Part shown: positions 1 to 64,000 of the stretch, piece after piece | How positions within the stretch are numbered: position 1 is the first letter of the stretch | Layout: each line of letters starts with the position of its first letter | Origin: Bacteroidota bacterium | GTDB lineage: Bacteria > Bacteroidota > Bacteroidia > B-17B0 > Aurantibacillaceae | Assembly (NCBI GenBank): GCA_029237825.1 | Contig: JAQZBQ010000002.1 | Coordinates: 248,001-312,000 of the forward strand | DNA: 64,000 bases | Direction: 5' to 3' | Program-made: the position numbers and the translations under genes | Notes under the pieces: model-generated | Database searches by the model: none | The model's input: the letters and a program-made list of their open reading frames with translations, nothing else | Told to the model about the DNA's origin: nothing

Positions 1-1
1 T

Positions 2-757
2 CACTTCGGTTTAAGTTTGAATTTCAGGAAACATTCATTAAATGTGTATGAAACAATTCCTGAACGTTTCTATACAACATTATTAACTGCGCAAAATGAA
101 AGTACACGTCGGATAACTATAGGTGGACATCGTGTACGGGAACTTTTTTATGCTTTCTTCAATTACCGTCATGGTAGTGTATTGAATCCGGCTGATGCAG
201 TTGAAAATATGCAGATGAATTGCGATTATTATATCGGTGATAAAAAAGTTGAATCCTATTATACAGCATTTTATGATATCATTGACACGGAGCCCGATTG
301 GGGCTTTGTTCTATTAAAAAGAAAAAAAGAGGTTCAGCGGGTGCTTCACGTGGAAAGAACAGATATGGAGGTAGACGCTAATTCTGAGGAGTTTATAGGA
401 CTTTACGAGTCTAAGGACACGACGTTTAAGAACACAATGCCGATTTTGGCTGAATTAAATTTTGATGTGGTAGATGTACCAGTACCCATTAATACCTGGT
501 TTGTAATACAGGTAAACGACTCACTTGACCAAACCGTTTATTTTAAAAGATTTCCTTTGCAATGGATTGGTTATAAAATCAATGGCCGACAAAACTTGTC
601 GTACAGTTTGTTAACAGGAAACCTTCCTGCAAAATCCAAAAAAATAGCGTGTTTTTTCTGGAATATTGACAAAAAACCCCATTCGTTAAAAGTCAATTCT
701 TTAAGAATATCCCAGTTGCAAGGTGAAGGAGTTGATTTTGTAGTAGGGAGGAAATAG
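2..757 (+). CDS. C-terminal part of an unrecognised protein (5' end cut by window)
   Basis: The reading frame is open from base 2, so this is the C-terminal portion of a longer protein. A TTG at 17 exists but there is no reason to prefer it as the start. About 250 residues are visible; they are soluble in character, with no clear membrane segment or catalytic motif. The stop lies 5 bases from the convergent end of the GT39-like gene. It borders a polysaccharide cluster, so a role in surface-glycan synthesis is possible, but this is inferred from position only. I do not recognise the family. Confidence 0.6.
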   Translation, partial: HFGLSLNFRKHSLNVYETIPERFYTTLLTAQNESTRRITIGGHRVRELFYAFFNYRHGSVLNPADAVENMQMNCDYYIGDKKVESYYTAFYDIIDTEPDWGFVLLKRKKEVQRVLHVERTDMEVDANSEEFIGLYESKDTTFKNTMPILAELNFDVVDVPVPINTWFVIQVNDSLDQTVYFKRFPLQWIGYKINGRQNLSYSLLTGNLPAKSKKIACFFWNIDKKPHSLKVNSLRISQLQGEGVDFVVGRK

Positions 758-762
758 CCTAG

Positions 763-2448
763 CTAAATATTCCTCTCGTAAATATATATCACATTCTGTG
801 CCTGTGGCTTATAATTCCCGATTTGATCTCTCCAAAGATACGTAGCGTGTTGCCCTTCAATCATATCCACTAAACCAACCAAATGGTAATTTTTGTTCAC
901 GTATTTATTAGCCCATTCAAAAACATATTGATCAACGTTTGGTTGTACAAATAGTGAAATCGGATGGTTAAAATAAATCAGGTATTTTGGTTCCGCTTTT
1001 TCAACACCCTTAACAAACTCCCTCTGCCATTCTTTATGCTGTGGTACATTGTCTACAATTGCAGCAAAGTAAGCATGACGTGATGGAGAATATTTTTTTG
1101 TATAAAAATATATTTGTGGTTCTGATCCCAATAACACAATTTTATCTTCAGGTTTACTATTTGCGTTTATCCAATTTCCAATTTCCATTGATTCAGGAAA
1201 TGGATTATTCCCATATACCATTCTAAGAATCCTTTCATAATTAGGCTTAAAATAATACGCTTTATTAGCACTAATATGTGAGTAAGTTGCAAATGCAAAT
1301 ATGGTGAGGTATACATATTTCAGATTTTCTATCTTGAGATATTTGATAATTAATCTGGATAAAGCAAAATACGTTAATCCTGCTAAAATCGATAATCCAG
1401 GAATAGTTTGAATCCAATAGTGGCCATAGAAGTAAAATCCAGGTACAATAGTAAAAAAAGAAAAAATAAGGAGACTAATTCCAAAAAGTTTTTGTTTCCA
1501 ATTTATTGAATTTAATAAACACATTACTACTGCCAATAAGCTATGATACCAAAAGAGCTTATAATTCTGTAAAATTGCATTTTTAGAATAAGTAAAATAT
1601 TTTACGCCGTCTTCAAAAGGAATTTTACTTACATAATTTTTTGGGATTTCGTAGGTCCAGAAAATCATTTCCTGAAAAGAACCTTTTAAAAAGATAAGGA
1701 GAAAAAAAGTAGCAATTACTAAAAACACTCCGCCTGAGTAAATACTTACAGGCACAATAAAATTTCGGATTGTTTTGTTTTGACGAAACATAAAATCTAT
1801 GATTAGGATTATTCCGCCCCACAAAACCAAAAATAACCCACTTGTTTTAGTCATTATAGCCAAGCCAAAAGAAATACCCATTAAAAATAGAAATATCCTT
1901 TTTTTATACACTGTATCAAGTGCATAAAACAATATACCCAGGCTGATAAAAAATGCAACTCCGTGTTCAGCCTGTACGGTAAAGCCACTTAAATTCGGAG
2001 TTAAGGAAACAAAAGCAAAAGTTGTAGCTGATATTAATCCTGCGATGGGTGAAAACAGGGTTCTGGAAGCATAGTAGATAATGATAACGGAAAAAATATT
2101 CAAATACATAAATCCGGTATGAAGTCCCTTTACAGTATCCCCAAATAGGGCAACCATGAAACCGTAAAAATAAAATAGCCCGGGGAATTTTTGCTCGTAA
2201 AAATCCTTATAAGGAATTTTACCTTCAAGTAATAATTTTCCATAGTATCCGTAAATCCCTTCATCCCTTTCGAATGGAATAAATAAAAACTTAGTTCGGA
2301 TTAAAAAAACAATTAATATTAAAACTGCAAGTAAACCCAAACAAATTTTTTCTTCATTTGAAAAAAGATTTTTCTGACTTGATATTTCAAAAGTTCCATT
2401 TGATTTAATATCACTTTTGTTCGATTTAATAGCTTTCGTATTGGTCAT
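763..2448 (-). CDS. GT39/ArnT-like integral membrane glycosyltransferase
   Basis: A 561-aa polytopic membrane protein. After a cytoplasmic N-terminal tail of about 30 residues comes a first membrane helix, then the loop motif FERDEGIYGYYGKLLLEG. An acidic pair after the first helix followed by a Y/G-rich loop is typical of the lipid-phosphate-sugar-dependent PMT_2/ArnT-type (GT39/GT83) enzymes, which transfer sugars from polyprenyl-phosphate donors outside the inner membrane. About ten further hydrophobic segments follow, and the C-terminal roughly 150 residues are soluble. It is the last gene of a minus-strand run, 6 bases after the epimerase. The neighbouring DPM1-like GT2 could supply its polyprenyl-phosphate sugar. 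Acceptor and sugar are unknown. Confidence 0.75.
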   Translation of the reverse strand: MTNTKAIKSNKSDIKSNGTFEISSQKNLFSNEEKICLGLLAVLILIVFLIRTKFLFIPFERDEGIYGYYGKLLLEGKIPYKDFYEQKFPGLFYFYGFMVALFGDTVKGLHTGFMYLNIFSVIIIYYASRTLFSPIAGLISATTFAFVSLTPNLSGFTVQAEHGVAFFISLGILFYALDTVYKKRIFLFLMGISFGLAIMTKTSGLFLVLWGGIILIIDFMFRQNKTIRNFIVPVSIYSGGVFLVIATFFLLIFLKGSFQEMIFWTYEIPKNYVSKIPFEDGVKYFTYSKNAILQNYKLFWYHSLLAVVMCLLNSINWKQKLFGISLLIFSFFTIVPGFYFYGHYWIQTIPGLSILAGLTYFALSRLIIKYLKIENLKYVYLTIFAFATYSHISANKAYYFKPNYERILRMVYGNNPFPESMEIGNWINANSKPEDKIVLLGSEPQIYFYTKKYSPSRHAYFAAIVDNVPQHKEWQREFVKGVEKAEPKYLIYFNHPISLFVQPNVDQYVFEWANKYVNKNYHLVGLVDMIEGQHATYLWRDQIGNYKPQAQNVIYIYERNI

Positions 2449-2454
2449 GAAATT

Positions 2455-3375
2455 TTAATATACAGTTGTTTTTAAATGTAGATAGGTTTGGGTAACACCA
2501 TCTTTAATACTGGTAAATTTAAAACCAGGATAGGCCTTTAAAATTTTGGAATTATCAATATCTATAATAGAATTATCACTTAATCGCTTTTCTTTTCTTA
2601 ATACATTGACTTTTTCTTTTGTAATACCCTTTAACAATACTACTAGGTTATTTATACTTACCGTGTCATTTGATGCAATATTAAAAACACCATCACTTTC
2701 TGTCGTTTGATTTAAAGAGTAACTTAAAAGTTCTGCGACATCTTTTACATAAACATAATTTCGGGTGTTATTGCCGTCGCCAAATATTTCAATTTCTTCA
2801 CCTTTGATTATTTTTTCAATAAACGTATTTATAATGCCTAAACCCTTCGATGTGTTTTGTCCTTCTCCATACACATTTGAAACTCTGAAAATTTCATACT
2901 GTATATCATATTTCACTTTAAAATAATTCAAAAAGTGTTCCATTGTCAGTTTTATTATGCCATATGGTGAAAACGGATTTTTATCACTGGCTTCATTCAC
3001 TTTTTCTAAATATGTACCATAAATGGTTCCGGCGCTGGATAAGAAAATAATTTTTTTAATCTTTAATTTGCAAATGCATTCCATAAAGTTGAGAAACGGG
3101 ATAAGGTTGCTTTTTAACTCTATCTCTGGATTGTCCCAACTTGTGGCAGGTATAGTTGCTGAAGCGAGGTAAAACACTGTATCAACATCTTTAAAATTAT
3201 TGCTTATTTGCTCTTTATTTAACAGATCTAATTGTTTATAAGGAAAGGATTCTCCAAAAACGCTCGTTGCATTTCTTCCGAATAATAATAAGTTAACTTC
3301 TGGATTTTGAGAAAGTTTATTCGTAAGATGATACCCAATAAACCCATTGGAACCAACAATGGCAACATTTTTCAT
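2455..3375 (-). CDS. NAD-dependent sugar epimerase/dehydratase (extended SDR)
   Basis: A 306-aa extended short-chain dehydrogenase. The N-terminus carries the Rossmann motif GSNGFIG (residues 8-14), and the active-site pair is in SPYGIIK, matching YxxxK. The motifs DVDTVFYLAS and RVSNVYGEGQ are typical of UDP/dTDP-sugar epimerases of the GalE/WbpP/RmlD-like superfamily. It probably interconverts or reduces a nucleotide sugar in the cytoplasm. Its start overlaps the end of the upstream GT2 gene by 4 bases (ATGA type), suggesting translational coupling. The exact substrate cannot be read from the sequence. Confidence 0.8.
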   Translation of the reverse strand: MKNVAIVGSNGFIGYHLTNKLSQNPEVNLLLFGRNATSVFGESFPYKQLDLLNKEQISNNFKDVDTVFYLASATIPATSWDNPEIELKSNLIPFLNFMECICKLKIKKIIFLSSAGTIYGTYLEKVNEASDKNPFSPYGIIKLTMEHFLNYFKVKYDIQYEIFRVSNVYGEGQNTSKGLGIINTFIEKIIKGEEIEIFGDGNNTRNYVYVKDVAELLSYSLNQTTESDGVFNIASNDTVSINNLVVLLKGITKEKVNVLRKEKRLSDNSIIDIDNSKILKAYPGFKFTSIKDGVTQTYLHLKTTVY

Positions 3376-4304
3376 GCTTCGATATTTATTGTTTTTTCAA
3401 TTACACTATAAGGACGATCCCTCACTTCGTCATAAATCCTAACAATATACTCTCCTATAATGCCTAAACAAATTAACGTTAAAGAACTGAAGAATGATAT
3501 GATGATGGCGAGAGTTGCAAAACCTTGCACCGGTATGCCACTTCGGAAATATTGGACAATTACATAAATTGAGTAACAGGTTGCGAATGATAAACCAATA
3601 ACTCCTAAAATTGTTATTACCCTTATGGGTACCGACGAAAATGAAAAAATTCCGTCCATAGCAATCTTTAAAAGTTTTTTTAATGTATATCCTGACTCGC
3701 CTTCTATTCTCGCATGTCGGTCATATTCAACACCTATTTGTTTAAAGCCAACCCAAGCCCTAATTCCTCGTAAAAAAGGATTTTTTTCCTGGAGTTTAAG
3801 CATGTTTTCCACGACAATTTTCTTCATTACACAGAAATCACCACTATCCAGGGGTATTCTCGTATCGCTTAAACTTCGTAAAATCCTGTAAAAACTGTTA
3901 TAACTTAATCTTTTTAGAAGACTCTCTTTCCTCTTTCGTCTTACTCCATAAGCTACATCACTACCATTATCCAGATAACTGAAAAAAAGCGGGAGCAATA
4001 ACGGCGGGTCTTGTAAATCATCGTCTATTATCGCAATATAGTCACCAGTACAAAAGCTTAGCCCAGTTTTTACAGCAATTTGGTGGCCAAAATTCCTGGA
4101 TAGTTTTATACCTTTTATATATGGGTATTGATGGGATAATTCTTCGATTTTTAAATAACTCTCGTCTTTGCTACCGTCATCAATCAGGATAAGTTCTAAG
4201 TTCCATTGAGATTTGATCCGCTGTTCGTCGATCGCCTCCAACAAGTTATTCATAAACTTTTTCGAGTTATAGATAGGAACAATTATTGAAATTTTTTTAT
4301 CCAT
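3372..4304 (-). CDS. DPM1/GtrB-like GT2 polyprenyl-phosphate glycosyltransferase
   Basis: A 310-aa GT-A glycosyltransferase followed by two C-terminal membrane helices (about residues 228-290). The motifs are ISIIVPIYNSKKFM at the N-terminus, LIDDGSKDES, and IDDDLQDPP, the metal- and nucleotide-binding motif typical of dolichol/undecaprenyl-phosphate sugar synthases (DPM1, GtrB, ArnC relatives). It likely moves a hexose from a nucleotide donor to undecaprenyl phosphate at the inner membrane, giving a donor that the GT39-like enzyme downstream could use. That link is inferred from adjacency. It lies 12 bases after another GT2 gene and overlaps the next gene by 4 bases. Confidence 0.82.
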   Translation of the reverse strand: MDKKISIIVPIYNSKKFMNNLLEAIDEQRIKSQWNLELILIDDGSKDESYLKIEELSHQYPYIKGIKLSRNFGHQIAVKTGLSFCTGDYIAIIDDDLQDPPLLLPLFFSYLDNGSDVAYGVRRKRKESLLKRLSYNSFYRILRSLSDTRIPLDSGDFCVMKKIVVENMLKLQEKNPFLRGIRAWVGFKQIGVEYDRHARIEGESGYTLKKLLKIAMDGIFSFSSVPIRVITILGVIGLSFATCYSIYVIVQYFRSGIPVQGFATLAIIISFFSSLTLICLGIIGEYIVRIYDEVRDRPYSVIEKTINIEA

Positions 4305-4316
4305 TTTTAAATAAAA

Positions 4317-5141
4317 CTACTTAAGAATATACTTATAGAGTATTTTTTTTGCTTGTGTTAACATAAGCGCTTTTGCTAATCCCAATTTATAGTTCAGCCA
4401 GGTAACTTTATACTCCTTTTTTAAATAGATATCCTTATTAAACTTTGACAAATCCTCAAACTGTTGATTTACTACCTGAACACTTGCTGAGGATCCTGAG
4501 ACCCGGAAAGCACTCAAGGGTTGTGGAAATACATATAAATTTCCGTGTAATAAAATTTTATACCATAAGTCTAGATCTAGTACATAAAATATTGGTGAAT
4601 TGAACAAGCCTGTTTTTTTCAAAATATCTTTTCTAAATAAAACCGCTCCCCCTTCACCAATAATGTTTCCTCCTGATCTAACATTTTTATTTATTGCGAA
4701 AATTCCATTGACCGCCCCCTCTTCATTACTAAAACATCTTCTAAATAAAACCTTTCCATTGTTGTTTATAATATTTCTGCCAGAGCATACCATACTTATT
4801 TCATGATTGTAATCATTGTCAAGAATCGCGCATTGTTTTTGTAAACACTCGGGGTATAAAAAATCGTCTGCTGGGAGAATTTTAACGTATTCACCTTGTA
4901 CGTATTCCAGGGATTTATTCCAATTCGGAATAAGGCCGATATTTGATTCGTTTCGAAAGAATTTAATTCGTGGATCATTAATTTTACTTATGATCTGGGA
5001 AGTCTTGTCTGTTGAGTTATTATCCACTATAATTAACTCAAATTCATTAAAGTTCTGATTTAAAACAGAGTTAATAGCTTCTTCGATAAAATTCTCGCCA
5101 TTAAATACCGGGATACATACACTTAACTTTATCTTGGCCAT
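4317..5141 (-). CDS. GT2 family glycosyltransferase
   Basis: A 274-aa soluble GT-A fold protein. It begins KIKLSVCIPVFNGENFIEEA and has LIIVDNNSTDKTSQ and ILPADDFLYPECLQKQ, the DxD-like region of family 2. There is no membrane segment, so it probably acts at the cytoplasmic face on a lipid-linked glycan. It is the first gene of the minus-strand polysaccharide run and diverges from the RmlC-like gene, with an inverted repeat in the 91-bp spacer. The sugar added is unknown. The family call is secure; the specificity is not. Confidence 0.82.
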   Translation of the reverse strand: MAKIKLSVCIPVFNGENFIEEAINSVLNQNFNEFELIIVDNNSTDKTSQIISKINDPRIKFFRNESNIGLIPNWNKSLEYVQGEYVKILPADDFLYPECLQKQCAILDNDYNHEISMVCSGRNIINNNGKVLFRRCFSNEEGAVNGIFAINKNVRSGGNIIGEGGAVLFRKDILKKTGLFNSPIFYVLDLDLWYKILLHGNLYVFPQPLSAFRVSGSSASVQVVNQQFEDLSKFNKDIYLKKEYKVTWLNYKLGLAKALMLTQAKKILYKYILK

Positions 5142-5159
5142 TATACTTCCTAATCTCTA

Positions 5160-5211
5160 TAGATTATTACAAATATATATATATATTTAGCATTCAAAAA
5201 GTAATAATCTA
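5160..5211. promoter_or_regulatory. Inverted repeat in divergent promoter region of the polysaccharide operons
   Basis: Perfect 11-bp arms TAGATTATTAC (5160-5170) and GTAATAATCTA (5201-5211) flank a 30-bp AT-rich spacer containing a TA-dinucleotide run. The repeat fills most of the 91-bp gap between the two divergent operons, so it is well placed to be a shared operator. No binding protein can be assigned. A transcribed hairpin is the alternative. Confidence 0.5.
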
Positions 5212-5232
5212 GGACCGAATATCTAATCAATT

Positions 5233-5781
5233 ATGGGAGTTAACAAAGTTGAGTCAAAAATAGCTGGTTGCTTTCAGGTTTTTTTTTCAAATATTTTAGA
5301 CCAAAGAGGTAGCTTTGTTAAAACTTACCAGAATGCTCTTTATAAAGATCTTGGTATATCTATGGAGCTAGCTGAGGAGTACATCTCTTATTCAAAAAAG
5401 AATGTATTTCGTGGTCTCCATTTCCAACTTTCTCCTAAAGCGCTTGATAAAATGGTTTTTTGTATATGTGGAGATGTAATAGATTATGTGGTGGATCTCA
5501 GGAAAAATTCCATAACGTATGGGGATTATGTCTCTTTTGAATTAAGTGATAAAAATCCTTCTGCGATTTTTATTCCAAAAGGTTTGGCGCATGGCTTTTA
5601 TGTAAAGTCTGATAATGCTGTAATGCAATATAAGGTTTCTGAAGTTTATGATCCTGAATTGGATTCGGGAATTTCTTATTCTACTTTTGATTTTGCACGG
5701 GATATTCCAAACCCGATTATTTCAGAACGTGATTCGAATTTTAAAACCATCGACGCCTTTGAAACTCCTTTCAATTTTTAA
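5233..5781 (+). CDS. RmlC-like nucleotide-sugar 3,5-epimerase
   Basis: A 182-aa cupin of the dTDP-4-dehydrorhamnose 3,5-epimerase family, close to the usual length. Family motifs are DQRGSFVK, NVFRGLHFQ (with the catalytic His), IPKGLAHGF and VMQYKVSEVYDPELDSGISY, where the first Tyr is the usual acid. No dTDP-sugar genes (RmlA, RmlB) are adjacent. The next genes make a CDP-sugar, so the likely substrate is a CDP-4-keto-deoxyhexose, as for AscE of the ascarylose pathway; this is inference. The gene abuts the next start with no gap (TAA then ATG), supporting co-transcription. A conventional RmlC acting on dTDP sugars encoded elsewhere is the alternative. Confidence 0.85.
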   Translation: MGVNKVESKIAGCFQVFFSNILDQRGSFVKTYQNALYKDLGISMELAEEYISYSKKNVFRGLHFQLSPKALDKMVFCICGDVIDYVVDLRKNSITYGDYVSFELSDKNPSAIFIPKGLAHGFYVKSDNAVMQYKVSEVYDPELDSGISYSTFDFARDIPNPIISERDSNFKTIDAFETPFNF

Positions 5782-6642
5782 ATGAAAATTTTAGTAACTG
5801 GTGCTACAGGTGGTTTAGGAAGACTGATTATTCCGGAACTTTTAAAACATGGCCATAGGGTAATCGCAACGTCCAGATCAATAGATAGAGCCAAATCGTT
5901 AACGTTTTTTGATCAGGTTGAATATTTCCCTTATGATATTTGTTCAAAAGAGAACATTGATTTGTTTACGTACTTTGGAAAGCCAGATTCTGTTATACAC
6001 TTAGCATGGGATAAATTAAATGATTATTATAGTTCCAGTCACCTTTCCGAATTGCTGGAATGTCACAAAGAATTTATTTTTAATTTAATTCGTAATGGAT
6101 TGAAAGACCTTAATTGTGCCGGCACTTGTTATGAGTATGGTTTGAGGGAAGGAGAATTAAATGAAGCGATGGTATCAGATCCTGTATTACCATATTCAAA
6201 AGCAAAGAATTTATTGCGAGAGTATATCGATACTTTGAAACCCAACTATAACTTTTCAATGAAATGGATCCGGATTTTTTTTGTTTTCGGCGAAATTTAT
6301 GGTCGGGAAAATCTTTATACCCATTTACTAAAAGCAATTTCAAAAAAGGAAAAAGTGTTTAATATGTCGGGTGGTGAACAAATCCGCGACTTTTTAACCC
6401 CTGAACAAGTTGCGGAAATATTTGTTTCGATTGCAACGCAAATTAGAGTACAGGATATTATTAATTGTTGTAGTGGAAAGCCAGTTAAATTGCGAGATTT
6501 TATAAATAATTTTTTGAAGGAACACAAGTTGGAAATAGATTTAAATTTAGGATATTATCCATACTTGAAATATGAACCAATGGCTCTCTGGGGTTCCGTT
6601 GTAAAGCTCAGGCAGGTGTTAGAAAATAATAAGAACAATTAA
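5782..6642 (+). CDS. NAD(P)-dependent nucleotide-sugar epimerase/reductase (SDR)
   Basis: A 286-aa extended SDR. The N-terminus has the Rossmann motif GATGGLGRLI. A catalytic Tyr-Lys pair is likely in LPYSKAKNLL (YSKAK, matching YxxxK), preceded by AGTCYEYG. C-terminal motifs such as GGEQIRDFL are typical of sugar-nucleotide SDRs. Placed between an RmlC-like epimerase and RfbF, it could be the 4-ketoreductase that finishes the CDP-deoxysugar (AscF-like). The substrate is inferred from neighbours only. It starts immediately after the epimerase stop, and a 49-bp gap separates it from rfbF. Confidence 0.78.
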   Translation: MKILVTGATGGLGRLIIPELLKHGHRVIATSRSIDRAKSLTFFDQVEYFPYDICSKENIDLFTYFGKPDSVIHLAWDKLNDYYSSSHLSELLECHKEFIFNLIRNGLKDLNCAGTCYEYGLREGELNEAMVSDPVLPYSKAKNLLREYIDTLKPNYNFSMKWIRIFFVFGEIYGRENLYTHLLKAISKKEKVFNMSGGEQIRDFLTPEQVAEIFVSIATQIRVQDIINCCSGKPVKLRDFINNFLKEHKLEIDLNLGYYPYLKYEPMALWGSVVKLRQVLENNKNN

Positions 6643-6691
6643 TTTATTAAAAGGTAATTTCCTTTAAATTAGCCAAAACTTCACCTAAAAT

Positions 6692-7471
6692 ATGAAAGTT
6701 GTTATTCTTGCCGGGGGCCTTGGTACCCGTTTGTCTGAGGAAACTGACCTTAGGCCAAAACCAATGGTGGAAATTGGTGGTAAGCCAATATTGTGGCATA
6801 TTATGAAAATTTATTCTTCATTTGGTTTTAACGAATTTATCGTGTGTTGTGGCTACAAAGGTTATGTAATCAAGGAATATTTTGCAAATTATTTCCTGCA
6901 CCAAACTGATGTTACTTTTGACCTGGCAACAAACAAAATGGAGGTGCACAATTCCGGTTCCGAAAATTGGAAAGTGACGTTGGTTGATACAGGAATTGCG
7001 ACTAATACCGCTGGGAGAATTAAAAAGATTCAAAAATATGTAGGAAATGAGCCCTTCATGTTAACTTATGGTGATGGGGTTGCTAATGTGGATTTGAACG
7101 CTTTAATTACATTCCACAAGACATCAGGAAAATTAGCTACGTTAACATCCATACAATTACCTGGAAGATTTGGGAATGTTGAAACGGATAGTGATGGTGT
7201 TGTGAAGGCTTTTCAGGAAAAACCTATCGGAGATGGAGTTTGGATAAACGGTGGATTTTTCGTTCTTGAACCTGGGGTATTTAAATATTTGGATGGCGAT
7301 ATGGAAGATGTACAATGGGAGAAAAAGCCATTGATTGAAATAGCTAATAATGGTCAGTTATCTGCCTATAAACATAATGGATTTTGGAAATGCATGGATG
7401 CAATTCGCGACAAGATTGAATTAGAAGCTTTATGGCAAAACGGATCAGCAGAATGGAAAATTTGGAAATAA
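6692..7471 (+). CDS. rfbF: Glucose-1-phosphate cytidylyltransferase
   Basis: A 259-aa nucleotidyltransferase making CDP-glucose from CTP and glucose 1-phosphate, the entry step to CDP-deoxysugars. The N-terminal signature is VVILAGGLGTRLSEET followed by RPKPMVEIGGKPILWHIMK, the RfbF/AscA-type nucleotide-binding loop. Other family segments are FMLTYGDGVANVD and WINGGFFVLEPGVF. Length is normal for RfbF. It lies 4 bases before rfbG, and the order rfbF-rfbG-rfbH is the classical one. The symbol is given because the trio confirms the CDP branch over RmlA-like enzymes. Confidence 0.95.
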   Translation: MKVVILAGGLGTRLSEETDLRPKPMVEIGGKPILWHIMKIYSSFGFNEFIVCCGYKGYVIKEYFANYFLHQTDVTFDLATNKMEVHNSGSENWKVTLVDTGIATNTAGRIKKIQKYVGNEPFMLTYGDGVANVDLNALITFHKTSGKLATLTSIQLPGRFGNVETDSDGVVKAFQEKPIGDGVWINGGFFVLEPGVFKYLDGDMEDVQWEKKPLIEIANNGQLSAYKHNGFWKCMDAIRDKIELEALWQNGSAEWKIWK

Positions 7472-7475
7472 TATC

Positions 7476-8549
7476 ATGGGTAAATTAGATTTATTTTCAG
7501 GGTTATATAAAGGAAAAAAAATTTTGATAACCGGCCATACAGGATTTAAAGGATCATGGTTGACTATTTGGTTAAAAGAATTAGGTGCTGAAGTTTACGG
7601 TTATGCACTTGAACCTACTTCTGAAAATGACAATTTTGTTACATCAAATCTAAAAGAGAAAATTTTTCATCAGGTTGGAGATATACGTAACCTTGATTTA
7701 TTAAAAAAGTATTTCCAGCAGGTTAATCCGGATATTGCTTTTCACTTAGCTGCACAACCTTTAGTGATAGACTCTTATATCAATCCTCATTATAACTTCG
7801 AAACAAATTTAATGGGGACCGTTAATTTTTTTGAAGCAGTTAGACATACTTCGTCAGTTAAAGTGGCGGTAAATGTTACCACTGATAAATGTTATCAGAA
7901 TAACGAATGGTTGTGGGGTTATCGTGAGATTGATGCAATGGGTGGCGACGATCCATATAGCGCTTCCAAGGGTTGCTCAGAAATAATCACCAATTCGTAT
8001 ATAAAATCTTTTTTTAGTAAGGAAAATACGGCACACGTTGGATCTGGAAGGGCAGGAAATGTAATAGGAGGAGGTGATTGGGCAGAAAACAGAATAATCC
8101 CGGACATCATACGGGCATATAAGGAAAATAGAGAATCCGTTATTCGTAATCCAAACTCTGTACGTCCTTGGCAATTTGTTTTAGAACCATTATTCGGTTA
8201 TTTAAAATTAGCTGAAAAGCTATGGACGTCTGGAAAGAGTTATTCAGGTGGCTGGAATTTCGGGCCGTCTTCTTATGAAAATTATACTGTTGGGGATGTT
8301 GTAGAAGAAGTGCGCGTTTTGATTCCTTCATTAAAAATTACTCTTCCAGATATAACAGAAAAACTTCACGAGGCTGGTGTACTGAAATTAGATATTACCA
8401 AAGCCGTTAACCAATTAAATTGGAAACCAAAGTTAAATTTTAAGGATACGCTTAAATTCACAATTGAAGGATATTTAGACGAATTGAATCCCGATATAAA
8501 TGTTTATGATTCACGTGTTAAACAAATTGAATCTTATTGTAACAAGTAA
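7476..8549 (+). CDS. rfbG: CDP-glucose 4,6-dehydratase
   Basis: A 357-aa extended SDR that converts CDP-glucose to CDP-4-keto-6-deoxyglucose. The N-terminus shows GKKILITGHTGFKGSWLTIW, the distinctive RfbG Rossmann motif. DPYSASKGCSE provides the YxxxK pair, TTDKCYQN the catalytic Asp/Lys region, and GRAGNVIGGGDWAENRIIPD is a hallmark of this subfamily. It sits between rfbF (4-bp gap) and rfbH (3-bp gap). Length and motifs are complete, so it should be functional. Confidence 0.95.
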   Translation: MGKLDLFSGLYKGKKILITGHTGFKGSWLTIWLKELGAEVYGYALEPTSENDNFVTSNLKEKIFHQVGDIRNLDLLKKYFQQVNPDIAFHLAAQPLVIDSYINPHYNFETNLMGTVNFFEAVRHTSSVKVAVNVTTDKCYQNNEWLWGYREIDAMGGDDPYSASKGCSEIITNSYIKSFFSKENTAHVGSGRAGNVIGGGDWAENRIIPDIIRAYKENRESVIRNPNSVRPWQFVLEPLFGYLKLAEKLWTSGKSYSGGWNFGPSSYENYTVGDVVEEVRVLIPSLKITLPDITEKLHEAGVLKLDITKAVNQLNWKPKLNFKDTLKFTIEGYLDELNPDINVYDSRVKQIESYCNK

Positions 8550-8552
8550 ACT

Positions 8553-9857
8553 ATGTCAAAATTATTAGATATTAAACATCAAATACATGAGTTAATAAAA
8601 GAATACCATGATGAGGCATTTAAGCAAAAGGCATTCATCGAAGGTGAGACGCATGTTCCGGTTAGTGGGAAAGTATTTGATCACAGGGAATTGCAGTACA
8701 TCACAGATTCGGCTCTTGACGCATGGTTTACGACCGGAAAATTTAATGCAGAGTTTGAAAAAAAGCTTGCTAAATACATTAATGTAAAGTCGGTTTTAAC
8801 CGTAAATTCAGGTTCGTCGGCTAATTTGGTTGCGTTTTCTGCCTTAACTGCCAAAGAGTTAGGCGATGAGGCAATTAAACCCGGGGACGAGGTAATCACA
8901 GTGGCTGCTTCTTTCCCTACTACCGTCAATCCTATTTTACAGTACGGTGCGATACCGGTTTTTTTGGATGTGACTATCCCGTATTATGAAATTAATGTGG
9001 AGGACCTGGAAAAAGCTTTATCTTCTAAAACCAAAGCTATTGTAATTGCTCATACCATGGGAAATGTGTTTAATCTTGATATGGTCACAGCATTCTGCGA
9101 GAAGCATGATTTGTGGCTCATGGAAGATTGTTGCGACGCATTAGGAGCAACCTATAATGGCAAGCATGTTGGAACTTTTGGAGATATAGCTACCTTGAGT
9201 TTTTACCCAGCCCATCATATCACAATGGGCGAAGGTGGAGCCGTTTACACCTCAAATTCAAAATTGAAAAAAATTGCTGAATCATTTCGTGATTGGGGAC
9301 GTGATTGCTGGTGTGAACCGGGGAAAGATAATACCTGTGGATTGCGGTTTTGTCAACAGCTTGGAGATTTACCTATGGGTTATGATCATAAATACATTTA
9401 TTCCCGACAAGGTTTTAATTTGAAAATTACTGATATGCAGGCTTCATTAGGTCTTGCACAACTCGAAAAATTGGATGACTTCGTTAATATCAGAAGAAAG
9501 AACTTTGATTTGTTAACGGTAGCATTGCAAAAACACTCGGATAAACTTATTTTACCAGAGGCCACTCCGAATTCGAAACCTTCATGGTTTGGTTTCCTAA
9601 TTACGGTTAAGAAAAATGCTGGAATTTCGAGAAATGAATTAGTTCAAAAGCTGAACGACAAGAAAGTTGCCACCCGGTTGCTTTTTGCAGGCGATTTGAG
9701 AAAACAACCGTATTTTAAAGACCTTAAGTACCGTGTAATTGGTGATTTGCCAAATACTGATACGATTGTCACTGATACGTTTTGGATTGGTGTCACGCCG
9801 ATGATAAATGAAGAAATGATCTCATACATCGGTAGGTGTTTTGACGAAATTCTATGA
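8553..9857 (+). CDS. rfbH: CDP-4-keto-6-deoxyglucose 3-dehydrase (E1)
   Basis: A 434-aa PLP/PMP-dependent DegT/DnrJ/EryC1-fold enzyme that removes the C3 hydroxyl of CDP-4-keto-6-deoxyglucose. The segment [16 protein letters not shown] has His where aminotransferases carry the Schiff-base Lys, which is diagnostic of the E1 dehydrase. The Cys-rich stretch around [17 protein letters not shown] fits the [2Fe-2S] ligands of RfbH/Asc[12 protein letters not shown] contributes the PLP-binding Asp. It needs an E3 reductase (RfbI/AscD), which is not in this window. Its stop overlaps the start of the sensor kinase gene by 4 bases. Confidence 0.95.
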
Positions 9858-11386
9858 TTTGGAAGTTTAAAAGATCTCTTTCATTTGAATTTACATGTGG
9901 GTTAATATTCTTTTTAACTTTTGTTGGTCAGTCGTGCTTTTCACAAGTTGATTCAAATCAGATTATAATTTTTGATTTTAATGACCATCAGATTAAGGAA
10001 AAAAATGAGAAAGTAAAAGTACAACATCAGGGTTTAACACTTATTTCTGACCGATTTGGTAACGAAAAATCAGCGATTTATATTCACGGCAATTTATACA
10101 GCTACTTAAATCTTTCTACATCAGAATTAGTAAAACCTTCAAAAGGCACATTTCTCATATGGATTAGATTAGATAGACGCGTGTTTGCGGGGAAAGGATA
10201 CGATAATAATCCAATAGTTTATGCTAAAAATTATAATGAACTAGACTTTAATTTAGCTTTTGCAATCGGATACGACAGTTATGCGGATCGTTTGATAGCA
10301 TATTCTTCGAAAGATTCACTTGAAGATGTAAGTGTTGCAGCTATCGATAATTTTAAATTTGGATCATGGCAACACCTGGCAATTTCATTCAATGATGAAT
10401 ATTTATCATTTTATATCAATGGTGAACTTCAAAATAAATTGCGTAAAGGATTCAAGACAATTTATAACCCAAATGATTCAGTAATGGTTGGTCATTCTGC
10501 CAGCAGTAAAAATGAACGCTTTTCGCAGGGGGTGTTCGATGATATACAAATCTTTCACAGGGTATTAAGTTCCGAAGAGATAAGGAATATCTACCATGCC
10601 CCTAATCCGAATAGGCATCGAATTATCATAGCTGAAGTTCTTAAATTCGGTGCCATCATAATAGTATTTAGCTTTATTATTGCTGTTGTTGTCATCAGAA
10701 ATAAGTGGAAACTCAGAAAGCAGAAAGAAAAATTTGAATTAGCGGGACGTATAGCAGAGCTGGAATTAAAAGTTATCAAAGCTCAGATGAATCCTCACTT
10801 TATATCTAATTGTTTGACTGCCATCCAAAATTTAATCCTAAAGAAAGAAGTTGATGAGGCAAGTCGATATATTGCAAAATTCAGTTTCTTTTTGAGACAG
10901 GTTTTAAATTTATCAAACAAGGATTTTATCAGGTTATCGGAAGAAATAGAAATCATGAAGCTGTATGTTGAATTAGAACAACTTCGCTTTCAAGATAGAT
11001 TTATATATACCATATCTGTTGACGATCAAATTGATCCAGATCTGGTATTGATTCCTTCATTAATTACCCAGCCATTTATCGAAAATGCGATATGGCATGG
11101 CTTATTGCCCTTACAACATAGCAGAAACCCTGAGTTGACAATCCGCGTGCTTTTAAAAAATGGTTTTCCTCTTATTGAAATTGAAGATAACGGGGTTGGG
11201 CGAAATCAATCGACGACACAGAATAAAGATTCAAAGGGTACTAAGTTAATGAAAGACAAAATTGAGAGTCTCAATAGGTTTTTTAATACTAAGAAGTTTA
11301 TCCTGCAAATTGATGACCTGGTTGATTCTAAAAATACTCCTCTAGGGACCAAAGTGAGCATTCAATTAGATATTTTAAAAGAATAA
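9854..11386 (+). CDS. LytS-family sensor histidine kinase with N-terminal LamG/concanavalin-like domain
   Basis: A 510-aa protein with a signal peptide or first membrane segment (about 12-30), then a LamG/concanavalin-like beta domain (about 35-248) with [14 protein letters not shown] and [18 protein letters not shown], the typical end of LamG_3. A membrane helix follows (about 262-282) and a short coiled coil. The kinase core begins with [16 protein letters not shown]; His315 is the predicted phosphorylated residue. ATP-binding motifs are [14 protein letters not shown] and [10 protein letters not shown]. The periplasmic domain probably senses a glycan or envelope polymer. It overlaps rfbH by 4 bases and lies 4 bases before its cognate LytTR regulator, so its expression is coupled to O-antigen sugar synthesis. 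Confidence 0.88.
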
Positions 11387-11390
11387 AAAT

Positions 11391-12140
11391 ATGATAGCGA
11401 CTTTAATAGTGGATGATGAGGACCATAATAGAAGTCTTCTCAAAACTCTCCTAAATAAGTACTGCCCTGCAATTGATATTATTGCAGAAAGTGACGATGC
11501 CGAAAATGCATTCCGGTTGATCAATGAATTAAAACCACAGCTAGTTTTTTTAGATATCAAAATGCCAGGGAAAAGTGGTTTCGATTTGTTGAAAATGTTT
11601 GATACCATTGATTTTGAAGTGATTTTTGTTTCTGCTTTTAATGAATTTGCCATCACCGCATTTGAATTTAATGCATTAGGATATATATTAAAACCGATTG
11701 ATTATGGTAAATTAATTATTACAGTTGATAAGGCGATTAACAAAATATCCTCCAATGAAAGGACGAGCAATGTTTTTCATTTTATAAAAACGTTAGATGA
11801 AAGGAATAGTTCCATTAATAAGATCTCAGTTCATCATAAAGACAAAGTTGTATTTTTGAACGTTAACAGTATTGTTTCTATTGAATCTAAAACCGGAGCG
11901 TGTGAAATTCTAATGGAAGACGGAAAAGCCTATCATTCTTCCAAAGAATTGAAATTATTTGAAGAAATGCTTGAGCCTATCGGAAGTTTTATCCGAATCA
12001 ACAGGAGTACGATAGTGAATACAAATTTTATTATTTCCTACAGTAAAGGAGAAAATTTTAATGTTGAAGTACTGAATAATGTGGTTTTTGAAGTGTCGCG
12101 AAGAAAGAAATCGGATGTTCTGGACCGGATGAAAATATAG
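11391..12140 (+). CDS. LytTR-family response regulator
   Basis: A 249-aa two-domain regulator. The receiver domain (about 1-120) has the acidic pair in LIVDDEDHN, the phosphoacceptor Asp55 in LVFLDIKMPGKSGF, the conserved Ser in FVSAFNEFA and Lys in YILKPIDYGK. The C-terminal LytTR DNA-binding domain (about 145-248) includes IVSIESKTGACEILMEDGK and FIRINRSTIVNTNFI. It is the obvious partner of the upstream LytS-type kinase. Targets may include the polysaccharide operon or the adhesin gene that follows 217 bp downstream; this is inferred from position. Confidence 0.93.
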   Translation: MIATLIVDDEDHNRSLLKTLLNKYCPAIDIIAESDDAENAFRLINELKPQLVFLDIKMPGKSGFDLLKMFDTIDFEVIFVSAFNEFAITAFEFNALGYILKPIDYGKLIITVDKAINKISSNERTSNVFHFIKTLDERNSSINKISVHHKDKVVFLNVNSIVSIESKTGACEILMEDGKAYHSSKELKLFEEMLEPIGSFIRINRSTIVNTNFIISYSKGENFNVEVLNNVVFEVSRRKKSDVLDRMKI

Positions 12141-12326
12141 TAAATGTGCTAAAAAGTGCCTAAGCGGTAGTTGAAGTGCATTATAACTTATTAACTTTGA
12201 GCTTCCAATTTTTGTGTTTATATGTTTTACCAGATAAATCGAAATTCAATTGTCGGTTTAAAATGAGCATATATTAGAATAATGCCATCAGTTAAGAGTT
12301 TGATGTCTTAATAATCTTTGGAGAAT

Positions 12327-12334
12327 TATTTTTG
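12327..12334 (+). promoter_or_regulatory. Candidate Bacteroidota -7 element before the 1213-aa adhesin gene
   Basis: TATTTTTG matches the Bacteroidota consensus TAnnTTTG and lies 24 bases before the adhesin ATG. A TTG lies at 12300-12302, but the spacing of 24 bases is longer than the usual 19-21, so only the -7 element is convincing. Nothing else was recognised in the 217-bp intergenic stretch 12141-12357. Confidence 0.35.
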
Positions 12335-12357
12335 CCACGTATTTCAATATAACATTC

Positions 12358-15300
12358 ATGAATTTCTTATCAAAAAATAATAGAAAACGGAAAAGAGTAT
12401 TTTTCTTCCTTATCTTCTATTTGTTTCTATTTATAAAGCTAAATGGGCAGGTGGGAACCTTAACTGGTACTGGCATGAGCGTATGTTCTCTGTTTAGTTT
12501 TAGTATTTGTCCCTCACAAACGATTACTCCTTTAAATTATGGCAATCAGGGCTATGCTTGTTCTGGAACTTCGATGCCAGATGTTTCTTTTACAACAATG
12601 GGAGCCGGCTGGCGGGTAATGAAAAATAATTGGAAATTTACTTCAAACGTTTCCGGGAGGATAAGCGGTTTTGATAATCTAGGAAATTATCAAAGTTTTC
12701 CATTTTCTGCAACTAACACCATTACTCCAATGAGTTATTCGGGTAATTTTATTCAATTTGCTGTTAATGGTAATCTTTCGGGCCCTTTATTAAATCAAAC
12801 AACATTTTCTATTTCTTTAAATTCAGCTGTATTTGGCGCTAATACTTACACGTATTGTCCGAATTCCAGTTCAAATATTACGATCAGTCCTGTTCTGCCG
12901 ACCGAAGGTGGTCCCTGGACTTATACATGGCAACCCGGTAATTTTTCAGGGAGTTCTATTTCGGTTAGTCCCACTTCTTCTTCAATTTATACCGTAACTT
13001 CAGCTTCCAGTGCTGGTTGCATTTCTAAAACTTCAGTGTCCGTCACAATGAATTGCCCTACTGCCCCTTTGTGTTCAGGAAATTTAGGTACGCCTGTGTT
13101 TTTTGAGGATTTCGGTTCGGGTTCGGCATTATATGGTCCCGCATTACCTCCTGGAGTAACTAATTATATATATCAAACAGGCAATCCTCCAAATGGAACT
13201 TATGTTATTTCGAGTAGCAGTAATCCGTCTGGCGTGAATTTGGGCTATGTTGCCGATGGAGATCATACCGGGAACACGAACGGTTATATGATGGTTGTTA
13301 ACTCTGACTATCCAGCAACAGAAGTGTTTAGAAAACTCGTGACTGGCTTATGCCCTAATACAACATACGTTTTTTCATCGTATTTATCTAATAACAACAC
13401 GCCGTCTACACCCACTAGCGTTTGCCCTGGGTATGTGTATGCTAATGTTAGGGTTCAAACCGAGTTTCCGACAGGTACAATTCAGAATTCTATTACAACC
13501 GGGAATTTACCTTTGGGTTTATCGAATACTGCTTTAAATTGGAAAGAATATGGCTTTGTCTTTACAACCTTGCCGGGGCAAACCAGTGTAGAGGTTGTTC
13601 TTAAGAATAATGCTCCTGGAGGCTGTGGAAACGATTATGTAGTTGATGATATTTCTCTGTCGCCATGTGGTCCGGCCGTTTCGTTATCGATTGTTCCTAA
13701 TCAAACTGTTTTTTGTTCCGGGGATTCTGTGAGACTGAAATCCATTTTCACATCAGGAAATTACATAAACACTCAATATCAATGGCAACACAGTGTTAAT
13801 GGTGGAGTGTCCTGGATCAATATACCAGGTGCTACGAATTTGGATTATTTTATTCCATCAGTTTCATCGAACCAAAGCGGTTTATATCAATTATTAGTTT
13901 CAGAAAATGGAAATATTAATTCTTCGTCATGCAGAATTAAAGCGGGACCAATTTCATTTTCTGTAACTTCATCCTTTGTTGGAGTCTCACAACCGACAAT
14001 TTGTAGCGGCAATCCAACAACATTAACTGCTGCCGGGGCTACATCTTATTCCTGGAGTACAGGGGCCGTTTCAAATTCCATTGTTGTAAATCCTTCTACA
14101 ACCACATCGTATACGGTTGTGGGGTCAAATGGTACTTGTAGCAACCAGGCAGTTTCAACGGTTAGTGTGGTTCCCGGCGGTACAATTTCGATAACCGGAA
14201 ATACCCTTATTTGTAAAGGTCAATCTACCACGTTAAGCGCAACAGGTGCAAGTGGTTTCTCATGGAGTACCGGAGCAACTACATCAAGTATTATTGTGAG
14301 TCCCACCATCACCACATCATATTCCATAACACCGCCTCCAGGTTCCTGTATTAGTCCCACATTGGTCACGGTGAATGTGCTTTCTGCTCCTTCAATGACG
14401 GTTACCGGTAATACCGGAATTTGTAATCTTCAAACTACGACTTTGACGGCAAACGGAGCGACAGGTTATTCCTGGACAACTGGAGCAACATCAGCCAGTA
14501 TTATAGTGAACCCCACTGTTACAACTAGTTATAGCGTAATTGGCGCAATTAGTACGTGTACCAGTCAAATCGCTGTTACAGTTACTGTAAATACTGTACC
14601 CATCATTTCTCAATTAAATGTTTCGAATTCAGATTGTGGCATGAGTAATGGCACTGCAACCCTTTCTGTCTTACCTGTATCCTCTACGTTTTTATGGGAC
14701 AATGGCGCAACAACAAATAGTGTCGGAAATTTATCGGCCGGGGTTCATTCTGTCACAATTTCAAATAATGGCTGTGAAACACAAACGGTTGTTTCCATTC
14801 AGGCAAATCCAGCCCCTTCAATCATTTCTTCTTCAGTTACTCCCACATCATGCGGATTAGCAAATGGCTCCGCTACAGTAAACGCTACACCAAGTGGCAG
14901 TACATTTAACTGGAGCTCTGGTATTTCATCAACATCAAATTTTGCTCAAGGCCTGCCGGGAGGAAGTTATACGGTAACAGCAGTAAATGGCGCATGTCAA
15001 ACCTCCACAGTTATTAGTATTCTAAGTTCGGTTGGTATTCAAATCATCACAGCAAGCGTAGTTCCTTCTTCGTGCATTCAGAATGATGGAAGTATTACGG
15101 TTTCTGATAATGGCACTAACCCGGTTTATTCTTGGAGTCCCGGTATTTTTGCAAATTCAAATGTTGTTACTGGTCTTTCTTCGGGGACCTATTCATTGGT
15201 GATTGCCGATGGATCCTGTTCAACACAATCTGTTTTTGTTGTCGCTCTTTCCGGTGGACCAACAGGATTAAATGTGATAAAGCAAAACGCTATTTGCAAG

Positions 15301-15999
15301 AGTGCAAATGGCAGCATTGATATTATTAATGTGGTAAATGGTGATGCACCATTTTTATACAGCATAAATAACGGAACTTACAATAATGTATCCACCTTTA
15401 CAAATTTAGGTGGTGGGTCGTATACAGTCAGTGTCCGCGATGGGTTTGGCTGTATTTACTCTCAAACCTATACAGTAAGTATCGACCAGCATCAATTTAC
15501 AATCAGCCAAACCATTAAGTCAACCAGTTGTGACAGTGATGACGGTGAGGTCGGGATTCATAACATTCAGGGAGGCTCATCTCCGTATTTATTTAGTTTT
15601 AACGGAGCCCCCAACGTTACGGATTCCCTGTTTGGCCCGTTAAGCGCTGGAACCTACTCATTAAATATCGTGGATATGAACAAATGCACGACGGGTTTTT
15701 CCATTATTGTTCCTGAAAATGGTGAGGATTATACCTTATACGTTCCTAATACATTTACTCCAAATACAGACATTGTAAATGATATCTGGTATGTTCAGGG
15801 TACGTGCCTTGGAGAGTTTAATTGTACAATCTATAACCGATGGGGTGAGAAGATCATTGAGTTGAATGATCTGAAAGAGGGTTGGAATGGAAAGTATAAA
15901 GAGAAGGACGTTCCTGAGGGCGTGTATGTTTTTACGCTAACCGTTCAAACAAAAACGGGACAGGTTCGTAAATCTGGCCATATTACTGTTTTCAGATAA
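12358..15999 (+). CDS. Large secreted adhesin with SprB-like repeats and T9SS type B C-terminal sorting domain
   Basis: A 1213-aa protein starting with a basic stretch and a hydrophobic signal peptide (cleavage likely near residue 31, after KLNG). A jelly-roll/carbohydrate-binding-like region (about 240-440) precedes several Ig/PKD-like beta repeats with the recurring motif GATSYSWSTGA. SprB-type repeats follow, each with a core like SSCIQNDGSITV. The last about 85 residues (YVPNTFTPNTDIVNDIW, then NRWGEKI, ending with GHITVFR) form the gliding-motility-associated C-terminal domain that directs export through the type IX system. It is probably a surface adhesin or motility-associated polymer. 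The closest regulators are the LytS/LytTR pair just upstream. Confidence 0.88.
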   Translation: MNFLSKNNRKRKRVFFFLIFYLFLFIKLNGQVGTLTGTGMSVCSLFSFSICPSQTITPLNYGNQGYACSGTSMPDVSFTTMGAGWRVMKNNWKFTSNVSGRISGFDNLGNYQSFPFSATNTITPMSYSGNFIQFAVNGNLSGPLLNQTTFSISLNSAVFGANTYTYCPNSSSNITISPVLPTEGGPWTYTWQPGNFSGSSISVSPTSSSIYTVTSASSAGCISKTSVSVTMNCPTAPLCSGNLGTPVFFEDFGSGSALYGPALPPGVTNYIYQTGNPPNGTYVISSSSNPSGVNLGYVADGDHTGNTNGYMMVVNSDYPATEVFRKLVTGLCPNTTYVFSSYLSNNNTPSTPTSVCPGYVYANVRVQTEFPTGTIQNSITTGNLPLGLSNTALNWKEYGFVFTTLPGQTSVEVVLKNNAPGGCGNDYVVDDISLSPCGPAVSLSIVPNQTVFCSGDSVRLKSIFTSGNYINTQYQWQHSVNGGVSWINIPGATNLDYFIPSVSSNQSGLYQLLVSENGNINSSSCRIKAGPISFSVTSSFVGVSQPTICSGNPTTLTAAGATSYSWSTGAVSNSIVVNPSTTTSYTVVGSNGTCSNQAVSTVSVVPGGTISITGNTLICKGQSTTLSATGASGFSWSTGATTSSIIVSPTITTSYSITPPPGSCISPTLVTVNVLSAPSMTVTGNTGICNLQTTTLTANGATGYSWTTGATSASIIVNPTVTTSYSVIGAISTCTSQIAVTVTVNTVPIISQLNVSNSDCGMSNGTATLSVLPVSSTFLWDNGATTNSVGNLSAGVHSVTISNNGCETQTVVSIQANPAPSIISSSVTPTSCGLANGSATVNATPSGSTFNWSSGISSTSNFAQGLPGGSYTVTAVNGACQTSTVISILSSVGIQIITASVVPSSCIQNDGSITVSDNGTNPVYSWSPGIFANSNVVTGLSSGTYSLVIADGSCSTQSVFVVALSGGPTGLNVIKQNAICKSANGSIDIINVVNGDAPFLYSINNGTYNNVSTFTNLGGGSYTVSVRDGFGCIYSQTYTVSIDQHQFTISQTIKSTSCDSDDGEVGIHNIQGGSSPYLFSFNGAPNVTDSLFGPLSAGTYSLNIVDMNKCTTGFSIIVPENGEDYTLYVPNTFTPNTDIVNDIWYVQGTCLGEFNCTIYNRWGEKIIELNDLKEGWNGKYKEKDVPEGVYVFTLTVQTKTGQVRKSGHITVFR

Positions 16000-16429
16000 A
16001 ATCTTTTACGAAACTTTCGAGGGCCAATTCATAGCTTTTTAAACCGAAGCCACTGATACTTCCCAGGCAATATTTACCCAGGTAAGAAACGTGCCGGAAA
16101 TCTTCTCTGGAAAAAATATTACTGATATGAACTTCTATTACAGGAGTTTTAATCGCAGCAACCGCGTCAGCAATAGCAACAGAAGTGTGAGTATAAGCGC
16201 CTCCATTTAAAATAATCCCATCCGCATCAAACCCAAATTCGTGTAATTTATCTATTAGTTCCCCCTCCACATTACTTTGGAAATAGTCAAATGAAATTCT
16301 CGGATATTTTTTTTTAAGTCCCTGGAAATAATCGTCGAACGATGTGTCGCCATAGATTTCCTTTTCTCTTTTTCCTAAAAGATTCAAATTAGGGCCATTG
16401 ATAATTGCTATCTTTAACACGTTATTCAT
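15992..16429 (-). CDS. aroQ: Type II 3-dehydroquinate dehydratase
   Basis: A 145-aa cytosolic enzyme of the shikimate pathway, converting 3-dehydroquinate to 3-dehydroshikimate. It begins with the diagnostic [20 protein letters not shown], where the Tyr is the catalytic base. [14 protein letters not shown] and [15 protein letters not shown] follow, supplying the Asn and His active-site residues. The ATG at 16429 is preferred over the TTG at 16450 because it gives the normal family start and length. Its 3' end overlaps the adhesin stop by 8 bases in convergent orientation, and its 5' end overlaps the longest version of the divergent xerD gene. Confidence 0.95.
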
Positions 16430-17363
16430 TTTACTTTCAAAATTACTCAATCCGCTGAAACTTTGGAAATCTAATATTGCAGACTTTAAATACTACCTGC
16501 AGGTGGAAAAGTCACTATCTGAAAATTCGGTTGTATCGTACGAACAGGATGTGCTGAAATTGATGGTGTTTATCGAAACATATTATCCATTAAAGAATCC
16601 TGAAGATGTGTCGTTCAATGATCTTCGTGAGTTTTTAAAGTACATTTCCGATTTCCATTTTACCGAAACAACACAATCCAGAATTATTTCCGGGCTCAAG
16701 CATTTTTTCAAATTCCTGGTGCTGGAGAATTATATTAAGTTAAATCCTGCGGAGTTATTGGAAACACCACGAATTAGGCGTAAACTACCTGAGTATCTCA
16801 GTGTCGAAGAAATTGACCGGATGCTCTCGTGTATTGATCGAAGTAGTTCAGAAGGTGAACGAAATATTGCAATGCTCGAAACCATGTACAGTTGCGGATT
16901 GCGGGTTTCGGAATTAATAACTCTTAGGTTAAGTAATGTTCATAAAAATGACGGATTTATTAGTGTTATAGGTAAGGGTGATAAACAGCGGTTGATTCCT
17001 ATCGGCAAAACTGCATTACATCTTTTGGATAATTACATTCATAATCACCGTATTCATATCGAAATTAAGAAAAACAATGAAGATATGATCTTTCTTAGTA
17101 AGCGTGGAAAGCCAATTACGCGACAAATGGTGTTTTACATTATGAAAGATTTAGGGGAAAAAGCCGGTATAATTAAAAACCTAAGTCCTCATACCTTGAG
17201 GCATTCGTTTGCAACACACCTTGTAGAAGGTGGCGCGGATTTGAGGGCGGTTCAGGAAATGCTTGGACACGAAAGCATCACTACCACAGAAATATATACA
17301 CATCTCGACCAGCATTTTTTGCGTGAAAACATTTTGAGCCATCATCCAAGAAATAAAAGTTAG
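16398..17363 (+). CDS. xerD: XerD-like tyrosine recombinase
   Basis: A recombinase of about 300 residues with an N-terminal SAM-like core-binding domain ([19 protein letters not shown]) and a C-terminal catalytic domain. Catalytic residues are visible: Arg in [13 protein letters not shown], Lys in [21 protein letters not shown] (His-x-x-Arg), [13 protein letters not shown] (His) and the Tyr nucleophile in the last of these. It probably resolves chromosome dimers at dif together with another Xer protein. No in-frame ATG exists near the expected start. The TTG at 16398 gives an unusually long tail that overlaps aroQ; CTG 16455 would give a typical 302-aa protein and GTG 16503 would truncate the first helix. 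The start is therefore uncertain. Confidence 0.88.
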
Positions 17364-18721
17364 ATTTTGTTTGAAATGGCTAGTTCCCTAAAGGAAGAAA
17401 GAATCTCGCTGCGTTGAGTAGTTAATTTTTGAACCAACACTTCGTTTGTCGCCTTTAATCGTAAAAGCCTGTATATGCCGAAAGTTTTTTTCCGAAATGG
17501 AGAGATGTACAAACAAAAGACACTTGTTATAACAGAACTTAAGATCACCATGAACGCCCACCAGGCATTACGTAATAATAAATAGGCAATCACAAACTGA
17601 AGGAGATAGTAGATCAAAAATAGTACGGCCCCGATTCCCATATTAAAAGATGCTTTAAATTCAATAACTCTTACTTTCTTTTTTGTAATCTCATAAGACA
17701 GGCGATATGGCAGGTAGCTTGCTATAATTCCCCTGATATATAAAGGAGAAGTTACGATCAATAGCATTATTCTAAAATAGAAATTCGTGTAATTGATCGA
17801 ACCTTGTTTGGTTGGATTGATAAGCCAGTCTTTTAACTTAAGCTTTTTAAGATGAGCAAGATAATCCTCAGAATGAGATTGAAGTGCTTTCACTTTATCA
17901 GGAGTGATTTTTGCTGCCTGTGTAATAATGCGTACTACGTCAGTTGAAAATATGAAATCATGTTCCGGATTGGTCTTCTTCAACCCTTCTTTTTTCAAAT
18001 AATCGTAATGGTAAATCTCTTCAATATTCGCAATTACCTTTTCTAATTGTTGATCATCAATTTGAACAATCAACTCTTTCATTCGCGGGGTTAAGTCTGC
18101 CAAAAACTGGTTCATTGTTTTAGCAGGAGCTTCTTTATAGGCATTCAGATAATTTGCCATTTTAATTGGCTCACCTATGTTGCAAAACAAGGTGCTTCTA
18201 AATTGTGATGGATGTGAGTAATTAATGCCTACTGGCACAACCAACAGATTATTTAATTCGGCATCTTCCATGCAACCCAATATCATACGCGGCACACCTT
18301 TTTTTAATGGGCGAAGTCTCCGTTCCTGCACACACAGTCCCTCGGCAAATATGATGATCTTTTTATTTCTTTTTAAAAGTTCTTTAACCTTCTCATACGT
18401 AGCATCATTTTTCTTGAGCCCTTCTTTTCCTCCATCCTGAATTCTGTAAATCGGAATAATTCCAAGGCTTTCCAGCAATGCTGATACAACTCCTTTTTTA
18501 AATGCGTCACCGCGGGCTAAATACCTCACGCGGGGTGGATATACCAGCGTGGTAAACGCAATGGGGTCCATAAAAGCGTTAGGATGATTCATTGCAATGA
18601 TTACTGGACCTTTCACCCTCAGGTATTCGGCGTTTTTTACTTTCGCACGTTTAAAATAAACGGCGATTACAAAACCCATGTAATATTTAAGGATGTGCCA
18701 AAGCATTTTTAGAGAACGCAA
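17360..18721 (-). CDS. PlsC-family lysophospholipid/glycerol acyltransferase
   Basis: A 453-aa membrane acyltransferase. The N-terminal half holds the four PlsC blocks: [13 protein letters not shown] (NHx4D catalytic motif), [32 protein letters not shown] (the EG block) and [11 protein letters not shown]. It probably acylates lysophosphatidic acid or another lysolipid in the inner membrane. After an intervening helical region, the C-terminal 150 residues contain about four hydrophobic segments, making it longer than a minimal PlsC (about 240 aa). Its 3' end overlaps the xerD stop by 4 bases, convergently. The exact acyl acceptor is unknown. Confidence 0.85.
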
Positions 18722-18773
18722 ACATACTAAAATGCACGTATAAAAAAATCATTAGGGAAGTTGTTTATTATCG

Positions 18774-19883
18774 CTAACCCAACGGTGGAGGCGGAGGGAC
18801 AGCGTTAAAGATCTGAGCTAATTCAGCTTGGGTTTCTGCAGCTAACCATCCGGCCATTCCTTGTTTCCAAACCAAGCTATGCTTATTAAACTGACCAGAA
18901 ACGGCCATTGCCTGCAATTGTTGAATAGTAAACGGGCCCGTTTGGGCACCATTAACGGCAACAAAAAATTGTGTTACCGGAGGCGGCGGCGGAACGTTTG
19001 TTCCAGTGTTTCCATTAAATTGTTGGTTTTGAAAAGCATTTCCCATCTGGCCCATCATGCCCATTCCCATTCCTGCACCAAGCCCCGCTCCCATCATACC
19101 ACCCGCCGGGTTATTTGCTGCGTCCTGCATAGCGTTTGCCGCCTGGAATTGAGTATATGCTCCAAGGTTTCCAATGATTCCCATACTGCTTCGTTTATCT
19201 AAAGCTTCTTCCACCTCAGGCGGTAAAGAAATGTTTTCGATTAAAAATTTCGTAAGGTTTAGTCCAATTTCAGAAAATTCAGGTTTAATTTTGTCGGTGA
19301 TGATTTTAGAAACTTCATCTGTATTAGCTGATAAATCCAGCACAGGGATCCTGCTTTCTGCTAACGCATCCATTCCTCTCGACACAGCAATATTTCGGAG
19401 TTGTTCGTTCACTTCATCAATTTTAAATTCGGAATCGGTTCCTGAAATTTCTTTCAAAAAAAGTGCAGCGTCTGAGATTTTAAACGCATAGGATCCAAAA
19501 GCGCGTAGTCTTATCGGGCCAAACTCCGCATCGCGTAACATGATCGGATTTTTAGTGCCCCATTTTTGATTGGTAAATTGTCTGGTGCTCACAAAAAACA
19601 CATCGGCTTTAAAAGGGCTATTGAACCCGAACTTCCAGCCTTTCAATGTGGAAAGGATCGGCATATTTTGGGTACTGAGGGTATACATACCAGGTTGAAA
19701 AACATCTGCAATTTGGCCTTCATTCATGAAAACAGCTATCTGACTCTCTCGCACCGTTAATTTGGCACCCATCTTTATTTCATTTTGGAAGCGCGGGAAT
19801 TTATATATGATGGTATCATTTGAACTATCCGTCCAATCGATAATATCAATAAATTCACCTTTTATTTTATCCCATAATCCCAT
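18774..19883 (-). CDS. SPFH-domain protein with C-terminal GYF_2 domain
   Basis: A 369-aa protein resembling YdjI-type SPFH proteins. It opens MGLWDKIKGEFIDIIDW, followed by KFPRFQNEIKMGAKLTVRES and the SPFH fold to about residue 225. A Gly/Met/Ala-rich low-complexity stretch (about 255-290) and a Pro-rich stretch lead to a C-terminal GYF_2 domain (about 305-355: FFVAVNGAQTGPFTIQQLQA, then WKQGMAGW). It has no clear transmembrane helix. The role is unclear; such proteins are thought to scaffold membrane-associated complexes, with GYF_2 binding Pro-rich partners. It stands alone, between an acyltransferase and a divergent flavoprotein gene. Confidence 0.85.
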   Translation of the reverse strand: MGLWDKIKGEFIDIIDWTDSSNDTIIYKFPRFQNEIKMGAKLTVRESQIAVFMNEGQIADVFQPGMYTLSTQNMPILSTLKGWKFGFNSPFKADVFFVSTRQFTNQKWGTKNPIMLRDAEFGPIRLRAFGSYAFKISDAALFLKEISGTDSEFKIDEVNEQLRNIAVSRGMDALAESRIPVLDLSANTDEVSKIITDKIKPEFSEIGLNLTKFLIENISLPPEVEEALDKRSSMGIIGNLGAYTQFQAANAMQDAANNPAGGMMGAGLGAGMGMGMMGQMGNAFQNQQFNGNTGTNVPPPPPVTQFFVAVNGAQTGPFTIQQLQAMAVSGQFNKHSLVWKQGMAGWLAAETQAELAQIFNAVPPPPPLG

Positions 19884-20033
19884 TGTAAATATTTTTTTTG
19901 TTTACACTAAAGTATGAATTTTTTTTTCAAATCATGAACTTATTCATACATAGGGGTATGTGAAGAATTTAAATTATGAATTCCTAAAATCGTTCTGTTG
20001 TTAATTGCGGAGGTTAAATGATGAAATTCTTAG

Positions 20034-20041
20034 TAAGTTTG
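20034..20041 (+). promoter_or_regulatory. Candidate -7 element immediately before the BaiN-like gene
   Basis: TAAGTTTG matches TAnnTTTG and ends 5 bases before the chosen ATG (20047), which would imply a leaderless or nearly leaderless mRNA. No well-spaced TTG -33 element was found, so a chance match is possible. Confidence 0.25.
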
Positions 20042-20046
20042 CCATC

Positions 20047-21259
<1,213 letters not shown>

Positions 21260-21267
<8 letters not shown>

Positions 21268-22531
21268 AACGAATGGCTTTCATTGGAGTTATTTTATTCA
21301 AAATCAACGTGGGTAAAAACATCATTAGCAGACAAGTTATGATTGTACCCACGTTAACCAATAAAATGTGCATTAATGAAAAATTAATTGGAACCGCATC
21401 AAGGTAATAAGTTGCAGGATTTAGCGTTGCTATTTTAAATTGTGATTGGAGGAGGCAAAAAACAATGGCAATTACATTTCCATAAAACAATCCTTTGATA
21501 AGTAATTTTAAGGACACATGAAAAAATATTTTTCTGACGCTGCCGTTAGTCGATCCAAGGGATTTTAAGATTCCAACAAGGTTTGTTCTTTCCAAAATTA
21601 AAATCAATAAAGCTGAAATCATATTAATTGCCGCTACCAAAACCATTAATGTGATAATGATTATAGCATTTACATCAATCATGTCGAGCCAACTGAAAAT
21701 AGCGCTTTGAAGCTGTTTTACCGAGGCCACTGTATATTGGTATCCTACCATATCGTTTATGTTCTCCAAAGACGATTCAAGAAGTTGAAAATCTTTTAAA
21801 TAGATTTCATACCCGGCAACTTCATTTTCCTTCCAATAATTCAGTTTTTGAATTTGTTTAATGTCAACAAACACAAGATTTTTATCGAAATCCGAAAATC
21901 CTGTATTAAAAAATCCTTTTACATAAAAATCTCTAACACGCGGTTCATAATCGATAAAGTTTTGGCCTCGGAACGCCGTATCAGCTAATTTTTTTTTGGT
22001 CATAAAATAGACCAACAGTTTTTGATTTAATGTAAGGTTTAACTTGTTGGCCAGTGTTTGAGAAACAAAAATATCTTTGCTAATGGTATCTCTAACTATG
22101 TGAAGTGCCGTGCCTTCAGAAATATAGGGTTTTAGAAAGCTCCAATCATAATCAGTAGAAACTCCCTTCAATACAATACCCTCATTTTCCGTTTTTGTTT
22201 TTAAAATACCATTTTTAGTAGCAAAGGATTGAATGTGTTGTATGTTGGGCGATGATTTAATTTCATCAATTATTATTGGATCAAATGTTATTGGATTTGG
22301 TTCTAAAGATTGATTTGGGTCATAATCATTTATTTGCAGATGCGAAGTGAACGTGGTAATCTTATTAATAATTTGTTGCTGAAAGCCCGTTACCACTGCA
22401 ATTGTAATTATCATGACAGCAACTCCCAAAGCGATTCCGGTTATGCCAATTTTAACAATGGGGCTTGACATGGTTCTTGCTTGTTGGCCTTTCTGAAGTA
22501 TGCGTGATGCAATATACCTGGGGAAGTTCAT
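21260..22531 (-). CDS. LolC/LolE-type ABC transporter permease (FtsX fold)
   Basis: A 423-aa inner-membrane protein starting NFPRYIASRILQKG. The first helix is in IGITGIALGVAVMIITIAVV, a large periplasmic domain (about 55-270) follows, and three C-terminal helices end in KITPMKAIRFS, the typical tail of MacB/FtsX-like permeases. Relatives work with LolD to release lipoproteins from the inner membrane. In Bacteroidota a single LolCE-like protein is often annotated as a lipoprotein release transporter. The ATPase partner is not adjacent. The gene diverges from namZ with a spacer of about 86 bp. Confidence 0.85.
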
Positions 22532-22617
22532 CCTGCTAAAGATATGGATTTTTATGGTTTTTTATGTGTTAGGCAAAGGTGGGTATTTGTTATATTTACG
22601 TCACGATAAAAATTCTT

Positions 22618-23799
22618 ATGAGATTCCTTTTGTTTTTGATCCTGGTTATTGATGTTTCGTGTTTGTTTGCCCAGGTTGGTATTCAACCCTATCAATCCAT
22701 TTCTTCAGGAGCCCAGCAAATGGATGTGTATTTACCGAAACTTATTAATCGAAAAGTTGCGGTAGTTACCAATGCTTCCGGCTTAGTTGGTAAGAAGCAT
22801 TTAATAGATACTTTGCTAACTCATCACATTAATATTGTAAAAGTATTTGGCCCGGAGCATGGAATAAGAGGGACCGCCGATGCCGGGGAAAAAGTTAAAA
22901 GCGGTAAAGATCCTTTAACTAATATCACCGTTATCTCGCTATACGGATCTCATAAAAAACCCACCAAGGAAGACCTTAAAGGAATTGATGTTGTGGTTTA
23001 TGACATCCAGGATGTAGGTGTTCGGTTTTACACCTATATTTCCACGATGACCTATGTAATGGAAGCATGTGCAGAGAATAATAAGGAATTGATTATTCTT
23101 GACAGGCCAAACCCAAATGGTTTTTATATCGACGGCCCGGTAATGACTAACGGGTATAAATCTTTCCTTGGTCTTCATAACGTTCCTCTGGTATACGGAA
23201 TGACTTGTGGTGAATATGCACAAATGGTTAATGGCGAAGGTTGGCTCAAGAATAAGCTTTCCTGCAGATTAACCATTATACCCTTGCTTCACTATGATCG
23301 ATCAAAATTTGTATCTGGCTTACCTGTAAAACCTTCTCCCAATCTCCCAAATGATACAGCTGTTCTACTTTATCCTGGAATGGGTTTATTTGAAGGAACA
23401 ATAGTCAGTTTGGGCCGTGGAACAGATGTTCCATTTCAGGTCTTAGGTAGCCCGCACCACAAATCTGATTTTAATTTTACGCCACGTTCTACTTTAGTTT
23501 CAAAAAGACCAAAATATCAGGATACCCTTTGCTATGGTGTTGATCTTAGACCCACATTTAGCGATGAGTTAATGCATCGGAGAGTTAATTTAAAACATTT
23601 AATTTATTTTTACGAAAGCTACAGGAATGCAGACGTTAAATTCTTTGACAGGAATTTTAATTTTCATGCAGGCAATGATGTCCTTATGAAACAAATCATA
23701 AATAGGGTGCCGGAAGTTGAAATTAGGAAATCTTGGCAAGAAGAAATTGAAGCATTTAAGTTGATTCGGAAAAAATACCTGATTTATAAAGACTTCTAA
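22618..23799 (+). CDS. namZ: DUF1343 exo-beta-N-acetylmuramidase (NamZ family)
   Basis: A secreted protein of about 393 aa with a signal peptide (FLLFLILVIDVSCLFAQ). Family motifs are VFGPEHGIRGTADAGEKV, VVYDIQDVGVRFYTYIST, ILDRPNPNGFYIDGP, YGMTCGEYAQM, KPSPNLPNDTAVLLYPG and VSLGRGTDVPF. NamZ proteins release terminal N-acetylmuramic acid from peptidoglycan fragments, for cell-wall recycling or scavenging. The ATG at 22618 is chosen over the ORF's upstream ATG at 22579 because it places the signal peptide at the N-terminus. A near-match -7 element (TATATTTA) lies shortly upstream. Confidence 0.92.
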   Translation: MRFLLFLILVIDVSCLFAQVGIQPYQSISSGAQQMDVYLPKLINRKVAVVTNASGLVGKKHLIDTLLTHHINIVKVFGPEHGIRGTADAGEKVKSGKDPLTNITVISLYGSHKKPTKEDLKGIDVVVYDIQDVGVRFYTYISTMTYVMEACAENNKELIILDRPNPNGFYIDGPVMTNGYKSFLGLHNVPLVYGMTCGEYAQMVNGEGWLKNKLSCRLTIIPLLHYDRSKFVSGLPVKPSPNLPNDTAVLLYPGMGLFEGTIVSLGRGTDVPFQVLGSPHHKSDFNFTPRSTLVSKRPKYQDTLCYGVDLRPTFSDELMHRRVNLKHLIYFYESYRNADVKFFDRNFNFHAGNDVLMKQIINRVPEVEIRKSWQEEIEAFKLIRKKYLIYKDF

Positions 23800-23819
23800 A
23801 CACAGTTTTCAGTTACCAC

Positions 23820-24905
23820 TTATTCAGGCTTTGCTTTCTTTTGGTATAAATACGCGTTACCTGTATTATATCGTAATGTAATTTCTGGTCCTCCACTTAA
23901 TTTTGATACTTTCGTTAATCCCGAAACATTCATATCATAGCTGATACCAATCCCATACTGCTGCTTTTTATCGTAGGAAAACGAAAATATTACGGCGTCT
24001 CTGTACCTGTAATAGGCACCAAAACCTACTGATGTACGCTGAATGATGCCTGTATATTTGGAATTTTCTTTGATGTAATATTTAAAGGCAGTACCTGCAA
24101 CGATTTCGTGGCTTGAGTTTTGTAATTGTATTAAAAAACTGGGGGCAACTGCCACATTAGTATGCGGTAAACCTATTACAAAATCTCCATGAAGAACATA
24201 TTTCATCCCGATCTTAGGAGTACTTGAAACAAGATAGGATTGTTTAGGCCGGTTAATATGGAATATTGCTAAACCGATATTTGCTTTTTTTTGCCGGTTC
24301 GCAACAATTAGTTTTTCACTGCCTGTATAACTCCAGTTTATACCAGCACCTAAATCAGGATATATAAATGAAAACGACCTGGAGTTTTCACCATTAATCA
24401 TCGTGGCATCGTAACCGGTACCATTGTATTGGTTAGAAAAAATCAAATTTGAAAAATCAATTTTTCTCTGTACCACGCTCGTTTGAAATCCAATGGATAA
24501 ATTACTCTCTTTATTTAATGGAACAAACGTTGCCAGGTTTGCGTTAAATTGTGTTGTTCTAAGATTACCATCGCCTGCTTTATCCGAGTAGAAAGAAAGC
24601 CCACCGGCGAACCTATTAAAGCTTTTTTTCGTAAACGTCATGGATTTCCCGTCAACTTGCTCCCAACTACTGGTTTTAAATCGGGATTCTACAGAAAATC
24701 CATATGTTTTATAGGGTACAGTAACGGTTCGCCATTGATCCCGATAAATCAGTGAAGCTTTTAATACACTTGAAACCCCGGATAAAGCGGGATTAATTAA
24801 TTGTGGGGCCTCTCCAAACTGGGAAAAATGAAAATCCTGGCCCTTAACTTTATATCTATTCAGAACAACAATAGATAAAATAAATATTAATATTTTTTTT
24901 GACAT
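23820..24905 (-). CDS. PorP/SprF-family type IX secretion outer-membrane protein
   Basis: A 361-aa protein with a signal peptide and the family start QDFHFSQFGEAPQLINPALS, then SLIYRDQWRTV. Repeated beta strands to the C-terminus (DAVIFSFSYDKKQQYGIGISYD near the end) fit a small outer-membrane barrel. PorP/SprF proteins are usually encoded next to a large type B adhesin and are needed for its export or surface anchoring. Here the gene follows the 2637-aa adhesin by 3 bases on the same strand, the sprB-sprF arrangement. Assignment as that adhesin's dedicated partner is inference from this order. Confidence 0.93.
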   Translation of the reverse strand: MSKKILIFILSIVVLNRYKVKGQDFHFSQFGEAPQLINPALSGVSSVLKASLIYRDQWRTVTVPYKTYGFSVESRFKTSSWEQVDGKSMTFTKKSFNRFAGGLSFYSDKAGDGNLRTTQFNANLATFVPLNKESNLSIGFQTSVVQRKIDFSNLIFSNQYNGTGYDATMINGENSRSFSFIYPDLGAGINWSYTGSEKLIVANRQKKANIGLAIFHINRPKQSYLVSSTPKIGMKYVLHGDFVIGLPHTNVAVAPSFLIQLQNSSHEIVAGTAFKYYIKENSKYTGIIQRTSVGFGAYYRYRDAVIFSFSYDKKQQYGIGISYDMNVSGLTKVSKLSGGPEITLRYNTGNAYLYQKKAKPE

Positions 24906-24908
24906 GAA

Positions 24909-27900
24909 TTATTTTATTAAGGTGATGTTTCCTTTTCTCTCTATTTTTTCGCCCTGTATGGTTTCTGCTTTTATATAAAATACAAAAACAGCCGGGTCAA
25001 GAAGTTTACCTAAATACATTCCGTCCCAGCAAAAATCTGCTTCGGTTGATTCAAATACCTTATTACCCCATCTGTTAAATATCGCTACATAAAATTGTGA
25101 TAAACAACCTTTCCATCCTTGTAAACAAAATTCATCATTATTACCGTCACCATTTGGTGAAAAGGCATTTGGTGTGTCGTATTTTCGATTGTTTTCGCAG
25201 TCAATCTCCACATTCACTAACACGCAGGCTACGTTCAAACATATCCCTTCAGATGTGCTCACACAATATTCAGTTGATACTTCCGGACTGGCGATCGGAT
25301 TGGAACAGGTGGTGCAACTTAATCCATCACCCGGGGACCAGGTATAGGATGTATTGCTACCCGAAATATTCAATTGTGCTTGTTGTCCGGGGTTTATCAC
25401 GGTGTTAGAACTAATAGTTAATGAAGGCATTGTTGTGTTTTGTGATACAGCACCGCTGGCTGTGGCAGTACATCCGTTAGCAGCTGTAACAGTTACGTTA
25501 TAGTTTCCGGGTAAATTAACGGAAGGACTTGCACTGTTTGATCCGCTTACAATCCCCGGCCCTGACCAAACATATGTTCCACCTCCGGTGGCGCTAATCG
25601 TTACGGTAGTAATCAAACAGGTTAATGTTTGCGAGCTTGTTATCGTTATGGTTGGTGTAGGTGTGTTTTTAATAACGGACGTTGTTTTTGTCGTAATACA
25701 ACCATTGCTTGATGATACCGAAACCGAATAGATACCAGGCATGTTAACGGTTGGAGACGATGTATTTCCGCCCGTTAGTATTCCTGGGCCAGACCAGTTG
25801 TAAGTACCTCCACCAGTTGCATTTAATGTTGCAGTTGTCGTAAGGCATGTAATAGTTTGTGTTCCAGAAATTGTTACCGTCGGAGCTAAAATATCTTCAG
25901 TAACATTGGCAGATGTTGCATACGAACAACCATTGGAAGGATTTGTTATAGTAAGAGAATAAGTCCCACCTGAGCCAAAAGCATTTGTAGATTGTGCATT
26001 GGAATTTCCAAGAGTTCCTCCAGGTGGTGCGGTCCAGGTGTAGTTCATTCCTGTAGTAGAAGAATTCAATACTACTGTAGGTGTTGTACATGTGATTGTG
26101 CCGTTTACGCTTACAGTTGTTACAGGAATTATTGTATTTTGTGTGACAGACGTAGTTGTTGAATATGAACAGCCGTTGGATGGATTCATAACAGTTAGTG
26201 TATAAACCCCTGCACTTCCTGACGCAGATGTTGACTGAGTGAATGAACTTCCAATATTTCCTCCTGGTGGAGCGGTCCATGTATAATTCATCCCCGTTAA
26301 TGTCGAATTTAAACTTACGGTAGTAACAGAGCAGGTAAGAGTTCCGCTAGTGCTTGTAGAAGTTAAAGGCGTGATGGTATTTTGAGTAACCGAAGTGCTT
26401 GTTGTGTAAGTACAACCATTAGAGGGATCGAGTACCGTCAAAGAATAAGTTCCTGGATTTCCGGATGCTGAAGTAGATTGACTATTCGCAGACCCTAATA
26501 TGCCGCCTGAAGGTGCGGTCCAGGTATAATTCATCCCTGCCAATGTTGAATTTAAAGCAACAGTTGCAGCCGAGCAGGTTAATGTACCTGTTGTGCTGGC
26601 AGTAGTGAGTGGCGCTGTTGTATTTTGGGCAACGGTTTGTGTGCCAACGGTTGAGCACCCCCCCGAATTGGTAACAGTAAATGCAAATGTTCCTCCCTGG
26701 TTTACAGTAATGGAGGGAGAATTGGTTGATCCTATAATACCAGTCCCAGACCAACTGTAGGTAATGGGTGTTACAGTTGAAGATAAACTAATTGTGACTA
26801 GTGTATTGGTACATGTAATAGAATTTGTAACAGGGTTTACAGTAACAGCTGGTGCTCCAGATACGGGGAATACCTGCATGGTTGAGGAGGCAACACATCC
26901 ATTAATAGGATCTGTTGCAGTTAAGGTATATAATCCTGGAGCACAAGCGGATGTGGAAAAACTTGTGGTTGATCCGCATACGAATGGGCCTGACCAGTTT
27001 GCCGTCGCATTGGTTGGCGATGAAACGCTTCCGTTTAACGAAACAGAGGCTGAATTGCAGGTAAGAGTTTGATTAGAACCCGCATTCACACCGGTTGGAG
27101 TAGTTGTATTTTGGTTAACGCTCGTTGTTGTGGTATATACGCAACCGTTCGCCGGGTTTTGAACTGTTACTGTGTACACGCCAGGGGAACCTGAAACAGA
27201 TGTGGATTGCGTATTTGAATTGGAAATATTTCCTCCTGAAGGAGCCGTCCATGTATAGTTCATTCCAGTCAATGAAGCATTTAGGGTAACTGTGGAAGTA
27301 GCCAAGCAGGTTAATGAGCCTGTAGTACTAATTGAAGTTGTTGGTACTGTGATATTTTGTGCAACGCTAAGGTTATTTGAAGTTGTACAGCTATTGGTAG
27401 TGTTGGTTAATGTAAAATTAAAGGTGCCTCCCTGGTTTACAGTAATCGTTGGCGTACCATTCCCTGAAACTATTCCGCTTCCCGACCATGTATATGTTGC
27501 AGGTGATACTGTAGAAGAAATACTAACCGTTACCAATGTGTTAGTGCATGTAATGGTATTAGTAACCGGGTTAAGAGTTACCGATGGTGCCCCTGCGCTT
27601 GGCGAAACCATTACCGTTGATGAACTAATACATCCGTTAATTGGGTTTGTGGCTGTCAGAGTATATACCCCGGCTCCACAAACAGAGGTGGTAAGCGATG
27701 TTGCTGTTCCGCAAACATTCGGTCCGGTCCAGTTCACCGTGGGATTGGTTGGAGATGTGACGCTCCCGTTTAAAGCTATGGAAGGCGTTGCACAGGTTAA
27801 CGTTTGATTTGTTCCGGCACTAACACCGGTAGGAACAGTTGTGTTTTGTGTCACAGTTGTTGTTGTGTTATAGGAACACCCATTTGCAGGGTTGCTAACT

Positions 27901-30900
27901 GTTAATGAATAGGTACCGGGAGCGCCTGAACCTGTACTCGATTGAGAATTTGCATTGCTCACGCTTCCTCCTGCGGGTGCTGTCCAGGTGTAGTTCATGC
28001 CAACAAGAGATGAATTTAAAGTAACCGAGGTGGTTGCGCAAGTAAGAGTCCCTGTTGTACTGGCAGTTGTCGTTGGCACCACTGTGTTTTGAGATACAGA
28101 AGTTGTAGTAGAATAAATACATCCGTTTGCAGGATCAACAACGTTAATCGTGTACGTTCCTGCTGCTCCGGAGGCAGTTGTTGATTGAGAATTTACAGTA
28201 CCGAGACTTCCGCCGGCCGGAGATGTCCAGGTGTAGTTCATACCTGCAAGGGTTGAATTTAGCGTAACCGAGGCCGTTGCGCAAGTAAGCGTCCCTGTTG
28301 TGCTGGCTGTTGTCGTTGGCACCGTTGTGTTTTGAGATACAGAAGTTGTAGTAGAATAAGTACATCCGTTTGCAGGATCTATAACTGTAATCGTGTATGT
28401 TCCTGCTACTCCAGAGGCAGTTGTTGATTGTGAATTGACTGTTCCGAGACTTGCACCGGAAGGGGCGGTCCAGGTATAATTCATGCCGGCCAATGTTGAG
28501 TTTAATGTGACGGAAGTAGATGAACATGTTAAAGTTCCTGTGGTACTTGCAATTGTTGTTGGAATTACGCTGTTATGGGTAACAGAGGTAGTTGTTGCGA
28601 ATGTACATCCTGTTGATGGATTAACAACTAGTAATGAATAAGTTCCCGAAATTCCAGAAGCAGTTGTTGATTGGGAATTTGAACTTCCAAGGCTTCCTCC
28701 GGTTGGGGCAGTCCACGTATAATTCATTCCTGCAAGCGTTGAATTTAATGCGACAGTAGATGTGGTGCAGGTTAATGTTCCTGTGGTGCTTGCTGTAGTG
28801 GTTGGAACCGTTGTATTTTGAATAACTGCAGTTGTGGTTGAATACGAACAGCCGTTTGCAGGATTGACAACGCTCAATGTATAAATTCCAGCACCAGAAG
28901 CACTGGTGGACTGTGTGTTTACAGAGGATACACCGCCCCCTGATGGCGCCGACCAAGTATAAGTCATACCTGCTAAAGTCGAATTTAGAGCTACTGTTGT
29001 TGTTGAACAGGTCAGTGATCCGGTTGAACTAGCGGTTGTTGTTGGTGTAATTGTGTTTTGTGATACTGCAGTTGTTGTGGAATATGTACATCCATTAGTT
29101 GGATTGACAACTTTCACGGTATATGTGCCCGCAACACCTGAAGCTGAAGTTGATTGCGAATTTGAACTGGCCACGCTTCCACCTGGCGGAGCGGTCCAGG
29201 TATAATTCATACCTCCTAATGTTGAATTTAAAGCTACAGTTAATGTTGTGCAAGTAAGTGTTCCGGTAGTACTTGCAGTGGTAGTAGGGACTGTTGTATT
29301 TTGTGTAACGGCAGTAGTAGTAGAGTAGGTGCAACCATTTGCCGGATTTACGACCTTAATTGTATAGGTTCCTGCAGCTCCAGAAGCAGCCGTTGATTGA
29401 GAATTAATGGAAGCCAGTGATCCTCCTGCCGGTGCAGTCCAGGTATAGTTCATTCCGGCTAAAGTCGAAGTCAATGATACAGAGGTTGCGGAACAGGTTA
29501 AAGTACCGGTTGTGCTGGCTGTTGTGGTTGGTATAGTAGTATTTTGAATGACGGTCAGATTATTTGACGTTGAACAACTATTCGTAGTATTAGTTAACGT
29601 AAAATTAAATGACCCTCCCTGATTAACAGTAATCGTTGGAGTGCCGTTTCCTGACACAATACCAACCCCTGACCAGGTATAGCTTGCGGGAGAAACGGTT
29701 GAAGAAATACTTACCGTTACAAGGGAATTTGTACAGGTAATGCTATTAGTAACAGGGTTTAATGTGACAGAGGGTGCGCCTGCGCTCGGAAATACCTGCA
29801 CTGTGGATGTTGCGGTACAGCCATTTACTGGACTCGTCGCCGTCAACGTATAAATCCCTGCTCCGCATGCTGATGTAGTAAAATTTGTGGCGGTACCACA
29901 CACATTTGGACCTGTCCAGTTCGCTGTAGAATTTGTGGGAGTGGTAACACTGCCGTTTAATGTAACAGAAGTCGAGGCACAGGTTAAAGACTGACTTGAT
30001 CCCGCATTAACTCCTGTAGGCGCAACCGTATTTTGGCCGACGCTGGTAGTGGTAGTATAAACACATCCATTCAAAGGATTTTGGATCACAATTGTATATA
30101 TGCCAATTGCTCCAGATGCAATGGTTGATTGAGTATTTATACTCCCAATACTTCCACCTGGTGGTGCTGTCCAGGTATAATTCATTCCTGCACTTGTTGA
30201 ATTTAAAGTCACAGTATTTGTTGTGCAGGTAAGTGTACCAGTGGTACTTGCTGTGGTAGTTGGTGCCGCCGTATTTTGAGTTACGTTGGTTGTTGTCGTG
30301 AAAGTACAGCCGGCAGAGCTTTTAATAATAACAGTATAGTTTCCGGCTGCCCCGGAAGCAGTGGTGGAGTGTGAATTTGAACTTCCTACAGTTCCACCCG
30401 CCGGCGCAGACCAAGTATAGGTCATGCCTGAAATATTAGAGTTTAAGGCAACAGTTGTTGTGCTGCAGGTAAGAGTGCCGGAAGTAGTTGCCGTAGTTGT
30501 CGGGATAGGATTGATAGAAACGCTAACCGTATTTGAGTTAACGCAACTTAATGAATTAGTTCCTGTAACAGTATACACTGTTGCTACCGTTGGCGTAACG
30601 GCGATAGATGAAGTCGTGGCTCCCGTGCTCCATGTGTAAGTAGATGCACCCCCCGCTGTGATTGTGATAGAGCTCCCCTCACATACGCTTGTATTAGTCA
30701 CCGCAATCGTAGGGGTTGGTTTTATCGTGATAACTGTATTTACTGAAACGGCCATACAAGTGCCAGAAGATGGTGTTACTAAATAAGTGACTGTATACGT
30801 ATTTGCAGTACTCAGACTGGGAGTTATTATACCGGTTGTTGCGCTCATCGATAAACCCGTTGGTGTCGAAGAATAAGACCCGCTAGAAATAGCCCCAACG

Positions 30901-32822
30901 CCAGTGACCGTTGGTGTGAGAGTGACGGTTGAAGTCTTACAAACAGATCCACCATAATTTAGCGCAGTTAATGTGGGGCACGAACAACTGATTATAACTG
31001 TTGTAGTTTTTGTGCTGGTGCAACCAAATTTATCGGTAGCCGTTAAGCTATATACTGTAGTTGTGGTAGGACTTACGGTTGGACTTAGTGTATTTGAATT
31101 TGTCATTGTTGACGTAGGACTCCAAGTGTAACCCGTTACACTATTTGGATCACGTAAAACCACCGTCCATGAAATTAAACTTCCGGAACCACCTCCGCCG
31201 CCACGCGTGTCGGCAATTTTCAATATCCAATTAGTGTTTGAATTACCTCCGGCAGCCATAATGGCATTTAAAACAGATTGAGGGAAACAATAAGTTGCCG
31301 TACCACTCGTTCCTGTTAAAGGTAATGGTGTGAAATTATAGGTGTTACCATTAACTGTTATAGTAACATTATTCCCTATTAAATCATTTCCAATGTCGGA
31401 ATGTTTTGTGTGGTTAATTGTAAAGCAAATGGATTGAACCATTCCCGTAGCGAGTGTAGTAGAAAGCATACCCGTACTAGTAATTGTATTCGTTATTCCT
31501 GTAGGAGTATTATTAGTTATTGTAGTGTTTGGATTATTCGTATAATTATGGTCATTATAAGGAGTTCCAAGAGAAATAATACCTCCAAGATTTGCACTGG
31601 ATGGAGGGCAAATTGTTGAGGTGAGCGGACTGATACTTATAACAGGGCCCGTATTTAAATTAACTCTTTGCGAATACACACTTGTACAGCCGCCGCCATT
31701 TGCAACTAAGGATATTAAATAATCACCAGTGGTTGTATAAGTATGTGTCGCATTGTTTGTTGTCGACGTACTTCCGTCTCCATAATTCCACGTATAGGTA
31801 GTGGCACCCACAGACCCATTGGTTATGTTTACAGTAACCGGAACCGTACAGGATGATTGAGGCGTAACAGTAAAGATTGCAGTGGTTCCCATTTGGAAAG
31901 TTCCACCCCAATCAAGCGTAAAACCGTTGTTAGTTTGATTGTAATTGTCAATTAAAAGTGCATAAGTTTGCCCTGCTGTAACCGTAATTGGAGCTGCGAA
32001 TTCCCCCGGGCAGGGTTGCCCGGCCGTATTGCCTAACATACCAAAAGTTGCACCTGGGGTGCCACAACTGAATGGCCCGGCAGAGGCATAGTTGTAATTA
32101 CAGCCCACCTGTGTTCCCAAACATCCCGCAGTAACATTATAAAGTGCCCAATCATATTCATCTGCTGCAAGAGGTGTTCCTGTGAATTCTAGAATTCCTG
32201 TAACTCCAACAGTGAATTTAATCCATACATCCTTCCTAACAGCAGCCCCAAAACAACTTGGTTGTGTTCCACTTGCTGTGAAGCCGCTTAAATTCGGAAA
32301 ATCCATACTTGCTTTGTTACATACCAATGATGCCTGAGCACATGTGTTTCCGGGCGATGCGGCTGGAGGTGTTGAACTGATACATAATTGAAAGGTTCCG
32401 TCGGTTCCATTAGTTTCAACTGATATTAAAACGACTGTTCCTGGTGCCAAACCTAATGTTGAGGAAACCGATGCTGTGCCGGTCGCAGAATTACAAACAT
32501 CATAAGTTCCTCCTGCACAACCACTTGTTATTAAAGTAAGTACAAGACCGGAGGCTGGAGTGGTTCCATTAGGTGTAACGGTAATGACATTATTTGCTCC
32601 AGTAGCAACATAGGTAAACCAAACTTCATTGCCTGCAGTTCCTACATCACAGGCATTCGTTGAGTTATCACTCGTAGCGTTTAAATTAGTTGAATTTAAA
32701 CATGTGACTCCCGAAACTGGCAAAGCTACAGCTTGTGCATTTACGCATGCATCATTTGACGGGGTCTGTGCGAAAGCTATAGTAACATAAAACAAGAAAA
32801 AAAGTATGAAGATTGATTTCAT
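24909..32822 (-). CDS. Giant SprB-like repeat adhesin with T9SS type B C-terminal domain
   Basis: A 2637-aa secreted protein. In order: signal peptide (about 1-18), two pre-peptidase-C-like beta domains (about 20-320), a PKD domain with TYTWNYGDGST, a proprotein-convertase P-like domain (about 410-560), an Ig/Big-like segment, and about 21 tandem beta repeats of roughly 78 residues. The repeat core is TASTTGTLTC, then LNSTLAGMNYTWTAPAGG, ending in NPANGCTYSTTTAVTQNT; variants alternate. The C-terminus (PNAFSPNGDGNNDEFCLQ, FNRWGNKVFES) is the gliding-motility C-terminal sorting domain. It probably acts as a surface adhesin, exported with the PorP/SprF protein downstream. A small secreted protein gene is 41 bp upstream. 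Confidence 0.92.
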   Translation of the reverse strand: MKSIFILFFLFYVTIAFAQTPSNDACVNAQAVALPVSGVTCLNSTNLNATSDNSTNACDVGTAGNEVWFTYVATGANNVITVTPNGTTPASGLVLTLITSGCAGGTYDVCNSATGTASVSSTLGLAPGTVVLISVETNGTDGTFQLCISSTPPAASPGNTCAQASLVCNKASMDFPNLSGFTASGTQPSCFGAAVRKDVWIKFTVGVTGILEFTGTPLAADEYDWALYNVTAGCLGTQVGCNYNYASAGPFSCGTPGATFGMLGNTAGQPCPGEFAAPITVTAGQTYALLIDNYNQTNNGFTLDWGGTFQMGTTAIFTVTPQSSCTVPVTVNITNGSVGATTYTWNYGDGSTSTTNNATHTYTTTGDYLISLVANGGGCTSVYSQRVNLNTGPVISISPLTSTICPPSSANLGGIISLGTPYNDHNYTNNPNTTITNNTPTGITNTITSTGMLSTTLATGMVQSICFTINHTKHSDIGNDLIGNNVTITVNGNTYNFTPLPLTGTSGTATYCFPQSVLNAIMAAGGNSNTNWILKIADTRGGGGGSGSLISWTVVLRDPNSVTGYTWSPTSTMTNSNTLSPTVSPTTTTVYSLTATDKFGCTSTKTTTVIISCSCPTLTALNYGGSVCKTSTVTLTPTVTGVGAISSGSYSSTPTGLSMSATTGIITPSLSTANTYTVTYLVTPSSGTCMAVSVNTVITIKPTPTIAVTNTSVCEGSSITITAGGASTYTWSTGATTSSIAVTPTVATVYTVTGTNSLSCVNSNTVSVSINPIPTTTATTSGTLTCSTTTVALNSNISGMTYTWSAPAGGTVGSSNSHSTTASGAAGNYTVIIKSSAGCTFTTTTNVTQNTAAPTTTASTTGTLTCTTNTVTLNSTSAGMNYTWTAPPGGSIGSINTQSTIASGAIGIYTIVIQNPLNGCVYTTTTSVGQNTVAPTGVNAGSSQSLTCASTSVTLNGSVTTPTNSTANWTGPNVCGTATNFTTSACGAGIYTLTATSPVNGCTATSTVQVFPSAGAPSVTLNPVTNSITCTNSLVTVSISSTVSPASYTWSGVGIVSGNGTPTITVNQGGSFNFTLTNTTNSCSTSNNLTVIQNTTIPTTTASTTGTLTCSATSVSLTSTLAGMNYTWTAPAGGSLASINSQSTAASGAAGTYTIKVVNPANGCTYSTTTAVTQNTTVPTTTASTTGTLTCTTLTVALNSTLGGMNYTWTAPPGGSVASSNSQSTSASGVAGTYTVKVVNPTNGCTYSTTTAVSQNTITPTTTASSTGSLTCSTTTVALNSTLAGMTYTWSAPSGGGVSSVNTQSTSASGAGIYTLSVVNPANGCSYSTTTAVIQNTTVPTTTASTTGTLTCTTSTVALNSTLAGMNYTWTAPTGGSLGSSNSQSTTASGISGTYSLLVVNPSTGCTFATTTSVTHNSVIPTTIASTTGTLTCSSTSVTLNSTLAGMNYTWTAPSGASLGTVNSQSTTASGVAGTYTITVIDPANGCTYSTTTSVSQNTTVPTTTASTTGTLTCATASVTLNSTLAGMNYTWTSPAGGSLGTVNSQSTTASGAAGTYTINVVDPANGCIYSTTTSVSQNTVVPTTTASTTGTLTCATTSVTLNSSLVGMNYTWTAPAGGSVSNANSQSSTGSGAPGTYSLTVSNPANGCSYNTTTTVTQNTTVPTGVSAGTNQTLTCATPSIALNGSVTSPTNPTVNWTGPNVCGTATSLTTSVCGAGVYTLTATNPINGCISSSTVMVSPSAGAPSVTLNPVTNTITCTNTLVTVSISSTVSPATYTWSGSGIVSGNGTPTITVNQGGTFNFTLTNTTNSCTTSNNLSVAQNITVPTTSISTTGSLTCLATSTVTLNASLTGMNYTWTAPSGGNISNSNTQSTSVSGSPGVYTVTVQNPANGCVYTTTTSVNQNTTTPTGVNAGSNQTLTCNSASVSLNGSVSSPTNATANWSGPFVCGSTTSFSTSACAPGLYTLTATDPINGCVASSTMQVFPVSGAPAVTVNPVTNSITCTNTLVTISLSSTVTPITYSWSGTGIIGSTNSPSITVNQGGTFAFTVTNSGGCSTVGTQTVAQNTTAPLTTASTTGTLTCSAATVALNSTLAGMNYTWTAPSGGILGSANSQSTSASGNPGTYSLTVLDPSNGCTYTTSTSVTQNTITPLTSTSTSGTLTCSVTTVSLNSTLTGMNYTWTAPPGGNIGSSFTQSTSASGSAGVYTLTVMNPSNGCSYSTTTSVTQNTIIPVTTVSVNGTITCTTPTVVLNSSTTGMNYTWTAPPGGTLGNSNAQSTNAFGSGGTYSLTITNPSNGCSYATSANVTEDILAPTVTISGTQTITCLTTTATLNATGGGTYNWSGPGILTGGNTSSPTVNMPGIYSVSVSSSNGCITTKTTSVIKNTPTPTITITSSQTLTCLITTVTISATGGGTYVWSGPGIVSGSNSASPSVNLPGNYNVTVTAANGCTATASGAVSQNTTMPSLTISSNTVINPGQQAQLNISGSNTSYTWSPGDGLSCTTCSNPIASPEVSTEYCVSTSEGICLNVACVLVNVEIDCENNRKYDTPNAFSPNGDGNNDEFCLQGWKGCLSQFYVAIFNRWGNKVFESTEADFCWDGMYLGKLLDPAVFVFYIKAETIQGEKIERKGNITLIK
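25435..30512 (-). repeat. Tandem approximately 234-bp coding repeats of the giant adhesin
   Basis: About 21 head-to-tail copies, each near 78 codons. Some neighbours are almost identical at the DNA level, for example the stretches starting near 28051 and 28285, offset by exactly 234 bases. Every third or fourth unit is a diverged type (start APSVTLNPVTN or PTGVNAGSNQTLTC), so the array is built of higher-order sets. Copy number may change by recombination, and short-read assembly may have collapsed copies. Confidence 0.85.
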
Positions 32823-32863
32823 TATTAATGGGGTGCGAATGTGAATAAGAGAACTTTAATTTT

Positions 32864-33241
32864 TTAAAATGTTGAAATAAGATCTATTTCTTTTCCGAAA
32901 TTTGTTTTTATTTCAAATGATGAGAATATTTTTAATCGTACTTGAGACCCTAGTTCGATATAAACAGTTTCGTTTGTTTTTCTGTTTTTTTCTATCAACT
33001 CGTCAATATTGTAAGGAATATTAGGTTTTAACCTGGGATCTTTTACCTGAATTTGAAATGTTCCCGCATATTTTTTCAATTTTTCTTCAATTGATTGCGG
33101 CTTTCCATCATCAAAGTTTTTGATATGATAGGTATTAATTACGATAGGATTAATAACATTCGTTGCTTTTAAGTGAGCAAGAAGCAAAAGAAAAACAGTA
33201 AATGACAAAATTCGCGAAGACAATATTCTTAATGCGTTCAT
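32864..33241 (-). CDS. Small secreted protein of unknown function
   Basis: A 125-aa protein with a signal peptide (hydrophobic about 10-25, cleavage likely after HLKA). The mature part is charged and has no Cys, domain or membrane helix I recognise. It lies 41 bp upstream of the giant adhesin on the same strand, so it may be in the same transcript as adhesin and PorP/SprF. A role in adhesin export or anchoring is only a positional guess. Confidence 0.65.
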   Translation of the reverse strand: MNALRILSSRILSFTVFLLLLAHLKATNVINPIVINTYHIKNFDDGKPQSIEEKLKKYAGTFQIQVKDPRLKPNIPYNIDELIEKNRKTNETVYIELGSQVRLKIFSSFEIKTNFGKEIDLISTF

Positions 33242-33388
33242 TGAGATAGTGAATGTTATAACAAAGGATTAATTTTTAATGTGGAATTTCATAAAGATAA
33301 AGTAAAATGAAGATTAGTTTTAATACTTCACGCATTGAAAAGGGCATTTTACCTGTTAATTATATGGTTTTACTGATTTTAACATTCT

Positions 33389-35167
33389 TCAATTGTTAAA
33401 AGGTTGCTGAGACTTACTGAGGTTAGTTAAAACATGAGAATTTGTGTAGGCTATAAAATTCTTTGAAAAACGAATTTTAATATTATTTTTGCCGTCGTTC
33501 CGGAGAGGTGTCAGAGTGGTCGAACGAGCAAGCCTGGAAAGTTTGTATACGGGAAACTGTATCGCGGGTTCGAATCCCGCCCTCTCCGCTGATAGGGACT
33601 TAGGCTCAAAAAGAGAACTAAGTCCCTTTTTTATTAAAGCAAAATCGCCCGTATTATGGGCGATTTCAGCAATAATGTAATTCAAATCCGGAGTTCGAAA
33701 TGCCCCCTTTTCCTTGTCATATACCAAACCGGACGGGAAGATAAGGTTTTGCAGTTTTTCTTTGAGGCTAATACTGCCCTCTACCCATAATTTACGCAGG
33801 TTTCGGCATAATAATGAGGCTTCATTTAGCATTTCTTTCAGGTTCGAAATGTAAATACCACAACCATTGATTTCCTTCTGTAAATTCGCATAGTCTGCCA
33901 TATATTTTGCTAGGAAACGATCATAGGTTTCTTTCGGCATTTCCTCTTTTATAAAATGCTTCTCCTCAAGCTTCTCAATATTTCTTTTAAGCTCAGCCAG
34001 TCGGTCTTTAAGCTCCTTTTCCTTCTCTACGTTGCCTTTATTCAGTTCGTAGTAGGTGCTTTCTAATTCCATTAAAACGGCCTCGTTCAAATCCTCCCTT
34101 ATTTGGTAGTTCTCCAAGTCAGTTGCAAATAATTCATGCATCGACTTTGCGCTTTTGTTGCATTTGCATCCGTTTGTTCTGCACTTATAATAATACAGGT
34201 TCTTCTTCTTTACAATATAACCCGTATAAGGTTGTTCGCAATCCGCACACTTAACAAAAACTTTTAAAGGAAGATTAATGTTTTCTAATTTATGCGGCAC
34301 TCCGTATTTAGTAGAGGAGGAAACAATATCGTTCACTTTCATAAACTCTTCCTTTGAGATCATCTTTTCATGAAGCCCATCTTCGATCTTGCCATTTAGC
34401 ATCCCGTGAGAAATCAAACCGCAATAAAAAGGATTAATAAAAATCTTGTGTAATTGTTGCTTATACATTTTTACACCCTGTGCTTGAAGTTTCAAAATAA
34501 TTTCTTCATTCTTCATGCCCTGTATTTTCCATTCCCAAGCTTTCTTTATTTTCTTGCCATCTGCGTTCACAATTATCTTACGTTCACCGTTCGACCTCAC
34601 AATATCATACCCCTGCGGTGGCTTCACTACCCAAATACCTTTTTCAAATTTAGCTTTCATTCCTGCCATAGCAACTTGTTTGCGCTGATCATTATCCCAA
34701 CGCCCAAATAGTAATTGCATATCATGAAATAAAACCCCACTTGCATTAGAGGTATCTATCGGTTCGGTAACTGCTTTAATATGTACGCCATGTTTTTCTC
34801 TTAGTTCATCGGCAATAGAAATTGCTTTCCCACCAGTCCTGCTAAAGCGAGTCATCTTATAAACTAAGATGGTTCCTATTTTACCTTTGCTTTGCCTAAT
34901 AAAACTCAGCATACTCTGAAACTCCTTTCTTGCATCGGTTTTAGCACTTTCATAAGTGTCGCCAAAACGAGATACAATAATTAAATTATTTCGGGCAGCA
35001 TATTCTTCAATAGCTTTCCGTTGCGTTTCTAAGGAATCATTTTTGTCAAATTGCCCTTTGCCGGAAACCCTTGTGTACATTACAACTAAATTGCCTTCAA
35101 CCTTTTTAACGATTGTAGTGCTAAACCGACCAAACTTTGATTCTATTAGTCTTTCGTCTGTGATCAT
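33389..35167 (-). CDS. Large serine recombinase/integrase
   Basis: A 592-aa site-specific recombinase. The resolvase domain (about 27-175) has the Ser nucleophile in YTRVSGKGQ (Ser35) and [16 protein letters not shown] Recombinase domain follows, then a zinc ribbon ([10 protein letters not shown] and [15 protein letters not shown]) and a coiled coil (about 375-450). It probably catalyses integration and excision of the adjacent island. The last roughly 75 residues are the antisense translation of the terminator, tRNA-Ser and its upstream sequence ([14 protein letters not shown] onward), so they are not a conserved domain and would depend on the insertion site. A 62-aa protein gene lies just upstream on the same strand. 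Confidence 0.88.
33463..33491 (+). promoter_or_regulatory. Promoter of tRNA-Ser
   Basis: A TTG (33463-33465) and TATTTTTG (33484-33491), separated by 18 bases, match the Bacteroidota TTG/TAnnTTTG pattern. The -7 element ends 10 bases before the tRNA 5' end at 33502, a fitting distance for the promoter of a stable RNA gene. It lies opposite the last codons of the recombinase ORF. Confidence 0.6.
33502..33588 (+). tRNA. tRNA-Ser (anticodon GGA)
   Basis: An 87-nt cloverleaf. The acceptor stem GGAGAGG (33502-33508) pairs with CCTCTCC (33581-33587), with discriminator G at 33588. The anticodon loop CTGGAAA lies between CAAGC and GTTTG, giving anticodon GGA (serine UCC/UCU). A long variable arm (class II, as expected for Ser) and the T arm GCGGG-TTCGAAT-CCCGC follow. 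CCA is not encoded. The gene is fully intact, although the recombinase ORF runs antisense through it. Confidence 0.95.
33594..33632 (+). terminator. Rho-independent terminator after tRNA-Ser
   Basis: AGGGACTTAG (33594-33603) pairs with CTAAGTCCCT (33618-33627) around a 14-base loop, followed by a T run to 33632. It lies 5 bases after the tRNA and is also read antisense as codons of the recombinase C-terminus. A second perfect 9-bp hairpin (AAATCGCCC at 33642-33650 with GGGCGATTT at 33658-33666) follows. Confidence 0.8.
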
Positions 35168-35195
35168 TTTTTTCCTTTCGTTTTATTATACTGCG

Positions 35196-35384
35196 TTACT
35201 TTTTCTCTTGTTCCTTTTTCTTATTATTCAAATGCTCGTAAAAAATAATCGCTAAATTTTTTACCGCTAATAAAATTTCTTGAGCTTGTTCATCAGAAAC
35301 ATTTTCATAATTTTTTATTCTTTTAATTTTAGCAATACTCAACCCTTCGTGCTTCCTGCTTTCGCTAATTTCCATTTTGTCCAT
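35196..35384 (-). CDS. Small element-associated protein of unknown function
   Basis: A 62-aa charged, helical protein. The core SDEQAQEILLAVKNLAIIFY with a Lys/Glu-rich tail is of the kind often seen beside recombinase genes in Bacteroidota elements. It ends 28 bases before the recombinase start on the same strand, so co-transcription is likely. It may be a small accessory or DNA-binding protein, but no fold is assigned. Confidence 0.6.
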   Translation of the reverse strand: MDKMEISESRKHEGLSIAKIKRIKNYENVSDEQAQEILLAVKNLAIIFYEHLNNKKKEQEKK

Positions 35385-35468
35385 TTTTTTTCACAGTTCT
35401 TATTTTATCTTTCTCACTTTAATTGAAGTACGGCACTCTTTTCCAAACGTGGTAGTAAATTATGCTAT

Positions 35469-35502
35469 AGTTTTAATGGCAATAACTACTGCCATTAAAA
35501 CT
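35469..35502. repeat. 13-bp inverted repeat between small island genes
   Basis: AGTTTTAATGGCA (35469-35481) and TGCCATTAAAACT (35490-35502) are perfect inverted arms around an 8-base loop. There is no downstream T tract, so a classical terminator is doubtful. It may be an operator, an attenuator, or a binding site for the nearby recombinase. It lies between the 62-aa and the acidic-protein genes. Confidence 0.55.
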
Positions 35503-35537
35503 TGCACGTCTGAAATAAAGATCCCATACTCTTATGC

Positions 35538-35762
35538 CTAATCATCCTCTTCTTCCGATTCTTCCTCGTTTTCGTAGTAATCATCAAGGAGTTCACTTAA
35601 CGTAAAAACGTTTGCTCGCTCCTGTTTTTCATAGCTTACTTCAATTAAGATATCGCCTTCTTCGTTAACTCCATTTATTTCGTTGGTTAACTCATGCTCT
35701 GCTAATGCTTCTGCAAATTCTGTTATAAAGTCACTCGGTACTTCAAATTCTTTGGTTCTCAT
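35538..35762 (-). CDS. Small acidic protein of unknown function
   Basis: A 74-aa protein beginning MRTKEFEVPSDFITEFAE and ending in a run of Glu/Asp (EESEEEDD). The segment GDILIEVSYEKQERANVF looks like a small beta unit. Similar short acidic proteins occur in Bacteroidota mobile elements. The ATG at 35762 is preferred, because starts further upstream (to 35855) add a basic, low-complexity tail. A strongly acidic small protein could be a DNA mimic or inhibitor, but that is speculation. Confidence 0.6.
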   Translation of the reverse strand: MRTKEFEVPSDFITEFAEALAEHELTNEINGVNEEGDILIEVSYEKQERANVFTLSELLDDYYENEEESEEEDD

Positions 35763-35918
35763 GTTTTTCTTTTTAATTGTTATTTTTTCTTTTTGTTTTT
35801 CCATTGATCTGCTTGGCAGATTTGTTGGCGATCTGTTTCTTACTTTCCTGTTCATCTTTTTTTTGTTTTACAGGACAAAGTAAAGTCAGGTCATTTTGGT
35901 GCTTTCCCGGTTTGGGAA

Positions 35919-35948
35919 GATTTTTTCAGATTCTTTCAGATTTTTTCG
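35919..35948. repeat. Three 10-bp tandem repeats (iteron-like)
   Basis: AGATTTTTTC, AGATTCTTTC and AGATTTTTTC run head to tail upstream of the small acidic-protein gene. Rotation per 10 bp would place all copies on one face of the helix, as expected for a protein-binding array. The stretch 35763-36151 holds no other supported gene. It also has a direct repeat ATTCGGGGGAGA (36011-36022 and 36086-36097) in a G-rich region. Confidence 0.45.
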
Positions 35949-36151
35949 TTTATGGTAGTTAATGGCAAGTTTGGGCAGATAAATTTTGAGCCTGAAAATA
36001 CTCCGGGATGATTCGGGGGAGATAAGGGGGTAATATTGGGAACATTAAATTTCTTTCTGTTTTTTCCGGAATTTTTCGGGGATTTATTCGGGGGAGACTT
36101 GGGGTAAGATAAAGATTCCACAGAGTTGTGCAAATCACCCAAAAGAGAAAA

Positions 36152-37228
36152 CTAGAATTTCTGCGAAAGGATAATTATGCTCTGATCGTTGGGCTCCAAT
36201 ACTTTGTTTTCTTTATAGAAAGATTCTAGTTCTTTTATGGTGAACCATCTTGATCCAAGAAGCCCTTTATCAAATAATCTTTCAAATTCAGGAGCATTCA
36301 ATGCGACATCCAAAATTTTATCTAGTCGTAGTATTTTATTACCATCTTTGGAAATATCTAAGCGATCTGGAAGTTGGCAAATCGGAATATGCCAGCCACT
36401 TGTGATATAATTGTCTGGATTTTGAAGTTTGTCAGTGGGTCTTAGAAAAGGGACGCAATAGGGAAGTCTATAAGTATTACTACTTGCAATTTTTGATGAT
36501 GCCTCACAATACCCTTTTTTACAAAAGCATGCTGTTGCTGTATTAAGTTGGGGAGCTAGATTTTTTACTTGAGAAAAATATAATATTCCATCCTCCCATA
36601 TTTTATACTGAACTGCAATAATACGAACCATTCCATCATAATGATATTCGTATATTAAATCTACACCGGTTGCGGCCTCTGCTTTGCCGGGATGAAGAAA
36701 TCTAATTACAAATGGATCACCGGATCTTGTTCTAAATATTTTGTATTTGCCGGCAATCTGTTTGACATATTCAAGATTCAATCGCTTCCCATCATAATCG
36801 TTTCGTAATGCTTCATCCTCAGAATAGGAAAGAAACATAGGAGAATGTTCTCGCAATAAGCGAACTAATTTTGCCTTTTCTCTGTTAAGCTGTTTTAATT
36901 TGGTTTCTTTATTAAGAGGATTCTTAACAAGTTTCTCGATATGCTCTATTCTTATTTTAATAAGCTCTTCTGCGCTTATTTGCTTATTCTCATCTATTGA
37001 TCTTGCTTTAGCTTCCTCAAGATATTTTTCATAGACAATATCAATAAATTCTTTTTGTCCCAATATTGAATCTTTTCCACCAAACAAATCAGTAAAATTA
37101 TTCTGAGCAAACTCTATAGCTCGATTATAGGTTACGTTTGTTCTCTCATCCAGCATTGATAAGTTTTCACGAAGAGCATTGACAACCAACCATTCTATTT
37201 GTAATCTTTCATTATTGAGTTTGTCCAT
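36152..37228 (-). CDS. Unrecognised protein with possible PD-(D/E)XK/Mrr-like nuclease core
   Basis: A 358-aa soluble protein. The N-terminal 130 residues are helical with a Lys/Glu-rich coiled-coil-like part. The central segment EAATGVDLIYEY then RIIAVQYK (Asp190, Gln207, Lys209) resembles the D...QxK pattern of Mrr-type nucleases, with Glu184/Glu194 as extra acidic candidates. A Cys cluster (ACFCKKGYC, about 233-241) could bind zinc. The C-terminus has a hydrophobic FERLFDKGLLGSRWF stretch. It is the last gene of the defence run, separated from the deaminase fusion by 328 bp with repeats. Nuclease activity is a hypothesis; I do not recognise the family. Confidence 0.6.
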   Translation of the reverse strand: MDKLNNERLQIEWLVVNALRENLSMLDERTNVTYNRAIEFAQNNFTDLFGGKDSILGQKEFIDIVYEKYLEEAKARSIDENKQISAEELIKIRIEHIEKLVKNPLNKETKLKQLNREKAKLVRLLREHSPMFLSYSEDEALRNDYDGKRLNLEYVKQIAGKYKIFRTRSGDPFVIRFLHPGKAEAATGVDLIYEYHYDGMVRIIAVQYKIWEDGILYFSQVKNLAPQLNTATACFCKKGYCEASSKIASSNTYRLPYCVPFLRPTDKLQNPDNYITSGWHIPICQLPDRLDISKDGNKILRLDKILDVALNAPEFERLFDKGLLGSRWFTIKELESFYKENKVLEPNDQSIIILSQKF

Positions 37229-37360
37229 AATCTAATCCTCTTTCTTGGTACTATCTTATCAACTTTAAGATTATCTAGAGCTTTATCTTGGTAGTTACTT
37301 AGATTATCTATAATTCTTATGCTTGAGTCTTTATTTCTAGTATTTCTTCTAGATTTAATA

Positions 37361-37463
37361 CTAGGACACTTTGTCCTAGTATTTGTCCTAGTTCTAATCT
37401 TAGTATTTCCTCTAAATTCAACTAGGACACTTTGTCTTAGTATTTGTCCTAGTTCTAATACTA
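37361..37463. repeat. 61-bp direct repeat containing CTAGGACA palindromes
   Basis: CTAGGACA-CTT-TGTCCTAG (37361-37379) is a perfect palindrome. It recurs at 37422-37440 with one base changed in the right arm, so the period is 61 bp. Both copies are followed by TATTTGTCCTAGTTCTAAT. Partial copies of the CTAGTATTT flank occur before 37361 and after 37460. The whole gap 37229-37556 is rich in CTAG and has no gene I can support. It lies between the deaminase fusion and the 358-aa gene, both minus strand, so it may control the latter. Confidence 0.65.
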
Positions 37464-37556
37464 GTATTCCTCAAGATATCTAATCTAGTATTCACTCTAG
37501 TTAAACTCTAATTCTTTTTCTTAATTCTAATCTAGTCTTTGTATCTGCTAGTTCTT

Positions 37557-39059
37557 CTATTTAGCTATATACTTAAAGTTTGGAGAATTAAGTTTTTCTC
37601 CATTATCTCCAAGGAGTTTTAATGTTCTCATCTTAGAAAGATGTCTTGAAGCCTTTCTTTCTTCATATCCGAAGTGTTTGGCATATCCTTTCTTGGTCGC
37701 TTCTCCTTTTGATTTAACCCATTCGTACCCAGCTAATTCATCATTATTCAATTCTTTGATTGCAGTATGGTGGGAAACTCTTTTAACCGCTTCCAAAGTT
37801 CTAGGAAAAGTTAGGGTTAGAAAAGGATTTTTCATCTCGTATTCCGGCAATGGTAATTTAAATTTGTCATTTAAAGATCGAAGCGCCTTCATTCCAAATC
37901 CCTTTTCTTCAACGTAATCCATTAAACCAAAAACATAAGTTATTATTGGGTTACGGCTAACGGAAGGTGCCTGAAAGGTATTTAATTGATCTAATGAAAT
38001 AGAAGGCATAGGCGCTCCCGGACTTTTGACAATAATTTTATCATTGTCAATTTCTAGAGCCGATTTAGCACCCTCTATTGAATAATCACGGTGAACAATG
38101 GCATTGATTATAACTTCCCGAAGCACATCAATTGGGAAATCAGGGATATCTTTTCGTTTGAATCCGGAGGTATCTTTTGACAGAGGTAAAACCTTCTTTA
38201 GCCATTCTTCAACCAAATCAGGAATTAATACTAAGGGTTGATCAAAGGTAGCGGGCTCTATTTTATAGTCCCCGTAATCTACATGAGCCATCAAAGCTGC
38301 TTGTTTAAATTTTGCACGAGGATTTTCTCCGAAAAGTAAAATCCCCATTCCGGTAGGGCGATATATATTTGCCTTCTCATCAAAATGCATAACGCCTATA
38401 TCAGCCAAAAAACTTTGGAAAGCTTTGTCTTTAGGCTTATACTTTAACTTTGCTTCCTCAATAAACTTACTTAATGCTTCCTGAGAAAATTGAGAAATAT
38501 CGGCTCGTGGAATCGATTTTTTAAACTCTGAAACTTTAGTTTCCGTTTTTGCAACTTTAGCTCGGTGCGTAGCCTGTTTTAAAAAAGCGGCATTCACTTG
38601 TTCTATCTGTTTTTGAAACTCCCGGTCGAACATAATAACTTTGACCCCTTTCTCCTCCATATATCTAATGCCTTCTCCGGCAACAGTAGGATCAGGATCT
38701 TCAATGCCTACATAAATGGTTTTAATTCTTGCGCTGGTAACATGTGTACAACAACCTCGCTTTGGAGGACTTCGCTTTACACAAGGCTCGAGAGTAGAAA
38801 ATAATACAGCGTCTTTCAAGTCTTTACTTATACATTTACGTTCTATTAAAACATACTCAGCATGATTGCCTTCACGCACCTCACCTCTATGCGCAGTTTC
38901 ATAAGTACCATCAGGAAAAACTAATACTGCGCCCACTTTTGGATTTACTTTTCCATCAGTACGTTTTTCAGCTATAGATTTACGCATAACATCAACAGCA
39001 AGCTTCATATACTTCTTAGGGTCAAACCCTTCTATCTTCTTTGTAGTCTTTTTTGCCAT
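37557..39059 (-). CDS. RibD-like deaminase fused to a RecG-C-terminal-type ATPase-fold domain and wHTH
   Basis: A 500-aa fusion. Residues about 15-145 form a zinc deaminase with HAE (66-68) and EPC (91-93) then GCC (102-104). With the following DPDPTVAGEGIRYMEEKG it resembles RibD deaminases more than dCMP deaminases. A linker leads to a region (about 190-420) of the DUF/HATPase_c_4 type: GMGILLFGENPRAKF, LREVIINAIVHRDY (313-326), ALEIDNDKIIVKSPG and RNPIITYVFG...EKGFGM. The C-terminus (about 440-490) looks like a winged helix. The gene sits 12 bases after the Mrr-type gene. A defence role on nucleotides or nucleic acid is inferred from context. Confidence 0.8.
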   Translation of the reverse strand: MAKKTTKKIEGFDPKKYMKLAVDVMRKSIAEKRTDGKVNPKVGAVLVFPDGTYETAHRGEVREGNHAEYVLIERKCISKDLKDAVLFSTLEPCVKRSPPKRGCCTHVTSARIKTIYVGIEDPDPTVAGEGIRYMEEKGVKVIMFDREFQKQIEQVNAAFLKQATHRAKVAKTETKVSEFKKSIPRADISQFSQEALSKFIEEAKLKYKPKDKAFQSFLADIGVMHFDEKANIYRPTGMGILLFGENPRAKFKQAALMAHVDYGDYKIEPATFDQPLVLIPDLVEEWLKKVLPLSKDTSGFKRKDIPDFPIDVLREVIINAIVHRDYSIEGAKSALEIDNDKIIVKSPGAPMPSISLDQLNTFQAPSVSRNPIITYVFGLMDYVEEKGFGMKALRSLNDKFKLPLPEYEMKNPFLTLTFPRTLEAVKRVSHHTAIKELNNDELAGYEWVKSKGEATKKGYAKHFGYEERKASRHLSKMRTLKLLGDNGEKLNSPNFKYIAK

Positions 39060-39071
39060 TATAATGCAAAT

Positions 39072-39926
39072 TTATTTAAACTCCTCAAAAAATGCTGAAT
39101 CAATATCATAAACCGTTTTGGGCTTAAGTCCTAATTCAAATTTTTCAAACAAATCTACAAGTTTTTCCCCATCTACTAATTCTATAGGTGGAACTCCATC
39201 ACGTATAGCTTCGTTTCTTGCTTCTTTAGTAAATCTTCCGGTTGTTAAAATGATCCCTTTGTCAGCCCGGCCTTGCATGGCACCACGAAAATCTCGAACC
39301 TGTCCAGGCCCTACTGATTCTTTATAGCGTTTACATTGAAATAAAACCTTAAAACTTACCAAATCATTAATCTCCAATAAACCGATGCCGTCTATTCCGT
39401 TGTCCCCAGATTTTCCGGTAACTTGAACATTTTGAAAGCCGCATTCAGTTAATAAGCGTTTGCAAATCCTTTCAAATCCATCCGGACTAAGGCTTTGAAT
39501 AACAGACAGTAAATTATATGAATGTTCTTCTTCTTCAGTTGAATACTCTTCCTCCATAATTTTATTTTCAGGAGAAGTTTTTTTAACCGTACTGTTTTTT
39601 ACCGAAAAACTTGCCTGAACAGTTTTGTACAACTCCATTACATCCTTCTCGCTTAAGTTTGAGCCCAAGCCTTTATCTGTAAGTTTCCAAGTACCGCGAA
39701 CTTTTGAATCAATATAACCAGCTTTCGTTAAATACATTCTCGCCCATTGAATGCGGTTTTTTACTCTTGATTGCCCACTTGGAATGGTTTGTTCAACTTC
39801 AGATTCAGGAATTTTTAATTTCTCAATAACTGAATCTATAACTTCAGAAGTAACGCCTGCCCCTCCCATATCTTTAAGGGTTTTAACCACCGGGTTTATG
39901 TATATTAAAAATTGCGGGCCTTTCAT
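39072..39926 (-). CDS. Mrr-type restriction endonuclease (type IV-like)
   Basis: A 284-aa two-domain protein. The N-terminal Mrr_N winged helix (about 5-90) includes RVKNRIQWARMYLTKAGYID and GTWKLTDKG. An acidic linker (about 120-135) leads to the Mrr catalytic domain (about 145-265) with DGFERICKRLLTECGFQNV, Asp179 in GIDGIG and QCKRYK (Gln197, Lys199). These complete the D...QxK active site. Mrr proteins cut modified DNA, so it may target phage DNA with modified bases. It lies 3 bases after the TIR gene and 12 bases before the deaminase fusion, deep in the defence run. Confidence 0.9.
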   Translation of the reverse strand: MKGPQFLIYINPVVKTLKDMGGAGVTSEVIDSVIEKLKIPESEVEQTIPSGQSRVKNRIQWARMYLTKAGYIDSKVRGTWKLTDKGLGSNLSEKDVMELYKTVQASFSVKNSTVKKTSPENKIMEEEYSTEEEEHSYNLLSVIQSLSPDGFERICKRLLTECGFQNVQVTGKSGDNGIDGIGLLEINDLVSFKVLFQCKRYKESVGPGQVRDFRGAMQGRADKGIILTTGRFTKEARNEAIRDGVPPIELVDGEKLVDLFEKFELGLKPKTVYDIDSAFFEEFK

Positions 39927-39929
39927 AAT

Positions 39930-41108
39930 CTAGTTTTTAGTTTGGATTGTGTCGATAAATTGATGTAATTTCTTCTCATTAGGAAATAGATTAATCAATT
40001 CAGTAAAAGAAATTTCCGGATGATGATCTCCCATTGACCAAGCCGTTAATTCATAAGGATTGTAAATGAAGACAATTGAGTCATTTTTAAAATAATAATT
40101 TCGAAAATTTTTCTTTTCTGCTTCGAACCCATGATCATACACATAAAAATATTCAGAAACATCTTCTTCGTATTCAGTTTTTGCTTTTACCATCAACTTA
40201 TCATGAATGCAATCTCTTAGTACCCCTAGAGAAGATTCAAAATTTTCAAATAATTCCTCCAATTCTAAATTACGCAAAGGATTAATTAAATAATTATTTC
40301 CTTTCGACCAATAATTTCCATGTGCACACCCAGTTTCATATAAAGACCAAAATGAAGTATAACTAATAAAATTTTTGCTAATGAAATGCAAATTAATCGT
40401 ACCGTAACAAGTACTATCTGCTTCAAACATACCCCAACCTTCTTCCTCTTTATTTATTTCAACACCTTTCAAATGATTAAAATAGTTATCTCTTGAACGA
40501 ATCAAATATTTTAAAACATCATTCTGAATCAAAAGGTTTAGCTCCTTTAGTGATTCGGCTTCTATGTTTTTAAACTGAGGGTATCTGATGTCATAAGTTT
40601 GTTTAGGGCTTTTGTCAACATATTCTCCTTTCACGTTTTTTTCATCGCTTTCAAATCCAGCTATCTTATGCTTCCTCGATTCTTCTTCTTTAATCACAAT
40701 TGATCGCTGAAAATTAATAGCTTGTAGAATTTTATTTTGATAGTCAGTTGATGAGTACTCAACCCATTGAAATTTATTAAGTTTAAAAGGAATCTGACAA
40801 GCATCTATTTTAATTGGAATAATATAAATATCAGAATCTAGTTTCTCTTCGCAATAAATGACGGCTTGATTAAATTCTTTTTGCACATAGCCTCGCTTTC
40901 CCACAGATGTACTAGAAAGCAACAACAAAATGAAGTCAGCTTTCTGTAACGCTTCTTGAATCATCAAATCCCAATTTTGACCGGGCAATAAGTCTTTCTT
41001 ATCCATCCAAGGCTCGAATCCATTTTCAGAGAGGAATTTGTGAAGTTTGTCAGCGTACTGAAAATCTTCCGCTGCATAGCTTATGAATACTTTATTATAC
41101 ATCAACAA
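39930..41108 (-). CDS. TIR domain fused to DUF3298/RsiV-like domain
   Basis: A 392-aa protein. The N-terminal TIR domain (about 3-135) has KVFISYAAEDFQYADKL, FEPWMDKKDLLPGQNW and FILLLLSSTSVGKRGY; Glu78 in VQKEF is a good candidate for the NADase catalytic residue. The C-terminal part (about 172-375) reads as DUF3298: RYPQFKNIEAESLKELN, YETGCAHGNYW and FIYNPYELTAWSMGDHHPEI. In RsiV that domain binds lysozyme. No signal peptide or membrane helix is seen, so it is cytoplasmic. TIR plus DUF3298 is unusual; the latter could be the sensor that activates NAD depletion. Its start overlaps the 182-aa gene by 7 bases. Confidence 0.82.
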   Translation of the reverse strand: MLMYNKVFISYAAEDFQYADKLHKFLSENGFEPWMDKKDLLPGQNWDLMIQEALQKADFILLLLSSTSVGKRGYVQKEFNQAVIYCEEKLDSDIYIIPIKIDACQIPFKLNKFQWVEYSSTDYQNKILQAINFQRSIVIKEEESRKHKIAGFESDEKNVKGEYVDKSPKQTYDIRYPQFKNIEAESLKELNLLIQNDVLKYLIRSRDNYFNHLKGVEINKEEEGWGMFEADSTCYGTINLHFISKNFISYTSFWSLYETGCAHGNYWSKGNNYLINPLRNLELEELFENFESSLGVLRDCIHDKLMVKAKTEYEEDVSEYFYVYDHGFEAEKKNFRNYYFKNDSIVFIYNPYELTAWSMGDHHPEISFTELINLFPNEKKLHQFIDTIQTKN

Positions 41109-41650
41109 TTATTTTTTCTGTTATTTTTACCCCAAATACAAAGAAAATTCTCAGCTTCATGCGGCTTTAATTGTTGAATTACTTTTGGGAACGTAGTTAA
41201 AGGGAGGCTTCTTTTCATTTGAATTTTTCCTTTCAATGCTTTATTTACTCCTTTTATAACGCCTGCTTGAACGTATACTTCTTTCGGATAAACCCCCAAG
41301 TTAAATCCAATTCTCAATGCAGTGTCATAGCTCCATAGGGCACCTAATCGAAAGGTATTCTTTCTAACTTGCTCTGTTATTTTAAAAACATCTTCAAAGC
41401 TCTTGCATTTAGCAATTGGATGTATTTTATCTATTCTTAACAATTCATCGAGTCCAGTTCTACAAACTTTAGTTCCAACTCTTCTTTGATGTGAATCCAT
41501 ATTAATTTTGCCGTTGAATTTAGGACTTTGACCTAAAGTCGCTTGGGATATAGCATCAGACAAATCAAGATTTTTGTAATATTTCTCAATCTCTTTTAGA
41601 TGAACACACTCAACCGTTTTATATTTCTTTATAGCTTTATTTAATGTCAT
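41102..41650 (-). CDS. Unknown 182-aa protein of defence run
   Basis: A soluble, basic protein. The segment FRLGALWSYDTALRIGFNLG with PKEVYVQAGV looks like a helix-hairpin-helix or DNA-glycosylase-like core. NMDSHQRRVGTKVC precedes it and LKPHEAENFLCIWGK ends the conserved part. I recall a widespread hypothetical family with a similar YDTALRIG/LCIY pattern but no known activity. The gene lies 11 bases after the HNH gene and overlaps the TIR gene, so it is probably translated with them. It may be a third component of the ATPase-HNH module. Function unknown. Confidence 0.6.
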   Translation of the reverse strand: MTLNKAIKKYKTVECVHLKEIEKYYKNLDLSDAISQATLGQSPKFNGKINMDSHQRRVGTKVCRTGLDELLRIDKIHPIAKCKSFEDVFKITEQVRKNTFRLGALWSYDTALRIGFNLGVYPKEVYVQAGVIKGVNKALKGKIQMKRSLPLTTFPKVIQQLKPHEAENFLCIWGKNNRKNNC

Positions 41651-41661
41651 GTATAATTGAA

Positions 41662-42723
41662 TTAAATAACCCCATTCAAATTATTTTCACAATTGGGGTC
41701 ATTAAGAATGAAATCATAAAATGTTTTCATTAAAATTCCCTTATCAATATTAAAATAATCTTCGAAGGTTTCTGAGGCATCTTCATAAAATGCTTGGTAA
41801 GAGACACCATTTTTTTTACATAGTGTTGTATGCTTTTTTAATATCCAACCTTTCCATATTTTACTTTCTTTGGATATTGTAGCTTTGTATCTACTTTCAA
41901 TATTAAAAACTTGTTTCCACGATTCCATTTTTAAATTATTTGCCGCTGGTTCGCAATCAATGTGTAAAGTCCATGTGTTAGGGTTGTCTAGGTCTGTGTT
42001 AGCAGATTGAATTCCCAGATTAATTTTATGATCGGCAATAGTATTGTCAAGGGGGTAGTATAATGGTCTTTGTGTTGTAGTCGCAGGAATAAAAGGTGTG
42101 TCAATTTGCCCTTTGCTTTTTGAATTGCAATTGTGACACATGGGAAATAAATTTGCGAAATTGACAGTTATAAAAGGATAAATAGATTTAGGCAAGTAGT
42201 GATCATAATCGTCTCTCCCGTCATCATGTTCACATAGTAGACAATCCATTCCACAAAAAGGGCAAACACTATATTCATTTGTTTCTCTAAATGTATTGAA
42301 ATGTGCTTTTAAAGTACCGCATTTATTTACGACTTGCGTATAGCCAAGAATTTTATTATCACCCCAAAGATTATCATAAAGACTTTTAATTTGAACTCTG
42401 ATAGCGGGTGGTAATCCTGTATATTTTATAGGAATTACGGTCATATTACATATACCAAGTATATTGCTGTTCGTGTGGTATACATTATGAACAATTAATT
42501 TTTCGTTTGGTGGTAACGTTACGTATGCATTAAAAATAGCTTCAAGTTTATTATCAATCTGTTCGGTATACTCATCAACAATGTTATTAAAATCTGCTTC
42601 AATGTAATGTGCATGATCGTATACAGGATGGGCGTTGGCAAATAATTGCGCAAAAAAGTAATCTAAATACTTATTTAAGTTCTCAATCGCATGAGGTGAT
42701 ATAGATTTATAGAAGTAAAGCAT
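41662..42723 (-). CDS. HNH endonuclease (PtuB-like, Septu-type)
   Basis: A 353-aa protein. The N-terminal 150 residues are unrecognised. The HNH core has CPFC (154-157), DHYLPKSIYPF (Asp174-His175 catalytic pair), Asn188 in TVNFANLF, and CHNCNSKSKG (196-203) as the second zinc pair. It overlaps the ATPase gene by one base (42723), and AAA ATPase plus HNH in this order is the PtuA-PtuB pair of Septu. It likely cuts nucleic acid under control of the ATPase. It is longer than many PtuB proteins, so a related ATPase-HNH system is an alternative. Confidence 0.85.
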   Translation of the reverse strand: MLYFYKSISPHAIENLNKYLDYFFAQLFANAHPVYDHAHYIEADFNNIVDEYTEQIDNKLEAIFNAYVTLPPNEKLIVHNVYHTNSNILGICNMTVIPIKYTGLPPAIRVQIKSLYDNLWGDNKILGYTQVVNKCGTLKAHFNTFRETNEYSVCPFCGMDCLLCEHDDGRDDYDHYLPKSIYPFITVNFANLFPMCHNCNSKSKGQIDTPFIPATTTQRPLYYPLDNTIADHKINLGIQSANTDLDNPNTWTLHIDCEPAANNLKMESWKQVFNIESRYKATISKESKIWKGWILKKHTTLCKKNGVSYQAFYEDASETFEDYFNIDKGILMKTFYDFILNDPNCENNLNGVI

Positions 42724-44498
42724 TACTTTTCTTTGTTTTCGATTTCCTCTTTAATAGTTCGTAATTTACTAAATAGATCAAATTTTTGAACTGAATCACC
42801 GAATTTGGAATTCAATTTGTCAATAACCGCCCTAAGTTGGTCCAGTGTTTTTACACCATCGATCATATCTTTTAACTCCTTCTTAGCCATTTCGGAAATA
42901 CTTTCTTCCTTTTCGAATATTTCTTCAAGAATAACTGAGATAGAAGCTCCGTACATTTTTACAGTTGGGTTGTCATACTCAATAATTCCATTGGTCTTTG
43001 TAAATCGGTAAACATCTTCTGTTATACAGTCAGAAATTACAAATGGTGAATGCGTTGTTATTATAATTTCTTGCTTTCTAACTTTTTCGATATTTCCATG
43101 TCCATCAAATGTCTCCGCAGCCATATAATTCAACATTTGAATTAATTTAGCTCGCCATTTAGGATTAAAATGTGTATCCGGTTCATCTATAAGGAATAAA
43201 CATCCTTCCTGCTCCATCATTAAAATAGTGCCTATTACTTCATTAAATTGATGTTCTCCATCTGATAGTGCTTTATAATAAATATTTTTGGGAGCTTTTG
43301 AAACATCAATTTTTTTTGAGATAAAAATTTTTTCAATCCTAAAGACCAGTCTTGATGGATCCGGCTTTGACATTTCATCTGAAAAATTGTATGATTTATG
43401 CACTTGAAGCATTAAATCTCTTGTCTTTTTATTAACTAGATAGAGGTTAAAAATTTCCAGCTCATAAAAAACCTTAAATAGATTAAATGCGTTTTCAAAG
43501 TGGTATTTAAAGGAAGCTTTTGTGGCATCGTTTACCAAAAAGTCAAGAATAAGTAAATTGTATTTGTCAACCTTCTTTTCAGTCCATGTCGTAGCACAAA
43601 GTTTTAGCTGTTGAAGATTTGATGCTAAACGATCGTCAAGCGGAATAACTCGTTTATAAATCTCATCTGTATTGATTGTGATTCTGAATGCCTGCAGCTC
43701 ATTAATCTTTAAAACCTCTTTTAAATACGCTAGCTTTTTTCCATCAGCAAGAAGCATATTAGCAATGAATATTGAGAAATTTGTACTATAGTCTAAAAAA
43801 AACAATCTATGATTGTCCGCTAAATCGGGAAGTTCTTTTTTTTCAAATTCCTTAAAATAATGATATTTGAGCTTAAAAAAAGGGTTACTTAACAGCTCAT
43901 TTTGTCCTGAAGTATAGGCGATAAGTTTGCTAGGCAATAATCTTTTTGTATTTAAGCTAATTGCTTTATAGGAATCATTTTCATTTTGACGTTTTAATGA
44001 AAATTCCGGCTCAAATCCCAATTGCTTTGAAACTCGAACATGTATGTAGTTATTAAGGAGTAACTGATTACAGTCCTGATCCCACTCATTTTGTATGATG
44101 TTTTCAATCTCATTAATATAAAGATCCTCAAATTTTAATTTATTGAATTTTGTTAAAGGAGAATTGCTTGATATGTATTTTTCTCGAACTTCATTATAAT
44201 CATTAACAAAAAGATCATAAATGTCCTTTTCAGTCTTTGGCAACAAATATTCAATTTCAAAACCGAAATTTTTGTTTGCTTTCTCAGCTTCTGAAACTGT
44301 AGAAAGATGGGTTATTTCCAAAAAGTAAAATATTTCCGAAAATAATTCGAGAAAATTAGACTTTCCGCTTCCATTTAGTCCCGCAAATACCTTAGTAGAA
44401 AGCCGATCATTATGAAATGAAAGATTGAACTTGTACAGTTTATTTGCCGACAAGCTTCTAAAGTCATCTCCTAATATTTTTACGTTAACTAATTTCAT
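42723..44498 (-). CDS. AAA ATPase (PtuA-like, Septu-type)
   Basis: A 591-aa SMC/ABC-like ATPase of the OLD/PtuA class. The Walker A motif is FAGLNGSGKSNFL (about 38-50), the signature is LSDGEHQF (411-418), Walker B is CLFLIDEPDTHFNP (433-446), and the His switch is IITTHSPFVISD. The coiled middle (about 60-400) is unrecognised. There is no C-terminal TOPRIM domain, unlike OLD nucleases. Its start overlaps the hsdS stop by 4 bases (ATGA), so translation is coupled to the restriction system. It probably senses phage DNA or nucleotide state and controls the HNH protein; this follows from Septu and is inferred here. Confidence 0.85.
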   Translation of the reverse strand: MKLVNVKILGDDFRSLSANKLYKFNLSFHNDRLSTKVFAGLNGSGKSNFLELFSEIFYFLEITHLSTVSEAEKANKNFGFEIEYLLPKTEKDIYDLFVNDYNEVREKYISSNSPLTKFNKLKFEDLYINEIENIIQNEWDQDCNQLLLNNYIHVRVSKQLGFEPEFSLKRQNENDSYKAISLNTKRLLPSKLIAYTSGQNELLSNPFFKLKYHYFKEFEKKELPDLADNHRLFFLDYSTNFSIFIANMLLADGKKLAYLKEVLKINELQAFRITINTDEIYKRVIPLDDRLASNLQQLKLCATTWTEKKVDKYNLLILDFLVNDATKASFKYHFENAFNLFKVFYELEIFNLYLVNKKTRDLMLQVHKSYNFSDEMSKPDPSRLVFRIEKIFISKKIDVSKAPKNIYYKALSDGEHQFNEVIGTILMMEQEGCLFLIDEPDTHFNPKWRAKLIQMLNYMAAETFDGHGNIEKVRKQEIIITTHSPFVISDCITEDVYRFTKTNGIIEYDNPTVKMYGASISVILEEIFEKEESISEMAKKELKDMIDGVKTLDQLRAVIDKLNSKFGDSVQKFDLFSKLRTIKEEIENKEK

Positions 44499-46318
44499 TT
44501 AATGATGTTGAAGTATATTCCTGAGCGTTCTTTTTTTTCACGATCTTTTATTAGCTCAAAATCTTCTTCTGATACATTTAACTGCATGTTTTCGTTCTCG
44601 GCATCATAAAATAATTGTTCTAATTCAATGAATGGGTTCTCCTTATTAATGGCAGAAAAAACAAATGACTTTAAATCATCTGCTCCATTTAAATGTGGAT
44701 ACTTTTTTAATTCCTCTGAAGAATAATAGTCCGGAAAAGTAACATGCTCCTCCATTAAAAAACGAATAAGCATTTCATTTGAGAAATGATAGCCTTGATA
44801 TTTATCTTTTACCCACTCAGCAATTTGTTGGCTACTAACTTTATCCCATGTTAATTTACTTTTTGGTTTTTTAGAGTGAAGTTTCTTCCATTCGCTATAA
44901 AATTTCTTCCCTTTGCTTTTAGCAGTTTGCTCATCAATATCAAAAGGGTCACCATAACGGGTATCTAAATTGTCATAATCGCCTCTTTCTAATTTTTTGA
45001 TTTCATTCTCAAAATACTTTTTGTTTTTTTTTCTTTTAATAGGATCTTGTTCCTCAGGTTCATTGCCTTCGAAGTTGTGCCACTCCTCTTCAATAACGAC
45101 TTTACTCAAATCCAATTCACCTTTAAATGCTTTTTGACTTAAACTACGATATAGATTTTCTAACTCTTGTAAACTATTTTTATATTTTGTTTTAATATCT
45201 TCTGTTTTTTCGACTATCAGACCAAACTTGAATTGAAGCTTTTGCGTTGGATAAATCATTTTAAGGTTCATTACTCCCCCCTTGGTAATATTTTTCATTG
45301 AACCACTTGTCCCAGAAGAGATTTCACTGATAGTTCTTCTAAAGGAACTCCAATTTATACAATACCATAGGAATAAAGAATCAATTTGTTTTTCTTCTGA
45401 AAGAATAAATTTCCAAATTCTATCAGGTAAGGCTAAGTTTTTAACGTCATCAAAAACATATGTAGAAGCTCCAACTAATTCTGTTGTATTCATTCTTGAC
45501 AAAAGGATATCGCCCTTTTTTACTAGATGACTATTCGGAGGAACATAACCTTTAGGTAACCATTTTGATTCATCTTTATTAAAACTTCCCCAAGAAACCG
45601 CACTAGTTTTTAAAACCTTAAAATCACCAGCGGACTCCTTGCTCACTGATTGAATACTTTTACCTGTATCAAGGCGCAAAACCACCTCATTAAGTTTGAT
45701 CGTATCCCATTCCTTTTCATTTTTTACTGGATCTCCAAACATTTTCAGAAAAACACTTTTCACAAATTCATTTAATAACAGAAGAGATTCTTTTCTTTTT
45801 TCAATCAGTACCTCTATTTTACTCAAAGTTTGAGCGATTCTAATTTGATCGTCATAAGGCGGTATAAATATTTTTTCCTTTAAGTAGTTGTCCAGTTTAA
45901 GATTAATAATCCCCGTTGTTTTATTTTGAAATTTGAGTGTCTTCCCTTGAATATGTGCGATAAATAACTGAAAAAAAAGATATTTTGGGTAAATTTTTAT
46001 TTTATCAGGTCTAAGGACTGTTGTAAAATTATTGCATAAATACTCATCTTCAGTTTCTAAGTCAAAGAACACCACACGGCCTACAGGTTGGTTTGGACTT
46101 CCACCTGATTTTTCTATAATAATGTCACCTTTTAGTAATTTTTTTTGCCGAACTTTATTAGCATCTATTTTCCTGTAGACTAAATTTTCAAAATTAATTA
46201 CACCAAGATTGGTGAAGTTTGCCGTTCGAATAACTTTTACACCTTCTCCCGTATTTGCTTCTAATCCCCATTCTCCTGACATTTTATGGGTGATTAAATC
46301 AACAATTCTAGCTTCCAT
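44495..46318 (-). CDS. hsdS: Type I restriction-modification specificity subunit with long C-terminal extension
   Basis: A 607-aa HsdS. TRD1 (about 15-150) ends in KLDNYLKEKIFIPPYDDQ, the central conserved helix is IRIAQTLSKIEVLIEKRKES, and TRD2 (about 200-375) is followed by LQFKFGLIVEKTEDI. Two full TRDs imply recognition of a bipartite DNA site. Normal HsdS is about 400 aa; here about 190 extra residues follow (from about 415), including WKKLHSKKPKSKLTWDKVS and AEWVKDKYQGYHFSNEML. I do not recognise this domain. It abuts hsdM with a one-base overlap and overlaps ptuA-like by 4 bases. Confidence 0.92.
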   Translation of the reverse strand: MEARIVDLITHKMSGEWGLEANTGEGVKVIRTANFTNLGVINFENLVYRKIDANKVRQKKLLKGDIIIEKSGGSPNQPVGRVVFFDLETEDEYLCNNFTTVLRPDKIKIYPKYLFFQLFIAHIQGKTLKFQNKTTGIINLKLDNYLKEKIFIPPYDDQIRIAQTLSKIEVLIEKRKESLLLLNEFVKSVFLKMFGDPVKNEKEWDTIKLNEVVLRLDTGKSIQSVSKESAGDFKVLKTSAVSWGSFNKDESKWLPKGYVPPNSHLVKKGDILLSRMNTTELVGASTYVFDDVKNLALPDRIWKFILSEEKQIDSLFLWYCINWSSFRRTISEISSGTSGSMKNITKGGVMNLKMIYPTQKLQFKFGLIVEKTEDIKTKYKNSLQELENLYRSLSQKAFKGELDLSKVVIEEEWHNFEGNEPEEQDPIKRKKNKKYFENEIKKLERGDYDNLDTRYGDPFDIDEQTAKSKGKKFYSEWKKLHSKKPKSKLTWDKVSSQQIAEWVKDKYQGYHFSNEMLIRFLMEEHVTFPDYYSSEELKKYPHLNGADDLKSFVFSAINKENPFIELEQLFYDAENENMQLNVSEEDFELIKDREKKERSGIYFNIIK

Positions 46319-47889
46319 TATAAAACTCTTTTTAGTTCGTCAATTCCTTTGACAATTTCCTTTTCCAATATTGATAATTTATTTAAAATCACTGTAGGAG
46401 TTTCAAATTTAACATCAACATATTCTTCATTCTTGTAACGGCTTATGCTTAAATCATATTCATTTTTAATTATTTCCGTTTTTGGAACAAGAAAATGATT
46501 TTTAGTTCTATCAACGCTTTTTTTCTTGTTTTTAAATTCTTCAATTATTAAATGGAGATCGCCAAAATCACGTTCTCCATTTGGCATAATCAATTCAGTC
46601 CTTTTATCATCTAAGCTTCGACCATCGTTTTTCATTTCATAAAACCAAATATTATTGGTTTCTCCTCCCTTAGTAAAAATCAATATGGCGGTTGCAACTC
46701 CGGTATAAGGTTTAAAAACTCCACTTGGTAAACTAATGACAGCTTTTAATTCACATTTGTCAATTAATATTTTTCTTGTTTCAACAAAAGCTTTACCACT
46801 TCCAAACAACACTCCTTGTGGGACAACTACACCGGCAGTACCACCCAAGCGAAGCATTTTGTAAATTCTCTCAATAAATAATAACTCACTTTTTGTAGTA
46901 CTAATACTAAAAGTTTCATTTAAGTCACCTTTATCAATATTACCTGTAAATGGAGGATTTGCCAAGACAATATTGTAAAAATTATCTTCATTATAATTTT
47001 TGCTTAATGTATCCTTGTAATCAATTTTAGGTTGACTAATACCATGCATCATTAAATTCATTAAACCAATTCGAATCATAGTAGGATCAATATCAAACCC
47101 GTAAAAAGTTTCTCGCTCCAACAACTCTTTCATTTTCTCATCAACCAACTTATCAGCTAATGAGCCTCGTATGAAGCCATTTTCATCGGGTTTACAGTAT
47201 TCCTTACTTGTATATTGTGTTATCAAATATTTGTATGAAGCCAATAAAAAACCTGCCGTTCCACTTGCGGGATCGGCAATCTTATCTCCTAGTTTTGGTT
47301 GAAGCAACTCAACGATTAATTCAATAATGTGCGTTGGCGTTCTGAATTGCCCGTTTTTACCGGCTTGATTTAACTCGCTTAATAAATGCTCATAAAAATC
47401 ACCTTGCGCATCTATAAAACGATTTTCCTTTTGAAGTTCCACAAAAATTTCATCTATTTTCTTTACAGACTCTGTAAGCATTCTTGGGCTAGGTATCAGC
47501 AAAGCCGCATTCTGCATATGTTTAGTGAAATAGGAATTTTCATCATCTAATTGTTTTATAAAAGGAAAAACTTTAGTTTGTACCAACGTATACATTTCCT
47601 CTGAAGGCATTTGTTTAAAGTAACTCCACCGTAATGTTTCCTTTTCTATTGCATTTTCTTCTTTAGTAACATCTACACCAGGAGGAAAAAACCTTCCTTC
47701 AAAAACGGATGTATATTTAGTTCCTAAAAAATCAGCATTACTAATGCTACGTTGATCGTTATCATCTAACTGCTTAATAAAAAGCAAATAGGTAATTTGT
47801 TCAATAGCATTCAATGGGTTGGAAATCCCACCACTCCAAAACTTTTCCCAAAGTTCTCTGACTTTACTTTTAATTGATGTTGTAAGCAT
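46318..47889 (-). CDS. hsdM: Type I restriction-modification methyltransferase
   Basis: A 523-aa N6-adenine methyltransferase. The N-terminal HsdM_N domain (about 1-140) includes KVRELWEKFWSGGISNPLNA. The SAM motif is DPASGTAGFLLASYKYL, and the catalytic NPPF motif is in VLANPPFTGNIDKGDLN. It protects host DNA and supplies the scaffold that binds HsdS and HsdR. All catalytic motifs are intact. It starts one base after hsdR ends and overlaps hsdS by one base, so hsdR-hsdM-hsdS form one operon. Confidence 0.95.
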   Translation of the reverse strand: MLTTSIKSKVRELWEKFWSGGISNPLNAIEQITYLLFIKQLDDNDQRSISNADFLGTKYTSVFEGRFFPPGVDVTKEENAIEKETLRWSYFKQMPSEEMYTLVQTKVFPFIKQLDDENSYFTKHMQNAALLIPSPRMLTESVKKIDEIFVELQKENRFIDAQGDFYEHLLSELNQAGKNGQFRTPTHIIELIVELLQPKLGDKIADPASGTAGFLLASYKYLITQYTSKEYCKPDENGFIRGSLADKLVDEKMKELLERETFYGFDIDPTMIRIGLMNLMMHGISQPKIDYKDTLSKNYNEDNFYNIVLANPPFTGNIDKGDLNETFSISTTKSELLFIERIYKMLRLGGTAGVVVPQGVLFGSGKAFVETRKILIDKCELKAVISLPSGVFKPYTGVATAILIFTKGGETNNIWFYEMKNDGRSLDDKRTELIMPNGERDFGDLHLIIEEFKNKKKSVDRTKNHFLVPKTEIIKNEYDLSISRYKNEEYVDVKFETPTVILNKLSILEKEIVKGIDELKRVL

Positions 47890-47890
47890 A

Positions 47891-50689
47891 TTATGCGGCT
47901 AATTTTTGAATGAATATTATTATTTCGTCAATTTCTTTATTGGAAAAAACACCACGAATGCCATCAGGGTGTATTCTTGTGAATGGTGCAGTAATCAAAT
48001 CTTTTTTCTCAACATCACCTTTTTCAATTAAGAAAATTCGAAGTAAATTCAAGAATTCTAATTGACGACTGTTTAAGTATGTATGTTCTTCAATAAACTG
48101 TTCAAATGATTTTGAGACTGAATCCGGAAAGGATTCTAGTATTTCAATACCCAAAATATGTTTAACAAACTGAACTAGTTGGGCTTTTCTATGGTTATAA
48201 ACTCGTCTAAGCAAATCTACTGTTATATGCGGATGCTCATTGTGTAATTGCTCTGCTAATTGTTCCGCTTCTGTTAAAGTAATTTCTCTTCCTTGCTTTA
48301 ATTTTTGTAAAAGAGGATTGTTAGATACCAATTCATTTACTTTCTTTTCAACCAATTCGCGATACTTTTCGATGCTCAATGCCTCATGTTGCGGGCCAAA
48401 TTCAACATATTCTTTTTGACTTACAATATCTTTAAAATTAAATTTAGCAGGGCCGAGTGGAACAACAGACTCCCTATATTTCATTAAAGGGCAAAGTTTT
48501 TGTATTAATTCTTCGAATTTATTCTCAGTAATTGAAGCCCAAAAATGATTGGTTTGACTTGTTCGAATTATTTCTTCCTCTTTAGCAACAGTATTTACAG
48601 ATAAGGGCAATTCGGAAATCTCTTCTCTAATACTTTCTTTAAGCGCTTCAAATTTTTCTTTTTCATTTGCCAAATGTGCTAATGAAACTTCAAGAATGTC
48701 TTTTTCAAAACGCATAGCTTTAAATTCAGCGTCAGAAACTGTTCTGAATAATGGTTTTACTACAGCTTTTAAAAATTCTAATTTATCACTGGTTAAAAGA
48801 TTCCAGAAGTTCTCATCATCCAATCGCTGCAACTCATGCTTGGCATCTAAAATCACGATAGAATTATTCGGAAGGGTTGCAATTTGCTTTCGCAACTTTA
48901 CTATTTCTTTCGTCACAATTTCGACTTCATTTAATTCTTGTGCCTTTTCAATTTTATCTAAACGAATTCCAAATAATCTAACTGGTAAAGGTAAAGTTGT
49001 AGTTGCCTCTTTACCACGAGGATTTAATTTAAAGTATTCGAAATTATCCCAACAATCTAAAATCAGAAAAATATTTTTTTCTGTACACCACGATTTCATT
49101 TTTGTTGGCTCTAATAAGCGTGTACCACGCCCAATCATCTGCCAAAATTTTGTATAGGAATAAACAGGTTTAGCGAAAACTAAATTCACTAATTCTCTAA
49201 CATCTATTCCGGTATCAAGCATATCCACACTTATTGCTATACGTGGCATATCGTTATTTGTGAACTGATCTAACAATCCTCCTTTACCGTAAACACGAGG
49301 GTCATCACTAACCAATACTTTAGCTAATTCACCTTTATATTCGGGATAAAAAGCATCAAACAGCTCTTCCATTCTTCGAGCATGTTTCATTGTTGTGCAG
49401 AAAATTATAGTCTTTCCGGGTAGCACACCATTCGCATCTTTAATGGATTCTTCCATAAATTCACGAACAATTAAGGCATTTGTAGCTTTATTAATTACCG
49501 ATTTTTCTATTTCAGTTCCTTCGTAATTTATTTCAGATACGTCTTTCCCATCCAAAATCAAATTTTTCTGATCCTCTAAAGAAATAGTTCGTTTATTAAT
49601 TCCTTCTTCCTGAAACTTGGTTTTAATTTTCATTACTTGAAAGCCACTCAAATAAGGTGGAATGTGATTAAGGGCTTCTTCATACGAATATGCAAAGGTT
49701 GGAACTCCTTCTTCACATTCAAATAATTTAAAAGTATTATGATCTATAACATCAGTTGGAGTGGCAGTTAATCCTAGGGTGATAGTATTGAAGTAATCTA
49801 AAATTTCTTGGTAAGTATTATAAATACTTCTATGACTTTCATCAACTACAATCAAATCAAAGAAATGAGGGCTTAAAGTTTTTTCACTATCTCTAATTAC
49901 GTTTAACATAGTCGGATAAGTAGAAACATAAATCCTTCTATCAGTTGCAATTTCTTTTTCTCCAGGTTTTGGCCAGCGAGGCTCGTTCGGAAGGAATTCT
50001 TTAAATGCTTCAAGAGTTTGATCCCTTAATGCGATGCGATCAACCAAAAACAAAACTCGCTCTGCCCAACCAGCTCTCATCAATGTATCAACTAAAGCAA
50101 TGCAGGTACGTGTTTTTCCTGTACCCGTTGCCATCACCAATAGAAATTTACGTTTGCGTTTTTCAATCGCTTCCATTACTGCTCTTATAGATGCGATTTG
50201 ATAATCCCGTCCGGCAATTTTGGTGTTAATTAATTCACTCGCTAATGCTTTACGAGCTTTTCGTATATATTGGTAGCGTTCTAGGTCTTCACGAGTAGGA
50301 AAACCGTATACCTTCTTTGGTGGATAATTTTCTAAATCCCAAAAATAAATATCATGTCCGTTTGTGTAAAAGCAAAAAGGTAATTCGCCTCCGTGTTGGG
50401 CGTGAATATTTGTACAGTATTGTTTGGCTTGTTCTTTTCCGATGTTGGCATCAACCGAGGATTTTTTCGCTTCAACGACCGCTAAAGGCTTACCATCTTT
50501 GCCTAATAAAACGTAATCACTGAACTGACGACCTGAGTATTTGGTTGTAGGTTCTTCTACCCCGAGCCGGACTCGAACATCAATATCAAACTCCTCAACA
50601 ACTTGAGTATGATCACTAACATTCCAACCTGCAAGTTGCAAGCGCTTATCAATAATATCCTTTCGGGTTTTGGCTTCGTTGCCGGACAT
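47891..50689 (-). CDS. hsdR: Type I restriction endonuclease motor/nuclease subunit
   Basis: A 932-aa restriction subunit. The N-terminal nuclease domain has Asp58 in FSDYVLLG and the EAK catalytic pair in LAVVEAKKSS (Glu73, Lys75). The helicase core follows: Walker A ATGTGKTRTCIALV, DESHRSIYN (DEAH-type box), SAT-like LGLTATPTD, and the C-terminal motif QMIGRGTRL. The last about 250 residues match the EcoEI_R_C type region. It translocates DNA and cuts at a distance when sites are unmodified. It is the first gene of the defence run and diverges from the 375-aa protein gene, with 118 bp between. Confidence 0.95.
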   Translation of the reverse strand: MSGNEAKTRKDIIDKRLQLAGWNVSDHTQVVEEFDIDVRVRLGVEEPTTKYSGRQFSDYVLLGKDGKPLAVVEAKKSSVDANIGKEQAKQYCTNIHAQHGGELPFCFYTNGHDIYFWDLENYPPKKVYGFPTREDLERYQYIRKARKALASELINTKIAGRDYQIASIRAVMEAIEKRKRKFLLVMATGTGKTRTCIALVDTLMRAGWAERVLFLVDRIALRDQTLEAFKEFLPNEPRWPKPGEKEIATDRRIYVSTYPTMLNVIRDSEKTLSPHFFDLIVVDESHRSIYNTYQEILDYFNTITLGLTATPTDVIDHNTFKLFECEEGVPTFAYSYEEALNHIPPYLSGFQVMKIKTKFQEEGINKRTISLEDQKNLILDGKDVSEINYEGTEIEKSVINKATNALIVREFMEESIKDANGVLPGKTIIFCTTMKHARRMEELFDAFYPEYKGELAKVLVSDDPRVYGKGGLLDQFTNNDMPRIAISVDMLDTGIDVRELVNLVFAKPVYSYTKFWQMIGRGTRLLEPTKMKSWCTEKNIFLILDCWDNFEYFKLNPRGKEATTTLPLPVRLFGIRLDKIEKAQELNEVEIVTKEIVKLRKQIATLPNNSIVILDAKHELQRLDDENFWNLLTSDKLEFLKAVVKPLFRTVSDAEFKAMRFEKDILEVSLAHLANEKEKFEALKESIREEISELPLSVNTVAKEEEIIRTSQTNHFWASITENKFEELIQKLCPLMKYRESVVPLGPAKFNFKDIVSQKEYVEFGPQHEALSIEKYRELVEKKVNELVSNNPLLQKLKQGREITLTEAEQLAEQLHNEHPHITVDLLRRVYNHRKAQLVQFVKHILGIEILESFPDSVSKSFEQFIEEHTYLNSRQLEFLNLLRIFLIEKGDVEKKDLITAPFTRIHPDGIRGVFSNKEIDEIIIFIQKLAA

Positions 50690-50807
50690 AAATATTCCTA
50701 GTAAACTACCGAAAAATACGAATTTTTATCGCTTAAGTAGTTAAATTTATTCTTCTAAACAGGAAACCAGCAATTTCATCAATTCTTAATTAAATTATTG
50801 AAAAACA

Positions 50808-51935
50808 ATGAATAACATTAAGCTTAATCGAAAAGAACTATATGACCTAGTATGGTCTATACCAATGACATCCCTCGCTAAAAAATATTTCATTTCGGAT
50901 TCAGGATTAAGAAAAATCTGCGTTAAAATGGAAATCCCTTTGCCAAAGGCCGGTCATTGGGAGAAATTAAAAGCTGGAAAAGAAGTTGAAGTTACGGAGC
51001 TGCCAACCAAATACAATGGAAGTACTGAAATTTCACTAGAGCTGAGAAAAGAAGGAGAAGAAAGCTTAAAGGGCAAGCAATCTCCTGAAGAAGTTTTAAA
51101 AGATGAAATTGAATCTGATTCATCACTCAATATTGTAGTGCCGGATATATTAACAAAGCCTCATAAACTAATAGTTGAAACTAAGAATGCTCATATTAAT
51201 AATGAAAATCGCTTTAGTAAAAACTTCAAAGGTTATTTACGGAGTCCATTAAATATTTCAGCAACCAAACTTAACTATGGCAGAGCCTTGAGAATAATGG
51301 ATACGTTCATTAAAGTAATGGAGCAGCGAGAACATACGTTTCAGTTTAAAAACGATTCAGCTCATCTCGAGATATATGGTGAAGAATTTATAGTAAGCAT
51401 TAGAGAAAAAAACAACAGAATTCCAAAACCCAAAACTGGTAGTTGGCAAGAATATGATTATATCCCTTCCGGAATTTTAGTCTTTTCAGTAAGAATTAGT
51501 TATCATAATATTGAGTGGACAGATGGAAGACTGCCGCTAGAGAGACAATTATCAAAAATAGTAGCCAAGATTGAAATAAAAGCTGCCGAAGAAAAAGAAA
51601 TGCATTTGAGATGGGAAAAAGAAAGAGAAATTCAGGCAGAGAAAGACCGGATAAAGAAGGCAAAAGAGCAGGAAATTGAGAATGAATTGGTAAAATTCAG
51701 GGTGCTGAAGAAAAAGGCTGAACTTTGGAGGGAAGCAAGCGAAATTCGGGCTTATTTGGGCAGTATAGAGGAGAAAGCGGTAAAGGAACAAAGCCTTACC
51801 GATGAGCTCAAGGATTGGCTGAAATGGGCGCACAAGAAGACGGACTGGTATGATCCGAACATTGAAGCGCAAGACCCTTTAATGGAAGGGGTGGATAAAG
51901 GAAACTTGACTTTTAAGAAATCCGGTTATTATTAG
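50808..51935 (+). CDS. Unknown protein with N-terminal HTH-like domain
   Basis: A 375-aa protein. The N-terminus has KLNRKELYDLVWSIPMTSLA with ISDSGLRKICVKMEIPLPKA and GHWEKLKAGK, a HTH-like unit shared by a family of hypothetical proteins often found in mobile islands. A central beta-rich part (about 130-240) and a long charged coiled coil (about 245-330) follow. It diverges from hsdR across 118 bp, so it may regulate the restriction run; that is speculation. It ends before the palindromic terminator at 52109. Confidence 0.65.
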   Translation: MNNIKLNRKELYDLVWSIPMTSLAKKYFISDSGLRKICVKMEIPLPKAGHWEKLKAGKEVEVTELPTKYNGSTEISLELRKEGEESLKGKQSPEEVLKDEIESDSSLNIVVPDILTKPHKLIVETKNAHINNENRFSKNFKGYLRSPLNISATKLNYGRALRIMDTFIKVMEQREHTFQFKNDSAHLEIYGEEFIVSIREKNNRIPKPKTGSWQEYDYIPSGILVFSVRISYHNIEWTDGRLPLERQLSKIVAKIEIKAAEEKEMHLRWEKEREIQAEKDRIKKAKEQEIENELVKFRVLKKKAELWREASEIRAYLGSIEEKAVKEQSLTDELKDWLKWAHKKTDWYDPNIEAQDPLMEGVDKGNLTFKKSGYY

Positions 51936-52108
51936 CTCTTTTCTAAAATAGCGGTTATTTCCTTACGGAAGACTTTATTGAACTCGTGCATTTTTATTAA
52001 GTCCTCTGTAAACCGAACCGAGTTTTTCCTTCCTTTGTAGAAGCCTGATTAGGAAGACTTTTTCGTTTTTTAGGGTTTGAACCTTGTAAAAGGGAGCCCG
52101 CAAGATGT

Positions 52109-52145
52109 AATAAAGCCTTTAAATAATTTATTTAAAGGCTTTATT
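52109..52145. terminator. Bidirectional palindromic terminator
   Basis: AATAAAGCCTTTAAATAA (52109-52126) and TTATTTAAAGGCTTTATT (52128-52145) are perfect 18-base inverted arms around one base. It sits between the convergent 375-aa gene and the GAF protein gene. The rest of 51936-52172 has no gene and only a weak tRNA-like fragment near 52070. Confidence 0.7.
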
Positions 52146-52172
52146 GTTATAATCCGTATCTAAATACATCTT

Positions 52173-52901
52173 TTACTTATTGTTATTTTCAAATTTATTG
52201 AGATTAATTTTACTGGTCATGTCCGTTATGTCCCGCACTATTTTGTCAACAGTATCGGCCGTCGTTTTCAAGTGTTGTAAAACTGTAATATTATCCGGAT
52301 GATCAATTTGATCAAAGTGAAACAGGCTGTAGAGACCCTGGATTTGAGCCACCGGCACCCTAACCTGATGAGATTGTAAAAAGGCTATATCATAGAGCAT
52401 TTTGTTTTGTTGTTTTAATTCATTGTAGGCATGCACATTTTCAATCGATACAGAAGTAATATCAGCCAATGCCTGCAACATAATCATTTCACCTTCATTG
52501 GGTCTGTAATTATTCGCCCAATAATTGCCAATGGCTCCAATGGGGTCAAGGGTTCTAATTGGCACCATAGCTAAGCTTTTAACAAAGGTAGGGCGGTAAG
52601 CCTCAATCGGAATACGGCTATCCTGGTAAATATCATCAATGATCGCCCATTGCTTATTAATCATAGTCCAGCCGCTAATACATGCATTCATGGGAAATTT
52701 CTGTCCTTTCCACAAGGGTTCAATAGCATTCTCTTCAATGTAATAACACATATCCACATCTTTAAGAACAAACGTTGCTCCGTCCGCGCCTGTCAGATTT
52801 CTTGCTGCAGTGCGCACTATTCCGGTAATTGTCTCCATATCTCTTGCCAGAGACAGTTTTTGGACAGCATCCACAAGTATTAGTAGTTTTTCAAGATCCA
52901 T
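52173..52901 (-). CDS. GAF-domain protein with a lone HisKA-like segment
   Basis: A 242-aa protein. The GAF domain spans about 15-155 (TGADGATFVLKDVDMCYYI, then DDIYQDSRIPIEAYRP and SLAMVPI). A helical segment with LQSHQVRVPVAQIQGLYSLF (about 175-195) resembles a HisKA H-box. There is no ATPase domain before the stop, so it cannot autophosphorylate as a classical kinase. It may be a small sensor, dimer partner or phosphotransfer protein, or a truncated kinase. It diverges from the Rrf2 gene with a 193-bp spacer, so the two may act on one stress response. Confidence 0.75.
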   Translation of the reverse strand: MDLEKLLILVDAVQKLSLARDMETITGIVRTAARNLTGADGATFVLKDVDMCYYIEENAIEPLWKGQKFPMNACISGWTMINKQWAIIDDIYQDSRIPIEAYRPTFVKSLAMVPIRTLDPIGAIGNYWANNYRPNEGEMIMLQALADITSVSIENVHAYNELKQQNKMLYDIAFLQSHQVRVPVAQIQGLYSLFHFDQIDHPDNITVLQHLKTTADTVDKIVRDITDMTSKINLNKFENNNK

Positions 52902-53069
52902 TTCAATGTTTTCTGTGCTTGTCTAGTTCACAATCATACGGCAATCTTATCTAAATCCAATCCACGCCCGGATATTTAGTTATTGAAAATTAACAACTGT
53001 TAATATACAATAATACCTTAAAATTAAAAATAATAACGGATCATCGTGTCCTTTATTATCTTTTATTAT

Positions 53070-53077
53070 TATATTTG
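53070..53077 (+). promoter_or_regulatory. Candidate -7 element of the Rrf2-family gene
   Basis: TATATTTG matches TAnnTTTG and lies 17 bases before the ATG at 53095. No clear TTG -33 was found (GTG at 53047 is nearest). An Fe-S regulator of this type commonly controls its own promoter, so this region may also hold its operator. Confidence 0.45.
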
Positions 53078-53094
53078 TAAAAACTTTATCAGGG

Positions 53095-53529
53095 ATGTTT
53101 TCAAAGTCATGTGAGTACGCAATTAAAGCAACCATTTATATTGCCGTTCAGTCGAATGAAGGGAATAGGGTAGGGCTTAAGGACATTGCCAGGGAAATAG
53201 CATCACCAGAAGCATTTACAGCTAAGATTTTACAGCAGTTGTCAAAATGTCGAATCATTAATTCTGTGAAAGGTCCAAATGGTGGTTTCCAGATTGATAA
53301 ATCGGAAATGGCCAGGATTAAACTGAGTCAGATTGTATTGGCGATGGATGGCGATTCGATTTTTAAAGGATGTGGATTAGGTTTTAAAGAGTGTTCAGAA
53401 AAAAAGCCTTGTCCCGTACATGATAAATTTAAACTGGTTAGAAATGAACTTCGCAGGATGCTTGAAAATACTAGTATATATGATTTATCAATGGATCTCA
53501 CCAAAGGCTTGACGTTCTTACAACGCTAA
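53095..53529 (+). CDS. Rrf2-family Fe-S transcriptional regulator (NsrR-like)
   Basis: A 144-aa regulator with an Rrf2 winged helix: CEYAIKATIYIAV, the recognition part ASPEAFTAKILQQLSK, and the wing SVKGPNGGFQI. Three Cys at 93, 100 and 106 (KGCGLGFKECSEKKPCPVHD) match the [Fe-S] ligand pattern of NsrR/IscR. It likely senses NO or redox state. Downstream genes encode two membrane proteins, a TDO-family protein, a cupin and a hemerythrin-like protein, consistent with a NO or oxygen regulon. NsrR versus another Rrf2 type cannot be settled from this alone. Confidence 0.88.
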   Translation: MFSKSCEYAIKATIYIAVQSNEGNRVGLKDIAREIASPEAFTAKILQQLSKCRIINSVKGPNGGFQIDKSEMARIKLSQIVLAMDGDSIFKGCGLGFKECSEKKPCPVHDKFKLVRNELRRMLENTSIYDLSMDLTKGLTFLQR

Positions 53530-53590
53530 AAAAATTAAAACAATAAAAGATAAAAAGATCCTAATATATTATAACTAAAACGGAAATACC

Positions 53591-53926
53591 ATGAACGAAA
53601 AAATCACACACACAGCATCTCACATTCTCAATCAGAAATCGTCAGCAAAAGGTATCGACACCTGGTTTAACGAACAAGCCGCTAAATTCGAAGCTGCCAG
53701 ATTTTTTTGGATGGCAATTTTTATTATTGCGCAAAGTTGTTTAGGCTCGGTGGCCTGTATGTTTATTTTAAAGAATCATGCCAGTGATGTGCTTTTAGCT
53801 TCCTGCGCTGCCATTACAATGTTATGCAATTCAATATTGATTGCTCAGGGCCCTGGAAAATGGTGCATTGCAACTTTTTACCTGAGCATTATTTTAAACT
53901 CTATTTTTATTATAGTAAATATTTAG
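53591..53926 (+). CDS. Small membrane protein of unknown function
   Basis: A 111-aa protein. After an about 35-residue soluble N-terminus there are about three hydrophobic helices (ARFFWMAIFIIAQSC, LLASCAAITMLCNSILIAQ, CIATFYLSIILNSIFIIVNI). It lies 61 bp after the Rrf2 gene and 27 bp before another membrane protein gene, so it is probably in the same operon. No metal or catalytic motif is evident. Confidence 0.65.
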   Translation: MNEKITHTASHILNQKSSAKGIDTWFNEQAAKFEAARFFWMAIFIIAQSCLGSVACMFILKNHASDVLLASCAAITMLCNSILIAQGPGKWCIATFYLSIILNSIFIIVNI

Positions 53927-53953
53927 TTGAAGTAGTTAATTAAAGACAGAATT

Positions 53954-54379
53954 ATGGAACTGCTCCATTTTGTAATTATTGCCTGTGTTTATCTTTGGAT
54001 AGGTTTTACTTGCGCCATAAGTTTTATGGAAGCATGGATTAAATTTAAGGCCCCGGGCGTTACATTGCCGATAGGACTTGGAATTGGACGTTTGGTTTTT
54101 AACGCGCTCAACAAAACAGAATGGTTTTTTGCGTGTGTAATTGTTCTCTGTATGGTAATGAACTTCTCATCCATAACGCTTATACAACCGCTTCTATTTA
54201 TTGGCGCTGTGTTTATATTATCGATTCAAACACTTGTGCTTTTGCCCTCCCTCGATGCGAGAGCCCAAATGCATATCAATGGTCAAACAGTTGCAGCATC
54301 ACCCATGCACATAAATTTTGTTGGATTGGAAGTGTGCAAGGTGGGAGTGCTTTGTTTATTCAGTATATCAATTTTTTAA
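53954..54379 (+). CDS. Four-helix membrane protein of unknown function
   Basis: A 141-aa protein with four likely membrane helices, starting LHFVIIACVYLWIGFTCAIS and including EWFFACVIVLCMVMN. A conserved-looking loop FMEAWIKFKAPGVTLPIGLG follows helix 1. It lies in the Rrf2 run, 11 bp before the TDO-like gene. Possible roles are in NO/O2 handling or heme membrane functions, but the sequence does not show one. Confidence 0.65.
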   Translation: MELLHFVIIACVYLWIGFTCAISFMEAWIKFKAPGVTLPIGLGIGRLVFNALNKTEWFFACVIVLCMVMNFSSITLIQPLLFIGAVFILSIQTLVLLPSLDARAQMHINGQTVAASPMHINFVGLEVCKVGVLCLFSISIF

Positions 54380-54390
54380 TATGAAAAATA

Positions 54391-55299
54391 ATGGATGAGA
54401 AATTAATTACTTCAATCGAAGAGAAATATAAAGATTTGGGTGAAAATCCAGAGACTTATTTGAAAGGTTTGCTCCAGGCAAAGCCAATAAACTATTGGGA
54501 TTATGTGGAAGTTGATACCTTACTGACCCTGCAAAAGCCACGAACTGATTTTAAAGATGAAGAAATTTTTATCATGTATCATCAGATCACGGAACTCTTC
54601 CTGAAGCTCATGATTCATGAGATAAAACAAATTGTATATCATTCCTCCATTAAAGAAGTGTTTCTGATTGAAAAGATGAGCAGGTTAAACCGTTACACTG
54701 AAATGTTAATCAATTCATTTAATGTTATGCGGGAAGGGATGGATTATGACGACTACAATACTTTTAGAGCAACGCTTGCTCCCGCCAGTGGTTTTCAGAG
54801 TGCCCAGTTCCGGCTGGTAGAAATTTACTGTACCCGCATTACTAATTTGATAAATGAAGAAGGTAAAAAGCGTATTTCTTCCTCGCCTACTATGCAAGAG
54901 TATTTTGAAAATATTTATTGGAAAGATGCAGGGTTAAACCGCAAAACTGGCCAAAAGACATTAACACTCAGGCAGTTCGAAGAAAGGTATCTGGATCGGT
55001 TTATCTCATTGGCTAATAAGGTTAAGGGCAGAACAATTGAGGAACAATTAGAAAAAATTTCAAACCCTTCCCCCAAACTTAAAGAGATACTCAGGGAATT
55101 TGATTACCTCTATAATGTGAAATGGCCGCAGGTACATTTAAACACAGCAAGACATTACCTCGATAAGAAAGGCGAGAACCAGGCAGCAACAGGTGGTTCT
55201 GAATGGAAGAAATACCTTCATCCACAATTTCAACAACGAAAGTTTTTTCCATTATTGTGGAACGAAAAAGAAACAGAAGGATGGGGAAAATCAATCTAA
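54391..55299 (+). CDS. Tryptophan 2,3-dioxygenase family protein
   Basis: A 302-aa helical heme protein. Family motifs are EIFIMYHQITELFLKLMIHE (distal heme-pocket His and substrate side), PASGFQSAQFRLVE (substrate-binding), and QVHLNTARHYLDKKG (the likely heme-ligand His) with GGSEWKKYLHPQFQQRKFFP at the end. Classical TDO opens the indole ring of tryptophan to N-formylkynurenine, but no other kynurenine-pathway gene is here. Its place beside an Fe-S regulator and hemerythrin raises the possibility of a different role. Catalytic residues look retained; activity is untested. The symbol kynA is not used because the pathway is missing. Confidence 0.85.
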   Translation: MDEKLITSIEEKYKDLGENPETYLKGLLQAKPINYWDYVEVDTLLTLQKPRTDFKDEEIFIMYHQITELFLKLMIHEIKQIVYHSSIKEVFLIEKMSRLNRYTEMLINSFNVMREGMDYDDYNTFRATLAPASGFQSAQFRLVEIYCTRITNLINEEGKKRISSSPTMQEYFENIYWKDAGLNRKTGQKTLTLRQFEERYLDRFISLANKVKGRTIEEQLEKISNPSPKLKEILREFDYLYNVKWPQVHLNTARHYLDKKGENQAATGGSEWKKYLHPQFQQRKFFPLLWNEKETEGWGKSI

Positions 55300-55325
55300 T
55301 TTGATCACCGATAAAGATTTAGAAA

Positions 55326-55649
55326 ATGAACAGTCAGAAAATATTGACAGACTCTCAATGGAGTCACGGAAAAATTAAAGGGTTTTCGCACAAGGAGCTA
55401 ATTGACCGGTTAAACGGCTCAGTGAAATTGGTGAAAATTGATCCTTCCTCCGAATACCCTGAGCACGTTCATCCTGATAAAACCGAATATGCTTACGTAA
55501 TAGAGGGGTCGGTATGGATAACGATTGGCGACCGGCACTTGGAAGCTACTGAAGGGGATTTTCATATTTTCCCGGAAAACATCAAACATTCACTTGCCAA
55601 TAAATCCATTCAGAATTGCTTGGTTTTAATTGGTTCTATAAAAAATTAA
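55326..55649 (+). CDS. Small cupin-domain protein
   Basis: A 107-aa single-domain cupin. The motif PEHVHPDKTEYAYVIEGSVWI supplies two His and a Glu, and FHIFPENIKHSLANKS a third His; together they form the expected metal site. It is probably a metal-dependent sensor, dioxygenase or sugar-binding protein. It lies 26 bp after the TDO-like gene and overlaps nothing. Function unknown, but the metal-ligand set is complete. Confidence 0.8.
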   Translation: MNSQKILTDSQWSHGKIKGFSHKELIDRLNGSVKLVKIDPSSEYPEHVHPDKTEYAYVIEGSVWITIGDRHLEATEGDFHIFPENIKHSLANKSIQNCLVLIGSIKN

Positions 55650-55651
55650 TC

Positions 55652-56125
55652 ATGAATAAAACTGTAAAATACGCTCCCATTAAAAGAGGCATCGCCCTTA
55701 AACCACTAAGCCGCGATCACCACCACGGATTGTTATTGTGTTGGAAAATAAGGACCGGTTTAAAAAAAGAAATTGATACTGCACGAATAAAAAAATTTAC
55801 TGATTGGTTTTTTAACAATAACCTTGTAAATCATTTCAGTGATGAAGAAGAACTGATTTTTCCGCTTCTGGGTAGCAACCACGAATATGTAAGAAAGGCG
55901 GTCGCGGAACACCGAAGGTTAAAGCGTTTATTTGAAGATACAGTCGATCCCCGAAGATCACTAAGTCTTATTGAAGAAGAATTGGAACGTCATATCAGGT
56001 TTGAAGAACGAATTATGTTTCCAGCCATCGAACGGGTTGCGTCAGAAAAGGAATTAAGTCTCATAATGGCTATCCATACTGAAACCACAAAAGTCGAAGA
56101 TTGGGGGGATCCATTTTGGATATGA
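55652..56125 (+). CDS. Hemerythrin-like (HHE) cation-binding protein
   Basis: A 157-aa four-helix protein. Metal ligands are visible: LSRDHHHGLLLCWKI, HFSDEEELIFPLL, VAEHRRL and LERHIRFEERIMFPAIE (H-x-x-x-E/H types on each helix). It probably binds a di-iron centre and O2 or NO. The ATG at 55652 is preferred over the ORF start at 55616, which overlaps the cupin gene. It is the last gene of the Rrf2 run, followed by a good terminator. Confidence 0.85.
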   Translation: MNKTVKYAPIKRGIALKPLSRDHHHGLLLCWKIRTGLKKEIDTARIKKFTDWFFNNNLVNHFSDEEELIFPLLGSNHEYVRKAVAEHRRLKRLFEDTVDPRRSLSLIEEELERHIRFEERIMFPAIERVASEKELSLIMAIHTETTKVEDWGDPFWI

Positions 56126-56161
56126 GCCAAAATATTGAAAATCAAATTTTGAGAGTTGAAA

Positions 56162-56190
56162 AACCCCGCATATGTTGCGGGGTTCTATTT
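56162..56190 (+). terminator. Rho-independent terminator of the hemerythrin run
   Basis: AACCCCGCA (56162-56170) pairs with TGCGGGGTT (56176-56184) around a 5-base loop, followed by CTATTTTTTA. It lies about 37 bases after the hemerythrin stop. Confidence 0.8.
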
Positions 56191-56234
56191 TTTAGTTCTA
56201 CCTTTTCTTCGGTAGTTTTTGATGAAAATGAAAT

Positions 56235-56393
56235 TTATGCATAACCTCTAACACCCCAAAGGATGTGCGCTACTGAACCAGTCATATAAGTATGAACTAC
56301 CTTGTTGGCAGGGTTCTCAGAGCGCTCACTATTCGTGGTTGGCTTCGCAGGTATTCTTCTTCTCATCGGCCTTCTGTGGTTAATTTCAAACAT
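56235..56393 (-). CDS. Possible 52-aa basic small protein (unsupported)
   Basis: An ATG at 56393 opens a 52-codon frame rich in Arg/Lys (INHRRPMRRRIPAK) that ends GSVAHILWGVRGYA. It lies in the otherwise empty gap 56126-56698. No promoter or clear ribosome-binding site supports it, so it may be chance. No other feature was seen in 56394-56698. Confidence 0.2.
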   Translation of the reverse strand: MFEINHRRPMRRRIPAKPTTNSERSENPANKVVHTYMTGSVAHILWGVRGYA

Positions 56394-56698
56394 GGTATTA
56401 AATTTAGGTTAGTAATTGTTACGTTTACAATTCAAAATTACCCCCACGTTTGCTGTTTTTTTTTGTAAATCGGTAAAACCTCCATTCGAATCTTTATTAG
56501 GGTGTTTAAATAGGGTAAATACAAAAATTGTTAATTGACGCAGGTTCATTTGTAAATCGTGCAAGGTTTTTAACTACGTGTCTGGATGGGAAAAACAGAT
56601 TTGTCAACCAACAAAAGTGCCATTTCACCGAATTTTAATGCCCATGCTGGGTGTTAAAGGTATCTTGACCGGATTCAAGGCATTTTTAAACAAGTACA

Positions 56699-58141
56699 AT
56701 GAAAATGAAAGCTATTCTTTTACTGGGTTGTGTTTCGTTGGTTTTAAGCGGTTGCTTCAAATTACGCGGACATTATGGAACAAAGAGTTATGATGCTGTT
56801 GCCAGGCCAGTCAACTCCAACGATATTATTGTTCCAGACGGTTATAAAATAGAGGCTCTTCCCGGTAGTTTTAATTTTCCTTCAGGTATTACAATTGATG
56901 ACAGTGGTAATGTATACGTATTGGAAGCCGGTTACTCCTATGGTGAAATTTTCACCGTGCCAAAACTATTGCGGGTTGAAGCAAGCGGTAAACAAACGGT
57001 AATCGCAGAAGGGTCAAAAAACGGTCCGTGGACAGCTGTCGATTATTATAAAGGCCATTTTTATATTTCCGAAGGTGGATCTTTGGAGGGCGGGCGAATC
57101 CTTAAAGTTACACCTGAGGGTAAAATATCCCGCCTGGTGGAAAATCTTCCTAGTTTTGGGGATCACCATACCGATGGTGTGGTTGTTGGAGATGATGGTT
57201 ACATTTATTTTGGTCAGGGAACAGCAACGAATTCTGCTATCGTAGGTAAGGATAATTTTGATTTTGGCTGGTTAGCCCGTAAAAAGGATTTCCATGATAT
57301 TCCCTGTGAAGATATTATTTTAAATGGAGAAAATTATGAAACGGAAAATGTGTTATCAGAAGATAAAGAGAAAGTGCAAACCGGTGCTTTTGTACCTTTT
57401 GGGACTAAAACAGTAAAAGGACAAACCATAAAAGGTTCTCTTCCATGTAACGGCGCAGTAATGCGATTACCTATAAATGGCGGAAATGTTGAGCTGGTTG
57501 CATGGGGATTCCGAAATCCTTTTGGCCTGGCCTTTTCTCCAGATGGAAGTTTGTTTGTTACCGATAATGGCTTTGACGAACGTGGTAGCAGACCCGTCTT
57601 CGGGGCTGGCGACCTTTTATTTAAAGTAAAAGCCGGTACCTGGTACGGTTGGCCTGATTTTTCAGGCGCCGATTCCCTTTCCGGTGAAAATTATAAAGCA
57701 CGAAAAATTCGTCCTAAATCCCTGTTACAAAAATACCCTAATAAACCCCCGGCGCCTGTAGCAACGTTCGGCGTCCATTCCTCCTCCAACGGCATTGATT
57801 TTTCTACATCATCTACTTTTGGACACAAAGGGGATGCGTTTGTAGCACAGTTTGGCGATATGGCCCCTAATGTTGGTAATATTTATGGCCCTGTAGGATT
57901 CAAATTGGTTAAAGTAAACGTTGAAACGGGTGATATTTCTGATTTTGCTGTGAATAAAGGTTCGAAAAATGGTCCTGCATCTACACTGAAAGGCGGTGGC
58001 TTAGAAAGACCAATCGCGGTAAAATTTAGTCGGGATGGGAACACATTGTATGTTGTAGATTTCGGTGTTCTGGAAATGCCGGAAAAAGGTCCAGCGCCCA
58101 AACAGAATACAGGCATGCTTTGGAAAATTTCAAAATTATAG
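56699..58141 (+). CDS. Secreted PQQ/GSDH-like sugar dehydrogenase lipoprotein
   Basis: A 480-aa lipoprotein: the signal ends LVLSGC (lipobox). A beta-propeller of the glucose/sorbosone dehydrogenase type follows, with SFNFPSGITIDDSGNVYVLE, EGSKNGPWTAVDYYKGHFYI, FGDHHTDGVVVGDDGYIYFG and AWGFRNPFGLAFSPDGSLFV. It probably oxidises a sugar or related substrate in the periplasm or on the outer membrane with PQQ. It lies 3 bases before a cytochrome c gene, a likely electron acceptor. The substrate is unknown, and a sugar-binding, non-catalytic propeller is possible. Confidence 0.8.
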   Translation: MKMKAILLLGCVSLVLSGCFKLRGHYGTKSYDAVARPVNSNDIIVPDGYKIEALPGSFNFPSGITIDDSGNVYVLEAGYSYGEIFTVPKLLRVEASGKQTVIAEGSKNGPWTAVDYYKGHFYISEGGSLEGGRILKVTPEGKISRLVENLPSFGDHHTDGVVVGDDGYIYFGQGTATNSAIVGKDNFDFGWLARKKDFHDIPCEDIILNGENYETENVLSEDKEKVQTGAFVPFGTKTVKGQTIKGSLPCNGAVMRLPINGGNVELVAWGFRNPFGLAFSPDGSLFVTDNGFDERGSRPVFGAGDLLFKVKAGTWYGWPDFSGADSLSGENYKARKIRPKSLLQKYPNKPPAPVATFGVHSSSNGIDFSTSSTFGHKGDAFVAQFGDMAPNVGNIYGPVGFKLVKVNVETGDISDFAVNKGSKNGPASTLKGGGLERPIAVKFSRDGNTLYVVDFGVLEMPEKGPAPKQNTGMLWKISKL

Positions 58142-58144
58142 ATC

Positions 58145-58510
58145 ATGAAAACGCGTTTATCTGTTTACCTTATTATTTTTATGTGCATGGGCTTTTACCT
58201 TTCGTCCTGTTCCTCCCGACGAATTAAAAAGGACATGACTGAAATATCGCGGCTTGACGATCAGGTTGCTGAAGGAAGAATCATTTTTAAGAACCAATGT
58301 CAGAAATGCCATCCAAATGGCGAAGCAGGTGTTGGACCCTCATTAAACGACAAAAAGCTTCCCTCATTTATCATTAGGGCCCGTATTCGAAGCAGAGCTA
58401 CATTTCTTTGGACTGGCAGAATGCCCTCTTTCAGTAAGCATGAAATTTCTGAAAAGGGATTGGACGCTTTGTTGGCATACCTAAAAAATATGGAAAAAAA
58501 GGACAAGTAA
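58145..58510 (+). CDS. Lipoprotein cytochrome c (monoheme)
   Basis: A 121-aa protein with a lipobox in YLSSCSS, a heme-binding CQKCH (CxxCH), then PNGEAGVGPSL, and the axial Met probably in WTGRMPSFSKHEI. It is a small class I cytochrome c, likely anchored in the periplasmic space. It lies 3 bases after the sugar dehydrogenase-like gene and 4 bases before the TonB-dependent receptor gene, so it probably takes electrons from the dehydrogenase. Confidence 0.9.
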   Translation: MKTRLSVYLIIFMCMGFYLSSCSSRRIKKDMTEISRLDDQVAEGRIIFKNQCQKCHPNGEAGVGPSLNDKKLPSFIIRARIRSRATFLWTGRMPSFSKHEISEKGLDALLAYLKNMEKKDK

Positions 58511-58514
58511 CATT

Positions 58515-60773
58515 GTGGTATTTCGAATTTCATCCTTTGTTCAAGTGAAGAGCCTGCTGGTATTTTGCAGCCTTTTCCTGTCGCTTGATGCAAGCACTCA
58601 AAATACAGAAGTGCTTCGCGGACGGTGTATTAATGGATCAAATCAACTGGCCATTTCCGGAGTAAGTATTTTTGTTTCAGGGTTACAGAATTATCAGCTA
58701 TTTTCGGATACAACCGGATATTTTTACGCGCTTGTATCACCTGGAATCTATCGTATAATCGTGGAGCATAAAGATTTTAGGACTCAACTTCGTGAAAATA
58801 TTTCAATTGAAGCTGGAAAAGAGGAAATTCAAAATTTTGAACTCACTGAATTTGCAGTGAACTTATCACCAATTACCGTCACGCCAGAGAAAAAAAGAGA
58901 AATTGAGATATCGCCTTTTAAAATCCAACAATATGCCGCTGTTTTTTATGATCCGGCAAGGGTGCTCAATTCGCATGCAGGCGCGGTTAATACTGATGAT
59001 CAGGCTAATCATGTAACCATTCGGGGAACATCACCTAATTATATCCAATGGAAAATTGAAGGTGTTGAAGTGGTTAACCCCAATCATTTGGAAAATTCAG
59101 GGACCATTAACGACAGACCGGCTTTGAATGGGGGAGGCGTGAGTATGCTTAGCGCACAACTTCTTGAGACTTCCGGATTTCGTTTCGCCCCGTTCTTATC
59201 AGGGAGCAATGTCTTATCCGGCATGTTCGATTTAAGGTTCCGGAATGGCAATGATAAGAAAATGGAGCGTACCATTCAGGCAAGTTTTTTAGGAACAGAT
59301 ATTTGCCTCGAAGGCCCGTTCTCTAAAAAAGGAAATGCTTCTTACTTGATTAATTTCAGGTATTCTACCATCGGGCTCCTTAGTAAACTTGGAGTAAATT
59401 TTGGAGACGAACAAACTAACTACAAAGATCTTTCTTTTGTTATAGCATTGCCAATCAGGAGAAATACAATAAAATTATTTGGGATGGTTGGCAATAGCGA
59501 AACGGTTTTTAAGGGTCCTAATGATAGTGCACTTGTAACAATCAGGAAAGAATTGTATGATATCGATTACCACTCATTCACTGCTTTGTCTGGCATCAGC
59601 GTCACTTCTCCATTATCAAATACTGTGTTTTTAAAAACTGTAATGGCTTATTCTTCCAAAAATACCAGGCGATCTGCCTACCCAAAAACGGATTGGTTGA
59701 CGGTTGCCTCAGAAGATGATCACTATAATCAGGAAAAATTCAGTGCCCTCAGTTTTGTTGCAAGGCGAATAGGTAACCATAGCCGCATGAAGCTTGGCTC
59801 TGGTGTAAACTATTTTACAACCTCCGTTTACTCTGCAATAAACGATATTGAATTAGTGAAGGGTAAATTAGAAGAAATGTTAGTTCTTCCTTTTATTACC
59901 TTCGAAAGCGCTTTACTGAAGAAGATTGAAATGAATGTTGGCCTACATGGTTTTATAAACCCGAGAATAGATTTTATGACCCTTCAGCCGCGTGCTTCTT
60001 TAAAATATCATGCGTCCCGGGACCAGGAATTAGAATTCAGTTACGGTGAAGATGCTCAGCTTCAGCCGGCTCATTTGTCGTTAGCTTCAAGTCGAAACCG
60101 TAATCTGAAGCCAACCCGGTCAAAATCTTTTTCTCTTTCCCATCAGGTAACCTTTAAAGCTAACACCTTTAAAACCGAAATTTATTACCAATTGTTTGAT
60201 CAGATTCCGGTAAATGTGTTCCGCGGATTTTCAGCTTTTAATTATTTTAATGAATTTGTTAATTTTGATTTAGAATCAACGGGTAGTGCCAAGGTATATG
60301 GTGTAGATTTCACTCTGGAAAAAATGTTTAAAGGATTTTATATTATTCCATCTGTTAGTATTTACAACAGCCTGTACACTTTAAAATCTAACAGCTATTT
60401 TACAGGTCGGTTTAATACCGGGTATAACGCTGTGCTTACCTGCGGGAAAGAATTTACAATGGAGGATAAAAGAAGGTTTATAAGCGTGGATATGAGAATG
60501 GTATCCAGAAACGGTTACCTTGAAACTTCACCTTCATCGGGTTCTAATAATTATGTGTTTTCAGGTCGTTTGCCCAGTTACTTTAGACTGGATTTTAGGT
60601 TGAGCTACAGGAAAAATCGCCAGCGCAGTACTGTAATATGGGCTTTGGATATTCAAAATGCATCAAATGCAAAAAACATAGCTTACCATTATTATGATTC
60701 CTTTACCAAAAGAATAGAAACGCGGTATCAATTAGGTTTAATTCCGGTGTTGAGCTATAAAATTATGTTTTAA
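58515..60773 (+). CDS. TonB-dependent outer-membrane receptor
   Basis: A 752-aa receptor. The start is GTG, followed by a signal peptide; an N-terminal carboxypeptidase-regulatory-like beta domain (about 35-110, with AISGVSIFVSGLQNYQLF) and a plug (NHVTIRGTSPNYIQWKIEGV) lead into a large beta-barrel ending YQLGLIPVLSYKIMF. It probably imports a substrate linked to the dehydrogenase, such as a sugar, siderophore or quinone. The substrate is unknown. The GTG start is chosen because it lies 4 bases after the cytochrome stop. Confidence 0.88.
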   Translation: MVFRISSFVQVKSLLVFCSLFLSLDASTQNTEVLRGRCINGSNQLAISGVSIFVSGLQNYQLFSDTTGYFYALVSPGIYRIIVEHKDFRTQLRENISIEAGKEEIQNFELTEFAVNLSPITVTPEKKREIEISPFKIQQYAAVFYDPARVLNSHAGAVNTDDQANHVTIRGTSPNYIQWKIEGVEVVNPNHLENSGTINDRPALNGGGVSMLSAQLLETSGFRFAPFLSGSNVLSGMFDLRFRNGNDKKMERTIQASFLGTDICLEGPFSKKGNASYLINFRYSTIGLLSKLGVNFGDEQTNYKDLSFVIALPIRRNTIKLFGMVGNSETVFKGPNDSALVTIRKELYDIDYHSFTALSGISVTSPLSNTVFLKTVMAYSSKNTRRSAYPKTDWLTVASEDDHYNQEKFSALSFVARRIGNHSRMKLGSGVNYFTTSVYSAINDIELVKGKLEEMLVLPFITFESALLKKIEMNVGLHGFINPRIDFMTLQPRASLKYHASRDQELEFSYGEDAQLQPAHLSLASSRNRNLKPTRSKSFSLSHQVTFKANTFKTEIYYQLFDQIPVNVFRGFSAFNYFNEFVNFDLESTGSAKVYGVDFTLEKMFKGFYIIPSVSIYNSLYTLKSNSYFTGRFNTGYNAVLTCGKEFTMEDKRRFISVDMRMVSRNGYLETSPSSGSNNYVFSGRLPSYFRLDFRLSYRKNRQRSTVIWALDIQNASNAKNIAYHYYDSFTKRIETRYQLGLIPVLSYKIMF

Positions 60774-60801
60774 GAATATTCTTTACCAGTGTAAATACAA
60801 C

Positions 60802-61437
60802 CTATTCAATATAAGGTTGTTTATCTGGCTTAAGATCGAATTTCGGTAAGGCCACTGAGAGGAGACTTGAAACAGGGGGTTGGTACCGAAGGAGAACCAA
60901 ACCATTTTTGAATGACCTTGCTTCTAGAAGATCTAATTCCATTTTTTCAATGTCTTTAAAAATACGCTTTCCTTTTCCAAGACTTACTGGAACTACAATC
61001 AAATGGTATTCATCAATCAGGTTCAGGTTGGCAAATTGCTGCACAATACTTCCACTACCCAAAATGGTCATATCTTCGTCTTCTTTAATCCGCAATATTT
61101 CGTCAACATCAATGTTATGCCTTAGCCTCACATTTTGCCAGTTAGGCTCTTCTTCAATGAAATCAATGGTTTTTGAGAAGACAATTTTTGGACCGCTGTT
61201 AATGGCATCCGCCGTGTCACGGTCATGGCGAATAGCTTCGTCGGATGTCCAGTAACTCTTCATTAAATCATAAGTAGTACGGCCAAGTATTAATGTATTT
61301 CCTGAACGGGCCTGGGTATGTGAATATTCCTCCCAAACAATGTCTTTTTTCAGGGATTTGAACCAATCAATTTCTCCATTTACACCAGCAAAGTAACCGT
61401 CTAATGTTACGTGATTGAACACACTAATTTTTTTCAT
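60802..61437 (-). CDS. RibD C-terminal/DHFR-like reductase
   Basis: A 211-aa single-domain protein with the family start KKISVFNHVTLDGYFAG and GEIDWFKSLKKD, LILGRTTYDLMKSYW and MTILGSGSIVQQFAN (NADPH-binding loop). Family members reduce pterin or related substrates, but many have no known function. The ATG at 61437 is chosen over 61476 because it gives the family start. It converges with the TonB receptor, 28 bp apart. Confidence 0.88.
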   Translation of the reverse strand: MKKISVFNHVTLDGYFAGVNGEIDWFKSLKKDIVWEEYSHTQARSGNTLILGRTTYDLMKSYWTSDEAIRHDRDTADAINSGPKIVFSKTIDFIEEEPNWQNVRLRHNIDVDEILRIKEDEDMTILGSGSIVQQFANLNLIDEYHLIVVPVSLGKGKRIFKDIEKMELDLLEARSFKNGLVLLRYQPPVSSLLSVALPKFDLKPDKQPYIE

Positions 61438-61532
61438 ATAGCTAAACCTATATTTAAAGATATAGGCTGGTTGCATCTTTAATAGTTTTCTTCGGTAGAA
61501 CGCCTTAATTAATAGTTAAAGCAATCGGTTAC

Positions 61533-61970
61533 CTAGTTATTATCACCACCAAAGTAGGTTGCTTCGATGATGTCTGCATTGGTAGCAATATCCCAGATGA
61601 CCTCGTTAATTATAGCTTCGCTTGTTAAATGTATTGGTTGAATCGCATGTACCACTACTGTTTCACAAGGTGAACCATCTGTCCGTTTATCTGTGGTTAT
61701 AATAACTGAGCAGTAAGTACAATAGCTGCTCTCTTTCATCATTTGATAAAGGTTGAGGTTGTGGTTATACTCTCCACACCGGCTATTGAAATAAAAGACA
61801 TCCTTACCTAAATAGCGTTCCTTTATCACCCAGGCATATACGTACTGATATCGCAACGATCCGTCTTTTTGCTTCATGGCCACATCTAAACGGAAAACAC
61901 CGGGAGAGGTTTCATCCAGTTTGTACTTCCAGCGCTCGCAAATATTGGTCAGGGAAATTTTTAAATCCAT
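61533..61970 (-). CDS. Unknown 145-aa protein
   Basis: A soluble alpha-beta protein with MDLKISLTNICERWKYKLDE and DGSLRYQYVYAWVI, then a Cys-rich loop (SSYCTYCSVII). It slightly resembles chaperone-like or YbjN-type folds but I do not recognise it. It stands alone between the DHFR-like gene and the exporter, with a 220-bp gap (61971-62190) on the right in which only weak promoter-like matches are seen. Confidence 0.6.
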   Translation of the reverse strand: MDLKISLTNICERWKYKLDETSPGVFRLDVAMKQKDGSLRYQYVYAWVIKERYLGKDVFYFNSRCGEYNHNLNLYQMMKESSYCTYCSVIITTDKRTDGSPCETVVVHAIQPIHLTSEAIINEVIWDIATNADIIEATYFGGDNN

Positions 61971-62190
61971 GATACTAAGAGGTTTAAATTATACCCGAAA
62001 ATAATAATTTATTTAATTTTTAGGCAAGATTCAATGAGACTGTTCAATTTAAAAGTCTTCTTTCTTTGTCCGAGCTTCTTTTACACTCATTTAAAAAGTG
62101 TTATTTACTTTACTATTAACCCGATAAAGTCAATATCTTTACATGGTTTGTGTTAATCAAAACCTGCATTAATTTACATTTACTAGTACA

Positions 62191-63036
62191 TTGAACACTG
62201 AGAAAATAATTATTGACCCTGATTTAAGTTCTTTCTTTTCTTTAAAGGAAATTCTTAGGTATAAAAGTTTGTTGACAAACCTGGCAAAACGAGATTTTCT
62301 TGTACGTTACAAACAAGCATTTGCCGGCATCATGTGGGCGTTAATTAAGCCGCTTATTAACGTTCTTGTGTTCGGATACATCGCCTCTAAAATCAATAGT
62401 ACCGATTCGGTTACTGAAAATTTTGTTTTCGTGGCGTCGTCCATGTTGTTGTGGCAACTTTTTTCGAGTGTTTTTAATGATGTGAGCAACTCAATCGTTG
62501 GAAATTCAAATCTTTTCGCCAAAGTTTATTTTCCTAAGATTATTATTCCCTTGAGTACCTTGCTGGTGTGTTTGGTAGATTTTTTTATCTCTTTAATTAT
62601 TCTGATTGTCGTATTTATCGTTTCAGGACAAACTGTGCTGTGGCAGATTGTATTAGCTCCGTTGTTCATCTTGCTTACGCTTATTAATGGTTTGGGTATT
62701 GGATTATATTGCGCAACTATCAATGTAAAGTACAGGGACGTTAAATTTATAGTTCCGGTTATTATTCAATTTGGAATGTATCTTACTCCCGTTATTTTTC
62801 CCACAAAATTTTACATGGAAAAGATTTCCATTTATTTGCCCGACTGGTGCCAGGTAATTTTCTTTTTAAATCCTATGGTAGGAGCTATCGATGGATTTAA
62901 ATATGCGCTTTTTGGGGGCGAGGCCATTTACAGTGTTCCTTATTTTGCACTTTCTGTATGTGTGTCATTCATCTTCCTTTTCATTGGAATCAGGTATTTT
63001 TATAGGTTCGAACGAAACTTTGTGGATTATATTTAA
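62191..63036 (+). CDS. wzm: ABC-2 type O-antigen/polysaccharide export permease
   Basis: A 281-aa permease with a soluble N-terminus (SLKEILRYKSLLTNLAKRDF) and the family motif VRYKQAFAGIMWALIKPLIN, then six membrane helices. It is the membrane half of a Wzm/Wzt-type exporter for lipid-linked O-antigen or teichoic acid-like chains. A TTG start at 62191 is used because a stop lies just upstream and no ATG is available. It overlaps the ATPase gene by one base (TAATG), so the two are coupled. It may export the glycan made by the left-hand cluster, but that is inference across 52 kb. Confidence 0.88.
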   Translation: MNTEKIIIDPDLSSFFSLKEILRYKSLLTNLAKRDFLVRYKQAFAGIMWALIKPLINVLVFGYIASKINSTDSVTENFVFVASSMLLWQLFSSVFNDVSNSIVGNSNLFAKVYFPKIIIPLSTLLVCLVDFFISLIILIVVFIVSGQTVLWQIVLAPLFILLTLINGLGIGLYCATINVKYRDVKFIVPVIIQFGMYLTPVIFPTKFYMEKISIYLPDWCQVIFFLNPMVGAIDGFKYALFGGEAIYSVPYFALSVCVSFIFLFIGIRYFYRFERNFVDYI

Positions 63037-64000
63037 TGAGTAAAGAAACGATCATAAAAGTTGATGGCCTTGGTAAACATTACCTGTTAAATTCAAGTGC
63101 CGCACAAAAAAGCGATACCTTATACGGTGCGTTGATGAACGGTCTGAAGAGCGTGAAGAACATTGGGGCTAGAACCGAGCGGGTTGATTTTTGGGCGCTT
63201 AAGGATGTTTCCTTTGAAATTGAACGGGGAGATAAAGTAGGGATTATTGGCAGGAACGGCGCGGGTAAATCCACCTTGCTGAAAATTTTATCGCGAATTA
63301 CTCCTCCTACCAAGGGTAGAATTGAAATTACTGGTAGGGTAGCTTCGTTACTTGAAGTTGGCACCGGTTTCCATGGCGATTTATCAGGCAGGGAAAATAT
63401 TTACCTGAACGGTTCCATTTTGGGAATGACAAAATCCGAAATTGATAGAAAATTTGACGAAATTGTAAGTTTTGCTGAAGTGGAACAATTTTTAGATACT
63501 CCCGTGAAACGATACAGTAGTGGAATGTATGTACGTCTGGCTTTTGCTGTTGCAGCGCATTTGGAACCCGAAATTTTGATAGTGGATGAAGTATTAGCCG
63601 TGGGGGATGCTGCATTTCAGAAGAAATGCATCGGGAAGATGAATGATGTTTCAAGGGATGGAAGGACAATTTTATTTGTGAGTCACCACATGGCATCCAT
63701 TCAAAGTTTATGTAACAAGGCCCTTGTATTAAAAAATGGGCAAATTGATTTTCCTTTATCAGAAACAAATCTGAGCCTAAAACATTATTTGGGAGTTGTA
63801 ACCGAACAGTCCAAATCACTAATAGCGCTACGCACTGATCGTCAGGGTGAAGGTAATTTCAGATTCTCAAACATTGTGTTAAAGGATAATAACGGTACAG
63901 TTTTAACCGCTGCACAAACAGGTATAGATGTCACTTTTGAAATTGAATATACCTTAAAAGAGAAAAGTATTTCAAACATTTCAATCGCCATCACGGTGTA
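63036..64000 (+). CDS. wzt: ABC exporter ATPase (Wzt-like), cut by window end
   Basis: The frame is open from an ATG at 63036 to the right edge, about 321 codons visible, so the C-terminus is missing. Walker A is IIGRNGAGKSTLLKILSR, signature YSSGMYVRLAFAVAA, Walker B EILIVDEVLAVGDAAFQ, and the His switch is in LFVSHHMASIQS. After the ATPase (about to residue 250) a Wzt_C-like substrate-binding domain begins (FRFSNIVLKDNNG). It drives export of a polysaccharide with the permease upstream, and the C-terminal domain would recognise a modified chain end. Confidence 0.9.
   Translation, partial: MSKETIIKVDGLGKHYLLNSSAAQKSDTLYGALMNGLKSVKNIGARTERVDFWALKDVSFEIERGDKVGIIGRNGAGKSTLLKILSRITPPTKGRIEITGRVASLLEVGTGFHGDLSGRENIYLNGSILGMTKSEIDRKFDEIVSFAEVEQFLDTPVKRYSSGMYVRLAFAVAAHLEPEILIVDEVLAVGDAAFQKKCIGKMNDVSRDGRTILFVSHHMASIQSLCNKALVLKNGQIDFPLSETNLSLKHYLGVVTEQSKSLIALRTDRQGEGNFRFSNIVLKDNNGTVLTAAQTGIDVTFEIEYTLKEKSISNISIAITV

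Follow-up and report, generated by a model that had tools for sequence, protein, structure and literature searches.

PrrC, the product of a toxin-like gene linked to a type I restriction-modification (RM) operon, is held silent by the physically associated type I enzyme EcoprrI and is released by a phage anti-restriction peptide (PMC2610378). In AvcD, a deoxycytidylate deaminase toxin (PMC10511110), and in dCTP deaminase defence, the presumed antiphage output is a zinc deaminase accompanied by a P-loop NTPase. In the Shedu protein VcSduA, an N-terminal GHKL domain has been proposed to control a PD-(D/E)XK nuclease (PMC12137116), and for BREX and related systems, Schlafen–minimal histidine kinase–wHTH proteins have been described that serve as backup effectors (PMC12839542).

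Here we analyse a protein, referred to as DEAM, encoded in a 64,000-nucleotide stretch of Bacteroidota DNA (the window). Like AvcD and the dCTP deaminases, DEAM has a zinc deaminase as its presumed antiphage output, but this deaminase belongs to a RibD-type lineage and is joined to a GHKL–wHTH module; no P-loop family was matched in a Pfam scan of 81 DEAM members. As in VcSduA, a GHKL ATPase domain is the proposed controller of a defence catalytic domain, although the output of DEAM would be a deaminase and its GHKL domain is C-terminal. With the Schlafen–HATPase_c_4–wHTH proteins, DEAM shares a HATPase_c_4 and winged-helix C-terminal platform and a location in or beside RM/BREX-type loci, but it carries a RibD-fold deaminase where these proteins have an N-terminal RNase domain, and the SLFN_AlbA_2 RNase domain is among the matches of none of the 81 members. 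Finally, like PrrC (EcoprrI) and RloC, DEAM is the product of a toxin-like gene with linkage to type I RM operons, but it lacks their ABC ATPase and HEPN nuclease (no Pfam match to an ABC ATPase or the ACNase triad was found in DEAM) and is also linked to systems other than type I. By its position and architecture, DEAM would fit the guard logic of PrrC, with a deaminase as the output instead. No DEAM-type system is listed in PADLOC 2023 or NCBIfam, and the literature searched yielded no deaminase–HATPase/Schlafen-type defence protein, an earlier description being still possible. We consider DEAM to be probably an uncharacterised antiviral effector, because its relatives recur inside RM operons across many phyla.

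The DEAM protein and its operon

The DEAM gene, which lies on the minus strand and starts with an ATG codon, comprises the following features:

37557–39059, minus strand: DEAM, a deaminase–HATPase_c_4–wHTH protein of 500 aa (supported by the open reading frame, Pfam, the structural model and homologues)
38556–39035, minus strand: RibD-type deaminase domain, residues 9–168 (VIA Z 21.5 to 4g3m; dCMP_cyt_deam_1)
38751–38864, minus strand: zinc/catalytic motif residues H66-A-E68, P92-C93 and C103 (homologue conservation)
37560–38558, minus strand: C-terminal platform, residues 168–500, with a linker domain, a GHKL-type ATPase and a winged helix (like DIP2311, 3lmm)
38082–38123, minus strand: GHKL N-box LREVIINAIVHRDY, residues 313–326 (homologue conservation)
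37806–38072, minus strand: HATPase_c_4 (PF13749), residues 330–418 (Pfam, 52.9 bits)

An initial annotation of the window described DEAM as a RibD-like deaminase fused to a RecG-C-type ATPase fold and a winged helix in a defence setting. The open reading frame, its length and every motif quoted there were found at the quoted residues, including E91-P-C93, G102-C103-C104, RNP (369–371) and EKGFGM (385–390), and both halves of the description hold. Pfam assigns residues 16–118 to dCMP_cyt_deam_1 (42.6 bits, cut-off 25) and residues 330–418 to HATPase_c_4 with a score exceeding twice its cut-off of 26. The structural model, built from an 81-sequence alignment (mean pLDDT 91.5) and superseding a poor earlier one based on 8 sequences (pLDDT 76.6), superposes residues 9–168 onto Bacillus subtilis RibG (4g3m) with a VIA Z-score of 21.5 and an rmsd of 2.3 Å over 145 aa (32% identity); TadA, yeast cytosine deaminase and dCMP deaminase rank behind RibG, with Z-scores below 16. 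The solved structure closest to the C-terminal 330 aa is that of DIP2311 (3lmm; VIA Z 22.0 over 292 aa for residues 168–500), with an rmsd of 9.5 Å that calls for caution and probably reflects domain movement. DIP2311, which combines HATPase_c_4 with a winged helix, has a different N-terminal part and itself has no assigned function. The winged helix is formed by the C-terminal helices of the model (residues 439–479) and is also indicated by the 3lmm match. No PADLOC model matched DEAM over its full length; the matches were partial, with E-values between 2e-12 and 3e-6, and came from Argonaute-associated models. All of them extend into the GHKL half, and the identification of DEAM as a pAgo was rejected.

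An operon of nine genes, ordered HsdR-HsdM-HsdS-AAA(TIGR04435)-HNH-u182-TIR-Mrr-DEAM, ends with DEAM; its intergenic gaps range from -7 to +12 bp. The genes preceding DEAM are:

47891–50689, minus strand: HsdR, the type I restriction subunit, with which the operon begins (PADLOC REase_I, 9.3e-169)
46318–47889, minus strand: HsdM, type I methyltransferase (PADLOC MTase_I, 4.9e-162)
44495–46318, minus strand: HsdS, type I specificity subunit (PADLOC Specificity_I, 9.6e-84)
42723–44498, minus strand: restriction system-associated AAA ATPase (TIGR04435), PtuA-like (384.5 bits, cut-off 300)
41662–42723, minus strand: HNH/PtuB-like protein (PDC-M62B, PtuB)
41102–41650, minus strand: 182-aa protein with no family match in Pfam, PADLOC, NCBIfam or PHROGs
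39930–41108, minus strand: TIR + DUF3298 protein (TIR_2, 88 bits)
39072–39926, minus strand: Mrr-type restriction endonuclease (Mrr_cat, 114 bits; Mrr_N)

The protein encoded at 39930–41108 joins a TIR domain to a DUF3298/PdaC-like region inside a type I RM operon. DEAM had been placed between Mrr and a possible nuclease, a description that stands for Mrr, whose gene is located 12 bp upstream of DEAM, but less well for the nuclease: the 358-aa ORF downstream of DEAM (36152–37228) has no convincing match in Pfam, PADLOC, NCBIfam or PHROGs and no meaningful match in the PDB, and its GVDL...QYK stretch, which recalls PD-(D/E)XK nucleases, is only suggestive. Just upstream of this ORF, positions 37360–37468 hold two tandem 48-nt copies, 94% alike, each containing a near-palindrome ACTAGGACA-N-TTTGTCCTAGT; the arrangement looks like a paired operator. 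Further along, the 3' end of a serine recombinase ORF (33389–35167, minus strand) runs antisense through a tRNA-Ser gene (33502–33589, plus strand). Matches to this tRNA-Ser and to the sequence beyond it occur in several genomes of the genus and suggest an integration hotspot. When the tRNA-Ser region was compared with the remainder of the window, no 14-bp match turned up that could represent attachment-site repeats, and searching for the flanks in the genus did not define an empty island site.

An old fusion distinct from RibD

A whole-protein search of 395 Bacteroidota genomes yielded seven other full-length DEAM homologues, 38–45% identical, and a search of the same genomes with the deaminase half alone (E < 1e-25) returned the window protein and the same seven, in frames of 497–509 codons. 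Scanning 84,980 species genomes then gave 270 confirmed relatives, and nearly all of the best 80 of these 270, which were kept, are full length. Altogether, at least 87 homologue loci carry both halves. The family spans more than 20 named phyla, half of its members being Bacteroidota, some of the phylum assignments being possibly wrong because many relatives lie on MAG contigs; isolates with DEAM include Flavobacterium luteum, Pedobacter insulae, Blastopirellula marina DSM 3645 and a Synechococcus sp. DEAM is absent from the 19 other genomes of the window's genus, the patchiness expected of an accessory gene, and no full-length homologue was found in plasmid and phage collections.

The two halves are co-conserved, a point on which the reading of the initial annotation hinged: both Pfam families are matched in all 81 aligned members, arguing that the fusion is not due to chance. 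H66 and E68 are kept in 80 of the 81 sequences and P92, C93 and C103 in all of them, the conservation of HAE and EPC being partly selected for since both were contained in the scan patterns. C103 and the GHKL residues were absent from these patterns, and the seven homologues found independently of them carry all the conserved residues. In the GHKL half, E315, N319, H323, R324 and Y326 are kept in 81/81 homologues, and G348, R369-N370, E384 and G389 in 80–81. Pairwise identities in one half correlate with those in the other (Mantel r 0.60, the best of 1000 permutations reaching 0.09), mean identity is 60% in the deaminase half versus 42% in the sensor half, and the C-terminal halves form a single clade (100/100) separate from the sampled Schlafen- and DUF4062-type proteins. 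Co-divergence, the single clade and the better conservation of the deaminase half fit one old fusion whose putative catalytic half is under constraint.

RibD (TIGR00326) is the nearest curated family to the deaminase half, at 62.1 bits against a cut-off of 156.35, and the two share the deaminase fold together with the HAE and PC...C zinc/Glu site (Z ~21). Beyond this site they differ: (i) the RibD_C reductase domain, present in 17/17 true RibDs, is among the matches of 0/81 DEAM members; (ii) Asn26, His45, His80, Gly82 and Thr84, invariant in the 17 RibDs (numbering of the RibD of the window genome, L124), are replaced or gapped in nearly all DEAM proteins, Asn26 being retained in a small minority that includes the window protein (N39); (iii) around the zinc/Glu site, a set of residues peculiar to DEAM is invariant, namely R58-G59, R62, G64, K75, R96 and K100. 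We take RibD Asn26, His45 and His80 to be the equivalents of Asn23, His42 and His76, which contact the substrate in B. subtilis RibG. In a tree, DEAM, three viral deaminases and one further fusion split from RibD at 100/99. The window genome, moreover, carries its own complete RibD (L002) and a DHBP synthase. The likeness of DEAM to RibD is one of fold only, and the loss of RibD-invariant residues makes a different substrate probable.

Relatives with other architectures were also observed. Three deaminase-only relatives with other extra domains occur on viral contigs (L112:10010-10927, L113:9977-10870 and L114:4282-5316), and in a 413-aa open frame on the minus strand of L140 a related deaminase forms the C-terminal part of a different fusion, another architecture of the DEAM deaminase lineage, whose N-terminal part is, by eye, sigma-factor-like. 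On the other side, Bacteroidota also encode proteins in which the DEAM-type C-terminal platform is joined to SLFN_AlbA_2 or DUF4062.

Gene neighbourhoods across the family

The recurrent context of DEAM is type I restriction-modification together with other RM-like systems. HsdM, HsdS or HsdR is encoded at 27 of the 87 homologue loci, in about a dozen phyla, HsdM-HsdS-DEAM-HsdR and HsdR-DEAM-HsdM-HsdS being common orders. HsdS is present at 19 loci against 0.8 domains expected from 237 Methylase_S domains in 99 Bacteroidota genomes and 1.2 Mb of DEAM flank (Poisson P 5e-20), a value that is indicative because the background is restricted to Bacteroidota, genome size was approximated (3.6 Mb), HsdS was called with phmmer and not with the Pfam model, and the loci are not fully independent. 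The spacing is also tight: in 17 of 75 loci, DEAM starts no more than 20 bp from the upstream stop codon, and at least 10 of these 17 upstream genes encode HsdS, HsdR, HerA or a type III Res. The defence context claimed in the initial annotation holds, both in the window and at the homologue loci, but the presumed companions of DEAM do not recur, since Mrr was found at 1/87 loci and neither TIR nor the 358-aa ORF at any; the three were rejected as conserved partners.

Other systems adjoin DEAM as well. PglX-like methylases are adjacent at some loci, two of which also have DrmD/DpdE-like helicases; Piwi proteins are encoded near DEAM at loci L060, L062 and L071, HerA at L060, L082 and L090, a type III Res at L101 and a Schlafen protein at L060. 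At L119, the nearest upstream gene on the same strand encodes an AAA_13 protein of the PrrC/RloC type. At more than half of the loci, no RM or defence gene was recognised, many contigs being short and only some neighbours having been typed. Neither a DHBP synthase nor a second RibD, the two riboflavin genes searched for, lies near DEAM at the 87 loci, and a riboflavin-operon setting, which would have told against a defence role, was not seen.

Two side observations concern individual loci. An HsdR with a C-terminal SLFN_AlbA_2 domain (L111:853-4020) adjoins a DEAM gene, and a gene of about 150 aa, DprA/SLOG-like (cluster c5), recurs at or near the 3' side of DEAM at L037, L038, L039, L040 and L073, lying at L038 beside a DrmD-like helicase and a PglX-like methylase.

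Proposed mode of action and alternatives

We propose, with a probability of roughly 0.58, that DEAM is an accessory effector that travels with RM systems, in which a silent deaminase output is controlled by a GHKL–wHTH switch and leads to an abortive outcome. The N-terminal half would be the output domain, a zinc deaminase of RibD-type fold with a rebuilt substrate pocket, and the C-terminal half a sensor or switch for the RM complex or phage DNA, which it would read or dock on. Control of the deaminase by the ATPase half, suggested from the start, remains the natural reading of the architecture. The deaminase would be silent in uninfected cells and would be activated upon engagement or inhibition of the RM machine, through an ATP-driven rearrangement that probably involves a dimer. 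Active DEAM would then deplete or modify an essential nucleotide, an option slightly preferred because the fold is closest to that of RibD, or edit nucleic acid, and the result may be growth arrest or abortive infection, as for PrrC with EcoprrI. Docking on one specific partner is unlikely, given that the neighbours of DEAM include PglX-like, Piwi, HerA and type III systems as well.

The strongest alternative, possible although we would bet against it, keeps this architecture but takes the substrate of the deaminase to be tRNA, mRNA or phage DNA/RNA instead of free nucleotides. The deaminase occupies the slot filled by the Schlafen RNase on the same platform, the family has specific invariant basic residues (R58, R62, K75, R96, K100 and R111), and TadA structures with ssDNA also align to DEAM (Z 15.7); however, the small-molecule enzyme RibD is clearly the nearest fold (Z 21 versus below 16). 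The Pfam family Inv-AAD, matched by 79/81 DEAM members, might seem to favour a nucleic-acid substrate, but true RibDs match it too (11/17) and match MafB19 in 17/17 cases, so that these families do not discriminate between substrates and were set aside as uninformative.

Two general considerations count against the proposed effector reading: transcription regulator is a frequent annotation of HATPase_c_4/wHTH proteins, and deaminase-fold proteins can serve metabolism. A second alternative, which we regard as unlikely, is that DEAM regulates the transcription or assembly of RM operons, its winged helix binding DNA, its GHKL domain binding ATP and its deaminase fold sensing a ligand. The C-terminal winged helix, the position inside RM operons and the fact that COG2865-type proteins are commonly named regulators are consistent with such a role. 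Against it, almost no member has lost the zinc ligands or the catalytic Glu, and conservation is higher in the deaminase half than in the sensor half, which suggests catalysis; DEAM is also found with systems as unrelated as type I, PglX-like, Piwi, HerA and type III.

That DEAM is a dedicated partner of Mrr, of the TIR protein or of the 358-aa ORF in a new multi-gene system is very improbable: the operon shared in the window speaks for it, but the neighbourhood counts largely refute it, and 328 bp separate the ORF from DEAM. Least probable of all is a riboflavin-pathway or other metabolic deaminase present in a genomic island by happenstance, for although RibD is the closest fold and curated family, the missing RibD_C domain, the lost RibD-invariant residues, the separate RibD and DHBP synthase of the genome, the riboflavin-free neighbourhoods and the absence from the 19 genomes of the genus all argue against it.

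Returning to the RM-associated effector, we would give even odds to the broader proposition that DEAM exemplifies a widespread, so far unrecognised class of antiviral effectors, in which a RibD-like deaminase, switched by a GHKL domain when restriction is engaged or disabled, rewrites nucleic acid or a nucleotide pool. If new, such an activity on either kind of substrate might find use as a reagent. DEAM, a conserved module within one protein and with strong genomic linkage, connects restriction-modification with the deaminase superfamily, to which APOBEC-like antiviral enzymes also belong. If the proposed role is correct, the Schlafen-type platform would be a general socket for interchangeable effectors (Schlafen, DUF4062 or deaminase), an effector swapping that would resemble that of CBASS and Thoeris.

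What the first reader, a model, noticed from the sequence alone, without database searches (positions are those of the whole stretch)
37557..50689. Single co-directional defence run of nine genes
hsdR, hsdM, hsdS, ATPase, HNH, 182-aa, TIR, Mrr and deaminase-fusion genes all lie on the minus strand. Gaps are -7 to +12 bases, with 4-base overlaps at hsdS/ptuA-like. Such tight coupling suggests one regulated unit in which the restriction system and several abortive-infection modules are co-expressed, not a loose island.
Basis: seen in the sequence. Interest (0 to 1): 0.7.

Follow-up and report, generated by a model that had tools for sequence, protein, structure and literature searches.

The report
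Restriction operon with leashed Septu-like toxin
Nine anti-virus genes in a Bacteroidia bacterium sit head to tail as one apparent operon, but only the first five (a DNA-restriction enzyme plus a Septu-like ATPase and nuclease) stay together in other bacteria, which suggests a restriction enzyme that keeps its own backup nuclease on a leash.

Summary
In detail: nine minus-strand genes, 37557-50689, with gaps of -7 to +12 bases. "One operon" is plausible; "one nine-gene system" is not supported. The block splits in two. A five-gene core, hsdR-hsdM-hsdS-ATPase(TIGR04435, PtuA-like)-HNH, recurs in Bacteroidota, Cyanobacteriota, Pseudomonadota and (without hsdR) Bacillota. The last four genes (182-aa, TIR-DUF3298, Mrr, deaminase-HATPase_c_4) are next to it in none of 15 relatives. 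Inside the core, hsdS is the invariant partner: hsdS or a remnant directly precedes the ATPase in 16 of 16 loci; hsdR is missing from 6 of 15 that can be judged. ATPase-linked HsdS is longer (14 of 14: 469-700 aa) than HsdS of unlinked type I loci (20 of 21: 347-433 aa; one EcoAI-type exception of 605). In two same-genus genomes the 375-aa gene beside this operon borders a different type I operon with other embedded defence genes: a swap site. Best reading: a type I R-M operon whose HsdS/HsdM complex holds an ABC-ATPase/HNH toxin, working like PrrC, plus co-transcribed accessory genes of separate origin. Embedding defence genes in R-M operons is known; the HsdR-dispensable core and HsdS tail are unusual. 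No expression or binding was tested.

The parts
47891..50689 (-). hsdR, 932 aa: HSDR_N, ResIII/DEAD helicase, EcoEI_R_C; short form; nuclease motif and Walker A present
   Evidence: Pfam; REase_I E 9.3e-169; motifs and length comparison
46318..47889 (-). hsdM, 523 aa: HsdM_N + N6_Mtase
   Evidence: Pfam; MTase_I E 4.9e-162
44495..46318 (-). hsdS, 607 aa: two target-recognition stretches, plus a C-terminal tail from about residue 403
   Evidence: Methylase_S, two stretches; alignments; length comparison
44498..45112 (-). C-terminal tail of HsdS (about residues 403-607); of three tail queries (the window's, residues 436-607, and two from plasmids) two hit only their own source record and the window's hit nothing among plasmids
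42723..44498 (-). ABC-type ATPase, 591 aa, PtuA-like, 'restriction system-associated AAA family ATPase'; Walker A GLNGSGKS, signature LSDGE, Walker B FLIDEPD
   Evidence: TIGR04435 384.5 bits against cut-off 300; PtuA model E 1.6e-45; motifs
41662..42723 (-). HNH nuclease, 353 aa, PtuB-like; C154, C157, D174, H175, C199, N200 invariant in 14 of 14 aligned homologues
41102..41650 (-). 182-aa protein of unknown family (accessory)
   Evidence: no Pfam, PADLOC, NCBIfam or PHROG match; relatives
39930..41108 (-). TIR_2 domain + PdaC/DUF3298-like part, 392 aa (accessory)
   Evidence: a homologue of similar length (381 aa) in G276
39072..39926 (-). Mrr-type restriction enzyme, 284 aa: Mrr_N + Mrr_cat (accessory)
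37557..39059 (-). RibD/AID-like deaminase (about residues 1-165) fused to a HATPase_c_4 part, 500 aa (accessory); H66, E68, P92, C93, C103 invariant in 12 of 12
50690..50807 (.). 118-bp divergent intergenic region, the only sizeable space for the operon promoter
50808..51935 (+). divergent 375-aa gene, found beside type I R-M genes in 4 of the 7 loci looked at; its HTH-like N-terminus is my reading, no domain call
37229..37556 (.). 328-bp spacer after the last gene with two near-copies of a palindromic repeat (37360-37407, 37421-37468)

Best explanation
The run is one transcription unit made of two layers. Layer 1 (genes 1-5) is a coherent defence system: an EcoEI-type type I restriction-modification enzyme whose HsdS carries an extra C-terminal tail, followed by an ABC-type ATPase and an HNH nuclease related to Septu PtuA/PtuB. 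Most likely the HsdS/HsdM complex, through the HsdS tail, binds the ATPase and keeps the ATPase-HNH nuclease silent. When a phage blocks or occupies the methylase-specificity complex, or when it engages unmodified DNA that HsdR fails to clear, the pair is released and cuts nucleic acid (tRNA or DNA), arresting the cell. This is PrrC-like logic with Septu-like parts. Layer 2 (182-aa, TIR-DUF3298, Mrr, deaminase-HATPase_c_4) is an accessory set added downstream and expressed from the same promoter, with its own triggers: Mrr against modified DNA, TIR probably by NAD loss, the deaminase on a nucleotide or nucleic acid. Shown from sequence: gene order, junctions, domains, conserved motifs, conservation of layer 1, non-conservation of layer 2. 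Inferred: co-transcription, the leash, the trigger, and the nuclease target.
For: Core order recurs in Pedobacter (two), Chryseobacterium, five more class genomes with M-S-ATPase-HNH in a row (two of them with R), and plasmids of Priestia, Sphingobium, Hymenobacter, Kovacikia and Pantoea. hsdS or a remnant directly precedes the ATPase in 16 of 16 loci; G175 holds only a 268-aa S piece at a contig end and Kovacikia's S is in two pieces. HsdR is absent in 6 of 15 loci that can be judged, including two complete plasmids with no HSDR_N match, and on the ATPase tree HsdR presence changes at least 3 times. ATPase-linked HsdS is 469-700 aa in 14 of 14; unlinked HsdS 347-433 aa in 20 of 21. The tail holds many invariant residues where the target-recognition regions hold few, among four homologues. 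Three tail queries hit only their source plasmid or nothing in 72,556 plasmids, while HsdR hit 290. Accessory genes are absent from 15 of 15 core relatives. PrrC is silenced by a linked, physically associated type Ic enzyme (PMC2610378, passages). PtuAB of retron-Eco7 is toxic and depletes tRNA-Tyr; Septu PtuAB was reported to act on DNA (PMC11555353, passages).
Against: No expression, binding or toxicity datum exists here. A long HsdS is not unique to these loci: an EcoAI-type HsdS in Pseudoalteromonas has 605 aa with a different ATPase and nuclease downstream, and from memory EcoAI HsdS itself is of that length, so the tail may be a general type IB feature. The tail evolves fast, so its absence elsewhere is weak evidence. 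The HsdS structure model failed (mean pLDDT 38), so the tail's fold is unknown. The HNH family has no solved relative beyond a spurious coiled-coil match. G287 keeps S-ATPase-HNH with no M beside it, which a leash needing HsdM would not predict, unless the locus is a remnant.
Confidence: 0.5

Rival explanations
1. Independent modules riding together: the ATPase-HNH pair is an ordinary Septu system, and it, the R-M enzyme, Mrr, TIR and deaminase act separately; the shared operon only gives joint transfer and expression.
For: PADLOC's PtuA model matches the ATPase at E 1.6e-45. TgvAB protects phage-challenged cells without its host R-M genes (PMC11411939, passages). Deaminase, TIR and 182-aa genes occur elsewhere on their own.
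Against: In 16 of 16 loci with this ATPase-HNH pair hsdS or a remnant lies directly upstream, far stricter than riding would give; the NCBIfam PtuA model scores 53 bits against a cut-off of 500.
Confidence: 0.25
2. The ATPase-HNH pair is a direct effector of HsdM/HsdS: it replaces or doubles HsdR and cuts unmethylated DNA marked by the complex, without a toxin-antitoxin stage.
For: HsdR is dispensable (6 of 15 judged loci lack it); HNH motifs intact in 14 of 14; Septu PtuAB of E. coli ATCC25922 reported to act on DNA (PMC11555353, passages).
Against: Nine of 15 loci keep HsdR, so the pair is not simply a substitute; G287 lacks M as well.
Confidence: 0.2
3. One integrated nine-gene system.
For: Eight junctions of 12 bases or less and no internal signals above chance; GC3 similar in all nine genes, 0.24-0.28.
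Against: Accessory genes absent from 15 of 15 core relatives; Mrr and deaminase have higher GC (0.37) than genes 2-7 (0.31-0.32); same-genus neighbours carry other payloads.
Confidence: 0.05

Closest known systems
PrrC anticodon nuclease with type Ic R-M (EcoprrI)
   Same: ABC-ATPase-type toxin encoded inside a type I R-M operon; PrrC is bound and silenced by the R-M enzyme (PMC2610378, passages)
   Different: Here ATPase and nuclease are two proteins, the nuclease is HNH rather than the PrrC type, and the R-M enzyme is EcoEI-like; silencing not shown
Septu (PtuA/PtuB) and retron type I-A effectors
   Same: ABC ATPase followed by HNH nuclease; PADLOC PtuA model E 1.6e-45
   Different: Always directly behind hsdS; no reverse transcriptase among the ten proteins scanned; NCBIfam PtuA cut-off not reached
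NCBIfam TIGR04435, restriction system-associated AAA family ATPase
   Same: The ATPase belongs to it (384.5 bits against 300); the name records the R-M link
   Different: The name says nothing of function, of the HNH partner, of dispensable HsdR or of the HsdS tail
Defence genes embedded in type I R-M operons: TgvAB (V. cholerae), DarTG2 (EPEC, with RptR)
   Same: Extra defence modules inside a type I R-M operon (PMC11411939, passages; PMC12255303, abstract and passages)
   Different: Different modules; there between hsd genes, here downstream of hsdS
E. coli immigration control region (hsdRMS, mrr, mcrBC; recalled)
   Same: Mrr-type enzyme beside hsdRMS
   Different: No ATPase-HNH, TIR or deaminase fusion

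Membership tests
Type I restriction-modification (EcoEI/EcoAI-like) | hsdR, hsdM and hsdS with their family domains, contiguous | tested here: met
Type I restriction-modification (EcoEI/EcoAI-like) | HsdR nuclease and helicase motifs intact | tested here: met
   EAKK nuclease motif, Walker A and DE.H motif found
Type I restriction-modification (EcoEI/EcoAI-like) | Methylates and restricts DNA at a bipartite site | not testable with these tools
   needs methylome sequencing and transformation assays
TIGR04435 restriction system-associated ATPase | Score above the curated cut-off | tested here: met
   384.5 bits against 300
Septu | PtuA-type ATPase next to PtuB-type HNH | tested here: met
   PtuA E 1.6e-45; PtuB only a partial match at E 4e-8, a candidate family (PDC-M62B) scores better at 2.7e-15
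Septu | NCBIfam PtuA equivalog cut-off | tested here: not met
   53.3 bits against 500
Septu | Stand-alone two-gene cassette | tested here: not met
   hsdS or a remnant directly upstream in 16 of 16 loci
PrrC/RloC anticodon nuclease | Single polypeptide of ABC ATPase (AAA_13) plus anticodon nuclease | tested here: not met
   the ATPase matches AAA_21, not AAA_13; the nuclease is a separate HNH protein
PrrC/RloC anticodon nuclease | Silencing by the linked R-M enzyme | not testable with these tools
   needs toxicity and co-purification assays
MADS (methylation-associated defence system) | MAD2/MAD3 models above cut-off | tested here: not met
   MAD2 115 bits against 720; MAD3 19.4 against 420
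Retron type I-A | Reverse transcriptase beside ptuAB | tested here: not met
   no reverse transcriptase match in the ten proteins scanned
Mrr-type restriction enzyme (gene 8) | Mrr_N plus Mrr_cat | tested here: met
   E 9.1e-22 and 4.6e-33
Zinc deaminase (gene 9) | HxE and PC...C zinc ligands | tested here: met
   H66, E68, C93, C103 invariant in 12 of 12; PDB matches to RibD E 3.7e-17

The most novel reading that the evidence does not exclude
A widespread variant of type I restriction in which the restriction motor HsdR is optional and the constant unit is HsdS plus an ABC-ATPase/HNH pair: the HsdS tail makes the DNA-specificity subunit the sensor and antitoxin of a Septu-like nuclease, so that methylation-based self/non-self reading controls an abortive-infection switch.
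Probability: 0.3. Interest if true: 0.75.

Novelty: new variant of a known kind. Interest (0 to 1): 0.47.

Why it matters
If HsdS really leashes a Septu-like nuclease, it gives a second case beside PrrC in which a restriction enzyme guards itself against phage anti-restriction, and it would explain why these PtuA-like ATPases are stuck to restriction loci. HsdR-less M-S-ATPase-HNH loci on small plasmids make the idea directly testable in E. coli with four genes. The variable payloads beside the conserved 375-aa gene also show how abortive modules are exchanged on a restriction-operon chassis.

Tried and rejected
Rejected: one conserved nine-gene system (gene order in 15 core relatives). Rejected: MADS, retron and PrrC membership. 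Tail exclusive to ATPase loci: weakened by the Pseudoalteromonas EcoAI-type HsdS of 605 aa. Led nowhere: AlphaFold models of HsdS (mean pLDDT 38) and of the 182-aa protein (mean pLDDT 33) were too poor to use or search with; viral-contig scans with the ATPase alignment, the 182-aa protein and the deaminase fusion found no relatives; promoter and terminator scans were at chance; PDB searches of the HNH and 182-aa alignments gave nothing credible. Scripts found no loci because I misread the file layout; repeated correctly.

Selection to bear in mind: of 29 other genomes with an HNH match, I fetched the regions of the 7 best; the other 22 are short, weak matches whose wider surroundings I did not examine (one search shows only about 1.5 kb beside those kept as loci). 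Of 10 plasmid records with an ATPase match I viewed 4. Unlinked control HsdS come from the plasmid HsdR hits that I opened (not random) and from five genome loci; Annamia was left out because its HsdS is not annotated as such. Not every neighbour of the deaminase relatives was domain-scanned (20 proteins, chosen by position and size). In one search a Walker B or signature regular expression failed in 3 of 16 ATPases (G306, Hymenobacter, G175); I did not look into these by eye.
Full report
What is there. The window holds nine consecutive minus-strand genes at 37557-50689: HsdR (932 aa), HsdM (523), HsdS (607), an ABC-type ATPase (591), an HNH protein (353), a 182-aa protein, TIR-DUF3298 (392), Mrr (284) and a deaminase-HATPase_c_4 fusion (500). 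Gaps are +1, -1, -4, -1, +11, -7, +3 and +12. The TIR gene may start at an ATG two codons inside the listed TTG, which makes that overlap one base. Outside the run, 14 of 27 same-strand neighbour pairs in the window also have gaps of 12 bases or less, so each junction is ordinary but eight in a row is not. Internal promoter-like and terminator-like sites are at chance level.

The first five genes are a conserved system. The three genome contigs found with the ATPase (Pedobacter alluvionis, P. psychrotolerans, Chryseobacterium sediminis) all have R-M-S-ATPase-HNH in this order, with S and ATPase overlapping; in C. sediminis R is in two ORFs and HNH is shortened. Searching 395 class genomes with the HNH protein gave 29 others with a match at E 0.001 or less; the seven best were fetched and all have the ATPase next to the HNH. 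Plasmids add Priestia (Bacillota), Sphingobium and Pantoea (Pseudomonadota), Hymenobacter (Bacteroidota) and Kovacikia (Cyanobacteriota). The Pantoea ATPase is distant (22.6% over 208 residues, E 2.9e-12) and was found through HsdR. Because most loci were found through ATPase or HNH, their pairing is by selection; the presence of hsd genes is not.

HsdS is the constant partner, HsdR is not. HsdS or a remnant lies directly upstream of the ATPase in 16 of 16 loci, window included: G175 shows a 268-aa piece at the contig end (matching a control HsdS, E 2.7e-11) and Kovacikia has S in two pieces. HsdM is in the locus in 14 of 15 that can be judged (in Sphingobium two genes away from S). G287 has S-ATPase-HNH directly after a gene that reads as a tyrosine integrase beside one that reads as secA (my reading of the translations, no domain scan), with neither M nor R adjacent; its 68%-complete genome has only one weak N6_Mtase match. 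HsdR is adjacent in 9 of 15 and absent in 6 (G287, G306, G362, G428, Priestia, Hymenobacter). HSDR_N matches in G306 and G428 are on other contigs, in G362 about 440 kb away; none is found in G287 or on the complete Priestia and Hymenobacter plasmids; the chromosomes of those two were not searched. On the ATPase tree HsdR presence needs 4 changes, at least 3 of them forced by well-supported branches; shuffled labels need about 5, so the label is hardly clustered.

HsdS is extended. In 14 loci with an intact S, its length is 469-700 aa; in 12 unlinked type I loci it is 347-433 aa. Opening ten more HsdR hits gave nine with an annotated HsdS: 388, 383, 372, 398, 395, 402, 383 and 379 aa, and one exception of 605 aa in an EcoAI-type Pseudoalteromonas locus, itself followed by another ATPase and nuclease gene. 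So 20 of 21 unlinked HsdS are short. Control proteins of the same HsdR group end at the conserved helix (..QKAFKGEL-like), while ATPase-linked ones run on. Among four homologues the tail holds many invariant residues where the recognition domains hold few. Tail queries from the window, Sphingobium and Pantoea found only the two source plasmids among 72,556 records, whereas the window's HsdR hit 290. Fast divergence is an alternative reason for this. HsdR of these loci is 910-935 aa in 7 of 8, against 1118 aa in Sphingobium and 1128-1150 aa in seven controls, and the eight fall on one side of a well-supported branch (97/99) of the HsdR tree; Sphingobium is a long branch. On the HsdM tree the ATPase label needs 2 changes.

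The last four genes are accessory. None of the 15 other core loci has a 182-aa, TIR, Mrr or deaminase match in the stretch held; downstream room was 3.6 kb or more except for Pantoea (0.5 kb). The deaminase fusion is full length in 11 of 394 other class genomes, with the zinc ligands kept in 12 of 12; R-M genes are near it in 4 of 11 (G396, G303, G068, G367), never this core. The 182-aa protein has relatives in 5 of 394 genomes; the closest (42%) is inside another type I operon in G255. The C-terminal part of the TIR protein has matches in 24 of 294 other genomes, of which one, in G276, was shown to be a full-length TIR-DUF3298 relative (42%). Mrr is a common family and was not traced. GC is 0.366 and 0.373 for Mrr and the deaminase, 0.347 for hsdR and 0.307-0.322 for the six genes between, while GC3 is uniform.

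The site is a swap site. The 375-aa gene that diverges from hsdR is present in 2 of 19 other genomes of the genus. In G003 (87% identical) it ends an operon M-S-AAA_13 (RloC/PrrC-type)-SLFN_AlbA_2/HATPase_c_4-R-three unknown genes. In G017 (73%) it diverges, 101 bp away, from a half S-M-metallophosphatase-unknown-unknown-Fic-CD-NTase-unknown-S-unknown-patatin run. G017 also shares the flank at window 61533-63998, so the same chromosomal place seems to hold a different R-M operon with other abortive genes. In the class, 6 of 177 other genomes have the gene; of four loci fetched, one (G221) is next to type I genes by similarity.

How it probably works. Established knowledge: PrrC is an ABC-ATPase toxin physically bound and silenced by a linked type Ic enzyme and released by a phage anti-restriction peptide (PMC2610378, passages). 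PtuAB of retron-Eco7 is toxic when made without its partners and depletes tRNA-Tyr, while Septu PtuAB was reported to act on DNA (PMC11555353, passages). The core here joins both: a PtuAB-like pair whose only constant neighbour is HsdS. I therefore read HsdS, with HsdM, as sensor and antitoxin, and HsdR as an optional first line. This is inference; no toxicity, binding or cleavage was measured. The main rivals are that the pair is an independent Septu unit, or that it acts directly on DNA marked by the M-S complex.

What is known. Embedding defence genes in type I operons is established: TgvAB in V. cholerae (PMC11411939, passages), DarTG2 with the regulator RptR in EPEC (PMC12255303, abstract and passages), and rlo genes (PMC2610378). 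NCBIfam already names the ATPase family by its link to restriction systems. Searches of the held open-licence library for Septu with HsdS, for the NCBIfam name, for PtuA/PtuB with R-M operons, for embedded genes in hsd operons, and for type I R-M with PtuAB found no paper that describes the HsdR-less core or the HsdS tail, judged from the listings and from passages of the papers I opened; most subscription papers and all preprints are missing from that library. A search for a deaminase-HATPase fusion in defence found nothing apt by its listing.

Verdict. The one-system reading holds for genes 1-5 and not for 6-9. The finding is a new variant of a known kind, with one bold but testable claim about HsdS.

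Noticed in passing
window 50808-51935; L114 476-1615; L115 10946-12073; L141 9354-10487: A 375-aa gene with an HTH-like start (my reading) sits beside four unrelated type I R-M operons, divergent or co-directional; a candidate regulator or marker of an exchange site.
   Followed up: partly
L114 (same genus) and L115 (same genus): Two other composite type I operons: one with an AAA_13 RloC/PrrC-type gene and a SLFN_AlbA_2/HATPase_c_4 gene, one with a DncV-like CD-NTase, Fic and patatin inside the R-M run.
   Followed up: partly
L132 12532-15137; L134 12601-14957; L144 12855-16385: In three unlinked type I loci the slot after hsdS also holds an ATPase-type gene plus a partner of other families (Methylocella, Vibrio, Pseudoalteromonas): perhaps a general payload slot.
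   Followed up: no
L082 4508-10055 (G287): S-ATPase-HNH directly after a gene that reads as a tyrosine integrase beside secA, with no M or R: possibly a small mobile unit or a remnant.
   Followed up: partly
window 37360-37468: Two near-copies of a 48-bp repeat with a perfect palindrome CTAGGACA-CTT-TGTCCTAG (one mismatch in the second copy), between the last gene and the next; none expected by chance.
   Followed up: partly
window 33389-35167 and 33502-33589: A large serine recombinase gene whose 3' end overlaps a tRNA-Ser (GGA) gene on the other strand; a likely mobility gene for the island. No matching direct repeat of the tRNA was found in 33000-62000.
   Followed up: partly
L128 3294-15716 (G276): A TIR gene, a 507-aa gene, an 879-aa gene and an HNH gene in a row, with a TIR-DUF3298 homologue 4.8 kb downstream of the HNH gene.
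   Followed up: no
L098 8055-16079 (G255): Another type I operon with HNH_5, two unknown genes, a 182-aa-type protein and a NucS_C/DUF5655 nuclease after hsdS.
   Followed up: no
window 24909-32822: A 2637-aa ORF of markedly higher GC (about 0.45) than its surroundings; not examined.
   Followed up: no

Follow-up and report, generated by a model that had tools for sequence, protein, structure and literature searches.

To our knowledge, few triggers of bacterial TIR proteins are known, among them a capsid for Thoeris and a portal for SpbK. Apart from the fusion described here, DUF3298-type domains are known from secreted or cell-surface proteins. SpbK is a TIR NADase that is triggered by direct contact with the portal protein of phage SPbeta, which clusters the TIR domains (PMC12847820). 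In SPARTA, the TIR protein carries a C-terminal APAZ domain and has an Argonaute partner, and substitution E77A in TIR-APAZ gives a catalytic mutant (PMC10474274). RsiV, an anti-sigma factor and lysozyme receptor of Bacillus, contacts lysozyme via residues T165-S169, T171, Y255-Y261 and a few others. Lysozyme binding is abolished in RsiV S169W/P259A/Y261A, and the same study found none for MPT64, a protein with the RsiV fold that carries GGTHP in the loop (PMC5014341).

The 64,000-nucleotide stretch of DNA analysed here (the window) includes a gene that joins a TIR domain to a DUF3298 domain. No paper pairing either DUF3298 or DUF4163 with a TIR domain, or naming this fusion, was found among the papers searched. 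As far as the searched sources reach, the product is a probable TIR defence effector whose receptor domain is unreported in that role, and it adds a TIR-effector family missing from the searched defence libraries.

Gene, domains and predicted fold

The open reading frame originally placed at 39930-41108 is real, but its start is better set at the ATG at 41102 on the minus strand (39930..41102, 390 aa), because 4 bases (ATGA) are shared between this start and the stop codon of the gene upstream, and because the relatives start there, their aligned N termini reading M-Y-x-K-[IV]-F-I-S-Y. Residues are numbered from this codon.

39930 to 41102, minus strand: TIR-DUF4163-DUF3298 fusion gene, 390 aa (ORF, Pfam and predicted structure)
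40734 to 41090, minus strand: TIR domain, residues 5-123 (Pfam TIR_2, 7.8e-25)
40875 to 40877, minus strand: codon of the putative catalytic Glu76 (alignment with SPARTA E77; invariant)
40668 to 40742, minus strand: predicted linker helix between TIR and candidate receptor, residues 121-145 (linker identity 0.23)
40311 to 40604, minus strand: DUF4163 (PdaC-like) part of the candidate receptor half, residues 167-264 (PdaC 0.002, below cutoff; within the 3cyg match)
40314 to 40331, minus strand: loop G-C-A-H-G-N (residues 258-263), which corresponds in position to the lysozyme-binding loop TQASS of RsiV
40005 to 40244, minus strand: DUF3298, residues 287-366 (Pfam, 2.8e-9)

Both domains of the original prediction were recovered in the Pfam search above their curated cutoffs, TIR_2 with 88 bits against 28 and DUF3298 (PF11738) with 38.2 against 24.1 bits. 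PdaC/DUF4163 was below cutoff in the window protein but above it in the relatives from Bacteroidales (L055, 5.7e-8) and Sphingobacteriales (L056, 1.7e-12). Of the two motifs that had been ascribed to DUF3298, YELTAWSMGDHHPEIS lies within this domain, whereas YETGCAHGNYW corresponds to the end of DUF4163 and the next loop. No DUF3298 protein other than the fusion was found in the source genome (3.55 Mb).

When a profile of three fusions was compared with the PDB, the N-terminal half matched the TIR domains of SPARTA, and the C-terminal half matched 3s5t (5e-13) and 3cyg (1.5e-9). A second profile, which combined the C-terminal halves of fusions with their standalone counterparts, gave 3cyg (2.5e-26), 3s5t (2.7e-22), MPT64 (6e-14), RsiV (5jen, 1.8e-11) and 4e72 (1.6e-7). 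An AlphaFold2 model built from 12 fusions had a mean pLDDT of 79.6 and a pTM of 0.60, and because of the latter value the arrangement of the two halves in it is unreliable. In Foldseek, the TIR domain of the model matched SPARTA and SARM1, and the C-terminal half matched 3cyg (5e-10), 3s5t (6e-10), 4e72 (3e-7) and, as had been anticipated, RsiV (5jen, 6e-9). The window protein therefore consists of a TIR domain and a DUF4163-DUF3298 module of the RsiV-type fold, with a predicted helix linking the two. A chance or poor-quality DUF3298 match was ruled out, as sequence, profile and fold agreed.

The predicted catalytic glutamate, E78 when counted from the TTG of the longer frame, is E76 within K-R-G-Y-V-Q-K-E. 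It is invariant in all 13 aligned fusions and aligns with the catalytic E77 of SPARTA TIR-APAZ, the nearest solved TIR by sequence (6.8e-6). The TIR domain is a putative NADase that would cleave NAD+. In contrast to SPARTA, no Argonaute was seen in the window cluster, and Pfam and PADLOC gave no APAZ or Ago match beyond TIR-only matches. Full-length models for the fusion were likewise absent from PADLOC and NCBIfam, which gave partial, TIR-only matches.

Since no signal peptide or membrane segment was seen, the fusion protein is probably cytoplasmic, as had been proposed. It shares the two-domain DUF4163-DUF3298 fold of RsiV but lacks the membrane anchor and the sigma-binding part, a TIR domain being joined instead. 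A transmembrane anti-sigma architecture of the RsiV type beside an ECF sigma gene was not found; the N terminus of the fusion is occupied by TIR, and no sigma factor gene was recognised among the scanned window neighbours. Closest in sequence to the C-terminal half are standalone DUF3298 proteins (3s5t BF2082, 3cyg, 4e72 PA4972 and MPT64/2hhi), which share a G-x-[AT]-H-[GP] loop with the fusions but have no TIR domain.

Relatives and genomic contexts

Intact copies of the fusion numbered 14, including that of the window, and span Bacteroidota, Ignavibacteria, Gamma- and Alphaproteobacteria and five phage or prophage contigs; a one-off gene fusion was thus ruled out. Full-length relatives were found in Bacteroidales (L055, 36-37% identity to the window protein), Ignavibacteriales (L054 = L024, 36%), Sphingobacteriales (L056), Melioribacteraceae (L057 = L006), Pseudomonas (L060 and L061), Lysobacter (L064) and on a Rhizobium plasmid (L083). 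The fusion is rare and patchy, given that sampling of 395 genomes from the phylum and 391 from one class yielded full-length copies in a handful. Among 87 genomes from the family, 2 gave any match to the C-terminal half, and one of these matches was a standalone protein. Annotated phages gave no match to the C-terminal half of the window protein or to the phage-type protein, E. coli genomes gave no DNA match, and the viral fold library held no clear TIR-DUF3298 relative.

Besides the intact genes, two damaged copies are associated with IS3-family elements. In G088 (L020:7719-10136) both halves of the fusion persist on either side of the insertion, and on an Acidovorax plasmid (L082:9001-9384) the TIR part alone persists, near phage tail genes. 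These two copies are unrelated, and the break is at nearly the same site in both, around residues 108-114, near the end of TIR.

Across the 13 aligned fusions, mean identity was 44% for the TIR domain against 26% for the C-terminal half (0.23 for the linker), and this faster divergence of the C-terminal half makes it sensor-like. Related TIR domains carry other C-terminal parts (L058, L059, L063, L070 and L077), which by eye resembled HTH, NTPase with WD40 repeats, DUF1566, beta-helix and FGE-sulfatase modules. On account of these replacements, the C-terminal half appears to be swappable and to behave as an exchangeable sensor. A single origin of the TIR-DUF3298 fusion was neither supported nor excluded by the tree (p-AU 0.062).

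In the window, the fusion gene belongs to a series of defence genes, its neighbours on the same strand being as follows.

37557 to 39059, minus strand: protein with deaminase and HATPase_c_4 domains (Pfam)
39072 to 39926, minus strand: Mrr-type (type IV-like) restriction endonuclease (Mrr_cat 4.6e-33; PDC-S02 3.1e-31, mREase_IV 2.5e-30)
41102 to 41650, minus strand: 182-aa ORF with no family match, overlapping the fusion gene by 4 bases
41662 to 42723, minus strand: HNH-type protein, PtuB/PDC-M01B-like (PADLOC PDC-M62B 2.7e-15, PDC-M01B 1.1e-13, PtuB 4e-8)
42723 to 44498, minus strand: PtuA-like AAA ATPase (TIGR04435, restriction system-associated, 8.8e-115, over cutoff; PtuA 1.6e-45)
44495 to 50689, minus strand: type I restriction-modification genes hsdS, hsdM and hsdR (PADLOC 9.6e-84, 4.9e-162 and 9.3e-169)

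In Lysobacter, the fusion directly follows hsdR; hsdM, hsdS and the genes for a type IV restriction enzyme and an OLD ATPase lie close by. The window and Lysobacter copies thus each adjoin a defence ATPase as well as type I restriction-modification and type IV restriction genes. On the Rhizobium plasmid, DarT, a recombinase and a RES/Xre pair lie near the fusion. The genes surrounding the L055, L056 and L057 copies have no appearance of defence genes.

Five distinct contigs (L071, L072, L073/L074, L075 and L099) were assigned to phages or prophages by PHROGs matches to terminase, tail fibre, spanin and endolysin genes and, for L099, by an apparent integrase and tail tape-measure gene identified by eye. 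An endolysin gene lies beside the fusion in two of the five, of the SleB type in L071 and of the GH24 type in L073, and in the others the fusion is near terminase, tail or integrase genes. The GH24 lysozyme (L073:6488-7075) directly follows the phage-borne TIR-DUF3298 gene and has a hydrophobic N terminus, possibly a signal anchor.

Proposed mechanism and alternatives

The role in sensing infection put forward in the original prediction gains support from the defence-island and prophage contexts together with the low identity of the C-terminal half relative to TIR. It is considered reasonably likely that the fusion is a single-gene cytoplasmic anti-phage alarm, in which a phage product bound by the receptor half leads to loss of NAD+ and an abortive outcome. 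The DUF4163-DUF3298 module would be the receptor for a phage-made macromolecule, probably a protein; binding of this ligand would cluster the N-terminal TIR domains, which would then destroy NAD+ in a manner dependent on E76, and the infected cell would be stopped before phage release. This sequence of events is modelled on SpbK, likewise a single TIR protein for which clustering triggered by a protein and loss of NAD+ are proposed. The SpbK paper is not one of those in which DUF3298 is mentioned. Counting against the alarm are the L055, L056 and L057 copies, whose neighbours are unlike defence genes, the coupling to the 182-aa ORF in the window, the low pTM of the model and the lack of support in the tree for a single origin.

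None of the window neighbours (the 182-aa ORF, HNH, ATPase, hsd and Mrr genes) was found near any other fusion by tblastn, and no conserved partner was recognised among them. For this reason the fusion can probably act alone, though the 182-aa protein is a possible partner in the window, where the two genes are translationally coupled. The same absence speaks against the suggestion that the TIR domain makes a nucleotide signal, as does ThsB, or is a subunit of the restriction-modification or PtuAB-like cluster, with the C-terminal half a mere oligomerisation or docking module. Such a role would fit the position of the overlapping 182-aa ORF after the HNH and ATPase genes, as well as the matches to ThsB_TIR (Pfam, 8.7e-5) and Thoeris III ThcB4 (1.9e-9). 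However, similarity to ThsB and ThcB4 is confined to TIR, the ThcB4 score of 36.9 bits is far below the curated cutoff of 220, and no ThsA-type SLOG/SIR2 effector was seen among the scanned neighbours in the cluster, making this alternative unlikely. A role outside defence, as a stress or envelope-damage regulator sensing a host ligand, would account for the fusion copies found among housekeeping genes and would agree with the signal-peptide-like N termini of standalone DUF3298 proteins in genomes of the same class as G202. It is nevertheless very improbable in view of the rarity of C-terminal matches in the family, the mobile contexts, the carriage by phages and the IS3-damaged copies.

A narrower proposal, also part of the original prediction, is that the receptor half binds a phage endolysin, of lysozyme fold or otherwise muralytic, and fires the TIR domain in the cytoplasm as RsiV responds to lysozyme outside the cell. 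Endolysins build up in the cytoplasm late in infection, and the fold is that of RsiV bound to lysozyme in 5jen. In addition, the lysozyme-contact residues Y255 and E256 of RsiV are kept in the window protein, Y being present in 11 of the 13 aligned fusions and E in 7; YELTAWSMG of the window DUF3298 stands at the position of RsiV YEVAPGYMG. The remaining comparison, which was made by profile alignment and not by superposition, speaks against it: in the window protein, P259 and Y261 are replaced by A354 and S356, and the TQASS loop with S169 by G-C-A-H-G-N, which across the family reads G-x-A-H-[GP] with invariant G, A and H. The residues S169, P259 and Y261 are thus not kept in the fusion, and its loop is instead close to that of MPT64, the relative without lysozyme binding (PMC5014341). 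The adjacency to endolysin genes in two phage contigs could be read in favour of endolysin recognition; yet at least two carrier phages then have an endolysin of their own adjoining the fusion, and they would risk self-triggering if lysozymes were sensed broadly. Accessory phage genes are often located near lysis genes, for which two adjacencies in five contigs are unremarkable, and this location is weak evidence either way. Recognition of endolysins is accordingly highly unlikely.

Returning to the anti-phage alarm, a bolder form of it, held to be quite improbable, is that the RsiV fold, a lysozyme sensor outside the cell, was recruited to the cytoplasm, where it would directly bind phage lytic enzymes or some other late protein of the phage. 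It would then represent a new class of immune receptor, employed by bacteria and also by prophages against competitors. The fusion is compact, apparently encoded by a single gene, and widely scattered, and its receptor fold has been solved and binds a protein in one relative. If its ligand were a late lytic protein, this would be a new class of TIR trigger; with any other ligand, the DUF4163-DUF3298 fold would still gain a second role.

Edges of the window cluster

At one end of the cluster, a recombinase gene overlaps a tRNA gene.

33389 to 35167, minus strand: large serine recombinase, its 3' end lying over tRNA-Ser (sequence and ORF by eye)
33502 to 33589: tRNA-Ser(GGA), overlapped by the recombinase ORF (ARAGORN)

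Repeats of the 3' part of tRNA-Ser that could represent att sites were absent elsewhere in the window, and comparison with congeners did not reveal where the island ends on its other side. In several congeners, tRNA-Ser(GGA) closely follows a DUF1343-type gene, whereas in the window the two are separated by the gene for a 2637-aa repeat protein. The protein encoded at 37557-39059, just downstream of Mrr, combines a cytidine-deaminase-like domain with a RecG-C-like HATPase_c_4 domain, and its PADLOC matches to Argonaute-system proteins are weak. At the margin of this series of genes, 36152-37228 encodes a 358-aa protein with no match in Pfam, PADLOC or NCBIfam. An intergenic segment of the cluster (37360-37468) contains two 48-nt direct repeats that are 94% identical, with their starts 61 nt apart.
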